From positions 40,724,766-40,788,765 of the forward strand of contig OX387184.1 of assembly GCA_947561395.2 (NCBI GenBank): a stretch of DNA of 64,000 nt, in the 5' to 3' direction. Of this stretch, positions 1 to 64,000 are shown piece by piece. The notes under the pieces were generated by a model. That model was not told the DNA's origin. It did no database searches and saw only the letters and a list, made by a program, of their open reading frames with translations. The translations under genes and the position numbers were made by a program. The DNA comes from Buxus sempervirens. Its lineage: Eukaryota; Streptophyta; Magnoliopsida; Buxales; Buxaceae. Position 1 is the first letter of the stretch; each line of letters opens with the position of its first letter.

Positions 1-2
1 AT

Positions 3-143
3 GCAGATCCTGAACTTGAGGAGCAGGCTTGTATCCCTGCCCCAGATTCTTTCATTCTGAATAATTGGGAGGAAACTCCCCTTACTTTTGAAGCCGCGTT
101 TGTTTGGCAAACAGACATGGCTTCCAAAAAAAAACTCCATTAG
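3..143 (+). pseudogene. E1 gag-pol, upstream segment in a shifted frame
   Basis: This reading frame is open from the window edge to a TAG at 141-143 and runs through a nine-A run at 126-134. The downstream pol frame takes over at the same place and has its own stop at 89-91, so the two pieces are best read as one gag-pol ORF broken by a frameshift in the A run. The segment would lie between protease and reverse transcriptase. No conserved motif is visible in so short a piece. It could be a true lesion, a sequencing error in the homopolymer, or a recoding site. Confidence 0.5.
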
Positions 144-3100
144 TGGAATGCCCTTTTCCTGAAGGTTTTAATGAGCCTTCGTCTTCAGGGAAAGATTTTG
201 TAGAAGGCTCTCAAAAAACACAAAAAGATTTTTCAGTTTTTTTTAGAAAAGATAAAGTTTTCAAAAAGGTCCAAACCATTTATGAACCATATAAGCAAAC
301 GGAATTGGATCAGGATGAGTATGACTTCGACCTTGAGCTCGACTTTGACCTAATGGGGGTTGAAGAAGAGACCGAGGACGAAGAAGACGACGTTCCAAAA
401 GAAATCACATATCAATTAGAGCGTCATGAAAAGGGGGTCCAACCCAATATTGAAGAGACCATATCTATCAACCTAGGGACCGAAGATGACCCAAAAATAG
501 TGAAGATTGGGGTATGTCTATCTGAGATACAGCGGGATGAAATGATACGATTTTTGGCTGATTATGAAGATGTGTTTGCATGGTCGTATCGGGATATGCC
601 GGGGTTAGACACAGATATGGTGGTGCACAGGCTACCCATTCTACCAGACTCTAAGCCAGTTAAGCAGAAACTGAGAAGGTTAAAACCTGAGTGGACATTG
701 AAGGTTAAAGATGAAGTGGTTAAGCAATTCCAAGCTGGATTCTTAGCAGTGTCCACATACCCCGAATGGCTTGCAAATATAGTGCCAGTACCAAAGAAGG
801 ATGGAAAGGTCAGAATGTGCGTAGATTATAGAGATTTGAATAAGGCAAGTCCAAAGGATGATTTTCCACTTCCACACATAGACATCTTGGTGGATAACAC
901 CGCTGTACATAGTCTATTTTCATTCATGGATGGGTTTTCTGGGTATAATCAGATTAAGATGGCTAAGGAAGACCAAGAGAAGACAGCCTTTATCACCCCT
1001 TGGGGTACCTTCCATTACACTGTCATGCCATTTGGACTTAAGAATGCTGGGGCAACCTACCAGAGGGCCATGACAGCCTTATTCCATGATATGATCCATA
1101 AGGAGATGGAGGTTTATGTGGATGATATGATAGCCAAATCATGTGAGGAAGAAGACCACTTGATCAACTTGAAGAAGGTATTTGACCGGCTTAGGAAATA
1201 CAGTCTAAGGCTTAACCCTGCTAAGTGTGTCTTTGAGGCTACATCAGGAAAATTATTGGGTTTTATAGTAAGCAGAAGGGGAATTGAGATTGACCCAGCT
1301 AAAGCTAAAGCCATCATTGAAATGCCATCACCTAGAACCGAGAGGGAAGTTCGGGGTTTTCTTGGGAGGATTCAGTACATAAGCCGGTTCATAGCACAGC
1401 TCACCGCTATCTGTGAACCAATTTTCAAACTTCTAAGAAAGAATAACCCGACAGTCTGGAATGATGAGTGCCAAGAAGCCTTTGACACAATAAAGGAATA
1501 TTTATTAAACCCACCTGTGCTAGTACCACCAACTCCAGGAAGGCCACTAATCCTATACTTGTCTGTTTTGGAGACATCAATGGGGTGTGTCTTAGGACAG
1601 CATGACGATACAGGCAGAAAGGAGAGGGCGATTTACTACCTGAGTAAGAAATTTACAGAATATGAAGCAAAGTATTCCCCTTTGGAAAAGACTTGTTGTG
1701 CTTTAGTATGGGCAACTCAGAGACTAAGGCACTATTTCCTTAGTCATTCCACCTTATTGATATCCCGCATGGACCCTTTGAAGTATCTATTTGAGAAACC
1801 AGCTTTAACTGGCAGAACAGCAAAGTGGCAGTTGTTGCTCTCTGAATTTGACCTCACCTATATCACACAAAAGGCCATTAAGGGTCAAGCCATTGCAGAT
1901 CACTTGGCTGCACACCCTTTACCAGAATACCAACCCTTAAAGACCAACTTCCCTGATGAGGCAATCCTGTTTGCTGAAGAGGAAGAAGGTGAAAGCTCAT
2001 GGCAAATGTTTTTTGATGGGGCCGCCAATATGAATGGAAATGGAATAGGGGCTGTATTGATCAAGCCAGATGGGGCACATATCCCAATCGCAGTGAAGTT
2101 AAGGTTCCAATGCACGAACAATATAGCAGAGTATGAAGCATGCATAATTGGGTTACAAGCAGCCTTAGACCATGAAGTAGAGGAACTTGACGTATATGGG
2201 GATTCGAGTCTTATCATCTTCCAAACAACTGGTGAATGGAAAACCAAGGATCACAAATTGATCCCCTATCACCAGTATTTGGAAGAAATAAGCACCAAGT
2301 TTATTCGAATTTCCTTCAATTATATGCCAAGGGCCAAAAACCAGTTTGCAGATGCTCTGGCAACATTGGCTTCAATGGTCAGTATGCCAGAAGGGGTTGA
2401 TATTAGACCATTAGAAATTGAAGTCAGAGATGAACCAGCTTACTGCCTTGTTCTAGAAGAAACCCCAGAAGAAGAAGTGCCATGGTTTCAAGACATTAAG
2501 AATTTCCTAAAGGATCGAACTTTACCAGAAAATGTCACCTCTACAGAGAAAAGAACAATACAGAGGCTGGCAGGACAGTTCTTACTAAGTGGTGGGCAGT
2601 TGTACAAAAGATCACACAATGATATACTACTTAGATGTGTTGCAAAAACTGAGTCAGAAAGGATAGTTGAAACCGTACATGGAGGAGTGTGTGGACCCCA
2701 TATGAATGGGCATATGCTTGCCAAGAAGATTCTGCGATTGGGATATTACTGGTCGACTATGGAGCATGACTGCTATATGCACGTTAAAAGGTGTCATTTA
2801 TGCCAAGTGTACGCAGATAACAAGAATGCACCCCCAAGTGAATTACACAGTATGACATCTCCGTGGCCTTTTTCTATGTGGGGTATAGATGTCATTGGAA
2901 TGATCTCTCCAAAGGCATCAAATGGACACAGGTTTATACTTGTAGCAATCGATTATTTTACCAAGTGGGTAGAAGCGGCTTCTTATGCAAACATTACGAG
3001 TAGCCATGTTCTTAAGTTTTTGAAGCACAACATCATTTGCCGCTATGGTTTGCCAAGTGCCATAGTAACAGACAATGCTTCAAACCTTAAGAACAAAGAC

Positions 3101-3730
3101 ATGAGGAAGATGTGTGAACAATTTCAGATTACCCACCACAAGTCAGCGCCTTACAGACCAAAGATGAATGGGGCAGTGGAGGCAGCAAATAAGAATATAA
3201 AGAAGATTATTCAGAAAATGGTAGTGAGTTTCAAAGATTGGCATGAAATGCTACCACTTGCTCTACATGCTTACAGAACCTCAATCCGGACTTCTACAGG
3301 GGCAACTCCATACTCTTTAGTTTATGGAATGGAAGCAGTTTTACCAGTGGAAGTGGAAATACCTTCACTAAGAGTGCTAATGGAAGCAGAATTAGAAGAA
3401 GCTGAATGGATACAGTCTAGACATGATCAACTCAATTTAATTGAAGAAAAGCGTTTGAAGGCACTTAGTCATGGCCAATTATATCGAAAGAGGATGGCTA
3501 GGGCTTACAATAAAAAGGTGAAGCCCAGAACTTTCCAAGAAGGAAATTTGGTATTAAAGAAGATTTTACCCTTTTTGGAAGATCCTCGCGGAAAGTTTAA
3601 ACCAAATTGGGAAGGACCTTATGTGGTCAAGAAGGTCCTATCAGGGGGTGCTCTCATCTTAACAGAAATGGATGGGAAGGATTTTCCTGAGCCAATTAAC
3701 TCTGATGCAGTAAAGAGATATTTTCCATGA
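104..3730 (+). CDS. pol: Ty3/gypsy (Tat lineage) Pol: RT, RNase H, second RNase H, integrase
   Basis: Long open frame of 1208 codons; the first codon here is TTG, so this is the continuation of an upstream ORF and not a true start. Domains in order: reverse transcriptase at about residues 175-400 with the catalytic YVDD at 338-341; the ordinary gypsy RNase H at about 470-605; a second, archaeal-type RNase H at about 632-775 starting with FFDGAAN (Asp638); integrase from about 870 with an HHCC zinc finger and a D929, D990, E1026 triad, a DD35E spacing. No chromodomain is seen; the protein ends in a Tat-like C terminus. The duplicated RNase H is the established hallmark of plant Tat/Ogre elements. 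The frame has no internal stop, so the element may be young. Two genes on the opposite strand follow it instead of a short 3' UTR. Confidence 0.95.
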   Translation: MANRHGFQKKTPLVECPFPEGFNEPSSSGKDFVEGSQKTQKDFSVFFRKDKVFKKVQTIYEPYKQTELDQDEYDFDLELDFDLMGVEEETEDEEDDVPKEITYQLERHEKGVQPNIEETISINLGTEDDPKIVKIGVCLSEIQRDEMIRFLADYEDVFAWSYRDMPGLDTDMVVHRLPILPDSKPVKQKLRRLKPEWTLKVKDEVVKQFQAGFLAVSTYPEWLANIVPVPKKDGKVRMCVDYRDLNKASPKDDFPLPHIDILVDNTAVHSLFSFMDGFSGYNQIKMAKEDQEKTAFITPWGTFHYTVMPFGLKNAGATYQRAMTALFHDMIHKEMEVYVDDMIAKSCEEEDHLINLKKVFDRLRKYSLRLNPAKCVFEATSGKLLGFIVSRRGIEIDPAKAKAIIEMPSPRTEREVRGFLGRIQYISRFIAQLTAICEPIFKLLRKNNPTVWNDECQEAFDTIKEYLLNPPVLVPPTPGRPLILYLSVLETSMGCVLGQHDDTGRKERAIYYLSKKFTEYEAKYSPLEKTCCALVWATQRLRHYFLSHSTLLISRMDPLKYLFEKPALTGRTAKWQLLLSEFDLTYITQKAIKGQAIADHLAAHPLPEYQPLKTNFPDEAILFAEEEEGESSWQMFFDGAANMNGNGIGAVLIKPDGAHIPIAVKLRFQCTNNIAEYEACIIGLQAALDHEVEELDVYGDSSLIIFQTTGEWKTKDHKLIPYHQYLEEISTKFIRISFNYMPRAKNQFADALATLASMVSMPEGVDIRPLEIEVRDEPAYCLVLEETPEEEVPWFQDIKNFLKDRTLPENVTSTEKRTIQRLAGQFLLSGGQLYKRSHNDILLRCVAKTESERIVETVHGGVCGPHMNGHMLAKKILRLGYYWSTMEHDCYMHVKRCHLCQVYADNKNAPPSELHSMTSPWPFSMWGIDVIGMISPKASNGHRFILVAIDYFTKWVEAASYANITSSHVLKFLKHNIICRYGLPSAIVTDNASNLKNKDMRKMCEQFQITHHKSAPYRPKMNGAVEAANKNIKKIIQKMVVSFKDWHEMLPLALHAYRTSIRTSTGATPYSLVYGMEAVLPVEVEIPSLRVLMEAELEEAEWIQSRHDQLNLIEEKRLKALSHGQLYRKRMARAYNKKVKPRTFQEGNLVLKKILPFLEDPRGKFKPNWEGPYVVKKVLSGGALILTEMDGKDFPEPINSDAVKRYFP

Positions 3731-3893
3731 ATGAATATTACTAGGAAAGGATCTGAGGCCATTGTTCTTTATATCCCAAAATTTGAATCCCTAGTCAAAC
3801 CAATTTGAGCCTGTTCGTATTTTTTGTTAAACCCAAACTGGACTTACAGCCTTATACTGGGGCAAGGCCAATAAGGGCAAGGCCAATAGGGGC

Positions 3894-3930
<37 letters not shown>

Positions 3931-4726
3931 GGGGCAAATAAATGCCAAATACAAAAGAAGGGGAATGGGATTGAATCCACCATGACTGTAAGTCCAGTGG
4001 ACCCATTTTCACACTTAGAAAATTTTGAGCCTTTAATACCTTTTCTTTCATAAACCGAACCTAGCCTTTGTTTCATCCTATTATTAAGCCCTCGGTGATT
4101 TTAGTATATTCATTCAACTTTCAGAGTAAGATTGGTGATGACGGAATGCAGAGGCCAACCCTAGTGAAAACCGTAATTGGCACTAGGGGCAAGAAGGGCA
4201 AAAAGAAAGAAAAAAAAAAGAAAAAAAAAAAAAAAAAAAGAAAAGAATCAAGGGGTGAGTTGATCATGGGGTCTAAGTTTCAAATCAGCATGAGCACTGG
4301 AAACTGAGCAGATCAGCAAGGTTCATCATGAAGGTAAAATCATTAGGGGATGATTCTAAAGGTTATGGGGTAGACAAATTTGGTCTCTTCCTATTGCTTG
4401 GACTACCCTTTTCATTATTCAACCTGATTTTAATTCCTTTAATTATATGTGATTAAGTGTTTTGGAGCAGCTTTCAAAAAAAAAAAAACAAAAAAAAAAA
4501 AAACAAAAAAACAAAAAAAAACAAAAAAAAACTATACTTTGGCCAATGATGAGAAATCAAATACTTTTTCATAAAACTTCTGTTTTTATAAGCATTTGAG
4601 AATTCTGAGGCCAATAATATAAAACCTATTTTTGAATTAAATCTAATATCTTTCCACTAATGGAGTTTGCTTTTGTAAAAAAGTATGGAAAAAATGAAAG
4701 GAAAAAAAAAATGATGATGAAAGAAT
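3731..4726. other. Spacer between convergent 3' ends in E1
   Basis: No coding potential is seen. The stretch holds A-rich runs (around 3895-3910, 4207-4240 and 4480-4530), a short TA dinucleotide run (about 3909-3931) and ordinary AT-rich sequence. It separates the stop of pol (+) from the stop of the antisense DUF7745-like gene (-), so it probably contains the polyadenylation region of both. Confidence 0.5.
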
Positions 4727-5620
4727 CTAATCCCTACTCCCTAACTGCTCCTCAAGCTCCCTAATCCTAGCTGCCTGAGTTGCAATGATTCCGGAAGCAC
4801 CCTCTGCATCAGGATCACTCAAAAAGGAGATGACCTCATCTGAAAAGGAAAGCTTGATCTTCAACGCCCTAAGGTCAGCCAAGGAATCCTGATACTTCTT
4901 CCGCATCACACGGACTTCAAAGCGGCGAGCCTGCCTTTGTTCTTCAAGTTTCTTCTCCATGGCAATGCGGCCAGACTTCTGCTCTTCAAGATGCCTCTCC
5001 AAAACAAGGACTTTTATCCTAAGTTCTTGAGCCTCCCGTGCCCATATTTGTTGAAGCCGCCTATGGGTTGCCCTTTCTGACTCCAGAATGTCCTCATAGG
5101 TGGGAGGAAGAACTGCAGGTGGATCCTCTGGTACTGGGGCATGACTCTGCACCTGTTCTTTGATCCAGAAATGATAGTCCTTCACATGGGACTCAGAAAA
5201 GACTGGACCCCGCAGAAAGCAAACATAGGACCACTCTTTCATTAATTGAGCATTTAGCCCCATGGTGGCTGATGTAAGTAGCCCTATAAAGCTCTCATAA
5301 CCTGTGGGAATCATAATTCCCTGGGTCGCTCCAAATTGCCGAAGAACCCTCAAAGGAAGATAGAGAACAGCAGATTTCAAGCCTGCTAGGGCCAGAAAAT
5401 TTTTATCCCTAAAGCTAATCACTGTCTCTGGAGTAGGCTGATAAGTGCCAGGCCATCTCACTTGATCATCCTGGAGAGTACCCAAGAAAGTGAACCAGCC
5501 TTGCTTGCCACCTTGGATGTTAGGACATCCCCTATTGCTCATCAAAACAGGAACTTTCAATCTTGGAAAGAAGCGGCGAGTTATTTCTTCTACCTGGCTA
5601 AGATGGTCAAGCAACCAAAG
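4727..5620 (-). CDS. Antisense DUF7745-like gene, exon 2 (C-terminal half)
   Basis: Second exon of a gene lying antisense to pol, downstream of it, inside element E1. The acceptor is CTGCAG with the exon starting at 5620. The product aligns by eye along its length with the intact ORF at 62017-63450: shared stretches include an LWL-DHL block, a WxGTY block, a VLRQFG block, a SFIGLL/SLIGPL block and an FSESH/FTESH block. The last ~110 residues are a strongly predicted coiled coil rich in E, R, Q and L heptads. The intact homologue has only a short coiled coil, so this copy is extended. I assign the family (plant DUF7745, carried by Ogre-type elements as an extra ORF) from remembered family features; the molecular function is unknown. 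The reading frame upstream of 5620 runs into intron sequence and should be ignored. Confidence 0.72.
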   Translation of the reverse strand, partial: LWLLDHLSQVEEITRRFFPRLKVPVLMSNRGCPNIQGGKQGWFTFLGTLQDDQVRWPGTYQPTPETVISFRDKNFLALAGLKSAVLYLPLRVLRQFGATQGIMIPTGYESFIGLLTSATMGLNAQLMKEWSYVCFLRGPVFSESHVKDYHFWIKEQVQSHAPVPEDPPAVLPPTYEDILESERATHRRLQQIWAREAQELRIKVLVLERHLEEQKSGRIAMEKKLEEQRQARRFEVRVMRKKYQDSLADLRALKIKLSFSDEVISFLSDPDAEGASGIIATQAARIRELEEQLGSRD

Positions 5621-5654
5621 CTGCAGAAAAAGGGAGTATTTTAATTTATTTCCA

Positions 5655-5830
5655 AAAAAAAAAAAAAAAAAGAAAAAGAAAAAAAAAGAAAGAAGAAAAA
5701 AAGGAAAAAGAAAAAAAAAAGAAGAAAAAAAGGAAGAAGAAAAAAAAAAAAAAAGAAGAAAAAAAAAAAAGGAGAAAAAAAAAAAAAAAAGAAAGGAAAG
5801 GAAGAATAGAAAAAAAAAAATATAATATAG
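5655..5830. repeat. Polypurine/polypyrimidine microsatellite inside the DUF7745 intron
   Basis: About 175 bases are almost entirely A and G on the plus strand, in irregular GAA, GAAA and GGAA steps. In the sense of the antisense gene this is a long pyrimidine tract upstream of the acceptor at 5621, so it fills most of the 237 bp intron. The lysine- or phenylalanine-rich open frames here are artefacts of composition. Confidence 0.85.
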
Positions 5831-5857
5831 AAGAAAAAAAATACATGCATATTTTAC

Positions 5858-6555
5858 CTGTAGGATAGGGCGCAGGCAAGGAAGCGTTTCTTCTTCCTGA
5901 AATAACAATCAGTAAGAGCCTGATATATCTCTGCTAGGATCATAGGGGCCAACCTCTCGCGTTCCCTAACCTGACAGATAACTGAGATGAGAGCCAAGTC
6001 AACCTGGTCATCACCCCGTGGAAAAAGCAGCTGATTGACCACTATCAGGGTCAATGCATTAAACCTAGAGTCCTTGTCATTACTCCTCAGAAGTTTTTCA
6101 GTCAAAAAGGTCTTGGACAAGGTCAATAGTGCATCAGAATTTCCTAAGTCCTTCTTCCCTATACCCAAGAAAGTGGAAGCCTCCTTTTTATAACTAAGCT
6201 TTAGGGGTGGGTTCACAACTTTTTCAGAAAATCTAAGGCCAAGGATGGTTTCAATCTCTTCTATGGTAGGAGTCATCTCTTTATCATCAAAACGGAAGAG
6301 ACTCAGCTCAGGTACCCAATGGCCTATCAAAGCTTCAATGATTTCCCACTTAAAGGGAATTTTAGGGAGGTGTAGGATGTGCCCTAAGTGAATGGAATCC
6401 CAACGAATCTCCTCATCAAGGGTCATGGAGTTAACCCATCTATCATAAAAGGAATCCACAATATTGTACCTGGTAAGATTAGGAGGTTTTGATCTAACAG
6501 GTTGTCTTGCAGGAAGAGATTCAACGGCAGGAGAAAGCGGCGTAGGGGAAGCCAT
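5858..6555 (-). CDS. Antisense DUF7745-like gene, exon 1 (N-terminal half)
   Basis: I place the start at the ATG at 6555, because the residues after it (MASPTPL) match the MASSSS start of the intact homologue at 62017 and a TATA box lies 90 bp upstream. The open frame does extend 19 codons further up. It contains the conserved FRF(D/G)-x-LTPTIEE-like motif and the SYKKEAS/SYKNEAC motif shared with the sense copy. The exon ends at a canonical donor (ACAG/GTAAAA). Joining 5858 to 5620 removes a 237 bp GT-AG intron, but the joined exon is one base short of keeping frame relative to the homologue. The copy therefore carries a one-base lesion, or a base is missing from the assembly next to the junction. 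The gene lies between pol and the PMD gene and shares the PMD gene's orientation. Confidence 0.7.
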
Positions 6556-6645
6556 GGAAGCACCAAAGAAGCCAAGGAAAGCGAGAAAAGACGTGCTCAG
6601 GGAGTTTTTCAATTAATAAAAGTGTCACAATGATGTTCCCTAGGA

Positions 6646-6655
6646 GTTTATATAG
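6646..6655 (-). promoter_or_regulatory. TATA box of the antisense DUF7745-like gene
   Basis: CTATATAAAC on the minus strand, about 90 bp upstream of the chosen ATG at 6555 and just downstream of the inverted-arm cluster at 6683-6800. Spacing and order (cluster, TATA, ATG) are those of a pol II promoter. Confidence 0.6.
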
Positions 6656-6682
6656 AAAAAATTGTAAGACAGTAAATTCCGT

Positions 6683-6800
6683 AATTATATTACGGGCAAG
6701 GCTCGCCCGTATAGGAATTACGGACACGCCTGACCGTGAAAATTGCACGGGCAGCGCACGCCCGTAATAACTTTACGGGCACAGCCTGCTCGTAGTATAA
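6683..6800 (-). promoter_or_regulatory. E1 inverted-arm cluster 1 (ACGGGC...GCCCGT)
   Basis: Four consecutive ~19 bp sites, each ACGGGC or a close variant, about seven variable bases, then GCCCGT or a close variant, repeated every ~27 bp. The cores differ while the arms are kept. It lies directly upstream of the TATA box of the antisense DUF7745-like gene. The same sites occur at 11297-11405 and 11843-11960. They look like repeated operators for a dimeric DNA-binding protein; the protein is not known. Confidence 0.7.
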
Positions 6801-7011
6801 GTACGGTTCCTTCGAAAAAATGCAAAAAAATGGGAATTTTTAATTTCTTTGGTTTCCCTAAGCTTCACCTGTCCCTGTTTTAACATTCATCAGATAATAA
6901 ATACTGTAAATAAAGAAGAAAGAACACAAATGGAAATAAAACAAACTTCTTTTATATATATGAATGTTTACATCACTTTTGCAAAAAAATACAAAGGTAC
7001 ATGGAAGAATC

Positions 7012-9957
7012 CTAATCTAATGGCCATGCAGGTCCGCTCCTACGGCCACGGCCTCGTCCTCTGCCTCGACCACGGCCTGTAGATCGCCTACGCTCAAAGA
7101 CATGCCGCACAATATTGCGGGCCGTGCTACGCGTCATCCTGCTCAAAACAGACTGAATATCATGCCACATATATAAAGGCACAAGGCCAGCAGTGGGATG
7201 ATCAGGAGGGACGTACCCTGAAGTATCTACATATCCCGTAGAATCGGGATCAGACTCTGTACGGGAAGAATCCGCAGAAGGATCAACAGCAGCATGTGTC
7301 ACCTCCGCATCCTCCATATCAGGACTAACAGGACCAGCAGGAGCAGATGTCCCAGGTACATCAACCTCCGGCTCCACAGGCTCGGTAGCAGTCATCTCCA
7401 CCTCGGGCTCTACAGGATCAGCTGTAGCCTCCTCCATCACGGCAGTCTCCACGGTAGGCTCTACCACAGCGGCGTCCACAGCCGAATCCATATCAACATC
7501 AACAGATGTAGCAGGAGCCGTCTCAGCCACTGGGGCAGACTCTGGCACGTCCTCAGTAGCAGGTACAATATCAGCCTCGACCTCGGGTTCTGCTGCAGGA
7601 ACCTCCTCTGGACTAGGAGACGTCACGAACTCCACCCGTGCCACAGAAAACACCTCATCCCGGAAATGCATAGGCACGGGTGAAGCAGGTGAAGAGGGAC
7701 CAGCTGTGTACTCCTGAAACTAAGAGAAAAATTCAGTCAGAACAAGACAAACAAATACAAAAGCAGGAATGGAAATAAAAGAAGAAATTAACCTGAGTAT
7801 CGGATGGACCCGCCTGGTCCTGTGCATCAGATGGACCCGCCTGATCATGTACATCAGATGGACCCTCCTGGCCATGGGCTCTGGCTAGCTGCCCCCGGAG
7901 ATCTGAGATGGTAATATAGAGGGCATCCCGCTCGGCGATCGCGGCGTCACGCTGGCGCTCTAGATCAGCATAGCGAGACCGGATCTCTGCCAACTGAGCC
8001 TCCTGAAATAAAGAAGAAAGAAGTCAGAAAATGCTAAGGACAGATGAAATAGAAATAGAAGATCACAAAAGAAGAAAGCATACCGTAGTGTCATAGGCCC
8101 TAATCACTACCCCTCCTATCTCCGTGACTCCGCCACGGACAGGCATGGGTGACATGAGGCACCCAACAGAAGATCGCCTGAACCAGGCATCATAGTCACC
8201 CTCCTCCAATAATGTCTCTGCCTCAGTCCAATCCAAGAACTGGGCAGGATCAACAGGCATAGGAGGATAGAAAGGAGTAGTATCTGGCGGGATGGCAGGA
8301 ATCCGCGGCTCTCCCACATGCTGAAAGAAGAAGCGCTCGCCGCAATACCAGATGCTGCCCAGCTGACCAATAAAAAACTGGTATCTCTGTCGTCTCTGGT
8401 CAGGGACAAATGCATCATCTCTCGCAGCCTGCAGGGCCAGCACCTCATGAATGTCCTCCATCCTGGGGACAAATAGCTGAAAAACAGAACAAGACATCAG
8501 ATATGTGATCCAGGAAGAAGAGAAAAGAAGAAATAGAGGAATTAAAGAAGATTACCTCAGACCGGTACAACCTATCCAAGTGGGCCCGGGCGGACCTGGG
8601 ACGACTCTTTTCAGAGTCGTGCTCTACATGACACCATCTAAGTGCCATGGGATACGTCTCCTCAGGCATCGTAGAGGTAGGGCGGAAATAGGGTATATAA
8701 ACCCTAGCAAAAAACTGCAAGAAAGAAGAAAATAGTCAGAAGAATAGAAAAGGAGAGATAAAAAGAAAGAGATAAAGAAAAAGAAAAGAAAAAGGTTCAC
8801 CTGCAAGAAGGGCCAGAAGAACCTGCACCCAACTCCAGCCCCTCTGGAGGTAGAGAGGCCACTCACTGATCGGCGCAGGCCAGCCAGAATAGTACCAAAT
8901 ATGAGTGGGCCCCAGGCATACCTCCTCGCCCGCTACAGATCTCCCAGAAGACTCAAGAAGTGAGGACTAACTGAGGTCGTGTCCTCTGGGAAGAAGCATG
9001 ATCCCATCATATACAGAAAAAGGAATCGGAAGGCGAAGGGAAATACATGATCACCGACAGCAAGCTGGCCAAACTGCCTCCTCCGGAAAGTCTCTCTCAA
9101 CCATGTCAGAGACAATCTAGCTCTCCCCCGATCCCATGCCTCAAGAGGCAGCACAATATATCCAAGATAAGCTGCAATCTCATCAGCCTCTGGCATAGTC
9201 ATCTCAGTAATAACATCACCGATCATCCTAATCCCGGTGATGAGTGTGAAATCAGAAGGCCGGATCCCAATCTCTATATCTGGGAGGTGGAAACTCAGTG
9301 TCTCTGGGAAAAACCTCTCCAACAATGCGGCAATGAGGGCCCGATCTAAGCGTACGTCCGGGATAGTGATAAACATGCCGAAACCATACAATCCTAGCTC
9401 CCGACGATAGGCCGAACTGCAAGCTCTCAAGAATCTAGTAAAGCTGGCCCAGCTCCCTCTATAATGGGACATCGGATACTCCAAAGGGATATCCGCCCTA
9501 ACGCACGCTGAGGGATGAGTCCTCAAACCATGCAGAAGATCGGTGTCCCTAATCTGGGCAGCCACCTCCTCAGGGATCTCAACCCTGGTCCTGGCCTCAT
9601 CTCTGCCACGGCCCCCTCTGCGGCCTCCTCTATGGCCCTCATCATGGCCTCCATCTCTGCCTCCAGCTCTGCGTCTGCTACGGCTCCTATCTCTGCCAGA
9701 AGCCTCAACAGCCGGCTAAAAGAAAATAATTGAAGAATCAGGAAGATGCATTTTGGGAAAGGATAGGAAATTGCAGAAAGGTTAGAGTATACCTCTGGGG
9801 TCGCCTCACGCGAATCCCCAGAAGGGAAATCTGGGATATCAGAATCAGAATCCCTCTCAGTCCTCGAAGACGAGGCCACATCAGCAGGATCTCGCCTAAC
9901 CCTCGAGGAGGAAGGCTCATCTGCAGGATCTCGGGAAGCCGATCTAAGGCGGGCCAT
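7012..9957 (-). pseudogene. Antisense plant-mobile-domain (PMD) gene, six exons, one in-frame stop
   Basis: A six-exon gene can be built with canonical GT-AG introns, all in phase 0: 9957-9793, 9715-8801, 8714-8556, 8476-8084, 8002-7793, 7713-7012. All exon lengths are multiples of three, totalling 847 codons plus stop. Exon 1 is Ser/Arg/Asp-rich; exon 2 starts with an Arg-Gly-rich stretch and then carries the PMD core; exon 5 has a short coiled coil and three near-identical GPSD-x-x-DQA repeats; exon 6 is Ala/Glu/Pro/Val-rich and ends in an RGRGRGRG tail. The one visible lesion is a TAG at 8935-8933 inside the PMD core. PMD proteins (MAIN/MAIL family) are nuclear factors for silencing and genome stability in plants, and PMDs are known inside gypsy and Mutator elements. 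The gene is antisense to pol and lies inside E1. A role in regulating the element is inference. Confidence 0.75.
8801..9715 (-). CDS. PMD core exon (exon 2 of the antisense PMD gene)
   Basis: Acceptor TTTTAG before 9715, donor CAG/GTGAAC after 8801. After an Arg-Gly-rich lead the exon reads a typical plant-mobile-domain block: GFGMFITIPDVRLDRALIAA, then a TLSFHLPDIEIGIRPSDF segment, a later FPFAFRFLFLYMMG segment, and a YAWGP segment with LRR and GCRFF after it. Family knowledge: PMDs show the same order, with an F-H-L-P-x-E-I-x-I box followed by a G-x-x-x-G and a YxWG box. The codon between LLGDL and RARRYAWG is TAG (8935-8933). The homology continues on both sides in the same frame, so this is a point nonsense change and not the real end of the exon. 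Confidence 0.75.
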
Positions 9958-11295
9958 CTACGGTTCAAATCAGGGAGATGATTAATTATTTATTTAAATT
10001 TTTAGTTGCTTGATTAATTATTCTAACCGGGTTTAATTGATTGACTGAAAAAAAAAGAAAAAATGGAGAATAGAAAGGACTTCAGAAACTCCCAACCAAA
10101 TCATGAATCCCTTGAAGAAGTTTATTTTAAGAAATTTTATTGTCTTATTTGGACTATTTTTGCTTTAACCAGGAAATTATAGGAAGTGCAAACTTTTACT
10201 TTAGGTTTCTTGATGTATTCCTAAAACATTAAAACTTTAGTGCATTGATGTTTAACCATGAATTTTGTGTTATTGCAGGTGTCCAATACAAGAGAAGTAA
10301 GCATACCAAGTGTTTACTCCAGAACCAGAAAAATTGCGGAAAGATAGTCATGTGTCCAACATAAATGTGATTCCACATATCACTTTCAAGAAAAGTATTT
10401 AAAAGAGATATCAGTATCCCAATTTCAGGCAGAAGGTTTGTCTCAATCGATAAGTGGGGAATCATGATCTTGTTGTTCATACAGAAGATATTATCAAATG
10501 GAATTAGCATGATAAAGGCCAAAGAGCAAAGAATCAAAAGTTAATCATAGAAGCTACATGGGGTTTTGGCAGAAGTAAGCCATAGAGCTGTCACAAAGCA
10601 GCTAGTTATAAGTCCTATGCTTGGTACAAAGCTTGCCAATGGTCAGATACAGAAATTCAGAGTTAACATGGGACAGCTTCCTACTTCAAGATAATGACCA
10701 AGTCTCGGCCACACAAGTAGACAGAATTAATTTTGGTTGAACATGAGAACCAACACAAACAGAAAATCATGCGAGAAGTAACTCAAGCCAAGCAAAGGAT
10801 CAAGGTAGAAACACAAATCAGAAAAAATTCTGGTCGAATAGACAAGAAGCATATGGTAAACATGGAAATTAGAAACAATAGAGAAAATTCGTATGGATGC
10901 TATCAATATATTGCTTGCAAAAAGGGAGTGATGATTCGGACACTTACCTGTCTCGGTCGAAATTGAAGAAACCTGACAAGAAAATGGAGAGGCCTTACTG
11001 CAGAGAATGTCCACAGTCGATTGATCACGGCCACGACAATACTCAAGTTCAGAGACAGTCGATGGTTGCTGAAGGAACAGTGGTAGTCCGAAATAAGAAG
11101 TCACCGGAGATAGCAAAATGCTGCCGGAGAAGAATAATAGTCGCCGGAAAATCAGAAGCTCGTCGGCGAGCTTGGGTACTATTGTTGAAGGAGAAGATGA
11201 GAAATGACCGTAAGAGAAGATACGGGCAGTAGAGAATTAGGGCAAATGCGAGCAGAGGAGAAATGGTCGCGTTCGCAAGCTTAAGAAGGAGTTCA
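9958..11295 (-). other. Probable 5' UTR exon and leader intron of the antisense PMD gene
   Basis: On the minus strand 11290-10948 looks like a plant 5' UTR: pyrimidine-rich, with CTCCGGC and CCGGCGA steps, ending in a perfect donor (CAG/GTAAGTG) at 10948/10947. A plausible acceptor (CCGTAG) stands directly before the ATG at 9957, giving a leader intron of about 990 bp. The operator-like cluster at 11297-11405 sits immediately upstream. The short open frames here on both strands show no recognisable domain and I do not call them genes. No clear TATA box is seen. Confidence 0.45.
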
Positions 11296-11296
11296 A

Positions 11297-11405
11297 AATC
11301 CGTAAGATCAGTACGGGCATCATACGCCCGTGAAAGTACTACGGTACCAGTCGCCCGTGAACCCTCTACGGGCAGGGTCAGTCCGTAAGCACAATACGGG
11401 CAAAG
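11297..11405 (-). promoter_or_regulatory. E1 inverted-arm cluster 2, upstream of the antisense PMD unit
   Basis: Contains ACGGGC-core-GCCCGT sites (11315-11405) with the same arms and ~27 bp step as the cluster at 6683-6800, for example ACGGGC/GCCCGT, ACGGTA/GCCCGT, ACGGGC/GTCCGT. It lies just upstream of the inferred 5' UTR exon of the PMD gene, which suggests it is that gene's promoter element. Confidence 0.65.
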
Positions 11406-11735
11406 CCAAATATTGCGTATTTTATCATTTTCTCACAATTTTTAAGAGATTAATGTTTGTATTAGTTGTAAGTTGCAAGGATTGCCACCTTACCCACTTT
11501 TGTTTAAAAATTTTGTCTCAAATCTCACATCATAGCCCACAAGTGCTCAGTGAGAAGAGAGAGGAAGATTTGGCCCTTAAGCTGAGGGATTTCTTAGCAA
11601 ATCTTCCACAATCAATTCTTTTTTTCAAAAATCATCCATTTAGTCCTTGCAAAGTGCAATTGATTATACAAAAATCTCAGAAGGTGCAATTGGTGGGTCT
11701 TTTTGCTCTCTGCTTGTAATTGGTTCCAATTACCA

Positions 11736-11751
11736 GCAAAGAGGGGGCAGC
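11736..11751 (+). promoter_or_regulatory. Polypurine tract of E1
   Basis: AGCAAAGAGGGGGCAG, then C, directly before the TG of the 3' LTR at 11752. It is the plus-strand primer site for reverse transcription and fixes the orientation of E1 as plus. Confidence 0.8.
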
Positions 11752-11842
11752 TGTAGACACCGCAAATTGCACTGCCAAATGAGAAAATAATAAAAACATG
11801 TAATTAGAGCTTAAAACAGGTCAAAAAGGCCTAAAAATAGAA

Positions 11843-11960
11843 TGAACAGGCTTTGCCCGTATTGACTTCACGGGCCGATCTTGCCCGCAAAATATCTACG
11901 GCCAGCCGCGCCCGTAGTATCTATACGGTCCCCGTTGGACCGTAGTGTATTTACGGGCAT
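11843..11960 (+). promoter_or_regulatory. E1 inverted-arm cluster 3, in the LTR promoter
   Basis: Sites of the ACGGGC-core-GCCCGT type again, at about 27-30 bp steps: ACGGGC/TGCCCG, ACGGCC/GCCCGT, ACGGTC/GACCGT, ending with ACGGGC. It lies 200 bp upstream of the LTR TATA box at 12160. This ties the sense LTR promoter to the two antisense gene promoters of the same element. Confidence 0.7.
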
Positions 11961-12159
11961 TAAAGACACGTGCGAGTTTTGTCATCCTCTCGATTTCCGA
12001 GCTTTATTTGAAGTCCAATATATCTTTAAACGAGCGGATTATGTCTTTTATTCGCTGAAGTCACCTTGGATGGCTATGGATGGGCATCATCTCTGTATTT
12101 CACTCTATCCTGAGGATCAGGCTATATCCTTCTGGACCAGCCTTGCCCCTGGGTGTGAC

Positions 12160-12167
12160 TATAAATA
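12160..12167 (+). promoter_or_regulatory. TATA box of the E1 LTR
   Basis: TATAAATA followed by GAGGCTC, in the same context (GTGACTATAAATAGAGG) as the E3 LTR box (TGCCTATAAATAGGAGG) at 29299. It would start sense transcripts of E1. Confidence 0.7.
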
Positions 12168-13409
12168 GAGGCTCATTCCTCTAGCTTAGGGCCACGAAAT
12201 TTTGAGTCCAAGGAATTCTAAGAAGCTCCAAGAGAAGAACTCCTGCTGCCTGCTTGCTCAATCCAGGTAAGTCCCTTATCCCTTTTTTATTTTCTGTCTT
12301 CAATTCTAGAAGTAATAGGATCATCTCTATTGCTGTAGAATAAGGCTATATCTGTTTGTGTATTCCTAAACTTGTCTCTAAGTACCTCAAGGGTCTCTTT
12401 AGCCGTAAAACGTGAAGAGAGAACTAGGGGAAAAGAGAACAGGTGGATCCGTAGGGTAGACCCCATGTGCTCTAATTTGTGAGATGTGGCTGTTTTAAAT
12501 ATCCTGATCATGTTTTAATGCTTTTTATGATATATTTGAATGAATAACATGAATCTATGATGTTTATAGCATGAGATCCCCACTTTTTGCCAAAATTTGG
12601 ATTTTCCACACTTTTGCACCTACAGCACTGTTTTCGTGATTTTTGTGGTTTTAGGCTAGGATCTTGGATTTATCATGATCAATATGGTAGATCTGAATCC
12701 AAAAGCCTAAAAGTAAATTCTAGGGTTTCATGATATGGTTTTTGAATCGTTTCTCCTTTTTGAGAGAAGACCCTACGGTCTAAATTCTCCCCTTTTGGTG
12801 TTTTTCATCAATGTGGGTATTTTTGGTTTTGATTTTCAGATTTAACGTGAAATTTGGGCTTTATCTATGTCCTGGACTGTTCAAGTTCAATTTTGAAATA
12901 TTTTATAAAAATCATATTTTTCTAGATTTCTAGAATTTTGACTTGAAGCCAGATTTTTGGATTTTTCACTTTAAATTGATTTTATTTGATTTTATCTCAA
13001 TTTTATTTTGATCATGAAACCCTAGGAATGGTATGATCATGTTTGAAAGTTCTGGATCAATCAGACTATTCATATGAAAAAACCATACAATTTTTGTCTT
13101 TTTTGTGATTTTCGTGATTTTTATAGCAAGCTTTTTCCTTTATTTTGACATGAACAAATACCTGGTAACCACTTTATGTGGATGAATAGGGGTGCCTAAC
13201 ACCTTCCCCTGTTCATAACTTAATCCCCTTACCCATCTCTGGTTGTTTTTCTTAGGAGGGATATTTTGCCCTAAAATTTGCCTTTTGTGCTTATTTAATA
13301 TTTTGGTGTCCATTCACACCTAGATTGAATGGTGGCGACTCTTTGTTTAATATAATCCCGTGTGATGATTGAGGAAATCATGTAGATTGATTTTTTCCCA
13401 TGTCTCACA

Positions 13410-14167
13410 ACAGCATTTAGATGAGATTCTTTAGGATTAGCCTGATATCTTGCACAAACTCCAACACTAAAACTTATATCAGGTCTACTTGCTGTTAAGT
13501 ATAGAAGACTTCCAATCATCCCTCTGTACAAGGTAGGATCTATATCCTTCCCAGATTCATCTTTTCCAAGCTTTAAGCTAGTACTCATAGGAATCCTAGC
13601 ATGTTTTGCATGAATTAAACTGAATCTCTTGACTAGATTTCTTGCATATTTTGCTTGAGAGAAAAAAATCCCTTGTTGAGATTGATAAATCTGAAGTCCT
13701 AAGAAAAAATTCAGTTCACCCATCATACTCATCTCAAATTCACTATTCATTAAGTCTCCAAAGGAATGAGCATGAGTTTCAGAAGTAGATCCAAACACTA
13801 TATCATCAACATATATTTGAACAATCAAAATATGCTTGGACTCTCTTTGAATAAAGAGAGTTTTATCCACATTTCCTCTCATAAATCCAGATTCAAGTAA
13901 GAAAGAGGTGAGTCTCTCATACCAAGCTCTAGGAGCTTGTTTGAGTCCATACAAGGCCTTGTTCAACTTATAAACATGTTTAGGATAATTTGAGTCCTCA
14001 AATCCTTTAGGTTGCTCTACATAAACCTCTTCATTCAGATATCCATTCAAGAATGCACTTTTAACATCCATTTGAAACAGTTTAAACTTCAAATAGCATG
14101 CAATAGACAAAAGTAATCTAATTGACTCTAACCTAGCTACAGGAGCAAAGGTTTCATCAAAATCTAT
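13410..14167 (-). pseudogene. Copia reverse transcriptase, main part, truncated by E1
   Basis: Same frame as the integrase part upstream, separated from it by a TGA at 14170-14168. It shows the FAPVARLESIR motif, QMDVKSAFLNG, KALYGLKQAPRAWY, the catalytic YVDDIVFGS, and the RPDISFSVG stretch of copia RT. Translation matches up to HLNA and then runs into the E1 LTR at 13409, where about 38 unrelated codons follow. Confidence 0.88.
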
Positions 14168-15724
14168 TCATTCTACTTGGGTGTATCCCTGAGCAACAAG
14201 CCTAGTTTTATTTCTGGTTACAACCCCATTCTCATCAGATTTGTTCTTAAAAATCCATTTGGTTCCTATCACATTCAGATTAGAGGGTCTTTCAACCAAT
14301 TCCCATACATTATTTCTAGTAAATTGGTTTAGTTCTTCATGCATATCATTTAACCAAGAGTCATCCAACAAGGCATCTTTATAAGATTTTGGCTCAAATT
14401 GAGATAAATAAGAAGAAAATCTTACCTCATTATGTAATTGATGTCTTGTTCTTACTCCATCTGAAATATTTCCAACAATTTGATCAGTTGGATGGTCTTT
14501 GAGAGTTTTTGTCAGAGGAACAACTTCATTGCTTGAGGAAGCATCTTTGATTTCATCCTCTTCATCTACAACCTGCAAAAATTCACAGTCAATTCCTTCA
14601 TCATCTATTAACACATTAATAGACTCCATTACAACAGATTTTTGCAAGTTAAAAACTCTGTATGCTCTACTTGAAGAGGAATATCCTAGAAAAATTCCTT
14701 CATCACTTCTAGAATCAAATTTTCCTAGATTTTCTCTGTCCCTTAGGATATAACATTTACTTCCAAAAACTCTAAAATATTTCAAGTTTGGCTGTTTTCC
14801 TTTCCAAATTTCATAAGGAGTTTGTTTCCACCCAGATCTGACATATACTCTGTTACTTATATAACAAGCAGTATTTATTGCTTCAGCCCAGAATTTTGTT
14901 GATACTTTCTTAGCTATCATCATGGTTCTAGCCATTTCTTGCAAAACTTTATTCTTCCTTTCCACAACTCCATTTTGTTGTGGGGTCTTAGGAGCAGAAA
15001 ATTCATGTTTAATTCCTTGTTCTTCACAAAACTTGGAAAACATCTGATTTTCAAATTCTGTCCCATGATCAGATCTTATTCTAACAATCCTCCCTATTTG
15101 CAAGTTCTTTTCAACTTGAATTTGACAGCACAATTGTTTAAAGCAATCAAAACATTCAGATTTTTCTCTTAGAAAATTTACCCAGGTGTATCTACTGTAG
15201 TCATCTACAGCAACAAAGATATACCTCTTTCCTCCAAGACTTTCAGTCTTTGTAGGTCCCATCAAGTCCATATGAATCAGTTCTAATGGTCTAGAGGTTC
15301 CTACAATGTTGATTTTCTTGTGTGTGGCTTTGATTTGCTTTCCTTGATTGCAAGGACCACACATTCCTTTCTTTTTATTGTTCCCAAACTTGGGAATTCC
15401 TCTAACCAATTCAGACTTAGAGATTTTTGACAAATCTCTATAGTTAATGTGACCAAGTTTTCTATGCCACAAATCAATTTCATTGCATATAGAAGATTTT
15501 AAAGAGCTTTCATTGTTTCCAATGATTCCATAACAATTGTCACTTGTTCTTACACCTATAAGAACAGTTCTACCAGAATTATCCAAAATTTTACATTCTT
15601 TTCTGGTAAAGTTGACAAACAATCTTGAATCACATAACTGGCTAATACTAATTAAGTTTGCTTTCAAACCAGATACAAATAACACATTCTTTAGACAAAC
15701 TCCATTAGGACCAGTTACTGTTCC
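14168..15724 (-). pseudogene. Copia integrase and start of reverse transcriptase
   Basis: Reading from 15724: GAG-pre-integrase region with the zinc-binding H-x4-H and C-x2-C set (WHRKLGHINY...CGPC), then the integrase core with HMDLMGP, DDYSRYTW, SDHGTEF and PQQNGVVERKN (a D, D, E set), then the linker and the RT start WIFKNK and RLVAQGYTQVE. It ends at the in-frame TGA (14170-14168). Copia integrases cut target DNA and join the cDNA; this copy is disabled. Confidence 0.88.
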
Positions 15725-16450
15725 TTAACCTTTGACTTGAGAAGTGCTTCCATCACCAAATGTTACACTTCCACCAAAATATTCTTCAAAGGTACTAAAC
15801 ATAGACTTATGTCCACACATATGTCTTGAACAACCACTATCCAAGTACCACATGTTGAAATCATGAACTTTCAAAGCTATATGAACCACATTTGCAACTA
15901 AGCAGTCTTTTCTAACCCAAATCTGTTTTTCATGTGTTTTCTGAGAAGTACCTTCATCAACAACTTGGGATTTTGAAGGAAGTTTCTTTGACAGATTTGT
16001 AAATTCCTTATTTAATGATTCAGTCAATTTTAACAAGGAATCAAATCTGTTATGTAAATCCAAGGACTGACTTTGATTTACTTTCCTCTTACTGTCAAAA
16101 TATCCCTTGGGAAAACCATGCAAAACATGAAACTTTGGTCTTATATGACCTCTTTTATTACAATGATGGCACACAGGTATGAACCTATATTCAGAAGAAT
16201 CAAAATTTCCAGATTTGACAGTATTTCTAACTTGTACAGATTTAGATTTTTCAGATTTTGAAGATTTACCTGTTGAGCTTACTTCTCCAGCAGAAATTTT
16301 CTGTGAAAATTCCTTATTTTTATTACTTACACTCATTCTCTTTTTAGCAGAATTTGAGCTTTCAGGAACTTCCTTTGAAGTTGATTCCTCATCAATTTGA
16401 TGATTTCCTGCAGAAAAATTTGAAGCATTAGATTTAATTGAATTTGACAA
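15725..16450 (-). pseudogene. Copia gag tail and aspartic protease
   Basis: Ser/Lys-rich gag tail with a second CHHC-type knuckle (CHHCNKRGH), then the protease signature WYLDSGCSRHM with the D-S-G catalytic triad and GDGSTSQVKG. It ends at a TAA (15727-15725) that is in frame with the integrase part, and begins after another in-frame TAA at 16462-16460. Confidence 0.85.
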
Positions 16451-16459
16451 TTTCTCAAG

Positions 16460-16949
16460 TTAAATAACTTTACCTTGAAGTGCAGAAATCTGAGCTTCCT
16501 TTTCTTTTAATTTTTCAGTTTTTTCAGTCAAAGAAGTTACCAGAAAATTTTCTTTGACATGTCTTTCAAGTAACTTCTTGTTTATTGAATCTATTTCTGC
16601 AAAAGCTTTATTTTTCTCTGTTTCTGACTCCTTCAATTTTTTACTCAGTTTCTTGACTTTCTTCTGAGCTCTATTGAATTCCTTATATAACTGATTGTAG
16701 GCTTCTTGTAATTCTTCATCATCATCTGATAAACTCTCTTTATTATCTCCTGCAATGTCAGAGATTGAACTACCAGAAGAAGATGAGTAAAAAGAATTGA
16801 AAGCAATAAAATTAGCAGAAATATCCTCATCTGATTGTGAAGAATTATCAGTATTACTGTCATCCCAAGTAACTTGATATTTTGTCTTTTTCTTTTTATC
16901 CTTTGAGGGACAATTAGAAGCAACATGTCCAAATCTTCTACATTTATAG
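16460..16949 (-). pseudogene. Copia gag, zinc knuckle (second half) and coiled coil
   Basis: Starts in the middle of a CCHC zinc knuckle: the CRRFGHVASNC part is here, while the preceding QCY is 3 kb away at 20043. It continues with a Lys-rich segment, an acidic Ser-rich segment and a long Lys/Glu coiled coil. It ends at an in-frame TAA. The first residues of the longer open frame here come from the inserted LTR. Confidence 0.85.
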
Positions 16950-19900
16950 TGTGCGCATGGTCGCACGGGTAGGCACGTCTCCTAAAGGGTAATTCGGGAA
17001 TGTTGGAGTCGCCACTGCCTGATGGGGTGCAGGCAGACACCTGGGTGCCTAAGTTCTTCTACTAAGGCTTGGTCCGCGGCTTGAGATTCTAAGTAGGTTC
17101 TTGGTTGCGGTCTGGGGAAGTCCGTAGACACCCCAGTCCACCCCGTCGAATCACGGGTCCCATAAGTTTCCCTGGTTTGAGTTAACTCAGTTGGTCTCTC
17201 ACTCACCCGATGCCTAATCCAGCATTCAATTTTGGTTAAGCCTGGCGGGACCGCCAAAGTGGTGTGGGTCCCTTTACTTGATTTTATCTTCTTATTATTG
17301 AATGAAGTGAGTCTGATTGGGTGGGCCCCGTTGGAAGGCCCACGGATCCCTTGGTGGGCTTGGTTGAGCCCACGTGTCCCTTGGTGGGCCTCAGTCTAGC
17401 ATGAGAGGCCCTTTGGACTTTGGTTCAAGTAAATTGATTTTACTTTAAGTTTAAGCTTGATTATTTAAGTGGATTTCCATACCAAAGCGGGCCGGGATTG
17501 CTTGGTGGGCCCTTGAGCGGGCCCCACAGTTGTTTGCCAAATAATTTGAGATTTATCTTGCTTAAGTTTCCAAAGTGGGCCAGGATTTGGGCTTGGGGCC
17601 CTTTACCTGGGCTTGGGCTTGAAAGCCCAAGACTTCCTGAGTCAAGGTTTTGAAACCCTAACCTTAGTTGGTTAACGGGCTTGGTGGGCCCAATAGGCCC
17701 TGCCCTTGGTCTTGGCCAAACCATGACCTAATTTAAGCATGCATGCCCCACATAGGGCTTGGGTGGGCCTCAAGTGGTCCGGCCCGCCCAGTTCCTTTGA
17801 TTATTTTATTTAAGCACAATTCAATGGTTCGGGCTGGGTGGGCCCCGTTGGAGGGCCCACTGGAAATCAAGTCAGACCGGGTGGTCCGGGTCCCATGTTG
17901 GGTTCCCGGGTGACCCGGAAACCCTATCGGTTCCTTTGGCTCGATTTAGGAATGCCACCCATACTTAGCAAAAGTAGGTTACAGAATATAGGCCACAAAA
18001 ATATATCAAAATTAATACTTAGCAAGGAGAGATTAGCTCATTATGCTGGGTCCAAGGGGAGGTACCCGGGGCCCCTGTGGGCGAAGCGAAGCGGAGCCCA
18101 CGGGGTGGGGTACCTCCCCACACCAAGGAACTAGTTGGACGCGCAGCGAACAAAGGGGGTGGGGGTGCGGGGGGGGGGGGGGGGGGGCGAAGCCCCCCGC
18201 GGTACAGTAAAGGGTATTTTCGGAATTTTTCAAAAATACAGCAATTCGGCCTATTTTAGGGGTATGCGCTCACTTCTTGAAGTGGGCGCCAGGTGAGCGC
18301 CAGTAGGCGCTAAGAACCAGGCAAAATTTGGACCTAGCGCTCACTCGATACTAAATGAGCGCCAGCTGGGCGGGAAGTGAGCGCGAGTTGAGCGCGAGCT
18401 GGGCGCCAGAATTGCGCATGGTTTTAAGTGAGTGCGAGCTGAGCGCCAAGTGGGCTCCAGCTCTGCGGGTAGTGAAATAAAAGGGGCGCCTACTTCCTAA
18501 GTGAGCGCAAGTGAGCACCAAGTGGGCGGCTACTCACTGCGATTTTCAACTCTCTGTTATTTCGAGATGTCCATCTCTGGCCGATCTTTTTCGGCCTGTA
18601 ATTGTTCCACTAGTCTCCTAATATGCTCAGAACACTTCCCAACTAGTTTTGGATTTAATCTAACCTACGTTGTGAAGATCAAACCTCCTTGCAAACCTGC
18701 AAATCCGAACACTCGAGCTCTAACAGAACATACAAGGAAGGGAACTGGGGGCTTTATCGGGATACAACAGAGAGGGAGAACTCATGGGGGAACATGCTCC
18801 CCCTTCGAATCAATCAAACAAATAATAGCAGTGAAGAACAAAAATGCTAGAAAACAGGATATCGCAATGAACTTATTTATTTTGGACAAGAGTTCGTCGG
18901 GAACATTACCTGGGTGTTTCAACACCTATCCGAAGTGGGTGGAGCCTCCTTGTGCGAGCAGCCACCGGAGCAACACCTCTCCCCGCCCGCAACAAGATCT
19001 CCTTAGGGTTTACCTCCTTCAGGCTTGATAAGGAAGAAAAGGAAGAGAGGAATGGGGGGTCTGGTTTTTTTTTCTTTGGGGAAGAGGATGGTCAAGACCA
19101 CCTTTGAATGCCTCGGGCAAGAAAAAAATGTCCAACCTCAACTATCCGAACCCCAAAAATCTCTCAACCCAAAATCCGACCAACCCCTGTTAATGAAGGA
19201 GGTTGCTGTATTTATAAAAGAGGGTGGGGTCTCCGCCGACTTCGGCGCCCAGCTCGTGCCCACTTGCTGTCGTTGGGCGCGAGCGACAAAATGATTAAAA
19301 CATTAAATGCCGCCGTGGGTTTGTTTAAAAAATCCGAAAATTAAGATATAGTCCCTGGGATATTTAGGTTTAATATTATTTTATTCAGATATTTTCAGAT
19401 TGGTCCCTGGGATATTTTGAATGTTTGGATATTTACGGATTTAATCCCCGAGATATTTTCTTGCGCAACTCGCCACGTGCGCAGCTTTTTGCCACGTGCG
19501 CAGATTGCCGGTTTTGCTGCTCGGGAATTTTGTCAGCTTATATTTTCTTCATCCGGGCTCCGATCTAGGCAAACTCAGTTGCGTTAGAATCGTATCGGAG
19601 CCCTCTATCCAATGGCATAGGGGTAAGCACTTGGATCGGATTTTAGCAGAAAGTCAACTTTTGGCTTCGCCCAAGTTTGACCGCCCGCAGAACCTTCATC
19701 CGGACTCCGATTCCTGCAAACTCAGTTGCGTTGGAATCGTGTCGAGATTCTCTATCCAATGATATAGAGCTAACCACTCGGCACGGGGGTCCGAGGAAAA
19801 GTCAACTTTAGGCTCCCCTTTAAGTTTGACTGCCCGCCGAACCCTCATCCAGACTCTGATTCCAGCAAACTCAGTTGCGTTGGAACCGTGTCGGGATCCT

Positions 19901-20042
19901 CTATCCATTGAGATAAAGCAAGGTGACCAATTTTCTCTTGATCAAAAGGTCAATTTTTAATCCCTCAGGGTTTGACTTTTCTGCTGTCTTTTATCACATT
20001 TTTTCTCTTTTATTTGTTTTGATCAAAATTTGGGTGCTTACA
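16950..20042 (-). mobile_element. Solo LTR (3093 bp), related to the E4 LTR, inserted in copia gag
   Basis: On the minus strand it starts TGTAAGCACC and ends GCGCACA. Its 5' part shares the ~147 bp subrepeats with the E4 LTR and its 3' part matches the GGGCCC-rich tail of that LTR (59550-60480). The flanks are TATAG (16945-16949) and TATAA (20043-20047), a 5 bp target duplication with one change. No PBS, coding region or second LTR is seen, so it is a solo LTR left by recombination. A poly-G run (about 18170-18187) belongs to a GC-rich hairpin. A TATA box (minus, 19209-19218) lies just below a GGGCGC-rich cluster (19225-19290), and a second GAGCGCC/GTGGGCGCC cluster spans 18260-18540. Confidence 0.85.
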
Positions 20043-20921
20043 TATAACATTGAACTTCATCGTTCTGAGAAAATTTCTTCTCCTTTCTTAGATCAGAAAT
20101 TTTCTTATCAGATCTTCTATTAGGTCTGTCCATGGATAATAAAGGATTAGATTGTCTCTTTTTAAACATTCTCTTGAACTTTTTAGCTAAGAGAACTAAT
20201 TCATCCAGATCTACTTCAGAATTATCTGATTCTTCATTATTTACAGATTTTAAAGCTATTCCTTTACTCCTTTTAGGAATATTCAGATCTAGCTCATAAG
20301 TCTGTAAAAATCCTACCAGATCTTCAATTCTCATGGTATCCACATCTTTTGCCTCTTGAATGGTAGTAACTTTTGGTCTGAATTTTTCAGGTAAAAATCT
20401 CAAGATCTTTCTAACAACCTTGGATGTAGAGATCTTTTCTCCAAGGTTAAAGCTCGAATTAACAATATCCGAAAGTCTAGCATAAAATTCATCAAAGGAC
20501 TCATCATCTTTCATGTATAGAGTTTCGAAAGATGTTGTAAGTCTTTGAAGTCTAGACAGCTTGACAGCTGAGGTTTCTTCATGAGTGACCTCAAGAATGT
20601 CCAAGCTTCCTTACCTACTTCACATGAGGAAATTCTCCTAAATTCCTCAACACTTACAGCACAAAATAAGGCATTCATTGCCTTGTTGTTCCATCCACAT
20701 AGATCAGATTCAGCTTTACTCCACTGATCATGAGGTTTGGGCATCACAACACCTCCTTCTATTGTGATTTCTGGTGGATGATAACCATTACATACCGAGA
20801 GCCAGACACGCTCATCGATAGATTTCAGGTAATCTCTCATCCTTGCTTTCCAGTAAGAATAATTGTTACCTTCGAATAATGGAGGTCTAGAGGCAGATCC
20901 TCCTTCTTTTCCAAAGTCCAT
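20043..20921 (-). pseudogene. Copia gag, N-terminal part, with one frameshift
   Basis: ATG at 20921. Contains a Sirevirus-type gag: PPLFEGNNYSYWKARM, then NNKAMNALFCAVSVEEF, then after a frameshift at about 20605 the continuing block SAVKLSRLQRLTTSFETL and RKILRFLPEKFRPKV. The shift fits loss of one G from a TGGG run. It ends at QCY, the start of the split zinc knuckle. Gag forms the virus-like particle and binds the RNA. Confidence 0.85.
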
Positions 20922-20967
20922 GCTATAGATCTAGATCACACTTTGTATAACAATTCAAAGTGAATAA

Positions 20968-20979
20968 GCTTTGATACCA
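20968..20979 (-). promoter_or_regulatory. Primer-binding site of the copia element
   Basis: TGGTATCAAAGC on the minus strand, two bases after the LTR end. It fits the 3' end of initiator methionine tRNA (usual PBS TGGTATCAGAGC, one change). Confidence 0.8.
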
Positions 20980-20981
20980 AT

Positions 20982-22207
20982 TGAAAGAGTAGGAGACTAC
21001 TCTACAGGTTCTCGATCTACAACAATTATGATCTTAACAATGCTGAAACATACGCACAGAATTTATACGAGGAAACCTGAATCCAGATCCAGGAAAAACC
21101 TCGAGTCTATATGAGGCGACTAACCCTTAGAATCTCCACTATTGAATGAAAAGCAATTACAAAGGAAAACACACTTAACCTTTACAATTGAACTCACTCA
21201 ACAGCAATCCACAGTTCGAATCCACGAACTATAGCACAACTTGAATCCACAAGCTTCAATTCACGATCAATCCAGATCCACAGCTCGAATCCACGAACAG
21301 CAACACAACTTGAATCCACAAGCTGCAATTCATGATCAATCCAGATCCACAGCTCGAATCCACGAACTGCAACACAACTTGAATCCACAAGCTGCAATTC
21401 ACGATCAATCCAGATCGTGACAATCACCTCAGAGTCCACTGAGATTATCCAATGCAATAGGAATCCACCTATGCATCCAACAAGCTTGATCACCAATCCA
21501 GGAGATCATACGATCAAGTGAAGTTCCGAAATGAAGAAGAATCCTCAAACTTCAATTCCAGGAGATCTCTCTCAGATCTCCCCCTCACTCGATCATCGAC
21601 TCTCTAAAGATGAATTGACTGAATCTCGAACACCTCAAGATCCAAATCGAATTGATCAAAAGAAAAATTCATTTCTAAACAAATACAACTCGTCTATTTA
21701 AAGAAGAAAAACTCAGATCGCATTGAGCGCTAGTGGCGTCGCCTTGCGATCGGGGTAGACGGCTGGAAGCGAACTCAAGTCCCGCTCAAATCCAAATAGA
21801 CTCAGTTAAGGGCGCGCTGCCAGCGCACTGCTAGCGGGAGGGAACGCGGCATGTGCACAGCTGATTTTTAGATTCTTCAATCTTGCTTTGCACTACTAGC
21901 GGCGTGTCGGCGTCGCCTTACGACGCAGGTGCGCGTACTTTACTTTCAAAGCACTATTTCACTTATGCGCTGCCAGCGGAGTGGTAGCGGCGTTGTTCCT
22001 CGCAAGTGCCTTTACGAAATGTTCTTTATTTAGAAAACCTTGCATTTCCTTGAGCTACCAACGGCGTGGTAGCTGTGTGGCAGCATTACCTTCCTCTTTA
22101 TTAAATTCACAGAACTTATATTTTGATTCTGCACATCTTGAAGATTATTAGAAGATATAATTTGTCAAACATTTGCCATATAAGGAGTGTGAGTTTTCAC
22201 ACTTACA
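20982..22207 (-). repeat. 5' LTR of the copia element, 1226 bp
   Basis: On the minus strand it runs from TGTAAGTGTGAAAAC (22207) to CTTTCA (20982), followed by the PBS. A TATA-like TTTAAATA lies at 21694-21701. Directly upstream of it is a GC-rich cluster (21718-22085). The transcribed part holds three near-copies of a ~75 bp unit (21225-21420, with the word CCACAGCTCGAATCCACGAAC). The outer edge at 22207 is set by the start of a different LTR sequence and a TG; the partner LTR is outside the window. Confidence 0.7.
21718..22085 (-). promoter_or_regulatory. Copia LTR GC-rich word cluster upstream of TATA
   Basis: Repeated words include GAGCGCTAGTGGCG, GCGTCGCCTTGCGA and GCGTCGCCTTACGA, GCTGCCAGCG (twice), and TAGCGGCGT (twice), with inverted pairs such as CCAGCG and CGCTGG-like arms. 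It resembles in design, not in sequence, the clusters in the gypsy LTRs of this window, and it too ends just upstream of the TATA box. Confidence 0.5.
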
Positions 22208-23857
22208 GGTGTTCCCCTGTGTTTATGTATCTCTTGTACCCCCATGTAAGCCCCATTCTCCACCCTTCTCCTTGCTTTGCCTTTCCATTGAATGAGTTGT
22301 TATTTTGAACATGATTAGTGGTAAGGTGCATGCTTACGTGTGTTGGCATGTGTAGAGATTAGGAAGTTTGTTTTGAGTGCATGCTATTGTCTAGCTTCGT
22401 GTAGCTTAATCACTTGCCGTTTTGTGATGAATGAAGAACCAAGGTAGGGGCACTTAAGCCCCCACCTTATTGCTGTAAAAACCCCAAGAGGAATGGGGGA
22501 TAAACCCGGATCCTTTTCCTTTGTCTTGCATGAACCCAAAGTCCCCAAAAGTGATCAAATGAGGTGATTCCTCATCACCTGAACCACTGTGGGCTCCCAC
22601 AGGAGCCCACACAACCTCTGGAACACCCTGGGAGGTTTAAAAGCCCAACCCCAGTGCAAAAAATCTGAAAACAGGCTTCTGTGTGTTGATCCGGCAACTC
22701 AGGCCGGATCAACATAAGCCTATGTATAGCCGGCAATAGATGCCGGATACACAGAGACCTGTGTGTAACCGGCATCTCAGGCCGGCTACACTGTCAGAAT
22801 TCATTTTGAGCCATTTTCTGATCTCGTGCTGTGTTTTGGCTCGTTTGATCAAATCCGGGCGAACCAGTAGGGTTTCCGGGTCACCCGGAAACCCAAGATG
22901 GGCCATGGACCGACCCGGTCCAAATTGATTTCCGGTGGGCCTTCCAACGGGGCCCACCAAGCCCGACCAATTTATTTTTGCTTAACTAAGATAAATAAAA
23001 GATTTGAGTGGGCCAGACCACTTGAGGCCCACCCAAGCCCTAGTTGGGCCATGCATGCTTAAAGTAGGATGTGGTTTGGCCGAGACCACGGGCTGGGCCT
23101 ATCGGGCCCACTAAGCCCATGAACCCAACCAACTTAGGGTTTCAAAACCCTAACTCAGGAAGTCTTGGGCTTTCAAGCCCAAGCCCAGGTAAAGGGCCCC
23201 AAGCCCGAGGCCTGGCCCGCTTTGGTATAATTAAATCAAGATAATCAAAGTCACTTGGCAAACAACTGTGGGGCCCACTCAAGGGCCCACAAAGCAATCC
23301 CGGCCCACTTTTAGCATGAAATCCATTTAAATAATCCAACTTAAACCCTAAAGTAAAATCAATTCATTTGAACCAAAGCCCAAAGGGCCTCTCAGGCTAG
23401 ACTGAGGCCCACAAGGGACACGTGGGCTCAACCAAGCCCACCAAGGAATCCGCGGGCCTTCCAACGGGGCCCGCCCAATTAGACCCACATCACTTTAATT
23501 AAGAAGATAAAATCAAGTAAAGGGACTCACACCACTTTGGCGGTCCCACCAGACTTAATCAAATTACATGCTGGAATAGGAATCGGGTGAGTGAGAGACC
23601 AACTGAGTTGACTCGAACCAGGGAATCCTATGGGACCCATCACTTGACGGGGTGGACTGGGGTGTCTACGGACTTCCCCAGACCGCAACCGAGAACCTAC
23701 TTAGAATCTCAAGCCGCAAACCAAGCCTTAGTAGAAGAACTTAGGCACCCAGGTGTCTGCTTGCACCCCATCAGGCAGTGGCGACTCCAAACAATCCCGA
23801 GGCACGCATCATTTTTGCGTGCGCCTCGTCGTGCGACCGAAATCGGGTGCGCACAGT
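22208..23857 (+). mobile_element. Ogre-like LTR fragment hosting the copia element
   Basis: From 22208 the sequence follows the E4 LTR from its middle (compare 43345 onward: TTGTACCCC, GTAAACCCC-like and GTGCATGCTT words) and then its GGGCCC-rich tail (compare 59550-60480) to the GCGCACA end at 23857. The 5' part is missing because the copia LTR starts exactly at the left edge. A cluster of GCCGG-arm sites lies at 22685-22790. After 23857 comes GTGGTGTCTCGGGGGAG, which could be a PBS for a different tRNA or simply flanking DNA. Open frames in it are not coding. Confidence 0.7.
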
Positions 23858-23939
23858 GGTGTCTCGGGGGAGAAACAGCAATGCTGGATTCTCTTTTTAC
23901 AAGTTGAAGCCGACTCTCTCTCCCCCCCCCCCCCCCCCC
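23858..23939. other. Short junction with a poly-C run
   Basis: Between the LTR end and the LINE remnant; contains a run of about 20 C (23922-23941). I see no gene. It may be element leader or LINE sequence. Confidence 0.4.
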
Positions 23940-25294
23940 CCATGTCCTCTGAGATGTCTGTGTTGAAGCTCTCCTCCTCAATCTCCATCAGCTGGTTAAT
24001 TGGCTTTCTTTGGGTAGATTTACGATTTCGGTTGGGTTTTTTGGAGAATAGGCTTGGTTTACTTGGGTTACTAGAGAATAGCTTGGGGTTACTTGGGTCT
24101 AATTTTTTGGATATGAGCCTGAGGGTTAAGTGAGGGCTTTTCTTTTGGGTAGGATGAGCTTGGGTAAAAGGACAACTGCCAGCTTCAAAGGTGAAAAGAT
24201 TAAGTAGAAGGGACTTTGGGTTTGTCTCGATGTGGGCTTTAAGGCCTGGACAGGATTCAAAGAGGATGGTGGGTTTGTTAATGGGAATAGAATAACCTGG
24301 GTTCGGGTTGGGGTTGTCAGCCCACTTTGTTTGGTTGTGGCCCACCCATAGCTCCGATGGGAGAGGTTCAACGAGACGTTCTCAACTTGAGTTTGATCTT
24401 GAAGAGATTGCTCACTAACACCAGCAGTCGGAGGGCTTGAGGCATTGTTGAGTTGATGTGTTTCTTGGGCAAGTTGGCCCCGGTTTAATTCATTGCTAAC
24501 CAAGTTTCTTTGTATTTGACTAGTGAGCTTCTCACCAGGTTCATGGATTTGGTTTCTCCTTCTCCTGGGGATGGCACAGATGCTAGATGTGTGGTGACGG
24601 CTTTCATCATTCAAAGAAGAGACTTTATTCTCACAGAGGAAGGGGTTAAATCAGTTAACTATGTTATGATCAATAAAACCACAAGAATAACAGAGGTTAG
24701 GAAGATGTTCATAACTAAATTCAATCCATAATTTCTTACCATCATCCTCTTCAAAAAAACAAAACTGTTGGTATAGGACTTGTAATCAGGATTGTTATTC
24801 ATGTAGAGGGTGCCTCATCAGCTCTTTCTGTGTTAACTTCAACCTCCAAAACCCTTCCAAAATTTTGCATCATTTTGGTTATCGTTGCTTCCTCTTTGTA
24901 TTTTAGAGGTATGTTGGAGATCTGCACCCAAATCGTAATCTCTTCAATTTTATTGTTGACTGCTTCTTTTTCATTCTCTATTTCCCTCATCCTCATGAGC
25001 TGACCATTCATTGTCCAGGGTTGAGAGGCTAGGGTCTTTGCCCTTTCCTTTTTTTCCATGAAGCTTATTATGTATCGATGTTCTATCACTTGAGTGGTTG
25101 AGATAACAGCTATACCCTTCCACACTCTATCCATGAAGTTCTTCAAGGCATTTATGTGGGTGTGATGCTCAGGCATTTCGCAAATAATACTAGCGCCTCA
25201 TTTTTCAGCAAGCTGATTTCTTGTGGCCGTTGAAGGTTAGATTTGGTCTGGGTGGAATGACGAGTTGTTGGAGTTTTGCTGTTATATTTTCCAT
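23940..25294 (-). pseudogene. L1-type LINE ORF1 remnant
   Basis: ATG at 25294, followed by a typical N-terminal helix (ITAKLQQL). After a stop and frame changes comes a DUF4283-like block: NALKNFMDRVWKG, a QPWTMNGQLM stretch and IWVQISNIPLKY with FGRVLEVEV (24799-25176). At about 24640-24740 a zinc-knuckle block with LPNLCYSCGFIDHN follows, then a Ser/Pro/Gln-rich tail to an acidic end near 23950. DUF4283 plus a CCHC knuckle is the layout of plant L1 ORF1, the RNA-binding protein. No ORF2 (endonuclease/RT) is present, and several stops and shifts break the frame. Confidence 0.72.
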
Positions 25295-27022
25295 GATTTA
25301 GGAGATGAACAAGGACCAGGGTTACCAAATAACTAAAGGGATTGAGGTCGACAAGGACAAGGGTTAATGGATGGCAGAATGGTTTGAGGTTGGGAACCCT
25401 AAAGAGGCTTGGGCGAGGCAAAACCAAGAGGATGAAGAGGTTGAGGAGAGCTTCACAGAACCACAGAGAAATGGGGGAAGAGCGCAAAAAACCTCAGCCA
25501 CGCATACTCATGGAAGATGTTGAAACGCGCAGAACCCTAGGGTTTCACGAACCGAAAAAGGACCCTGGGGGTTAACCAAACAAAAAATGACCTATTTTAC
25601 TATCTAGCTAAAGTATGGCTCATGCTAAGCCATGCCCGCGAGACACTAAACCAAAATCCAAAATTATATCCAAATCCAAAACAATAGTGTTATCATGGCA
25701 TAAAAATCACTTCATGGTCAATGGAGGAAACCAAGAGCTTATTTCAAGATACAAGAGAGAGAATATATATCATCACTTTAAGATATATGGAGGGAACCAA
25801 AATATCATCCCAAGATGCACGAGAGAGAAAACAAATCCACACATGTAAAAACCAAAAACCATCACTTTCTCCAAGTAAACCAAAATCAAATACCTTTGTA
25901 ATCTTTCATAACATTTGAAAAACCAAACTATCCATTTTAAAACCAAATCCATACCCAAATCCTTTTTCCAAATTTTAGATAAATATATTGTAAGTTAAAA
26001 GCATGTTATACAATCTTAAAAACACATCACAAATCATTTTTGGGTGAAAAATGGGTCATTTATGAAATCTGGGTATTTGACGCTCGAGCCTGGGTTAGGT
26101 GCTGGTCGAGCGTCAAGTTAGAAACTCTAAAATTGATCCCATGTATGCATAGTACCATGCAACCTTAAAAAAACCAATAGAATCTAATTAAATAATTCAA
26201 ATTGCTCTTCCCCTAATTAAGCCATATCCAATAGTTGGATTTCCTTAGAATTTCAGATTTTAACCTCCACTTTAATCCTTAAACGAAATTTGCTCCAGAT
26301 TAATGCACACATCACCAAACTTTTGATTTATATAATTTTAATTTCCCCAAATTTTCACTTTGTATATTTAATCACCAAAATTTTCTGATTAAACTATTTA
26401 TAATATTTTATAAGAATTCCGGATCTCACAAACAACCTTGTACCCATTTTTCCATGCCACATCCTATGGAATGTTGACAGGCTACTATCTTAAGGGGAAG
26501 CAAAGATGCGTCTGCTCATTTTACTTGTAGAAACTTCATCTTGAAACATTTTTCAAATATGCTGCAAATCGGGGCAGAGTATTTCAAGTTAATGGTTATT
26601 CCAACTTTTGGAATGCAACCATGCTTTAGAGTCGTGACTTGAAGAAGAAAAAAAGAGACTGGTTGAGATCAAGGATCATTGAATTGAAAGAATGAGATAA
26701 TCTTTTAAAATACCATGGCACATCTATTTAGGCATCAATTAATGACACAAGTGAAATATAAGTGTTGCAGTCTATTAACTTACATCTCTTACAATAATAA
26801 ACACCTTAGGAAGCAATCAACCACTGATTCCTGAAGGATAAGCTACAGAACCAATACAATAAACTGGTTAAGTGTAGGTGACACTTCAACTATTTTTGTA
26901 CAAAGGCTTCAAGGAGAAAGCGGTCTAAAACCTGAAGGGGTAAATTGTAACTATCCAAAAAAAAATGCAATAAATAAATATAAAAGACTGAATGCTAGCT
27001 CCTTCACCAATATTGTTTCGAA
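25295..27022. other. AT-rich DNA without a recognised gene
   Basis: No coding region or repeat family recognised. Small features only: a GACGCTCGA/TCGAGCGTC inverted pair at 26080-26125 and A/T runs. Confidence 0.4.
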
Positions 27023-27386
27023 GGGGAATTAGTTTTTAGTAATACTTTTTAAAGATAATCCAGATTTAGTCATCTAATTTTTTTATAATTTGAAAGTAGT
27101 GATCATTTTTTTAAATAATTAATAATAAGCGCCATTTTACTGTTTACAGACTTTTTTCGAAGAATACCCTTAAAAAACTTGTTAACCTCATTAAAAAACG
27201 ATGACAAACAAATTGTTTTTGAGTCTGTTAAGGGTATTTTCGGAAAAAAGTTTATATGAACAGTAAAATATGAGACTCATTCTCAATTATTATTTAAAAA
27301 AAAATATCACTGCATTCCGATTACCAAGAATTAGGTGACGGAATCTGGGTTATTTTTCAAAAGTATTACTAAAAGCCAATTTCTCC
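27023..27386. mobile_element. Fold-back MITE, 364 bp
   Basis: Left and right halves are imperfect inverted copies along about 160 bp each. Shared words in mirrored order include TTTTAGTAATACTTTT, TAAATAAT, TTTTACTGTT and ACTTTTTTC-GAA-AATACCCTTAA. Ends are GGGGAATTAG and the complement of GGAGAAATTGG. The 9 bp flanks TGTTTCGAA (27014-27022) and TTTTTTGAG (27387-27395) agree at 6 of 9 bases, which would suit an old Mutator-type insertion. It lies 184 bp upstream of the TATA box of the cysteine-rich peptide gene. Confidence 0.75.
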
Positions 27387-27569
27387 TTTTTTGAGAAGAG
27401 GAGTACGTAAAGATTTCCATTTTATGGATGGATAGCTAATTACATCCCACAAATAGACCATTAGAAACCTTCATCCACATCCCTCGCTATTTCTTCGTCC
27501 GTGATTCTCTCCTCAACTATGAACCTCTCACAAACTCTCTCAACCAAAAATGGCGCATGTGAGACTCCC

Positions 27570-27577
27570 TATAAATA
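27570..27577 (+). promoter_or_regulatory. TATA box of the cysteine-rich peptide gene
   Basis: CCTATAAATACCC, 114 bp upstream of the ATG at 27684. This gives room for a start site near 27600 and an 80 bp 5' UTR rich in AAC/AAT. Confidence 0.7.
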
Positions 27578-27683
27578 CCCATCTGTCCTCTTCATAAACG
27601 CCAGTACAGGGTCGATCTCCATACAAGTTCTTGTACCTTCCGCAGGAGAGAAACAACAATAACAACAAAGGAAGCACGATACA

Positions 27684-27896
27684 ATGGCTTGCAACAAAGT
27701 CTTGGCAGTTGTTCTGATCTCCTTCTTTCTTGTCATGGCGTGTGCCGAAGTTGGCGAGGCGACCTCGCCATGTATTGCTGCATGCAAGGTTAAATGTCTC
27801 AGAGTGAAGGGCTCAACCGATATCGGATGCCAGAATGCTTGCAAAGCCGGTTGTGATCAGATTTCTGCAGGAGGTCGAAACAGTAACAGTAACTAA
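27684..27896 (+). CDS. Small secreted cysteine-rich peptide (thionin-like / helical-hairpin type)
   Basis: 70 codons, ATG in a good plant context (ACAATGGC), with a TATA box at the right distance. Residues 1-27 form a signal peptide with a hydrophobic core (VLAVVLISFFLVMACA), likely cut near GEA/TSP. The mature part has six cysteines in the order C-x3-C-x3-C-x9-C-x3-C-x3-C, a symmetric pattern that suggests two helices joined by disulfides. Thionin-like and alpha-hairpinin-like defence peptides of plants have related patterns; I cannot assign the family firmly. A Ser/Asn/Gly-rich tail follows. No intron is needed. It is the only convincing non-transposon gene here; a role in defence or signalling outside the cell is inference. 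Confidence 0.75.
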   Translation: MACNKVLAVVLISFFLVMACAEVGEATSPCIAACKVKCLRVKGSTDIGCQNACKAGCDQISAGGRNSNSN

Positions 27897-28253
27897 AGCA
27901 GTTCGTACCATCAACCGAATGGAAGCTCCATGGACGAAGGAATTTGTTTTCTATCTGCTTTTGATCCTATCAGTTTCCAGGTTATGGCACAAGCAATTCT
28001 AGTAGCTTACATTTAAACTATTATATATCACTGGATGTTGTACGTCCTTGAGAATGTGTCCAGAACGATGATATCTTGTTCAGCTCCACCCCATTTTATA
28101 TTAAAGAAGTGAGCAACAAATAGCTCTGTTAATTAACAATTTGTTCAAAAAAAAAAATTTTTTTTGGCGCCTTTTTGATCTTTTATTTCATTGAAGTTGA
28201 CACAAACACGGGCAATGTCATCCCCAGAGGATTTTTATTTTGCCCAAGCATGG
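27897..28253 (+). other. 3' flank of the cysteine-rich peptide gene
   Basis: Contains the probable 3' UTR, with TTTATATTAAAG near 28095 as a possible polyadenylation region. An A9T9-like run at 28148-28166 follows. No other gene is seen. Confidence 0.4.
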
Positions 28254-28261
28254 TATACAAG

Positions 28262-28844
28262 TAGGGATGGCAACGGCCGGTTAAAACCGACAAACCAAAC
28301 TTGTTAGGGTCGGTTTTGGGTTTTTAATAATCGGTTTCGGTTCGGTTTTGGTTTTTAATTGAAAAAACCAATGCGGTTTCGCCTTGGTTACGGTTTTAAG
28401 GCGAAACCGAACCAAAACCAAACTGACTATATATAATATGCATAAGCTTTGAGTTGCACAAATGCACAATCCCTTAGCCGGTTAGCCCATTAGGGATTAA
28501 ATTAAATATTTTAGATATGGAATAGAATGACATACTGGAGAAGAGTTATTGAAACAAAAAACGTCACTTTAATTTTTCTTTCTCATTGTACTTCTATGGA
28601 ATGAAATCTTTGATACAATTTTTCATTAGCATATTCCTGTGTAGACACGATAAACTAACAAAAATTTAATCTATCTAAACTTACAAAAAGGTGAAACGGT
28701 TCGGTTCGATTACGGTTTTGAGAATATGAAAGTTAAATGGTTTTTGTTTTCAAATTAGTAAATTGTAACGGTTATGGTTTGGTTATGCTTAAACTTGTTG
28801 GTTCGATTATGGTTTTTTGCAAAACCAAACCGTTGCCATCCCTA
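28262..28844. mobile_element. Non-autonomous hAT-type element, 583 bp, with 8 bp TSD
   Basis: Ends are TAGGGATGGCAACGG and its inverted copy CCGTTGCCATCCCTA, and the inverted similarity extends further in with GGTTTTG/CAAAACC words. TATACAAG stands on both sides (28254-28261 and 28845-28852), a perfect 8 bp target duplication typical of the hAT superfamily. No transposase is encoded. The perfect duplication suggests a fairly recent insertion. Confidence 0.92.
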
Positions 28845-29007
28845 TATACAAGATGTGCTCCATTTTATAGTGACCAAATGAGGTACGTGCATTACTGCAA
28901 ATAGAAGGTAATTCACGTTTGAACTCTTTAGGCGGTGTAGACACCCCAAATTGCACCGTGAAAATGATGAATAATTGGCCAAAACATTAAAAAAAATAGT
29001 TTTTTCT

Positions 29008-29145
29008 TGTGGCCGACATAAAAAATCGGAAAATAAATTTGTTCTTTGTGATACAAATAACTTTAATTGTATCCGATGGATTTCGTTAGATACAAAGATA
29101 ATTACTTGTATTCGACCTGAGTTGTCGGATACAAGGATTTTGCTC
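29008..29145 (+). promoter_or_regulatory. E3 LTR inverted-arm cluster (TTGTATCCGA...TCGGATACAA)
   Basis: Sites with arms TTGTATCCGA and TCGGATACAA or variants around a ~10 base core, for example at 29112-29142, repeated about every 30-40 bp. Same design and same place (150 bp above the TATA box) as the E1 cluster, but with different arms. Confidence 0.6.
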
Positions 29146-29298
29146 AAAATTAGGGTTTTCTGAAAGTTTTCACTTTTTACTGTCTTATCCTTTGTTTAAG
29201 AAGTGGAAATCTCGAAAATAACCTTAGGGTTAAATGGGAGAATGCTAGACACTTCCTTGTGTCTACCATTAGGGTTCCCCCTAACCCTAACCTTTGCC

Positions 29299-29306
29299 TA
29301 TAAATA
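29299..29306 (+). promoter_or_regulatory. TATA box of the E3 LTR
   Basis: TATAAATA in the context GCCTATAAATAGGAGGCC; a splice donor-like CCAG/GTAAGCC follows at 29400. Confidence 0.7.
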
Positions 29307-31344
29307 GGAGGCCTCTCCTCAAGCAAATGGCCAAGAGTTGGAGATTGAAGAGCTCCAAGTGAAGAAGGGAAACCTCTGCCCCATTGCTTCCAGAACCCAG
29401 GTAAGCCTTAACTATCTTTTAATTTTCTGTTTTTAAATTCTAGGGTAGTTCTCTTCTTCTACCTTTCTGTAGAATAATGGCCTATTGTTTATGCTTGAAA
29501 CCCCTTTTCCTACTCAAAGTACCTGGAGACTCTCTCTAGCCGTAAAACGTGAAGAGAGATCTAGGGGAAATGAGAATGGGAATTGACCCTTAGTCATAGA
29601 ACCCTCTTGAATGGCCTATGATTGTGTGAAACCCCATTCCCTACTCAAAGTACCCCAAGATTATTTCTAGCCGAAAAATGCGAAGAGAGAACTAATGGAA
29701 ACAAGAACGGGAATGGAACCCTAGTTATAGAACCCCCATTTGATTGATATGCTTTGAATGCTATATATCATGATGTGTTGAGGTTATTTTTTTACACATG
29801 CACCCATTGCACTTGTTTTTTTCGAATCGGCTTGTATTTTGGATCTATTGTATTCATTGTGATAGATCTGAAATAAATGGCCCCAAGCATTTCTGGGATA
29901 TTTCTTAATGATTTTCAAGCAAGTTTATCTTTGAGTATTGAAGACCTCATGGTCTAACCTCTTGGTTTTGGGCATCTTTGCTCTAGTTTAGGGTTTTTGG
30001 CATATTCTCTCCAATTGAAGAGAATGGTGAGCCAATTTCTTGCCCTATTTCCTCCTGGAGGTTTTTCAATACTTTTTCAAATGATTTTGGTCTGGATTGC
30101 ACGGATTACACACACTTGATCACTGTTTTGGGTTGATTTTACTTTAAAATGTCAAAACTGGACAGCATCTGTACCCTAACTTCGGACACTCATAACTTTA
30201 TCATCCGAATGAATTTTGGAGTGATTGCAAATACATGTGAAAGGTGAGACTGTCTAGTTCTTGTCTGTAAAATTTCATCAATTTTTATGACGTGGATTTT
30301 TGACCCCATTCGATCAAAGTCGACAGGTCAGTTCAAGCCAGATTGCTAAACCTGTCACTTTGAATGAGCACCATCTGCTCGATTTAAGTCTGATTTGAGT
30401 GATTTTGGTTTCTGTGTCTTTCTTTGTGAGTCTAATTTCAAATCCAGTTGGTTTCACAATTTTTTTATTTCATTTGTGTCTTGTGTGACTGATTTACTCA
30501 GAACTGCCCTATAGCACAATTCTGTGCTGATCTGTGATCCTCTAGGCATGTTCGTGAGGTCACAAAAGTCACCTCCGAATGGAGTTGGGTGTGAGGCCTA
30601 TTTCATTTGAAATATGGCACTACATACTTCATTCATGCAAATTTTCACTGATTTATATGGAACCAATCTCCACAAATGGATTTCCAAAGTTTCCCACTTG
30701 TCACTTTTATCGATTTACAACAGCAGATTTCAAATGAGCATAACTCTTAATATTTTAATCAGATCTACTTGAAAATTTTCCAAAGTCTTCTATTTATCAT
30801 AATCTTTCGAATGAATTTGATTTGATTCAATTTAAATTTGATTTGGATGATTTCAAGACAAATGGCTCCATCTTTTACCGAATTTATCGGATTTGTCTTA
30901 ACTTGGTTGTGTTCAAGTTTTATTTTGATTTCCATTTAATAGTGATATCCCGAAAGTGATAATTCCATAAAAGAAAGTATAAGATTCATTGGACTTCTCA
31001 TGTGAAGGGATCATACATGTTTTTAAACCTTTTTAAGCCTTTTTGAGTATTTTAATTAGCAAGCTTTCTTTATTTTGAGCATGAACAACACTTGGCAACC
31101 ACCTTGTGTGGGTGAATGGGGGTGCCTAACACCTTCTCCCGTTCATAATTTAATCCCCTTACCCATCTCTGGATTTTTTATTTTAAAGTGGAATTCTTTT
31201 TAATCTAGATTTGCCTTATGTGCTTGTTTCGATGATTTTGGTGTCCATTCACACCTAAAAAGAATGGTGGCGACTCTCCCATTTTTATGAATCCCGTGTG
31301 GTGACCGAAAAGTCACTGGATTGATTTTTCCCATGTCTCACAAC

Positions 31345-31362
31345 TGGCGACTCTGCTGGGGA
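31345..31362 (+). promoter_or_regulatory. Primer-binding site of E3
   Basis: TGGCGACTCTGCTGGGGA two bases after the LTR. The same 18 bases occur at 60484-60501 in E4. It fits the 3' end of a plant arginine tRNA (acceptor strand CAGAGTCG plus CCA), the primer known for Ogre-type elements. Confidence 0.8.
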
Positions 31363-33064
31363 CTTGTGGATTTCAGCCATGATTTGTGTATTTGACTCAT
31401 GCCCTTTCTTTATTTTTGAATGCTTGTTGTTTTGCTTACTTTATTTGTGCATATTGTTGTATTTCAAATCTAATTTGTATAGAAAACTCATGAAGATATG
31501 GCATGTATGTGTTGCTTGATGGTGTCTAGAAATTTGTTTAGTGGGAGCCTATCTTGAAACATGATTTTTATGTATTTTGTGATACCATGCTCTAATTTGG
31601 GTTTTTAATGCCATGAGTTGAACATAAAAATTAAGAGCATGAAATCTAGGATTTTTGGGGGCTTTCCAGCATGTATTCCCTGAACAATCATTTCTTGTAC
31701 AATATGATTAATTGCTATATTTTTTATAACATGCTCCAATTTGGGGGTTTAATGCTATGTTATGAACATAAAGATCAAGAGCATGAAACCTAGGAATTCA
31801 GTGGGTATTTTTGGGGGTTTTAAAGCATATTTTCCCTAAATAAGCACTTCTTGTACCCTATTTTTAGTTGCTGGATTTTTAGGCTTTGGTGTGGATGTGA
31901 ACAATGCATTTTGAGCATGAATTCAGTAAACTCAGTAGGCATTTTCGGGGGTTTCCAAGCATTTTTTTCCCTAATAAAACATTTCTTGTACCATGTTATT
32001 AGTTGATGGATTTTTAGGCTTTGAGTTGGGTATGAACAATGCAATTTGAGCATCAAAATGAAAAGCATGAAGTCTGGAAATTTATGGGATGCTTTTGGGT
32101 TTCTAGCATGCGTTTTCATGGCTAATTGTTGTTTGTACAATGTGATAACATGCTTGGGTATTACTTTTGTGAATATGATGGTCATGAGCATGTTTAGGTG
32201 TTTATTATCTTGCTTGCTTGGGTTTTTAATTCTAATATAATTGTCATATTTGCCTTGGCTTGAAATTGTATGCATGGCTACGAAAAGGAGTGGCAAGGGG
32301 TTGGGACGTTGTGAATGCACCTTTAATTTTAAATGCACTTGAGCACTTTAAACTTTTTGCACAGCCTACCCATTACCTATAGGAAGTTGAACCCGAATGT
32401 ATGTAGCTTGGCGCAACAAGGTCGATATTTCGGAAAGCGAAAGTGAAAACATTCATCTTAGAATTTGAGTCAATGATGTGATGACAATGGGATCTGTGAT
32501 TTGATTCCGGACATCACTAGATTTGAGTTCTAAGTTGCCAATTAAGCCAAAAACCATACGCTTGAAGTTGGAGAAACACGTTTTCAGCTAAAGTAAATAA
32601 TTACGTTTGGGGAATTAGGTGTAATTGAGGGAATGCCGTTTACATGTTTCACAGGCCAAGGTATAATATGAATATCATATTGAAGGTAACACAAGGTGGC
32701 AAGGTAAAACCATGTTTTTTTTATTATCTTCATGTAAGTTAAAAGCCATGGTGTCCATATGTTTGGGATGAAATTTTTCCCAAAAGTGCTTGTAGCCTAA
32801 GGTTGGTGTAACCTATAGGAAGAGTTTTCAACTCAATTTAGAAGTCATCCTATCCAAAGTCCATGTAGGAGGCAACCAAGAGTACAAGATCCATGAATTG
32901 GTATCTAACTGTGGAAAGGGCATGTACCCTCATGAATATTCATGTATTTTTGCAAGTATGGTGTCAAAGTCCAATTGGAGACTATGTTTAGAGGCCAAGT
33001 CAAGGTGAACATTAAGTGGGAATGAAGATAACATGATCTAGTGAAAAAAATGAGTCAAAAATGG
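31363..33064 (+). other. E3 leader, first part
   Basis: Non-coding. It contains several diverged copies of a ~120 bp stretch with words such as GAGCATGAA, GGGGGTTT and ATTTCTTGTAC (31540-32120), so the leader itself grew by local duplication. Confidence 0.45.
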
Positions 33065-33235
33065 CTAATTCGGCATTAACCAACAACTCAGGGCGGTTAA
33101 ACAGTATAATCTCCTTATCCGACATATGTCATCAGCAAAAAGGTTATATGTATGTATCCGATCATTTGTATCGGATACAATAAAGCATAGCTTTATCCGA
33201 TTTGACATGTTGGATACAGCCCGAAAATTGGCAAA
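33065..33235. promoter_or_regulatory. Second E3 inverted-arm cluster, in the leader
   Basis: Sites with TATCCGA and TCGGATACAA arms, for example TGTATCCGA/TCGGATACA near 33155-33182 and TTATCCGA/TTGGATACA near 33190-33220. They match the LTR cluster at 29008-29145. In E1 the extra clusters mark promoters of extra genes; here no gene is recognised next to it. Confidence 0.5.
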
Positions 33236-33544
33236 TGGATTTTTCATCCCCATTTTTTGAGAATAAAATGCCTAAAACATTGGGAATAATCTGTGGGCAC
33301 CCCAAGGAGAGTATGAAAAGATAATTCAAGTGTTCAAAAAATTTAACTAAGGATTTAACCTAATTTTGAAACACAAATCTACCCTTTCCCACAAGCCTAA
33401 GAAAGATCCATTAAGGGGAGGGAGGGGGGGTGCGCGGGGGGACCAAAGTGTCATATTTCTTGATACCAATTCACCTCAAACATGTTTCAATCAAAAATTT
33501 GAAGTTGAAAACTAAGGAAATTCAGTAAATCTAAAAAAATAAAA

Positions 33545-34415
33545 AAAATCCTTTGGTTGGTCTTTTTAGTACCAATCAGTTGAATTTTTGTGGGACATTT
33601 GGAAGCCCTAGAATATTCCAAAAAAAAAACCTTTGGTTGGTCTTTTTCGTACCTATCAGTTGAATTTTTGTGGGACATTTGGAAGCCCTAGAATATTCCA
33701 AAAAAAAAAACAAACAAACCTTTGGTTGGTCTTTTTCGTACCAATCAATTGAATTTCTATGGGACACTTGGAAGCCCTAGAATATTCCAAAAACCCTTTG
33801 GTTGATCTTTTTCGTACCAATCAATTGAATTTTTGTGGGACATTTGGAAGCCCTAGAATATTCCAAAAAAACCTTTGGTTGGTCTTTTTCGTACCAATCA
33901 ACTCAAACCTTTGTGGGACCTTTGGAAGCCCTAGAATATTCCAAAAAACCTTTGGTTGGTCTTTTTTGTACCAATCAATTGAATTTTTGTGGGACATTTG
34001 GAAGCCCTAGAATATTCCAAAAAAAAACCTTTGGTTGGTCTTTTTCGTACCAATCAATTGAATTTCTGTAGGACATTTGGAAGCCCTAGAATATTCAAAA
34101 AAAAAAAACCTTTGGTTGGTCTTTTTCGTACCAATCAATTGAATTTTTGTGGGACACTTAGAAGCCCTAAAATATTCCATAAAACCTTTGGTTGGCCTTT
34201 TTAGTACCAATCAAATCAAAACTTTGTGGGACCTTTGGAAGCCCTAGAATATTCCAAAAAAACCTTTGGTTGGTCTTTTTCTTATCAATCAACTCAAACC
34301 TTTGTGGGACCTTTGGAAGCCCTAGAGTATTCCAAAAAAAACCTTTGGTTGCTCTTTTTCAAACCAATCAATCTAAAATCTTGTGGGACCTTTGGAAGCC
34401 CTAAAATATTCCAAC
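33545..34415. repeat. Tandem repeat in the E3 leader, ~11 copies of a ~78 bp unit
   Basis: Each unit contains CCTTTGGTTGGTCTTTTTCG, a CCAATCA word, TTGTGGGAC and GGAAGCCCTAGAATATTCC followed by an A run of 5 to 13. Most length differences lie in the A run. Open frames here on both strands repeat the unit and are not genes. It ends 190 bp before the gag start. Confidence 0.9.
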
Positions 34416-34604
34416 AACAAAAAAAATAGAAGAATATATAAAAAAAAACAAATAAATCTGGACTTGTGTTCACCTAACTCACTATCTACATTTATAGGTG
34501 TGTGACTCAGATTAAATTTGAACTGACATGTTTCTTTGTTTTTCCTTCTCCAGGTACACATACTTGCAACCATTGCTCCTGTAACCATATCAAAAACCCG
34601 TACC

Positions 34605-36471
34605 ATGAATCTGGAAGAGAATCAAGCCACCATCCTTGCTCAGGATTTTGTTCAACTGCAAGAGCAAGTGGCCGGATTGGCCAAAATTCTAGGAGACTTA
34701 CTAGCAGCTCAGGCCCAAGCCCAAAACCAAGCCTCTAATTCCCATCAAGCAACGCCACCTCAAACCTACGTTCCACCTCTAGCTCAACCCATACCTGAGC
34801 CCATTTCAGAACCTGTCCTTGAACCTATCCTGATCAGGGAAAATACTGTGGAATATGAGAAAGAGATGGAAAAGGAAAGAGCCAGGAAGGAGATGGAAAG
34901 GAAATTGCTACACAAGATAGAGAGGATCCAAGAAGAACTCAATGAGGTGAAGCGGGGAAACAGTTATGGAGGTACCACCTTCGATGATCTGTGCATATAC
35001 CCGGATGTATGCCTATTGGCAAAATTCAAATTCCTGGACTTTGACAAATATGATGGCATGGGCTGCCCAATGAGCCACCTGAAGTTATACTACGGGGTTT
35101 TGTGCCAGTTTGGCTGAGATGATGGCATACTGATCCAACTCTTCCAGAGGAGTTTGACGGGAGCGGCTCTGAGGTGGTTTGCCACCGTGGACCATGGAAG
35201 GATCAGAAGGTGGAAGGACTTGGCCGACGCTTTTCTAGACCAGTATAAGTTTAACTCGGAGATTGTGTGAGATCGATATGACATGATGAGGATGAGTAAA
35301 GGAAAAGAGGAATCGGTACGGCAATATGCTAAGAGGTGGAGAGAGGCTGCCTTTCAAGTCAGGCCACCTATGTTGGAGCCTGAGATGATCTCAACGTTCG
35401 TAAGCACACTAAGGAAGCCCTTCTATAATCATCTAGTGGGTCAGATTACCACCAATTTTGCAGCCTTGGTACAGGTGGCTAACCGGATCGAGGAAGGGGT
35501 CAGGTCAGGAAAACTCATTGATTACTCTACTTTGGCTGGACAATCTGATTCCTCCACTTCCCTGGCACAGAAGAAAGGGAATGGGTTCAAGAAGAATGGA
35601 GCAAGGAAAGAAGGAGAAGTAAACCTGGTACAAGCCCCTCCTCCCAAGAAACCACTCCATGTCAATATTTCTGCACCCCAGCAAGCCCACCAAGCCCAGC
35701 AGTCATATCAGACCCCGCTCAACGTCAATTTCTCCCCCTCCATGCCTGCAAACTAGAGGAGAGCTTTTACTAAGGAAGAAAAGGATGCCTTGATGGCAAC
35801 AAGGAGGAGCAGAGTTTTTACCCCCCCTTCCCGTGTCTCTTTCCCAACTGTTACCAACCCTGCTGAAAGGGGAGTATGTAACCTTGAAGGAGCCCAACCC
35901 AAATGCCTCGAAGGGGAGGAATTTTGATCCAGTAGTCACTTGTGACTTCCACATGGGTGCACCATGGTACTCTACGGACAGCTGTTGGATTCTGAAGCAT
36001 GCGGTTCAGGATCTATTGGACCAGAAAGCCCTGTTCTTCAATACTACTGCGCCTGCCCCATCGGGTAGCGATATTGGACAAAACCCCCTGCCTTATCACA
36101 ATGGGGCAAGCCAGTCCAACTCTATCACAGCCATATCCTCCATGAAAAGGGCCTTTGACCCATCTCAATTGATAGCTCCCATGGGGACCTCGGTTAAGGT
36201 TCAATTTTTCCAAGAAAAAGAGGAGGATGAAGTCAATATCATCTCCAAGAAGAATGACTGTGTTGTTGAGGACATTAGCTCCTCTCTGAACCGGGTCTCC
36301 TCCCTTATGGCCCAAATAAACATTGCAAGGCCTCATTTGGTCTTTAATTGCAATTCACCCACTTTTTCTCCATCCCAGCCATCAAAAACTCCCTTGGTCA
36401 TCCAATGTGACCCTACTATTGCATCCATTACTTCCTCTGTTCCAACAACTCCCAAACAGCTTCTACCCTTG
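34605..36471 (+). pseudogene. gag: E3 Gag (Tat-type), broken by stops and a frameshift
   Basis: ATG at 34605. A short N-terminal coiled coil, a Gln/Pro/Ala-rich region and a Lys/Glu coiled coil are followed by the retrotransposon gag domain: FLDFDKYDG, then SLTGAALRWF, ESVRQYAKRWREAAFQV, and VGQITTNFAALV. In-frame TGA stops lie at 35115-35117 and 35268-35270, a TAG at 35754-35756, and a shift falls in the C7 run at 35821-35827. The later part contains the SLSQLLPTLL and CDFHMGAPWYSTDSC motifs of Tat gag. It is interrupted at 36471/36472 by a solo LTR; the frame resumes at 40835. Gag would form the particle; this copy cannot. Confidence 0.85.
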
Positions 36472-39400
36472 TATGTAAAATCCCAAAATTTTAATGAAAT
36501 TAAAATTTATGATTTTAGTAATTAAGTAATGCAAGGGGCAAAATTTTACAGATTTGGAGATCGGAAAGGGTTGACTTGAGTTGGGTGAACCGGTTGGTTA
36601 ATTTGATTAAAATGGGCGAGGGCTTGGCTAAGAATTATTATTGATCGATTTTATGTTGATTCAGTGGATGGCATGAGTAGAATCAAGGTATCCAAATTTT
36701 GTTCGTATAGGAAAATGCTGGAGTGGCAACCATGGGATCAAATTTTAATCAGCTCCTTGACGGCATCTATAAAAAGAGTTTAGTTTGAGATTGGCAGTTT
36801 TGTTGGTTTGTGGTACAGCCGAATCTGAGATTTCAGAGAGAAGAAGAAGGAAAGCTGGGATTGAGAGGTCAGACCTGGGCAGTAAGTGAGATCAGGAAGA
36901 GATCTGATCTGAACCTCTTCTCCGTTTGATGTAGAGCTGAAATACAATTGCGGCAGAAACTTCAATTCATCCAGGAGCAGAAATCTCAGCAAGATAAATC
37001 AAAATTCAGGTAAGATTACTGTAGTTAGGTTAGATTTCATTGAGAGTTATCAGAGAATCTCAGATCTGTAGAGATCTGATCAATTTATTAATTTCTACAG
37101 AAGTGTTCAATCGTTTGGTTTGAGCTGGAACCGATTTTCCCTACAGCAGCAACTTCATTCCTCTTGGGGCAAATTAACCTTGTGAATTTAGATCACCTGG
37201 GTGTGATTGACAAATTGAGAGAGGTTGAGCTGGGAATTACCTTCAATCATGTAAGTAGCACAAATCTACATTGTTTGGATGTTTTAAATTGAATTTGATT
37301 CAGTCTGGAACTAGAGATTTATTCGAACCCTGTTGTTACAGAATTTTCTGGCGTTTAGGCTTAAAGCAATAGAAAATTTGAATCAAATAAATTTACAGCA
37401 GGATTTTAATTGAATAGTTGAGTTTTAAGTTTTCTGAAGATGTTATCATGGAGAAAAACCGAGCAGGTTTCATACCCAAGTAAAATTATATTTTTGCTGA
37501 AAATTGTGGAATGAGAAAGTGGTAAGAGCGGCTAAATTTGGTGTTAAATGTTTGAGTGATTCAATTAAATCCAAATAAGGCTAAAAGTGTTATTTGAAGG
37601 TTCAAGATTATCATAGAGTTGGTTTGGAATAATAGTTTTAGGTCAGTCCTATTAAAAATTGATCAATCGAAATGGTGGCTTGTGGAATGAGTGCTGGCGC
37701 CAAGGCAAGATATCTGGCGCCAACCCTTCCAGGGGTTAGCACCAGCTCCATTTCTACAGCCATCTGCAGCTGTTGAGCATAAGTTATTTTAGCTATGTGC
37801 AATTCAATATTATTAGTTTAGATTATTTATTTAAATGCTTGTAATACAGTGGAAGAGTTATTAGTTATATGCTGGGTTATTGGAGAAAGGGACCATCTGC
37901 TGAGTGGCGCCTACCTCTCCAGAGGTTGGCACCAGCTCACCCATCTTAGTCTTTGTGAGAGATTTTAAAATGCAAATAGGGGTTTATTCTTATGGGACTA
38001 AATTAGGAGTTGTATGAATAGATGAGCTGAACTAGAAGCACATTTGAAGACATCAGTTCTGAAATCAGGAAATTTGTGTGGATGTCAAGTGCTGCTGTGG
38101 TTGGTGCCCAACAGCTCTTATTTATATTTTGTGATTATTATAAAATGGCAATTAGGGAGTTCTCTTAGGGGATTTAGATAGGTGTATTTGAAGTTCTTTG
38201 GGTGAAGTATAGGTGCTGGAGCTAGGGGTATACTATGGTAATGAGTATTGAAACTAGGAAACTATGTTAACAATAAGTTAAGAGTTCTTTTGAGATCAGA
38301 TTTTCTGTCCAGCTCTTATTCTCTGCAGTTTGAAAAACTCATATGGAAAATGATCAAAAGGACAAATTGGAGATGAAGAGAGGGAATTAGAGAGAAATTT
38401 AGATGCTGAAATGAGTGTTCACAATAGGGGTTTTAGGCCGATAAGCATGGTGAATGTTACAGATTTAGATATGGTTGAGGTATGTGCATTAAAGTCAGGT
38501 AAAACCCATTGTGAAGCTTTCTTTTAAGTTCAGGTAATTTGAGTTATTGGGAGCATGCTGGGTGTCCCAATAGGGTAATCAAAATTCTGTTAAGAAATAA
38601 TAATCAGGTTTCCTTGAGTGCTGAAATATTTCCAGCACTTGCAAGTTTTTCATTTGAAAAATTCAAGTGGTGGAATTACCTACAGGTTTTAATAGAAATG
38701 ATTAAAGGGGAGTGGAGTGGAGTGAATTTACTAAAAGGGGAAACATAGCTGGAAAATTTAATTACTGAAAACAGAATTTCTTAAGTAAGGAATGTGGTGA
38801 GTCTAGGGAAGTGAAGTAATGCAAATCGGAACTATATTAATTTAGGTAATGTGTAGATTAGATGGACTTAAAGGATTAATTGAGATGAATTAAGGTAGTT
38901 GGAGAAAGTAATGAAGTGCTGAAATCAATGTATAAAAGAGGGGTTTTACCTTAAGAGAATTGGTGAATATTTGATATACGGCATAAGGGTTTTAGAGCAT
39001 TGAAATTCTGAAGTAAAGAGCATATGAAAGTCCTTCGGTAGGTTCAGATTTTATTTGGGGATTCTTTGGAGTAATGTTAGAGAAAATTTTCAGAAATTAA
39101 GTTAATTTAGAAGTGGAAATCAATGGAATACATTTGAATAAATTGGAGGTGCTAAATGTAGGCAATAATGGCTTTGGTTAAATAAGAATGAATTAGGTAT
39201 AATCTTTATAAGAAAGTTACTGTTTGGGCATAAGACAAGTAATACAAGACCGAATTCAATAATGAAATTTAATTCTGGATTTTTAGCATTTGTAGTGGCC
39301 GATTTAACCTAAAACAACACTTTTATCAATTTTTGTCTTTTAGAGGGAGGTTTTGGTAATTCATGAAAAGAGCTTGTAAACTAAATATAAGGATAAACTT

Positions 39401-40829
39401 TGCTTACCAGAAGATGTGCTTTGTTTCTGGAAATTTCAGAAATTAAATATTATTTGTTCTGAGTCTGAGGTTGCTTAACTAGAGGATTAGATCAGATTTG
39501 ATTAAAAAAAATTGATGGAGTTAATTTCGCTGTTGAGACTAAAGTAGTTTTTATGTAACTAACAATTAAGCTAAATTGGGAAAATGCTGAAAATAAAGAG
39601 GGATATTAGAGAGTATAAATTAGAATTGAAAGGATTATAAGATAATACATATAAGAATTATTGATTAGGCAAATAGTGCTTATAAAATTTCTGATTTTGT
39701 GAATACAGTTAAACTTTGATTATTATCATTGGTTTTCATCTCGGAGTAGACGGGATTGTCATGATTATGGAAACTTTAAATTGAATTGTTTTTATGCGGA
39801 TTCTCCGGAAAGGGATTTCTTTTTAAACTAAATATGAATGTTTAGATTTTGATCGTGAATTGGGTTTTCCTTCATGTACTTGGAGAGACATTTTGTGATT
39901 CCCGTGTATCTCGGGATGTTGTTGCCTCCGTGTATCTCGGGGATGCCCCGTGTAGCTCGGGATGATATGATTGGGATTGAGATGAGTTGTGCTTGCTAGA
40001 TTTCACGGTTGGTTTTGGTTTTAGAGTCTAGTGGGCATAGCTCGATATGGATCCATGTTAGGAGCTAGTTAGTGGAAGGGATTGTTCTTTACTAGTTGTA
40101 ATACTTTGTTCACGCACGCGTTTCCACTGTGTACTCAGTGAGGCCTGATCGTGTACTCGGCTGGCTGCGGCTATCCCTCATTTTATCGTGTACTCGGACT
40201 GTGACTGGATTAGTACATGCCAACCCATCACTGTACTGGATGGGTTCTCCCGCAATAAGACGATGATCGTGTACTCGGCATATCGCACCTAAGCCGGGAG
40301 GTGGCATAGTGAACATTGGCATTACCTAGTTAAAGGCAGTCTTATTTCATGAGTCCTACAGTGACTTGTTAACTACTGTTTCGATGTGACATATGTGACT
40401 GTTTAAATTGGATTATTCTTGTATCTTATACTGATCGATGAACTACTATTGGATTAATCGAATTATTCAGAATTGATGTGTTATCGCTACGGTTGCATGA
40501 TTTACAATTGTTGCATAATTTAGAACTGATAAATTGTATTTTAGCATGCATGTGCTGCTTACTGGAATATTCGTATCTCATTACGTTTTGTTTTGTTTTG
40601 TTTTCAGTTTCTGGTAAGGACGGCACCAGCGGGTATATGCTCGGTTCATGTGAGTTAGCATTGGTTATAGTATTTTATTTTTTTGAGCGTGGGTTATAGT
40701 GCACTCTGATGATCCAGTTATTATTTTATTCATGTTTTCCTTCACTCTGATTTGCTATCCTGGGTTATATATTAACCTTCGGAGATAAGTTACGAATTTA
40801 CCCACGTAACTTGGATCCGGGGCGTTACA
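36472..40829. mobile_element. Solo LTR or LTR-like insertion in E3 gag, 4358 bp, TSD CCTTG
   Basis: CCTTG stands on both sides (36467-36471 and 40830-40834) and taking the insert out brings the gag frame together. On the minus strand it begins TGTAACGCCCCGG, a common start of plant gypsy LTRs, and ends ACATA. On the plus strand it has a TATA box (TATAAAAAG, about 36767) with a leader ending in a donor (CAG/GTAAGA, 37010), so its direction is unsettled. Inside lie a CGTGTA-CTCGG word array (39900-40280), TGGCGCCAA words (37695-37930) and no coding region. I see no repeat of one end inside the other, so it is probably a single very large LTR. Confidence 0.7.
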
Positions 40830-41718
40830 CCTTGGTGGTAAATATTCCACCTATTTGTAATACTCCAAAACCAACTCCTACATCCCGGTCCAAACTCCAA
40901 CTGCTTGTGGTCCATGTCCCCAAACTTTCTTATTCTGAGTTGGCTATACCGTGGAATGACAGCGAAAGGGTCACGACTACGGTTCCAGTGATCCAGAACC
41001 AAAACCAGGAGGAGGTGAACCTCATGACGAGGTCAGGGAGATGTTTAGAAGGAGAAGAAAAAGAAAAAGAACTGGAAGTGGAGAAGGAAAGAAAAGAAAA
41101 AAATGAAAGGCAAGACAAAAGTAGGGGAAGACACCCCCCAGGGTGCAGAAAATGAAGCAGCATACCTCATCAAAATAATAAAAAAGAGTGAATTTAATAT
41201 TGTCGAACAGTTGAATAAGGTCCCGGCCCAGATTTCAATACTGGGACTTTCGCTGAATTCAGAAAAGCACAGGAACGCATTATTAAGGGTGCTTCAGAGT
41301 GCACACGTGTCTCAGGCTATTGATCCGGACCAACTAAGCAAAATGGTTGGTCAAATTTTATCACACAACCTGATAAGTTTTTCAGAAAGTGAAATAAGCC
41401 CCGGTGGGTGTTACCATGTTGACCCTTTGCACATCACTGTGCTTTGTAAGGGCAATATGGTGGCACGGGTTTTAATAGACAATGGGTCAGCTTTAAATGT
41501 CTGCCCATTAATCACTTTTGCCAAACTTGGTCTGAATCAATCCAAGATTAAGCAGAATTGGAGGATTGTGAGGGTTTTTGATAGCTCTAAGACACACTCC
41601 CTAGGGGAGATTGAACTACCGGTCACCATTGGACCGAATATCTTCAACATCACATTTGAAGTGATGGATATCCCAGCAGCCTTCAATCTGCTCCTAGCGA
41701 AGCTATGGATACACTCGG
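40830..41718 (+). pseudogene. E3 Gag C terminus and aspartic protease, cut off by E4
   Basis: Continues the gag frame with a spacer, then a Glu/Lys-rich linker. A frameshift in the A7 run at 41097-41103 moves to the frame of 41103-41718. That part carries a conserved pre-protease block (ISILGLSLNSEKHRNALLRV) and the protease with the LIDNGSALNV signature, where Asp-Asn-Gly replaces the usual Asp-Thr/Ser-Gly as is common in Tat elements. It ends at LLLAKLWIHS, exactly where the E4 LTR begins (TG at 41719). Confidence 0.82.
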
Positions 41719-41839
41719 TGTAAGCACCTCATTTTTGCGCTCCCCGAAAAACCAAAAATACAAACCCTGGACAGAAAGTCAAACCCTAAGGGGTGAAAAG
41801 TTGACTTTTTGATCAAGTGAAAATTGGCCACCTTGCTTT

Positions 41840-42430
41840 ATACCATTGGATAGAGAATCTCGACACGGTTCCAACGCAACTGAGTTTGCAGGAATCGGGG
41901 TCCGGATGAAGGTTCTGCGGGCAGTCAAACTTAAGGAAAAGCCGAGAGTTGAATTTTCCTCGAATTCCGTGCCAAGTACCTTGCTTTATATCATTGGATA
42001 GAGAATCTCGACACGAGTCCAACGCAACTGAGTTTGCAGGAATCGGGGTCCGGATGAAGGTTCTGCAGGCAGTCAAACCTGAGCAGAGCCAAAAGTTGAC
42101 TTTCTGCTAAAATCCGATCCAGAGGCCTACCCCTAGGTCATTGGATAGAGAATCTCGACACGGTTCCAACGCAACTGAGTTTGCAGGAATCGGGGTCCGG
42201 ATGAAGGTTCTGCGGGTGGTCAAACTTGAGCAGAGCCAAAAGTTGACTTTCTGCTAAAATCCGATCCGGAGGCCTACCCCTAGGTCATGGGATGGAGGGC
42301 TCCGATACGATTCTAATGAAACTAAGTTTGCCCAGATCGGAGTCCGGATGAAGAAAATATGAGCTGATGAAATTTCCGAGCAGCAAAACCGGCAATCTGC
42401 GCACGTGGCAAAAAGCTGCACACGTGGCAA
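41840..42430 (+). repeat. 147 bp subrepeats at the start of the E4 LTR
   Basis: Four copies of a unit containing CATTGGATAGAGAATCTCGA, CAACGCAACTGAGTTTGCAG and GGTCCGGATGAAGG. The anchor CAT(T/G)GG starts at 41845, 41992, 42139 and 42286, steps of exactly 147 bp; the fourth copy is diverged. All five E4 LTRs have it, and the related solo LTR has it on the minus strand at 19609, 19756 and 19905. Confidence 0.88.
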
Positions 42431-42572
42431 GTTGCGCAGGAAAATATCTCGGGGATCAAATCCGTAAATATCCGAACATTCGAAATATCCCAGGGACTAA
42501 ATCTGTAAAAATCCAAGAATATCGGATTTTACCAAAAATTGCCAGGGACTAAATCCAAATTTTTAGATTTTT

Positions 42573-42690
42573 ACGTCCGGCGAGCGGCGGCATTAAATGA
42601 TTTTCATCATTATGCCGCTCGCGCGGACGTGGCGAGCGAGCATGCGCCCACCTTGAGCTGGGCGCCAAGGTGGGCGCATACCCTTTTTTC
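42573..42690 (+). promoter_or_regulatory. E4 LTR inverted-arm cluster upstream of TATA
   Basis: Two strong inverted pairs: a hairpin with arms CGAGCGGC and GCCGCTCG enclosing inverted ATGAT/ATCAT words, and arms GCGCCCACCTT and AAGGTGGGCGC around a GGGCGCC core. They lie directly above TATAAAAG at 42697-42704. Equivalent clusters occur in each later LTR copy. Confidence 0.65.
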
Positions 42691-42696
42691 TTGGCC

Positions 42697-42704
42697 TATA
42701 AAAG
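42697..42704 (+). promoter_or_regulatory. TATA box of the E4 LTR
   Basis: TATAAAAG in GGCCTATAAAAGCCGCG, present in all five E4 LTRs of the window. Confidence 0.7.
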
Positions 42705-42862
42705 CCGCGCGAGTGCTCGCGCAAAGGGTTCGGCATTTTTTGGTGGTTCAGACATTTTTGTGAGGTTGGAGAGCTTCGGTTGAAGGTTTTTTTAAGGTGC
42801 AGTGTCCAAGCTTCTTCCAACCCAAAAACCCTACCTGTCTCGGTCACTTTGGCCACCCCAAG

Positions 42863-42885
42863 CCCCCCCCCCCCCCCCCCCCCCC
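42863..42885. repeat. Poly-C run in the E4 LTR leader, variable between copies
   Basis: About 23 C here. In the other four LTR copies the run is shorter, about 18 to 21 bases. It is one source of unit length change. Confidence 0.85.
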
Positions 42886-43809
42886 ACCTTGATCCGACAC
42901 TCCCCTGTTCTTGCTTCTTCTTCATCCCCACACAAGCTAGCGGAGGCCGGTTGCTGTGGTCGCTGTTGGAGCAAGAAAGAAGGTGCTCCAGTTCTTGCCC
43001 CGTTGCAAGGAGAATCCCACGCAACTCAAGCGGGTCTTAGGATCCCCAGGTATTATTACCCACCATGCTTGATATACATATATTGAAATGAAATGAGAAG
43101 TTGCTAATAAGTTTGCTAAGCTTGTTTTCGTCCCTGAGCACGAGTTTGTTCCCATGGTAGTTTAATATGCACTTGCTTCACTTAATATGCACTTGCTTCA
43201 CTTTGCCGTATGGAGGGTCTCTAAGTAAGGAAGAGATCCACCGGGAGCTTAAGGTATGTTGAGAGAGTTCCCCACAAACTATTCGGGCCTGCTTAATGCT
43301 ATGGCCGGGACTGTTTTCGTTGCTTTAAAAGGGAGTTTGTTCCCTCATGTTAAGTGATCCATTGTACCCCTGTAAACCCCCCTCCTCCTCCCCTTCTTCG
43401 GATATTAGTGTGCATGCTTGAGGTTCAGTTGGTTGGAGGAAAGTGCATGCAATGTGTGCATGCTGTTTTTTTTGTTTTTATTGTGCTGTACTTGCTAATA
43501 TGCCCCCCAACCCCCTGCCTATGCTACTTGCTCCTTGTGGTGCCCCTGCAAGCATGCTCCCATCCCCCTCCCTTTTGTTTAAGATGTTAATGCCTCTGTA
43601 TCAGTTTTTTATCGGGTTTGTTTTCTTTTAAGAGATTTTGGGTTGTAGGATGAATCATGAAGCATGTTTAGATTAATTTGAACGCAAGTTTAAGTAACTT
43701 CTGGGGGGTGGCCGAAGCCCTGGGAGGGATGACAGAGCCTAAAAAATGAGTTACAGACCTTAAAAGTAGCTCAGAAATGGAGTTTGAAACAAAAAAACAG
43801 AGCATCGGG

Positions 43810-44045
43810 TATCCGCCGAGCTCGCGCGAAGCTCGCGAGTATCCGCGAGGCTCGCGCGAAGCTCGCGCGCACCTTCGCGCGAAGCTCGCGCGAGGCTCAC
43901 GCTCATCTCGTGCGAGGTTCGCGCGAAGCTCGCGCTCAGCTCGCGCGAACCTCGCGCCCACCTCGTTTTTTGTGTGTTTTTCGCGTTTTTGGTCCGCCCG
44001 GCCCGCGCCTACCTCGCGCCTAGTGCCCGAGGTCGGCGCATACCC
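43810..44045 (+). repeat. CpG-dense GCTCGCGCGAA array in the E4 LTR
   Basis: Built from steps of GAAGCTCGCGC, GAGTATCCGCGAGGCTCGCG and CACCTTCGCG. Lengths differ: short in units 1 and 3, longer in units 2 and 4, longest in the LTR at 56970. It lies in the transcribed part of the LTR. The related solo LTR has a GAGCGCC/GTGGGCGCC array at the same place (18260-18540, minus). Ala/Arg/Ser-rich open frames over it are not genes. Confidence 0.85.
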
Positions 44046-44101
44046 CTAAAAAATGCCAAATTGATATATTTTTGAAAAATTCCAAAAATGCCCTTTACTC
44101 T

Positions 44102-44206
44102 ACCGCGGGGGGCGAAGCCCCCCGCACCCCCCACCCCTTTTGTTCGTTGCGCATCCAACTCGTACCTTGGTACGGGGAGGTACCCCACCCCGTACCTTGG
44201 TATGGG
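44102..44206. repeat. GC hairpin block ending at the LTR truncation point
   Basis: A perfect stem GCGGGGGGC/GCCCCCCGC with loop GAA, then GTACCTTGGTAC, GGGGAGGTACCCC and a second GTACCTTGGTA. The shared LTR sequence of the array ends right after it (44206). The solo LTR carries a larger inverted form at 18050-18190. Confidence 0.8.
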
Positions 44207-45500
44207 CAAAAGGCTCAGAGCAAGAAGAGAATAAAAGAAGTGTTTTGCATTCCCCAGCTATTCCACGGCTAACATATTGTCTTTTCCTGCCTTCACAGGT
44301 ACAGAAAAAGTGGGATAACAGACATCTTCTCCAAAATCCCCTGCGGAGTTCCTTCAGTAAACGGAGAATAACAACCTCCAAAAATCCCCAGTGGAAAGCC
44401 GTCAGCAAACAAGGGACGACACCCTTACACCCCCAGTAGAGTCCTCTCAAGCAATAAGAGAGTGATTCCTGATGATGTAGACTTCTCAAGCCTCGCCCAG
44501 TCTGAAGAGGCCGGCTTTGCGAAGAAGAGCGGAAAGAAGGCAAGTAAGCTCGCATCAATCCCTGGTGGAGCCTCTCGCACTCAACAAGAGCTTGAACGAA
44601 CATGAAGAATTCGCACCCAAGCAGAGGGAAAAGGCCTTATGAAGGAAAATGACAGCGTGAGGAATCCCCACTTATCCCCAGCAGAGCATCATTCCCCGGG
44701 GAACTCCCACGCTTGTCACTAACAAGGCTCGACCCAAAAGAAGAGGCAATAAGAAAAAAGATTCCTGCCCAATCCCCAGCAACAGTCACTCCAAGCTAGG
44801 GAGCCTCTACAAGGGGGAAAGCCAATCAGAGAGCACTGCAGAAGAAGGAATGACAAGACATGAAGAAGAATGACATAAAAGAAGATATCATCGGGCAAGA
44901 TGGCCCCTTTTGTAACTTTGATTTCACACTTTTGTAAATAGAGTAGAGCAGGTGTGTGGGCTCCCTTGAGGCACTGGACAGCGCTGGAAGCACCTCCTCA
45001 CCAACAGCAGCTCCTCCTCCACTCTTCCTTCCTCCTTGCTCCATTCGGTCCACATCCTAACCCAACCCTTGGCCATCAAATCCTATAAAAAAAAAAAAAA
45101 AACCCAGAAAAATTCAAGCAAGCTTCAAGTAAAAGACACAAAATGGATCAGAAGTCTGAAGTCACCAAAAAGCTTTAATGGAACGAATAAGAAGAAAAGA
45201 ATATTGTCAAGTGTCTGGGATCGACGCCGAAACAGGTTGGCGAGCTCAAGTCCAATCTAATCTCTTTCAAACTTAAACTAAAATGCTGAAGAGTTGCCCT
45301 ACAAAAACCCGAAAAGCAAAGGGTAAGGAAACTCTGAAGCCAGGAAGTGACGCCACATGATTTGGCAGCTTCCTCTTCAAAATAAAAACTTCAAAGGACT
45401 AAGCTCGTCGACCATGTCGACAGAAATGCCAAGCGCAAAAACAAGATTCTTTTTCTCTCTGCCGTTCATCCGCCAAGTGACTCCGGCAAAGAGGGGCAGC
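44207..45500 (+). other. E4 3' internal segment (unit 1 copy)
   Basis: Non-coding 3' region of the element between the truncation point and the polypurine tract. It contains an acceptor-like TTCACAG and six loose copies of ATCCCCAGYRGAG (about 44311, 44384, 44428, 44555, 44664, 44773), some followed by AACAAG, a short A run at about 45086 and the polypurine tract GGCAAAGAGGGGCAGC at 45485-45500. No part of pol is present. Confidence 0.75.
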
Positions 45501-48500
45501 TGTAAGCACCTCATTTTTGCGCTCCCCGAAACACCAAAAATACAAACCCTGGACAGAAAGTCAAACCCTAAGGGGTGAAAAGTTGACTTTTTGATCAAGT
45601 GAAAATTGGCCACCTTGCTTTATACCATTGGATAGAGAATCTCGACACGGTTCCAACGCAACTGAGTTTGCAGGAATCGGGGTCCGGATGAAGGTTCTGC
45701 GGGCAGTCAAACTTAAGGAAAAGCCGAGAGTTGACTTTTCCTCGAATTCCGTGCCAAGTACCTTGCTTTATATCATTGGATAGAGAATCTCGACACGAGT
45801 CCAACGCAACTGAGTTTGCAGGAATCGGGGTCCGGATGAAGGTTCTGCAGGCAGTCAAACCTGAGCAGAGCCAAAAGTTGACTTTCTGCTAAAATCCAAT
45901 CCAGAGGCCTACCCCTAGGTCATTGGATAGAGAATCTCGACACGGTTCCAACGCAACTGAGTTTGCAGGAATCGGGGTCCGGATGAAGGTTCTGCGGGTG
46001 GTCAAACTTGAGCAGAGCCAAAAGTTGACTTTCTGCTAAAATCCGATCCGGAGGCCTACCCCTAGGTCATGGGATGGAGGGCTCCGATACGATTCTAATG
46101 AAACTAAGTTTGCCCAGATCGGAGTCCGGATGAAGAAAATATGAGCTGATGAAATTTCCGAGCAGCAAAACCGGCAATCTGCGCACGTGGCAAAAAGCTG
46201 CACACGTGGCAAGTTGCGCAGGAAAATATCTCGGGGATCAAATCCGTAAATATCCGAACATTCGAAATATCCCAGGGACTAAATCTGTAAAAATCCAAGA
46301 ATATCGGATTTTACCAAAAATTGCCAGGGACTAAATCCAAATTTTTAGATTTTTACGTCCAGCGAGCGGCGGCATTAAATGATTTTCATCATTATGCCGC
46401 TCGCGCGGACGTGGCGAGCGAGCATGCGCCCACCTTGAGCTGGGCGCCAAGGTGGGCGCATACCCTTTTTTCTTGGCCTATAAAAGCCGCGCGAGTGCTC
46501 GCGCAAAGGGTTCGGCATTTTTTGGTGGTTCAGACATTTTTGTGAGGTTGGAGAGCTTCGGTTGAAGGTTTTTTTAAGGTGCAGTGTCCAAGCTTCTTCC
46601 AACCCAAAAACCCTACCTGTCTCGGTCACTTTGGCCACCCCAAGCCCCCCCCCCCCCCCCCCACCTTGATCCGACACTCCCCTGCTCTTGCTTCTTCTTC
46701 ATCCCCACACAAGCTAGCGGAGGCCGGTTGCTGTGGTCGCTGTTGGAGCAAGAAAGAAGGTGCTCCAGTTCTTGCCCCGTTGCAAGGAGAATCCCACGCA
46801 ACTCAAGCGGGTCTTAGGATCCCCAGGTATTATTACCCACCATGCTTGATATACATATATTGAAATGAAATGAGAAGTTGCTAATAAGTTTGCTAAGCTT
46901 GTTTTCGTCCCTGAGCACGAGTTTGTTCCCATGGTAGTTTAATATGCACTTGCTTCACTTAATATGCACTTGCTTCACTTAATATGCACTTGCTTCACTT
47001 TGCCGTATGGAGGGTCTCTAAGTAAGGAAGAGATCCACCGGGAGCTTAAGGTATGTTGAGAGAGTTCCCCACAAACTATTCGGGCCTGCTTAATGCTATG
47101 GCCGGGACTGTTTTCGTTGCTTTAAAAGGGAGTTTGTTCCCTCATGTTAAGTGATCCATTGTACCCCTGTAAACCCCCCTCCTCCTCCCCTTCTTCGGAT
47201 ATTAGTGTGCATGCTTGAGGTTCAGTTGGTTGGAGGAAAGTGCATGCAATGTGTGCATGCTGTTTTTTTTGTTTTTATTGTGCTGTACTTGCTAATATGC
47301 CCCCCAACCCCGTGCCTATGCTACTTGCTCCTTGTGGTGCCCCTGCAAGCATGCTCCCATCCCCCTCCCTTTTGTTTAAGATGTTAATGCCTCTGTATCA
47401 GTTTTTTATCGGGTTTGTTTTCTTTTAAGAGATTTTGGGTTGTAGGATGAATCATGAAGCATGTTTAGATTAATTTGAACGCAAGTTTAAGTAACTTCTG
47501 GGGGGTGGCCGAAGCCCTGGGAGGGATGACAGAGCCTAAAAAATGAGTTACAGACCTTAAAAGTAGCTCAGAAATGGAGTTTGAAACAAAAAAACAGAGC
47601 ATCGGGTATCCGCCGAGCTCGCGCGAAGCTCGCGCGAAGCTCGCGAGTATCCGCGAGGCTCGCGCGAAGCTCGCGCGAAGCTCGCGAGTATCCGCGAGGC
47701 TCGCGCGAAGCTCGCGCGCACCTTCGCGCGAAGCTCGCGCGAGGCTCACGCTCATCTCGTGCGAGGTTCGCGCGAAGCTCGCGCTCAGCTCGCGCGAACC
47801 TTGCGCCCACCTCGTTTTTTGTGTGTTTTTCGCGTTTTTGGTCCGCCCGGCCCGCGCCTACCTCGCGCCTAGTGCCCGAGGTCGGCGCATACCCCTAAAA
47901 AATGCCAAATTGATATATTTTTGAAAAATTCCAAAAATGCCCTTTACTCTACCGCGGGGGGCGAAGCCCCCCGCACCCCCCACCCCTTTTGTTCGTTGCG
48001 CATCCAACTCGTACCTTGGTACGGGGAGGTACCCCACCCCGTACCTTGGTATGGGCAAAAGGCTCAGAGCAAGAAGAGAATAAAAGAAGTGTTTTGCATT
48101 CCCCAGCTATTCCACGGCTAACATATTGTCTTTTCCTGCCTTCACAGGTACAGAAAAAGTGGGATAACAGACATCTTCTCCAAAATCCCCTGCGGAGTTC
48201 CTTCAGTAAACGGAGAATAACAACCTCCAAAAATCCCCAGTGGAAAGCCGTCAGCAAACAAGGGACGACACCCTTACACCCCCAGTAGAGTCCTCTCAAG
48301 CAATAAGAGAGTGATGCCTGATGATGTAGACTTCTCAAGCCTCGCCCAGTCTGAAGAGGCCGGCTTTGCGAAGAAGAGCGGAAAGAAGGCAAGTAAGCTC
48401 GCATCAATCCCTGGTGGAGCCTCTCGCACTCAACAAGAGCTTGAACGAACATGAAGAATTCGCACCCAAGCAGAGGGAAAAGGCCTTATGAAGGAAAATG

Positions 48501-49347
48501 ACAGCGTGAGGAATCCCCACTTATCCCCAGCAGAGCATCATTCCCCGGGGAACTCCCACGCTTGTCACTAACAAGGCTCGACCCAAAAGAAGAGGCAATA
48601 AGAAAAAAGATTCCTGCCCAATCCCCAGCAACAGTCACTCCAAGCTAGGGAGCCTCTACAAGGGGGAAAGCCAATCAGAGAGCACTGCAGAAGAAGGAAT
48701 GACAAGACATGAAGAAGAATGACATAAAAGAAGATATCATCGGGCAAGATGGCCCCTTTTGTAACTTTGATTTCACACTTTTGTAAATAGAGTAGAGCAG
48801 GTGTGTGGGCTCCCTTGAGGCACTGGACAGCGCTGGAAGCACCTCCTCACCAACAGCAGCTCCTCCTCCACTCTTCCTTCCTCCTTGCTCCATTCGGTCT
48901 ACATCCTAACCCAACCCTTGGCCATCAAATCCTATAAAAAAAAAAAAAACCCAGAAAAATTCAAGCAAGCTTCAAGTAAAAGACACAAAATGGATCAGGA
49001 GTCTGAAGTCACCAAAAAGCTTTAATGGAACAAATAAGAAGAAAATAATATTGTCAAGTGTCTGGCATCGACGCCGAAACAGGTTGGCGAGCTCAAGTCC
49101 AATCTAATCTCTTTCAAACTTAAACTAAAATGCTGAAGAGTTGCCCTACAAAAACCCGAAAAGCAAAGGGTAAGGAAACTCTGAAGCCAGGAAGTGACGC
49201 CACATGATTTGGCAGCTTCCTCTTCAAAATAAAAACTTCAAAGGACTAAGCTCGTCGACCATGTCGACAGAAATGCCAAGCGCAAAAACAAGATTCTTTT
49301 TCTCTCTGCCGTTCATCCGCCAAGTGACTCCGGCAAAGAGGGGCAGC
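45501..49347 (+). mobile_element. E4 array unit 2
   Basis: Truncated LTR 45501-48055, internal DNA 48056-49347. It has three copies of the 20 bp TTAATATGCACTTGCTTCAC step instead of two, and a longer CpG array with an extra GAGTATCCGCGAGGCTCGCG step. Confidence 0.88.
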
Positions 49348-52300
49348 TGTAAGCACCTCATTTTTGCGCTCCCCGAAAAACCAAAAATACAAACCCTGGA
49401 CCGAAAGTCAAACCCTAAGGGGTGAAAAGTTGACTTTTTGATCAAGTGAAAATTGGCCACCTTGCTTTATACCATTGGATAGAGAATCTCGACACGGTTC
49501 CAACGCAACTGAGTTTGCAGGAATCGGGGTCCGGATGAAGGTTCTGCGGGCAGTCAAACTTAAGGAAAAGCCGAGAGTTGACTTTTCCTTGAATTCCGTG
49601 CCAAGTACCTTGCTTTATATCATTGGATAGAGAATCTCGACACGAGTCCAACGCAACTGAGTTTGCAGGAATCGGGGTCCGGATGAAGGTTCTGCAGGCA
49701 GTCAAACCTGAGCAGAGCCAAAAGTTGACTTTCTGCTAAAATCCGATCCAGAGGCCTACCCCTAGGTCATTGGATAGAGAATCTCGACACGGTTCCAACG
49801 CAACTGAGTTTGCAGGAATCGGGGTCCGGATGAAGGTTCTGCGGGTGGTCAAACTTGAGCAGAGCCAAAAGTTGACTTTCTGCTAAAATCCGATCCGGAG
49901 GCCTACCCCTAGGTCATGGGATGGAGGGCTCCGATACGATTCTAATGAAACTAAGTTTGCCCAGATCGGAGTCCGGATGAAGAAAATATGAGCCGATGAA
50001 ATTTCCGAGCAGCAAAACCGACAATCTGCGCACGTGGCAAAAAGCTGCACACGTGGCAAGTTGCGCAGGAAAATATCTCGGGGATCAAATCCGTAAATAT
50101 CCGAACATTCGAAATATCCCAGGGACTAAATCTGTAAAAATCCAAGAATATCGGATTTTACCAAAAATTGCCAGGGACTAAATCCAAATTTTTAGATTTT
50201 TACGTCCGGCGAGCGGCGGCATTAAATGATTTTCATCATTATGCCGCTCGCGCGGACGTGGCGAGCGAGCATGCGCCCACCTTGAGCTGGGCGCCAAGGT
50301 GGGCGCATACCCTTTTTTCTTGGCCTATAAAAGCCGCGCGAGTGCTCGCGCAAAGGGTTCGGCATTTTTTGGTGGTTCAGACATTTTTGTGAGGTTGGAG
50401 AGCTTCGGTTGAAGGTTTTTTTAAGGTGCAGTGTCCAAGCTTCTTCCAACCCAAAAACCCTACCTGTCTCGGTCACTTTGGCCACCCCAAGCCCCCCCCC
50501 CCCCCCCCCCACCTTGATCCGACACTCCCCTGTTCTTGCTTCTTCTTCATCCCCACACAAGCTAGCGGAGGCCGGTTGCTGTGGTCGCTGTTGGAGCAAG
50601 AAAGAAGGTGCTCCAGTTCTTGCCCCGTTGCAAGGAGAATCCCACGCAACTCAAGCGGGTCTTAGGATCCCCAGGTATTATTACCCACCATGCTTGATAT
50701 ACATATATTGAAATGAAATGAGAAGTTGCTAATAAGTTTGCTAAGCTTGTTTTCGTCCCTGAGCACGAGTTTGTTCCCATGGTAGTTTAATATGCACTTG
50801 CTTCACTTAATATGCACTTGCTTCACTTTGCCGTATGGAGGGTCTCTAAGTAAGGAAGAGATCCACCGGGAGCTTAAGGTATGTTGAGAGAGTTCCCCAC
50901 AAACTATTCGGGCCTGCTTAATGCTATGGCCGGGACTGTTTTCGTTGCTTTAAAAGGGAGTTTGTTCCCTCATGTTAAGTGATCCATTGTACCCCTGTAA
51001 ACCCCCCTCCTCCTCCCCTTCTTCGGATATTAGTGTGCATGCTTGAGGTTCAGTTGGTTGGAGGAAAGTGCATGCAATGTGTGCATGCTGTTTTTTTTGT
51101 TTTTATTGTGCTGTACTTGCTAATATGCCCCCCAACCCCCTGCCTATGCTACTTGCTCCTTGTGGTGCCCCTGCAAGCATGCTCCCATCCCCCTCCCTTT
51201 TGTTTAAGATGTTAATGCCTCTGTATCAGTTTTTTATCGGGTTTGTTTTCTTTTAAGAGATTTTGGGTTGTAGGATGAATCATGAAGCATGTTTAGATTA
51301 ATTTGAACGCAAGTTTAAGTAACTTCTGGGGGGTGGCCGAAGCCCTGGGAGGGATGACAGAGCCTAAAAAATGAGTTACAGACCTTAAAAGTAGCTCAGA
51401 AATGGAGTTTGAAACAAAAAAACAGAGCATCGGGTATCCGCCGAGCTCGCGCGAAGCTCGCGAGTATCCGCGAGGCTCGCGCGAAGCTCGCGCGCACCTT
51501 CGCGCGAAGCTCGCGCGAGGCTCACGCTCATCTCGTGCGAGGTTCGCGCGAAGCTCGCGCTCAGCTCGCGCGAACCTCGCGCCCACCTCGTTTTTTGTGT
51601 GTTTTTCGCGTTTTTGGTCCGCCCGGCCCGCGCCTACCTCGCGCCTAGTGCCCGAGGTCGGCGCATACCCCTAAAAAATGCCAAATTGATATATTTTTGA
51701 AAAATTCCAAAAATGCCCTTTACTCTACCGCGGGGGGCGAAGCCCCCCGCACCCCCCACCCCTTTTGTTCGTTGCGCATCCAACTCGTACCTTGGTACGG
51801 GGAGGTACCCCACCCCGTACCTTGGTATGGGCAAAAGGCTCAGAGCAAGAAGAGAATAAAAGAAGTGTTTTGCATTCCCCAGCTATTCCACGGCTAACAT
51901 ATTGTCTTTTCCTGCCTTCACAGGTACAGAAAAAGTGGGATAACAGACATCTTCTCCAAAATCCCCTGCGGAGTTCCTTCAGTAAACGGAGAATAACAAC
52001 CTCCAAAAATCCCCAGTGGAAAGCCGTCAGCAAACAAGGGACGACACCCTTACACCCCCAATAGAGTCCTCTCAAGCAATAAGAGAGTGATGCCTGATGA
52101 TGTAGACTTCTCAAGCCTCGCCCAGTCTGAAGAGGCCGGCTTTGCGAAGAAGAGCGGAAAGAAGGCAAGTAAGCTCGCATCAATCCCTGGTGGAGCCTCT
52201 CGCACTCAACAAGAGCTTGAACGAACATGAAGAATTCGCACCCAAGCAGAGGGAAAAGGCCTTATGAAGGAAAATGACAGCGTGAGGAATCCCCACTTAT

Positions 52301-53125
52301 CCCCAGCAGAGCATCATTCCCCGGGGAACTCCCACGCTTGTCACTAACAAGGCTCGACCCAAAAGAAGAGGCAATAAGAAAAAAGATTCCTGCCCAATCC
52401 CCAGCAACAGTCACTCCAAGCTAGGGAGCCTCTACAAGGGGGAAAGCCAATCAGAGAGCACTGCAGAAGAAGGAATGACAAGACATGAAGAAGAATGACA
52501 TAAAAGAAGATATCATCGGGCAAGATGGCCCCTTTTGTAACTTTGATTTCACACTTTTGTAAATAGAGTAGAGCAGGTGTGTGGGCTCCCTTGAGGCACT
52601 GGACAGCGCTGGAAGCACCTCCTCACCAACAGCAGCTCCTCCTCCACTCTTCCTTCCTCCTTGCTCCATTCGGTCCACATCCTAACCCAACCCTTGGCCA
52701 TCAAATCCTATAAAAAAAAAAAAAAAACCCAGAAAAATTCAAGCAAGCTTCAAGTAAAAGACACAAAATGTATCAGGAGTCTGAAGTCACCAAAAAGCTT
52801 TAATGGAACGAATAAGAAGAAAAGAATATTGTCAAGTGTCTGGGATCGACGCCGAAACAGGTTGGCGAGCTCAAGTCCAATCTAATCTCTTTCAAACTTA
52901 AACTAAAATGCTGAAGAGTTGCCCTACAAAAACCCGAAAAGCAAAGGGTAAGGAAACTCTGAAGCCAGGAAGTGACGCCACATGATTTGGCAGCTTCCTC
53001 TTCAAAATAAAAACTTCAAAGGACTAAGCTCGTCGACCATGTCGACAGAAATGCCAAGCGCAAAAACAAGATTCTTTTTCTCTCTGCCGTTCATCCGCCA
53101 AGTGACTCCGGCAAAGAGGGGCAGC
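49348..53125 (+). mobile_element. E4 array unit 3
   Basis: Truncated LTR 49348-51831, internal DNA 51832-53125. Its CpG array is the same as in unit 1, so units 1 and 3 are closer to each other in this zone than to their neighbours. Confidence 0.88.
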
Positions 53126-56100
53126 TGTAAGCACCTCATTTTTGCGCTCCCCGAAAAACCAAAAATACAAACCCTGGACAGAAAGTCAAACCCTAAGGGG
53201 TGAAAAGTTGACTTTTTGATCAAGTGAAAATTGGCCACCTTGCTTTATACCATTGGATAGAGAATCTCGACACGGTTCCAACGCAACTGAGTTTGCAGGA
53301 ATCGGGGTCCGGATGAAGGTTCTGCGGGCAGTCAAACTTAAGGAAAAGCCGAGAGTTGACTTTTCCTCGAATTCCGTGCCAAGTACCTTGCTTTATATCA
53401 TTGGATAGAGAATCTCGACACGAGTCCAACGCAACTGAGTTTGCAGGAATCGGGGTCCGGATGAAGGTTCTGCAGGCAGTCAAACCTGAGCAGAGCCAAA
53501 AGTTGACTTTCTGCTAAAATCCGATCCAGAGGCCTACCCCTAGGTCATTGGATAGAGAATCTCGACACGGTTCCAACGCAACTGAGTTTGCAGGAATCGG
53601 GGTCCGGATGAAGGTTCTGCGGGTGGTCAAACTTGAGCAGAGCCAAAAGTTGACTTTCTGCTAAAATCCGATCCGGAGGCCTACCCCTAGGTCATGGGAT
53701 GGAGGGCTCCGATACGATTCTAATGAAACTAAGTTTGCCCAGATCGGAGTCCGGATGAAGAAAATATGAGCTGATGAAATTTCCGAGCAGCAAAACCGAC
53801 AATCTGCGCACGTGGCAAAAAGCTGCACACGTGGCAAGTTGCGCAGGAAAATATCTCGGGGATCAAATCCGTAAATATCCGAACATTCGAAATATCCCAG
53901 GGACTAAATCTGTAAAAATCCAAGAATATCGGATTTTACCAAAAATTGCCAGGGACTAAATCCAAATTTTTAGATTTTTACGTCCGGCGAGCGGCGGCAT
54001 TAAATGATTTTCATCATTATGCCGCTCGCGCGGACGTGGCGAGCGAGCATGCGCCCACCTTGAGCTGGGCGCCAAGGTGGGCGCATACCCTTTTTTCTTG
54101 GCCTATAAAAGCCGCGCGAGTGCTCGCGCAAAGGGTTCGGCATTTTTTGGTGGTTCAGACATTTTTGTGAGGTTGGAGAGCTTCGGTTGAAGGTTTTTTT
54201 AAGGTGCAGTGTCCAAGCTTCTTCCAACCCAAAAACCCTACCTGTCTCGGTCACTTTGGCCACCCCAAGCCCCCCCCCCCCCCCCCCCCCCACCTTGATC
54301 CGACACTCCCCTGTTCTTGCTTCTTCTTCATCCCCACACAAGCTAGCGGAGGCCGGTTGCTGTGGTCGCTGTTGGAGCAAGAAAGAAGGTGCTCCAGTTC
54401 TTGCCCCGTTGCAAGGAGAATCCCACGCAACTCAAGCGGGTCTTAGGATCCCCAGGTATTATTACCCACCATGCTTGATATACATATATTGAAATGAAAT
54501 GAGAAGTTGCTAATAAGTTTGCTAAGCTTGTTTTCGTCCCTGAGCACGAGTTTGTTCCCATGGTAGTTTAATATGCACTTGCTTCACTTAATATGCACTT
54601 GCTTCACTTTGCCGTATGGAGGGTCTCTAAGTAAGGAAGAGATCCACCGGGAGCTTAAGGTATGTTGAGAGAGTTCCCCACAAACTATTCGGGCCTGCTT
54701 AATGCTATGGCCGGGACTGTTTTCGTTGCTTTAAAAGGGAGTTTGTTCCCTAATGTTAAGTGATCCATTGTACCCCTTTAAACCCCCCTCCTCCTCCCCT
54801 TCTTCGGATATTAGTGTGCATGCTTGAGGTTCAGTTGGTTGGAGGAAAGTGCATGCAATGTGTGCATGCTGTTTTTTTTGTTTTTATTGTGCTGTACTTG
54901 CTAATATGCCCCCCAACCCCCTGCCTATGCTACTTGCTCCTTGTGGTGCCCCTGAGAGCATGCTCCCATCCCCCTCCCTTTTGTTTAAGATGTTAATGCC
55001 TCTGTATCAGTTTTTTATCGGGTTTGTTTTCTTTTAAGAGATTTTGGGTTGTAGGATGAATCATGAAGCATGTTTAGATTAATTTGAACGCAAGTTTAAG
55101 TAACTTCTGGGGAGTGGCCGAAGCCCTGGGAGGGATGACAGAGCCTAAAAAATGAGTTACAGACCTTAAAAGTAGCTCAGAAATGGAGTTTGAAACAAAA
55201 AAACAGAGCATCGGGTATCCGCCGAGCTCGCGCGAAGCTCGCGAGTATCCGCGAGGCTCGCGCGAAGCTCGCGCACACCTTCGCGCGAATCTCGCGCGAA
55301 GCTCGCGAGTATCCGCGAGGCTCGCGCGAAGCTCGCGCGCACCTTCGCGCGAAGCTCGCGCGAGGCTCACGCTCATCTCGTGCGAGGTTCGCGCGAGGTC
55401 GCGCTCAGCTCGCGCGAACCTCGCGCCCACCTCGTTTTTTGTGTGTTTTTCGCGTTTTTGGTCCGCCCGGCCCGCGCCTACCTCGCGCCTAGTGCCCGAG
55501 GTCGGCGCATACCCCTAAAAAATGCCAAATTGATATATTTTTGAAAATTTCCAAAAATGCCCTTTACTCTACCGCGGGGGGCGAAGCCCCCCGCACCCCC
55601 CACCCCTTTTGTTCGTTGCGCATCCAACTCGTACCTTGGTACGGGGAGGTACCCCACCCCGTACCTTGGTATGGGCAAAAGGCTCAGAGCAAGAAGAGAA
55701 TAAAAGAAGTGTTTTGCATTCCCCAGCTATTCCACGGCTAACATATTGTCTTTTCCTGCCTTCACAGGTACAGAAAAAGTGGGATAACAGACATCTTCTC
55801 CAAAATCCCCTGCGGAGTTCCTTCAGTAAACGGAGAATTACAACCTCCAAAAATCCCCAGTGGAAAGCCGTCAGCAAACAAGGGACGACACCCTTACACC
55901 CCCAGTAGAGTCCTCTCAAGCAATAAGAGAGTGATGCCTGATGATGTAGACTTCTCAAGCCTCGCCCAGTCTGAAGAGGCCGGCTTTGCGAAGAAGAGCG
56001 GAAAGAAGGCAAGTAAGCTCGCATCAATCCCTGGTGGAGCCTCTCGCACTCAACAAGAGCTTGAACGAACATGAAGAATTCGCACCCAAGCAGAGGGAAA

Positions 56101-56969
56101 AGGCCTTATGAAGGAAAATGACAGCGTGAGGAATCCCCACTTATCCCCAGCAGAGCATCATTCCCCGGGGAACTCCCACGCTTGTCACTAACAAGGCTCG
56201 ACCCAAAAGAAGAGGCAATAAGAAAAAAGATTCCTGCCCAATCCCCAGCAACAGTCACTCCAAGCTAGGGAGCCTCTACAAGGGGGAAAGCCAATCAGAG
56301 AGCACTGCAGAAGAAGGAATGACAAGACATGAAGAAGAATGACATAAAAGAAGATATCATCGGGCAAGATGGCCCCTTTTGTAACTTTGATTTCACACTT
56401 TTGTAAATAGAGTAGAGCAGGTGTGTGGGCTCCCTTGAGGCACTGGACAGCGCTGGAAGCACCTCCTCACCAACAGCAGCTCCTCCTCCACTCTTCCTTC
56501 CTCCTTGCTCCATTCGGTCCACATCCTAACCCAACCCTTGGCCATCAAATCCTATAAAAAAAAAAAACAAACCCAGAAAAATTCAAGCAAGCTTCAAGTA
56601 AAAGACACAAAATGGATCAGGAGTCTGAAGTCACCAAAAAGCTTTAATGGAACGAATAAGAAGAAAAGAATATTGTCAAGTGTCTGGGATCGACGCCGAA
56701 ACAGGTTGGCGAGCTCAAGTCCAATCTAATCTCTTTCAAACTTAAACTAAAATGCTGAAGAGTTGCCCTACAAAAACCCGAAAAGCAAAGGGTAAGGAAA
56801 CTCTGAAGCCAGGAAGTGACGCCACATGATTTGGCAGCTTCCTCTTCAAAATAAAAACTTCAAAGGACTAAGCTCGTCGACCATGTCGACAGAAATGCCA
56901 AGCGCAAAAACAAGATTCTTTTTCTCTCTGCCGTTCATCCGCCAAGTGACTCCGGCAAAGAGGGGCAGC
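53126..56969 (+). mobile_element. E4 array unit 4
   Basis: Truncated LTR 53126-55675, internal DNA 55676-56969. Its CpG array carries a CACACCTTCGCGCGAATCTC variant that is shared only with the full LTR at 56970, which suggests a duplication link with its right neighbour. Confidence 0.88.
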
Positions 56970-59900
56970 TGTAAGCACCTCATTTTTGCGCTCCCCGAAA
57001 AACCAAAAATACAAACCCTGGACAGAAAGTCAAACCCTAAGGGGTGAAAAGTTGACTTTTTGATCAAGTGAAAATTGGCCACCTTGCTTTATACCATTGG
57101 ATAGAGAATCTCGACACGGTTCCAACGCAACTGAGTTTGCAGGAATCGGGGTCCAGATGAAGGTTCTGCGGGCAGTCAAACTTAAGGAAAAGCCGAGAGT
57201 TGACTTTTCCTCGAATTCCGTGCCAAGTACCTTGCTTTATATCATTGGATAGAGAATCTCGACACGAGTCCAACGCAACTGAGTTTGCAGGAATCGGGGT
57301 CCGGATGAAGGTTCTGCAGGCAGTCAAACCTGAGCAGAGCCAAAAGTTGACTTTCTGCTAAAATCCGATCCAGAGGCCTACCCCTAGGTCATTGGATAGA
57401 GAATCTCGACACGGTTCCAACGCAACTGAGTTTGCAGGAATCGGGGTCCGGATGAAGGTTCTGCGGGTGGTCAAACTTGAGCAGAGCCAAAAGTTGACTT
57501 TCTGCTAAAATCCGATCCGGAGGCCTACCCCTAGGTCATGGGATGGAGGGCTCCGATACGATTCTAATGAAACTAAGTTTGCCCAGATCGGAGTCCGGAT
57601 GAAGAAAATATGAGCTGATGAAATTTCCGAGCAGCAAAACCGGCAATCTGCGCACGTGGCAAAAAGCTGCACACGTGGCAAGTTGCGCAGGAAAATATCT
57701 CGGGGATCAAATCCGTAAATATCCGAACATTCGAAATATCCCAGGGACTAAATCTGTAAAAATCCAAGAATATCGGATTTTACCAAAAATTGCCAGGGAC
57801 TAAATCCAAATTTTTAGATTTTTACGTCCGGCGAGCGGCGGCATTAAATGATTTTCATCATTATGCCGCTCGCGCGGACGTGGCGAGCGAGCATGCGCCC
57901 ACCTTGAGCTGGGCGCCAAGGTGGGCGCATACCCTTTTTTCTTGGCCTATAAAAGCCGCGCGAGTGCTCGCGCAAAGGGTTCGGCATTTTTTGGTGGTTC
58001 AGACATTTTTGTGAGGTTGGAGAGCTTCGGTTGAAGGTTTTTTTAAGGTGCAGTGTCCAAGCTTCTTCCAACCCAAAAACCCTACCTGTCTCGGTCACTT
58101 TGGCCACCCCAAGCCCCCCCCCCCCCCCCCCCACCTTGATCCGACACTCCCCTGTTCTTGCTTCTTCTTCATCCCCACACAAGCTAGCGGAGGCCGGTTG
58201 CTGTGGTCGCTGTTGGAGCAAGAAAGAAGGTGCTCCAGTTCTTGCCCCGTTGCAAGGAGAATCCCACGCAACTCAAGCGGGTCTTAGGATCCCCAGGTAT
58301 TATTACCCACCATGCTTGATATACATATATTGAAATGAAATGAGAAGTTGCTAATAAGTTTGCTAAGCTTGTTTTCGTCCCTGAGCACGAGTTTGTTCCC
58401 ATGGTAGTTTAATATGCACTTGCTTCACTTAATATGCACTTGCTTCACTTTGCCGTATGGAGGGTCTCTAAGTAAGGAAGAGATCCACCGGGAGCTTAAG
58501 GTATGTTGAGAGAGTTCCCCACAAACTATTCGGGCCTGCTTAATGCTATGGCCGGGACTGTTTTCGTTGCTTTAAAAGGGAGTTTGTTCCCTCATGTTAA
58601 GTGATCCATTGTACCCCTGTAAACCCCCCTCCTCCTCCCCTTCTTCGGATATTAGTGTGCATGCTTGAGGTTCAGTTGGTTGGAGGAAAGTGCATGCAAT
58701 GTGTGCATGCTGTTTTTTTTGTTTTTATTGTGCTGTACTTGCTAATATGCCCCCCAACCCCCTGCCTATGCTACTTGCTCCTTGTGGATCCCCTGCAAGC
58801 ATGCTCCCATCCCCCTCCCTTTTGTTTAAGATGTTAATGCCTCTGTATCAGTTTTTTATCGGGTTTGTTTTCTTTTAAGAGATTTTGGGTTGTAGGATGA
58901 ATCATGAAGCATGTTTAGATTAATTTGAACGCAAGTTTAAGTAACTTCTGGGGGGTGGCCGAAGCCCTGGGAGGGATGACAGAGCCTAAAAAATGAGTTA
59001 CAGACCTTAAAAGTAGCTCAGAAATGGAGTTTGAAACAAAAAAACAGAGCATCGGGTATCCGCCGAGCTCGCGCGAAGCTCGCGAGTATCCGCGAGGCTC
59101 GCGCGAAGCTCGCGCGAAGCTCGCGCACACCTTCGCGCGAATCTCGCGCGAAGCTCGCGCGATGCTCGCGAGTATCCGCGAGGCTCGCGCGAAGCTCGCG
59201 CGCACCTTCGCGCGAAGCTCGCGCGAGGCTCACGCTCATCTCGTGCGAGGTTCGCGCGAGGTCGCGCGAAGCTCGCGCTCAGCTCGCGCGAACCTCGCGC
59301 CCACCTCGTTTTTTGTGTGTTTTTCGCGTTTTTGGTCCGCCCGGCCCGCGCCTACCTCGCGCCTAGTGCCCGAGGTCGGCGCATACCCCTAAAAAATGCC
59401 AAATTGATATATTTTTGAAAAATTCCAAAAATGCCCTTTACTGTACCGCGGGGGGCGAAGCCCCCCGCACCCCCCACCCCTTTTGTTCGTTGCGCATCCA
59501 ACTCGTACCTTGGTACGGGGAGGTACCCCACCCCGTACCTTGGTATGGGACTTGGACCCCCGGTCCAACTTGACTTCCAATGAGCCTTCCAACGGGGCCC
59601 ACCCCGCCCAATAAACACCAAAGCATGCCATTAAATAACTTAAGTACAAATGAACAATTGGAACCGGGCGGGCCAAGCCCAATGCGGCCCACCCATACCT
59701 TGATGTGAATGTATGGAATGCATAAAATGCCTGGTTTGGCCGAGACCATGGGCCAGGGCCTGTCGGGCCCGCTAAAGCCCACCAAGTGAACCAAGTTAGG
59801 GTGCAAGCCCTAATTTCCAAGGAACTGGGCTTTCAAAGCCCAAAGCCGGGATCATGGGCCCCAAGCCCAATGACCGGCCCACTTTGGCTCAAATATAAAC

Positions 59901-60480
59901 AAGATAAATCTAAAATACCCCTGGCCACCATGTGGGCCCACCAAAGGGGCCCACAAACCGGTCCGGCCCACTTGTGCATAAAAAACACTTAATCTTCAAA
60001 TCTGAACTTAAAGTAAAATCAATTGAACTAACCAAAGCCCAAAGGACCTCTCAGGCTAGACTGAGGTCCACAAGGGTACACGGGCTTGACTAAGCCCACC
60101 AAGGATACCGTGAGCCTTCCAACGGGGCCCACCCAACCAGACTCAGATCACCTAAGTAATCAAGATAAAAGTAACTAAAGGGACCCACACCACTCAGGTG
60201 GTCCCGCAAGACTTAACCAAATTGCATATCGGATTAGGAATCAGGTGAGACCAATGTAAGCTGACTCAAACCAGGGAACCCACGGGACCCGTCATCCGAC
60301 GGGGTGGACCGGGGTGTCTACGGACTTCCCCCGCCCACAACCGAGAACCAACCTTAGAATCTCAAAGCCGCAGACCAAAAAGCCCTAATAGGCAAGATTA
60401 GGCACCCAGGTGTCCGCCTGCACCCCATCAGGCGGTGGCGACTCCGAATCACCCCGTGCCGCATTTCCCACGCGCGCACA
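56970..60480 (+). mobile_element. Complete LTR of E4, 3511 bp
   Basis: Starts TGTAAGCACC after the polypurine tract of unit 4 and ends GCGCACA, followed after three bases by a PBS. To 59549 it matches the array LTRs; 59550-60480 is the tail that they lack, rich in GGGCCCACC words and matching the solo LTR and the fragment at 22208-23857. Because a PBS and ORF1 follow, it acts as the 5' LTR of the element that continues beyond the window. Confidence 0.9.
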
Positions 60481-60483
60481 GCC

Positions 60484-60501
60484 TGGCGACTCTGCTGGGG
60501 A
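60484..60501 (+). promoter_or_regulatory. Primer-binding site of E4
   Basis: TGGCGACTCTGCTGGGGA, identical to the E3 site at 31345-31362 and compatible with arginine tRNA. Confidence 0.82.
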
Positions 60502-62016
60502 CGGTTCAGCCCAGTAGGACCCTAGTTAAGATGAGTCAGCATAAAGAGAGATTTAGTTGATGTTTAGGGTTTCTTACTACCTCGTTTAGAAAGATGCAGA
60601 ATACGCGTAATTACGCATTCTGGGGAGTCCTGTCAAAGGGACGCGATAATTGCCTAAGGCAAGTGGGATTTAAGCGGTCCCTTGTGACCCCCCACTTACC
60701 TGGGGACTCTCCCGGAACCTCGTATTGCGTGTTAATTCTGCACCTTACTATACGAGACAGTAACAATCCCTTTACCAACAAAATCTAGACAAAACTCACC
60801 TGTGTAGACACAGCACGCAGCCCAATTGCGCACACGGGCACACCACCACACCGTGGATGGATTTTTGTATTTTTTGTTCTTGTGAGATAAACTGCGTGGG
60901 GTGACACGCACGAGGGAGGCTGCGTGAATGATCCGACCCTTGGTAGATGAGTGAAAGTGGATATTGCAACTTCTTTACCAAAACCTAGACCTCTCTAGCA
61001 GCCTACCCTTCTGATTCCTATGAACTGATCTTTGGGATGGTATTAGCACCTACGCTCCCGTGGCTTGCCGGGGAAAGCAGGGTAAACCCATCCCCCCAGT
61101 TTTCTGGAGTCCATTAGCACCACTGGTTTCTTGCCGTGGCACGCGAGGATCCAGTACTGGTCCAGACCCTTGCAGGCTTATGTCTCGGGCTGGGTATCCT
61201 TCCCCACCTAACGTTTCTGAATGAACCTCGCATTGAGCATGAGAGGGTGAGTAGGATGTGAATGATGAATAAAATTGGAATAAAATTCAGAGTCCATCAG
61301 GGGCAACAACCCCCGCTTTTTGCATCAAATGGAGTAAACCCTAGACGCTGGGCTACCTCGGCCCTAGCTTAGGAAACTCACCTAATTTTGATCAGGGGAA
61401 CCACCCCAGATCCATGCATGGAGTCCTGTATGCTATGGGTCTTGACCCATTAGAGTCCGCTGGGAGCACTTTAAGTCCAGATTGGTCTTTTAGAGCAGAT
61501 GAAAGCCGGCCAGATCAGACAAACAGATGAAAGCGTGCCAGATCAGAACATGGGCACTAAACCCTAGATCTAGGAATTTTTAGCCTACCCGCTTGAAAAG
61601 CAATTTGTAACCTCCCTTTTGGCTCCCAACAACCTTAAGGATGAGTTCTTTGAAGTTTTTGGTAAATATCTTGTAAACCTTCGCCCTCGATGGCAAGTTG
61701 TAATTTTTGCTGTGGTCCGATACCGGAAGCAGATGAAAGAATAGATGAAAGACAGAAAGACTCATCAGGACTTGAATGTGCTCCTTTACACAAGTACGTC
61801 TAGGAGTCGCGCCTTCATTGGCGCCAACCCTTAGGACCACACACCATGTGTGCCTGAGTTAAATTTCGAACTGGTTTTGTCTTTTGCTTTATTTTGTGAA
61901 GCATGTTAGAACTGCTAGTGATTAGCCTTTTGCTTGAAATTATGCATGTCTTAGGACTGATTAAGAGTTTGGTGTAGAACCTTAAACTGATTTGGAATTT
62001 CAATCGGATAGTTGGC
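60502..62016 (+). other. E4 leader
   Basis: About 1.5 kb without a recognised gene. The minus-strand open frame at 61815-62339 overlaps the start of ORF1 in the other direction and looks like a shadow. No TATA box stands out just before ORF1, so ORF1 is probably read from the LTR promoter. Confidence 0.5.
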
Positions 62017-63450
62017 ATGGCATCTTCATCCTCATCTGAGAGAACCCGTTTCCCTAGGATAGAGAAGTGCTCCTGGGATACTCCCTGGATCCGTTCCTGG
62101 ACAAAGCAGCTCCAAGGGAGTGAGCAGATTGAATGGGAGCACAAATACCACATGGGACAGACTTTGTCCCTGTTAAATGTGCCGATTAACTGGGACATGA
62201 TCCAAGCAGCATTGCTTTTCTGGGATCCCCAGCTTTCAGTGTTTCGATTCGGGATCAATGAGTTGACTCCCACAATTGAGGAACTTGACCTGTTCCTCCG
62301 ATTTCGCGACTTAGGAGAACCCGCTAGGCCAAGTCTCAAAGAAAGCTACAAGAATGAAGCTTGCGCTTTCTTTGGCCTCTCAAGGGGAGAATTCCAGACC
62401 TTAGGAGGTGACAAAGCATTCACTAGGGTCTCCAAAACATTCCTTGCTGAAAAGATAAGAAACAAAAAGCAGGAAAGACCCAGGGCTTGGTTTGACACCT
62501 TCACCCTTGTGGTTCTGTCGCAAATCTTCTTTCCAACTGGGAGAGACACCATTAATTTGGCCCTCATGGAAATTGTGGATCAACTCATGGCAGGGTACCG
62601 AATCATGCCACTGATCCTAGCTCAATTGTTCCATGCCCTGAATTTGTCCAAAAATGGAACCCGGAGGTTTCAGGGGTGCGCTCCCCTCCTCCACCTTTGG
62701 CTGCAAGACCACCTGATGGTGTCATCACCAGTCAGTACATATTACAAGGCAACCGGCGACAACATCTATTGGTTGGCTCGAAGAGAGATCAAACCAGACC
62801 TACCCGCCCGTGAGGATTGGTTTAACCACTTTCTCCACCTGAAGGGAGAAACAGACATTAGATGGTGGGGTACATACAACATCCCCTACACCCCCATCAT
62901 AGCTTTCAAGAAAAGAGAGGGACTCGCCTTGATAGGCCTCACCCAAGCCGTGCCGTACTATCCGATTCGGGTTCTGAGACAGTTTGGAAAACCGCAGGGA
63001 ATCCCAGTCAAGGACGACATGAGCAGTTTGATTGGTCCACTCACCAAGGGACTAAGGACCCAACTGTTGACAGAGTGGAAGACAGTCTGCGTATATCGAG
63101 AAGACGTTTTCACCGAATCGCACTTTCAAGATTACGAGCAGTGGATAGCTCGGGAATTTGGCCACGACGGCCCCCCACCTCTTCAGCCTATCGCATTAGG
63201 CGACATTCCAGTTCCGCCCCCTAACACATATAGGGACAGGGTGGCCGAACTGCAGGAGACCCACTCCCGTATCCATTCAGCTTATGTGGATTCGGAACGG
63301 GAGAGTAGGCAGGCCAATACGGCCTTGCAACATGAAATGGAATTAGTGCGCAAGCGCGCTGAGGAGGACCGACGTCTGCGGAACAAGCTTCTGCGAGCCT
63401 TGAGGAGGCAAGACGTGTCCTCCCACTATGATGATGACCAACCTAGCTAG
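62017..63450 (+). CDS. E4 ORF1: DUF7745-like protein, intact
   Basis: 477 codons, ATG in good context (GGCATGGCATC), no stop or shift. It lies between PBS and the expected gag, the place of the extra ORF1 in Ogre elements. Visible blocks: WxPQLSVFRFG-x-x-ELTPTIEEL near residue 70-90, SYKNEAC, a HLWLQDHL block near 230, WWGTYNIPYTPIIAF near 285, YYPIRVLRQFG near 315, and FTESHFQDYEQW near 370. A short coiled coil (about 405-465) and an acidic tail follow. The family is known from plant retroelements without an established function. The homologous gene in E1 lies antisense behind pol and has an intron, so the family occupies two different places in related elements. Confidence 0.85.
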   Translation: MASSSSSERTRFPRIEKCSWDTPWIRSWTKQLQGSEQIEWEHKYHMGQTLSLLNVPINWDMIQAALLFWDPQLSVFRFGINELTPTIEELDLFLRFRDLGEPARPSLKESYKNEACAFFGLSRGEFQTLGGDKAFTRVSKTFLAEKIRNKKQERPRAWFDTFTLVVLSQIFFPTGRDTINLALMEIVDQLMAGYRIMPLILAQLFHALNLSKNGTRRFQGCAPLLHLWLQDHLMVSSPVSTYYKATGDNIYWLARREIKPDLPAREDWFNHFLHLKGETDIRWWGTYNIPYTPIIAFKKREGLALIGLTQAVPYYPIRVLRQFGKPQGIPVKDDMSSLIGPLTKGLRTQLLTEWKTVCVYREDVFTESHFQDYEQWIAREFGHDGPPPLQPIALGDIPVPPPNTYRDRVAELQETHSRIHSAYVDSERESRQANTALQHEMELVRKRAEEDRRLRNKLLRALRRQDVSSHYDDDQPS

Positions 63451-63800
63451 ACTCTGGCTTTGTTGTATTTTGATAAGCATGATGATGTATTTTGTGCCGT
63501 GGCGGCACCTTTTGATTGAAGCATGAATTTATTTTCGCTATGCTATGTTGTTCAAACTTAACAAAACAAGAAAAAGAAATGAAAGAATTAATTCCCTCCA
63601 ATAGGGCAACTCGGTCTCCGGCAGACCACCTCTTCTCAGATAATTGCAATATTCCTGGTCGCTGCGACCACCTAATTTCTTTTAACTGCATCTCTCTCAT
63701 TGAGATCGCAAAACCCAGCAAGTGTTTAAAAAACACCCAAGACCTTGAGCTCAAATCACACCCGTCTGTATCTTTTCGAGATCATTCGGTCCAGCCTGTA
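63451..63800 (+). other. Region after E4 ORF1
   Basis: No recognised gene; short open frames on both strands show no domain. It probably belongs to the spacer between ORF1 and gag. Confidence 0.4.
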
Positions 63801-64000
63801 GGGCACTGAAGCCGCCGGTGATTGAACCGTTTGGTGGATGAACGTCCTGGTATAGCCTTCCCCTTGTGAGGCGCCGAAGTCAATGGTGATTAAACCAACG
63901 ACTAGCTAAGGCACGCCCGGGAACTACTAGCCGAAACTTTGGGGCACTGAAGCCGCCGGTGATTAAACCGTTTGGTGGATGAATGTCCTGGTATAGCCTT
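63801..64000. repeat. Tandem repeat at the right window edge
   Basis: A 60 bp block starting GGGCACTGAAGCCGCCGGTG occurs at 63801 and again at 63942 (141 bp apart), ending GTCCTGGTATAGCCTT both times. A diverged half-copy (GCGCCGAAGTCAATGGTGATTAAACC) starts near 63871. The array may continue beyond the window. Confidence 0.8.

Follow-up and report, generated by a model that had tools for sequence, protein, structure and literature searches.

Ladders of everted CCG-N11-CGG units stand at the LTR, PMD and DUF7745 promoters of Buxus sempervirens retrotransposons that appear, from their coding domains, to be of Tat type; the spacing is fixed, the triplets are conserved, and in each of three lineages a single class of arms is used at these homologous promoters. 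The window analysed here is a stretch of 64,000 nucleotides (C4:40724766-40788765), its content is made up of plant retroelements, and the genome searched comprises 676.5 Mb in 247 contigs. Element E1 (1-13411) reads as a Tat-type Ty3/gypsy element of which the 3′ part is present, judging by the domains of its plus-strand pol, namely RT, two RNase H domains and integrase. Two genes in antisense, first DUF7745 and then PMD, lie between pol and the polypurine tract that precedes the 3′ LTR (Table 1). One possible explanation for the ladders, to which we give about an even chance, is that each lineage forms a private regulon: the ladders at its LTR, PMD and DUF7745 promoters, and in relatives also in the leader, would be bound by a dimeric protein that acts as VANC does and may be a PMD-superfamily product of the element.

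Table 1. Features of the window, with positions counted from its first nucleotide.
Feature	Position	Strand	Basis or remark
pol: RT, RNase H, second (archaeal-type) RNase H, integrase	152..3700	+	domain profile matches
DUF7745 gene, second exon (open)	4730..5623	-	DUF7745 0.0011, below cut-off; splice borders by eye
DUF7745 gene, first exon (open)	5860..6558	-	Pfam DUF7745 2.4e-19, PMD 9.1e-10
TATA box of DUF7745 gene	6647..6654	-	aligned in 20 E1-family copies
Cluster C1: 4 class A CCG-N11-CGG units (6679, 6707, 6734, 6762), steps 28, 27, 28, and half-site 6803	6679..6806		above DUF7745 TATA box
PMD gene, main PMD piece	8936..9715	-	Pfam PMD 5.1e-11
Cluster C2: 4 class A units (11300, 11328, 11355, 11383), steps 28, 27, 28	11300..11399		5′ of antisense PMD gene
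E1 3′ LTR	11752..13411	+	polypurine tract just 5′, about 11737-11751, by eye
Cluster C3: 4 class A units (11857, 11885, 11912, 11940), steps 28, 27, 28	11857..11956		U3 of 3′ LTR
TATA box of E1 LTR	12160..12167	+	sequence reading
Three CCG-N11-CGG units in a ladder with 39-bp steps (class B, G-C variant)	22691..22785		different element
E2 class B cluster, partly decayed	29009..29132		U3 of E2 5′ LTR (28937-31344); TATA 29299-29306
E2 class B cluster, 39-bp steps; of three units one is exact and two have a single triplet mismatch each	33115..33217		leader before gag

The clusters of E1 are real and far from chance. An earlier, sequence-only reading had reported three of them at steps of about 27 bp, and all three are found where it placed them, at steps of 27-28 bp, as are its TATA boxes for the DUF7745 gene and the LTR. 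Exact ACGGGC-N(5-9)-GCCCGT occurs 3 times in the window and never in 100 shuffles. CCG-N11-CGG occurs 15 times in E1, 12 of them inside the clusters and the others as singles at 1338, 7928 and 8122, while every other CCG/CGG spacing from 3 to 30 is seen 0-3 times; 500 Markov shuffles of E1 gave a mean of 0.43 such units and a maximum of 3, and none reproduced the 27/28-bp steps, of which E1 has 9. Cluster C3 lies about 200 bp above the LTR TATA box, with half-sites reaching 11842-11971, and the DUF7745 TATA box is intact in 19/20 aligned copies (L042 has one change beside TATA). For cluster C2, no TATA box could be identified within 330 bp.

The rigid unit is the everted CCG-N11-CGG, which in class A takes the form GCCCGT-N9-ACGGGC. 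The sequence-only reading had taken the inverted ACGGGC-(about 7)-GCCCGT pattern as the unit, and we dropped it as a rigid unit since inverted spacing varies while the everted gap holds: in the E1 clusters CCGT is followed by ACGG after a gap of 9 (everted order), whereas the inverted gap takes two values there, 6 and 7, and is mostly 11 elsewhere. A stray E1 pair at 11208/11222 has an everted gap of 10. Among 109 CCGT-to-ACGG pairs with gaps of 0-30 in 20 other loci, the gap is 9 in 67 and 8 or 10 in one each; in the inverted order, ACGG to CCGT, the same loci have gap 11 in 41 pairs and gap 10 in 5. CCG-N11-CGG itself is present 140 times in the 20 fetched loci, against 5-25 times for other spacings. 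Genome-wide, GCCCGT-N(0-25)-ACGGGC gave 15,156 matches, a count that says little by itself because the reversed control is also high (3,953); gap 9 is seen at 47 of the 50 distinct places listed, and gaps of 5, 7 and 7 at the other three. In 49 fetched loci, a set apart from L001-L005 and the 20 promoter copies L033-L052, pairs within 30 bp have gap 9 in 27/27 for GCCCGT to ACGGGC, gap 11 in 67/67 for TATCCG to CGGATA (11 class B loci having been picked by a pattern that fixes the gap) and gap 11 in 16/22 for AACCG to CGGTT. Half-sites alternate along a ladder, so that two dimer frames are possible.

Conservation is concentrated in the triplets. From 150 listed DUF7745 promoters of the E1 family, 20 were fetched and, with the window copy, 21 compared; the C1 ladder is present in 20/20 fetched copies, with all four units exact in 18. 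Minority bases amount to 2/504 in the CCG/CGG triplets, 123/2184 in the remainder of the ladder and 99/3994 outside it, Fisher values for such counts assuming independent cells, which these copies are not. Among older U3 relatives, seven of nine rows were compared (L014 and L016, being partial, were set aside), and pairwise identity is 0.956 in triplets, 0.70 in the rest of the hexamers, 0.669 in cores, 0.538 in linkers and 0.788 outside; the true triplet register ranks first among 390 slid masks. It is therefore the triplets, more than whole hexamer arms, that are kept. The proposal that arms are kept while cores vary thus holds for the triplets, which are far better conserved than the cores, and much less for the remainder of the hexamer, which is nearly as variable as they are.

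These data also bear on whether the ladders are targets of host silencing, a reading we regard as very improbable. There is one CG site and one CHG site in every triplet, and the units could fold as RNA hairpins, many of them being near-perfect palindromes; in VANDAL21, moreover, the same non-coding regions are targeted by silencing and anti-silencing, according to the portions available of PMC10398659. CpG loss in the DUF7745 promoters is nevertheless lower in the triplets (2/168) than elsewhere (21/210), the opposite of what heavy methylation without selection would leave, a hairpin has no need of an invariant gap, and placement above TATA boxes fits promoters.

Searching the genome for exact ACGGGC-N7-GCCCGT returned 10,281 sites, compared with 3 for the reversed control. 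Loci of 9.9 kb (15 of class A and 5 of class B) were taken from about 50 places listed per pattern, all at the start of contig C1, and 6 further class B loci were picked in the same way from places listed on that contig. Even spread over the genome or over non-promoter parts of E1 copies, and arms conserved no better than cores, had been named beforehand as evidence against a regulatory role; neither was seen in these samples. All 20 sampled loci lie within LTR elements: the 15 class A loci comprise 8 of E1 type and 7 of the E3 LTR family, and the 5 class B loci comprise 4 E2-type LTRs and 1 E3-like LTR. As for promoters, a TATA box lies within 330 bp downstream on one strand of 32/47 clusters (those of the 20 sampled loci, of L026-L032 and of the window), compared with 1340/5600 (24%) random stretches, and cluster-to-TATA distances repeat by family at 170-172, 202-212 and 16-17 bp. 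E1-type LTRs have their ladder in U3. At three E1-type loci (L012, L015, L019) the sampled site is in the leader, a second ladder standing upstream of gag, some 1.2 kb past the LTR. The idea of one ladder set at three promoters is thus upheld in its shared dimer-like sites and has to be widened by this further cluster in the leader of related elements. Most leader ladders have no clear TATA box in the 330 bp downstream, which may fit anti-silencing better than a plain promoter element.

The same geometry is used with different arms by different elements. In E2, which lies in the same window, the arms are of class B, GTATCCGA-N9-TCGGATAC, with geometry as in class A; this exact form occurs 6,516 times in the genome and 0 times in the reversed control. 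The U3 ladder of E2 has 39-bp steps like its leader ladder. At C1:9627000-9635800 (L029, L032), class B is found in the LTR and 5′ of both antisense genes, above PMD and, for DUF7745, immediately above the TATA box. A third class, C (AACCG-N11-CGGTT), is present in L014/L073 in the element's own U3 and above DUF7745, with two decayed class C units, read by eye, at the PMD position. For the lineages A, B and C that were read, a single class per lineage is therefore seen at the LTR, PMD and DUF7745 promoters, whereas the E3 family is mixed: E3 element L006 has class A U3 arms, as in E1, and E3 LTRs carry a second intra-LTR cluster with mixed outer bases. Of 10 elements sampled from 150 listed B-type PMD genes, 9 carry class B half-sites at the PMD position; at the DUF7745 position 8 carry at least two, 1 carries one and 1 carries none (L060 and L065 being the cases without half-sites); class A half-sites number 0 in the 20 stretches. 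The first exon of DUF7745 is present in 7 of these stretches, with class B upstream in 7/7. Neither class A nor class B is wholly uniform internally, as the mixed second cluster of E3 LTRs shows and as class B shows by having A or G after CCG. In L020 the polypurine-side stretch of E1 is present and the C2 ladder absent. The circuit had been likened to VANC from the start, and the likeness gains from a feature that the sequence-only reading had not seen, namely different arms in the same geometry at homologous promoters of related lineages.

Concordance of this kind could also arise without a shared regulator, if ladders grew by repeat expansion and template switching and the block from the DUF7745 promoter to the LTR was inherited or swapped whole. 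Cluster C1, the PMD gene, cluster C2 and the LTR are adjacent in the element, so block inheritance can account for much of the class concordance; recombinant and nested copies are common here, and VANC targets likewise grew by tandem repeats, as reported in the accessible part of PMC5735166. We nevertheless consider this origin improbable. Triplets and the everted gap stay fixed while cores and linkers drift, which disfavours neutral repeats since these would not keep either, and the leader ladders of L012, L015, L019, E2 and L028 lie across gag-pol yet match the class of the neighbouring LTR.

A different source of the same pattern would be the host: the ladders may be enhancers for host transcription factors, and lineages would then differ in which member they recruited from a single host family with a common CCG-N11-CGG geometry. 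Palindromic boxes repeated in LTRs are usually discussed as host-factor sites, for example the Sirevirus boxes and Tnt1 box I, and unrelated copia elements in other plants show CGG-CCG signatures again (both from the available text of PMC2829016); class A arms, too, are used by two LTR families, E1-type and E3. We judge this explanation unlikely, if far from negligible, because a private factor accounts more simply for one class at three promoters per lineage that differs between close lineages, and because in the 20 sampled loci the sites lie only within LTR elements.

If the factor is private, the antisense proteins are candidates for it. One DUF7745 exon also matches the PMD profile (Table 1), so the two antisense proteins look related. 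A Pfam scan of five antisense pieces at E up to 1 gave no DUF1985 (the VANC domain), DUF287 or TRP28 (PF04195), no known DNA-binding domain was found in the pieces scanned, and the PMD piece had zero matches at E <= 0.001 in a protein database. At shared sites, PMD pieces a/b/c are 64/81/69% identical between lineages A and C, 48/63/46% between A and B and 47/65/45% between B and C, and DUF7745 exons a/b are 73/67% (A-C), 82/78% (A-B) and 70/66% (B-C) identical. The DUF7745 protein of E3 element L006 is 33-37% identical to that of E1. DUF7745 is thus alike where the arms differ (A-B) and dissimilar where E3 has class A arms, so the arm class does not follow from DUF7745 similarity alone. Nor does this establish PMD as the determinant: A and C arms differ though their PMD pieces are 64-81% identical, linkage is an alternative, and in the stretches read the E3 element has the DUF7745 gene alone, with no PMD match. 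We withdrew a statement, derived from L014, that arms follow PMD and not DUF7745, because the class A LTR of L014 is foreign and its own LTR, in L073, is class C. In the window's copy of E1, the PMD gene is interrupted by an in-frame stop at 8933-8935; this, the class A arms that E3 shares with E1 and the gaps noted in L020, L060 and L065 are observations against the regulon reading.

The nearest parallels are Sirevirus boxes in cis, VANC in logic and the antisense genes of Grande and Retand in anatomy. The Sirevirus CGG-CCG repeats are a close precedent for the E1 ladders: as far as the available text of Bousios et al. 2010 (PMC2829016) goes, these elements have many short symmetrical CGG-CCG motifs, otherwise element-specific and of unknown binder, clustered in the LTR above the TATA box and again above an extra gene between pol and the 3′ LTR. 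Sirevirus is, however, Ty1/copia, unlike the RT-RNase H-RNase H-integrase order of E1. In that same text its palindromes are inverted CGG...CCG of 10-20 bp without a fixed everted 11-bp spacing, whereas those of E1 are everted, its extra gene is in sense (env-like), whereas the E1 genes are antisense, and a matched class change across promoters, as found here, is not described.

Resemblance to VANC is of another kind. In the accessible portions of PMC5735166 and PMC10398659, VANC/VANDAL motifs are short and tandemly arrayed in non-coding parts of the element's own copies, as in the E1 family, related families carry different motifs, comparable to classes A, B and C, and the motif arrays evolve together. 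By the same sources VANC has DUF1985 and DUF287, which the five scanned antisense pieces lack, VANC21 motifs are arrayed in one orientation in contrast to the everted pairs of E1, and binding and demethylation have been demonstrated for VANC. VANDAL is also a MULE DNA transposon, while E1 has LTRs, RT, RNase H and integrase. A further likeness is with maize Spm, which is switched on by TnpA, a protein that it encodes itself, while DNA methylation is lost (PMC10398659, in the part available). Spm is a CACTA DNA transposon and TnpA is unrelated to the E1 proteins. In anatomy, Retand, a Tat-type Ty3/gypsy element, resembles E1 in that coding regions in antisense lie between its pol and its 3′ LTR. 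Such genes are frequent in plant Ty3/gypsy elements and their function is called unknown in a 2020 review and a 2025 survey, as it is for Grande gene23, a nuclear protein expressed from its own promoter; the Grande and Retand genes encode TRP28 (PF04195) or unnamed proteins rather than PMD and DUF7745, and the available passages on them, unlike our account of E1, make no mention of operator ladders (all from parts of PMC7264820 and PMC11963269). The Arabidopsis PMD proteins MAIN and MAIL1 have been linked to a promoter motif whose reader is unknown, in the section available of PMC7156037. Our full-text literature search found no paper on DUF7745 and no VANC-like system in a retrotransposon; searches on PMD retrotransposons and promoters and on CGG palindromes in gypsy elements, covering mostly papers outside subscription, found no report of this system.

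In the regulon reading, each half of the candidate dimer would read CCG/CGG plus lineage-specific outer bases, and the binder might, less surely, be the PMD-superfamily product of the element itself. Binding would perhaps hold the LTR and the antisense promoters active or free of silencing and thereby turn on RNA and regulators together, as VANC does for VANDAL; the regulon may alternatively be repressive (autoregulatory). The narrower form, in which an own PMD-superfamily protein from an antisense gene binds the everted ladders at the LTR and antisense promoters, arm changes reach all promoters of a lineage and sister lineages become mutually blind, we hold tentatively, at somewhat less than an even chance. 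The function of the antisense genes is directly testable by binding assays, since the site is defined, its geometry is fixed and three arm classes occur naturally, each common to the promoters of a lineage. If the proposal is true, the antisense genes of Tat-type elements would gain a function, as parts of a VANC-like system in a retrotransposon, and, should the element itself encode the binder, private and rapidly changing control of the VANC kind would reach retrotransposons with thousands of sites per genome.

Across the ladders, rows of everted CCG-N11-CGG units whose arms define classes A (GCCCGT/ACGGGC), B (TATCCG/CGGATA) and C (AACCG/CGGTT), the 11-base core shows a preference for T at position 4 and for A at position 8, and ACTCAG/CTGAGT recurs within the cores of several families. 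An additional ladder with inner bases of the GCCGG type is hosted by a different LTR element of the window.

Two tandem arrays are also present in the window, one in the leader of retroelement E2 and the other a head-to-tail series whose units apparently represent alternating LTR and internal parts of a single element. A short open frame, read by eye, would encode a small peptide that is rich in cysteine and whose start resembles a signal sequence.

Coordinates of the additional features
Location	Feature	Strand or orientation	Unit, step or spacing	Identity
Window 22691-22785	CCG-N11-CGG ladder		39 bp
Window ~27684-27896	Short open frame	plus
Window 33541-34426	E2 leader array	tandem	~80 bp
Window 41719-59549	Repeats	head-to-tail	~3.8 kb	97-99%
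C8:6756466 and C8:6759891	Example of paired PMD matches	same strand	~3.4 kb
C1:39016-48469 (L006 and L074)	E3 LTR pair	like orientation	~4.8 kb between LTRs

The genome-wide search with the PMD profile returned 117 scored places from 8447 candidates. Several matches are similarly paired on one strand at the tabulated spacing, and these pairs probably reflect another element carrying two PMD genes. Between the two LTRs at L006 and L074, which belong to E3, a further family with class A arms, a DUF7745-like gene in sense is the sole gene detected, and the locus is an apparent LTR-DUF7745-LTR element.
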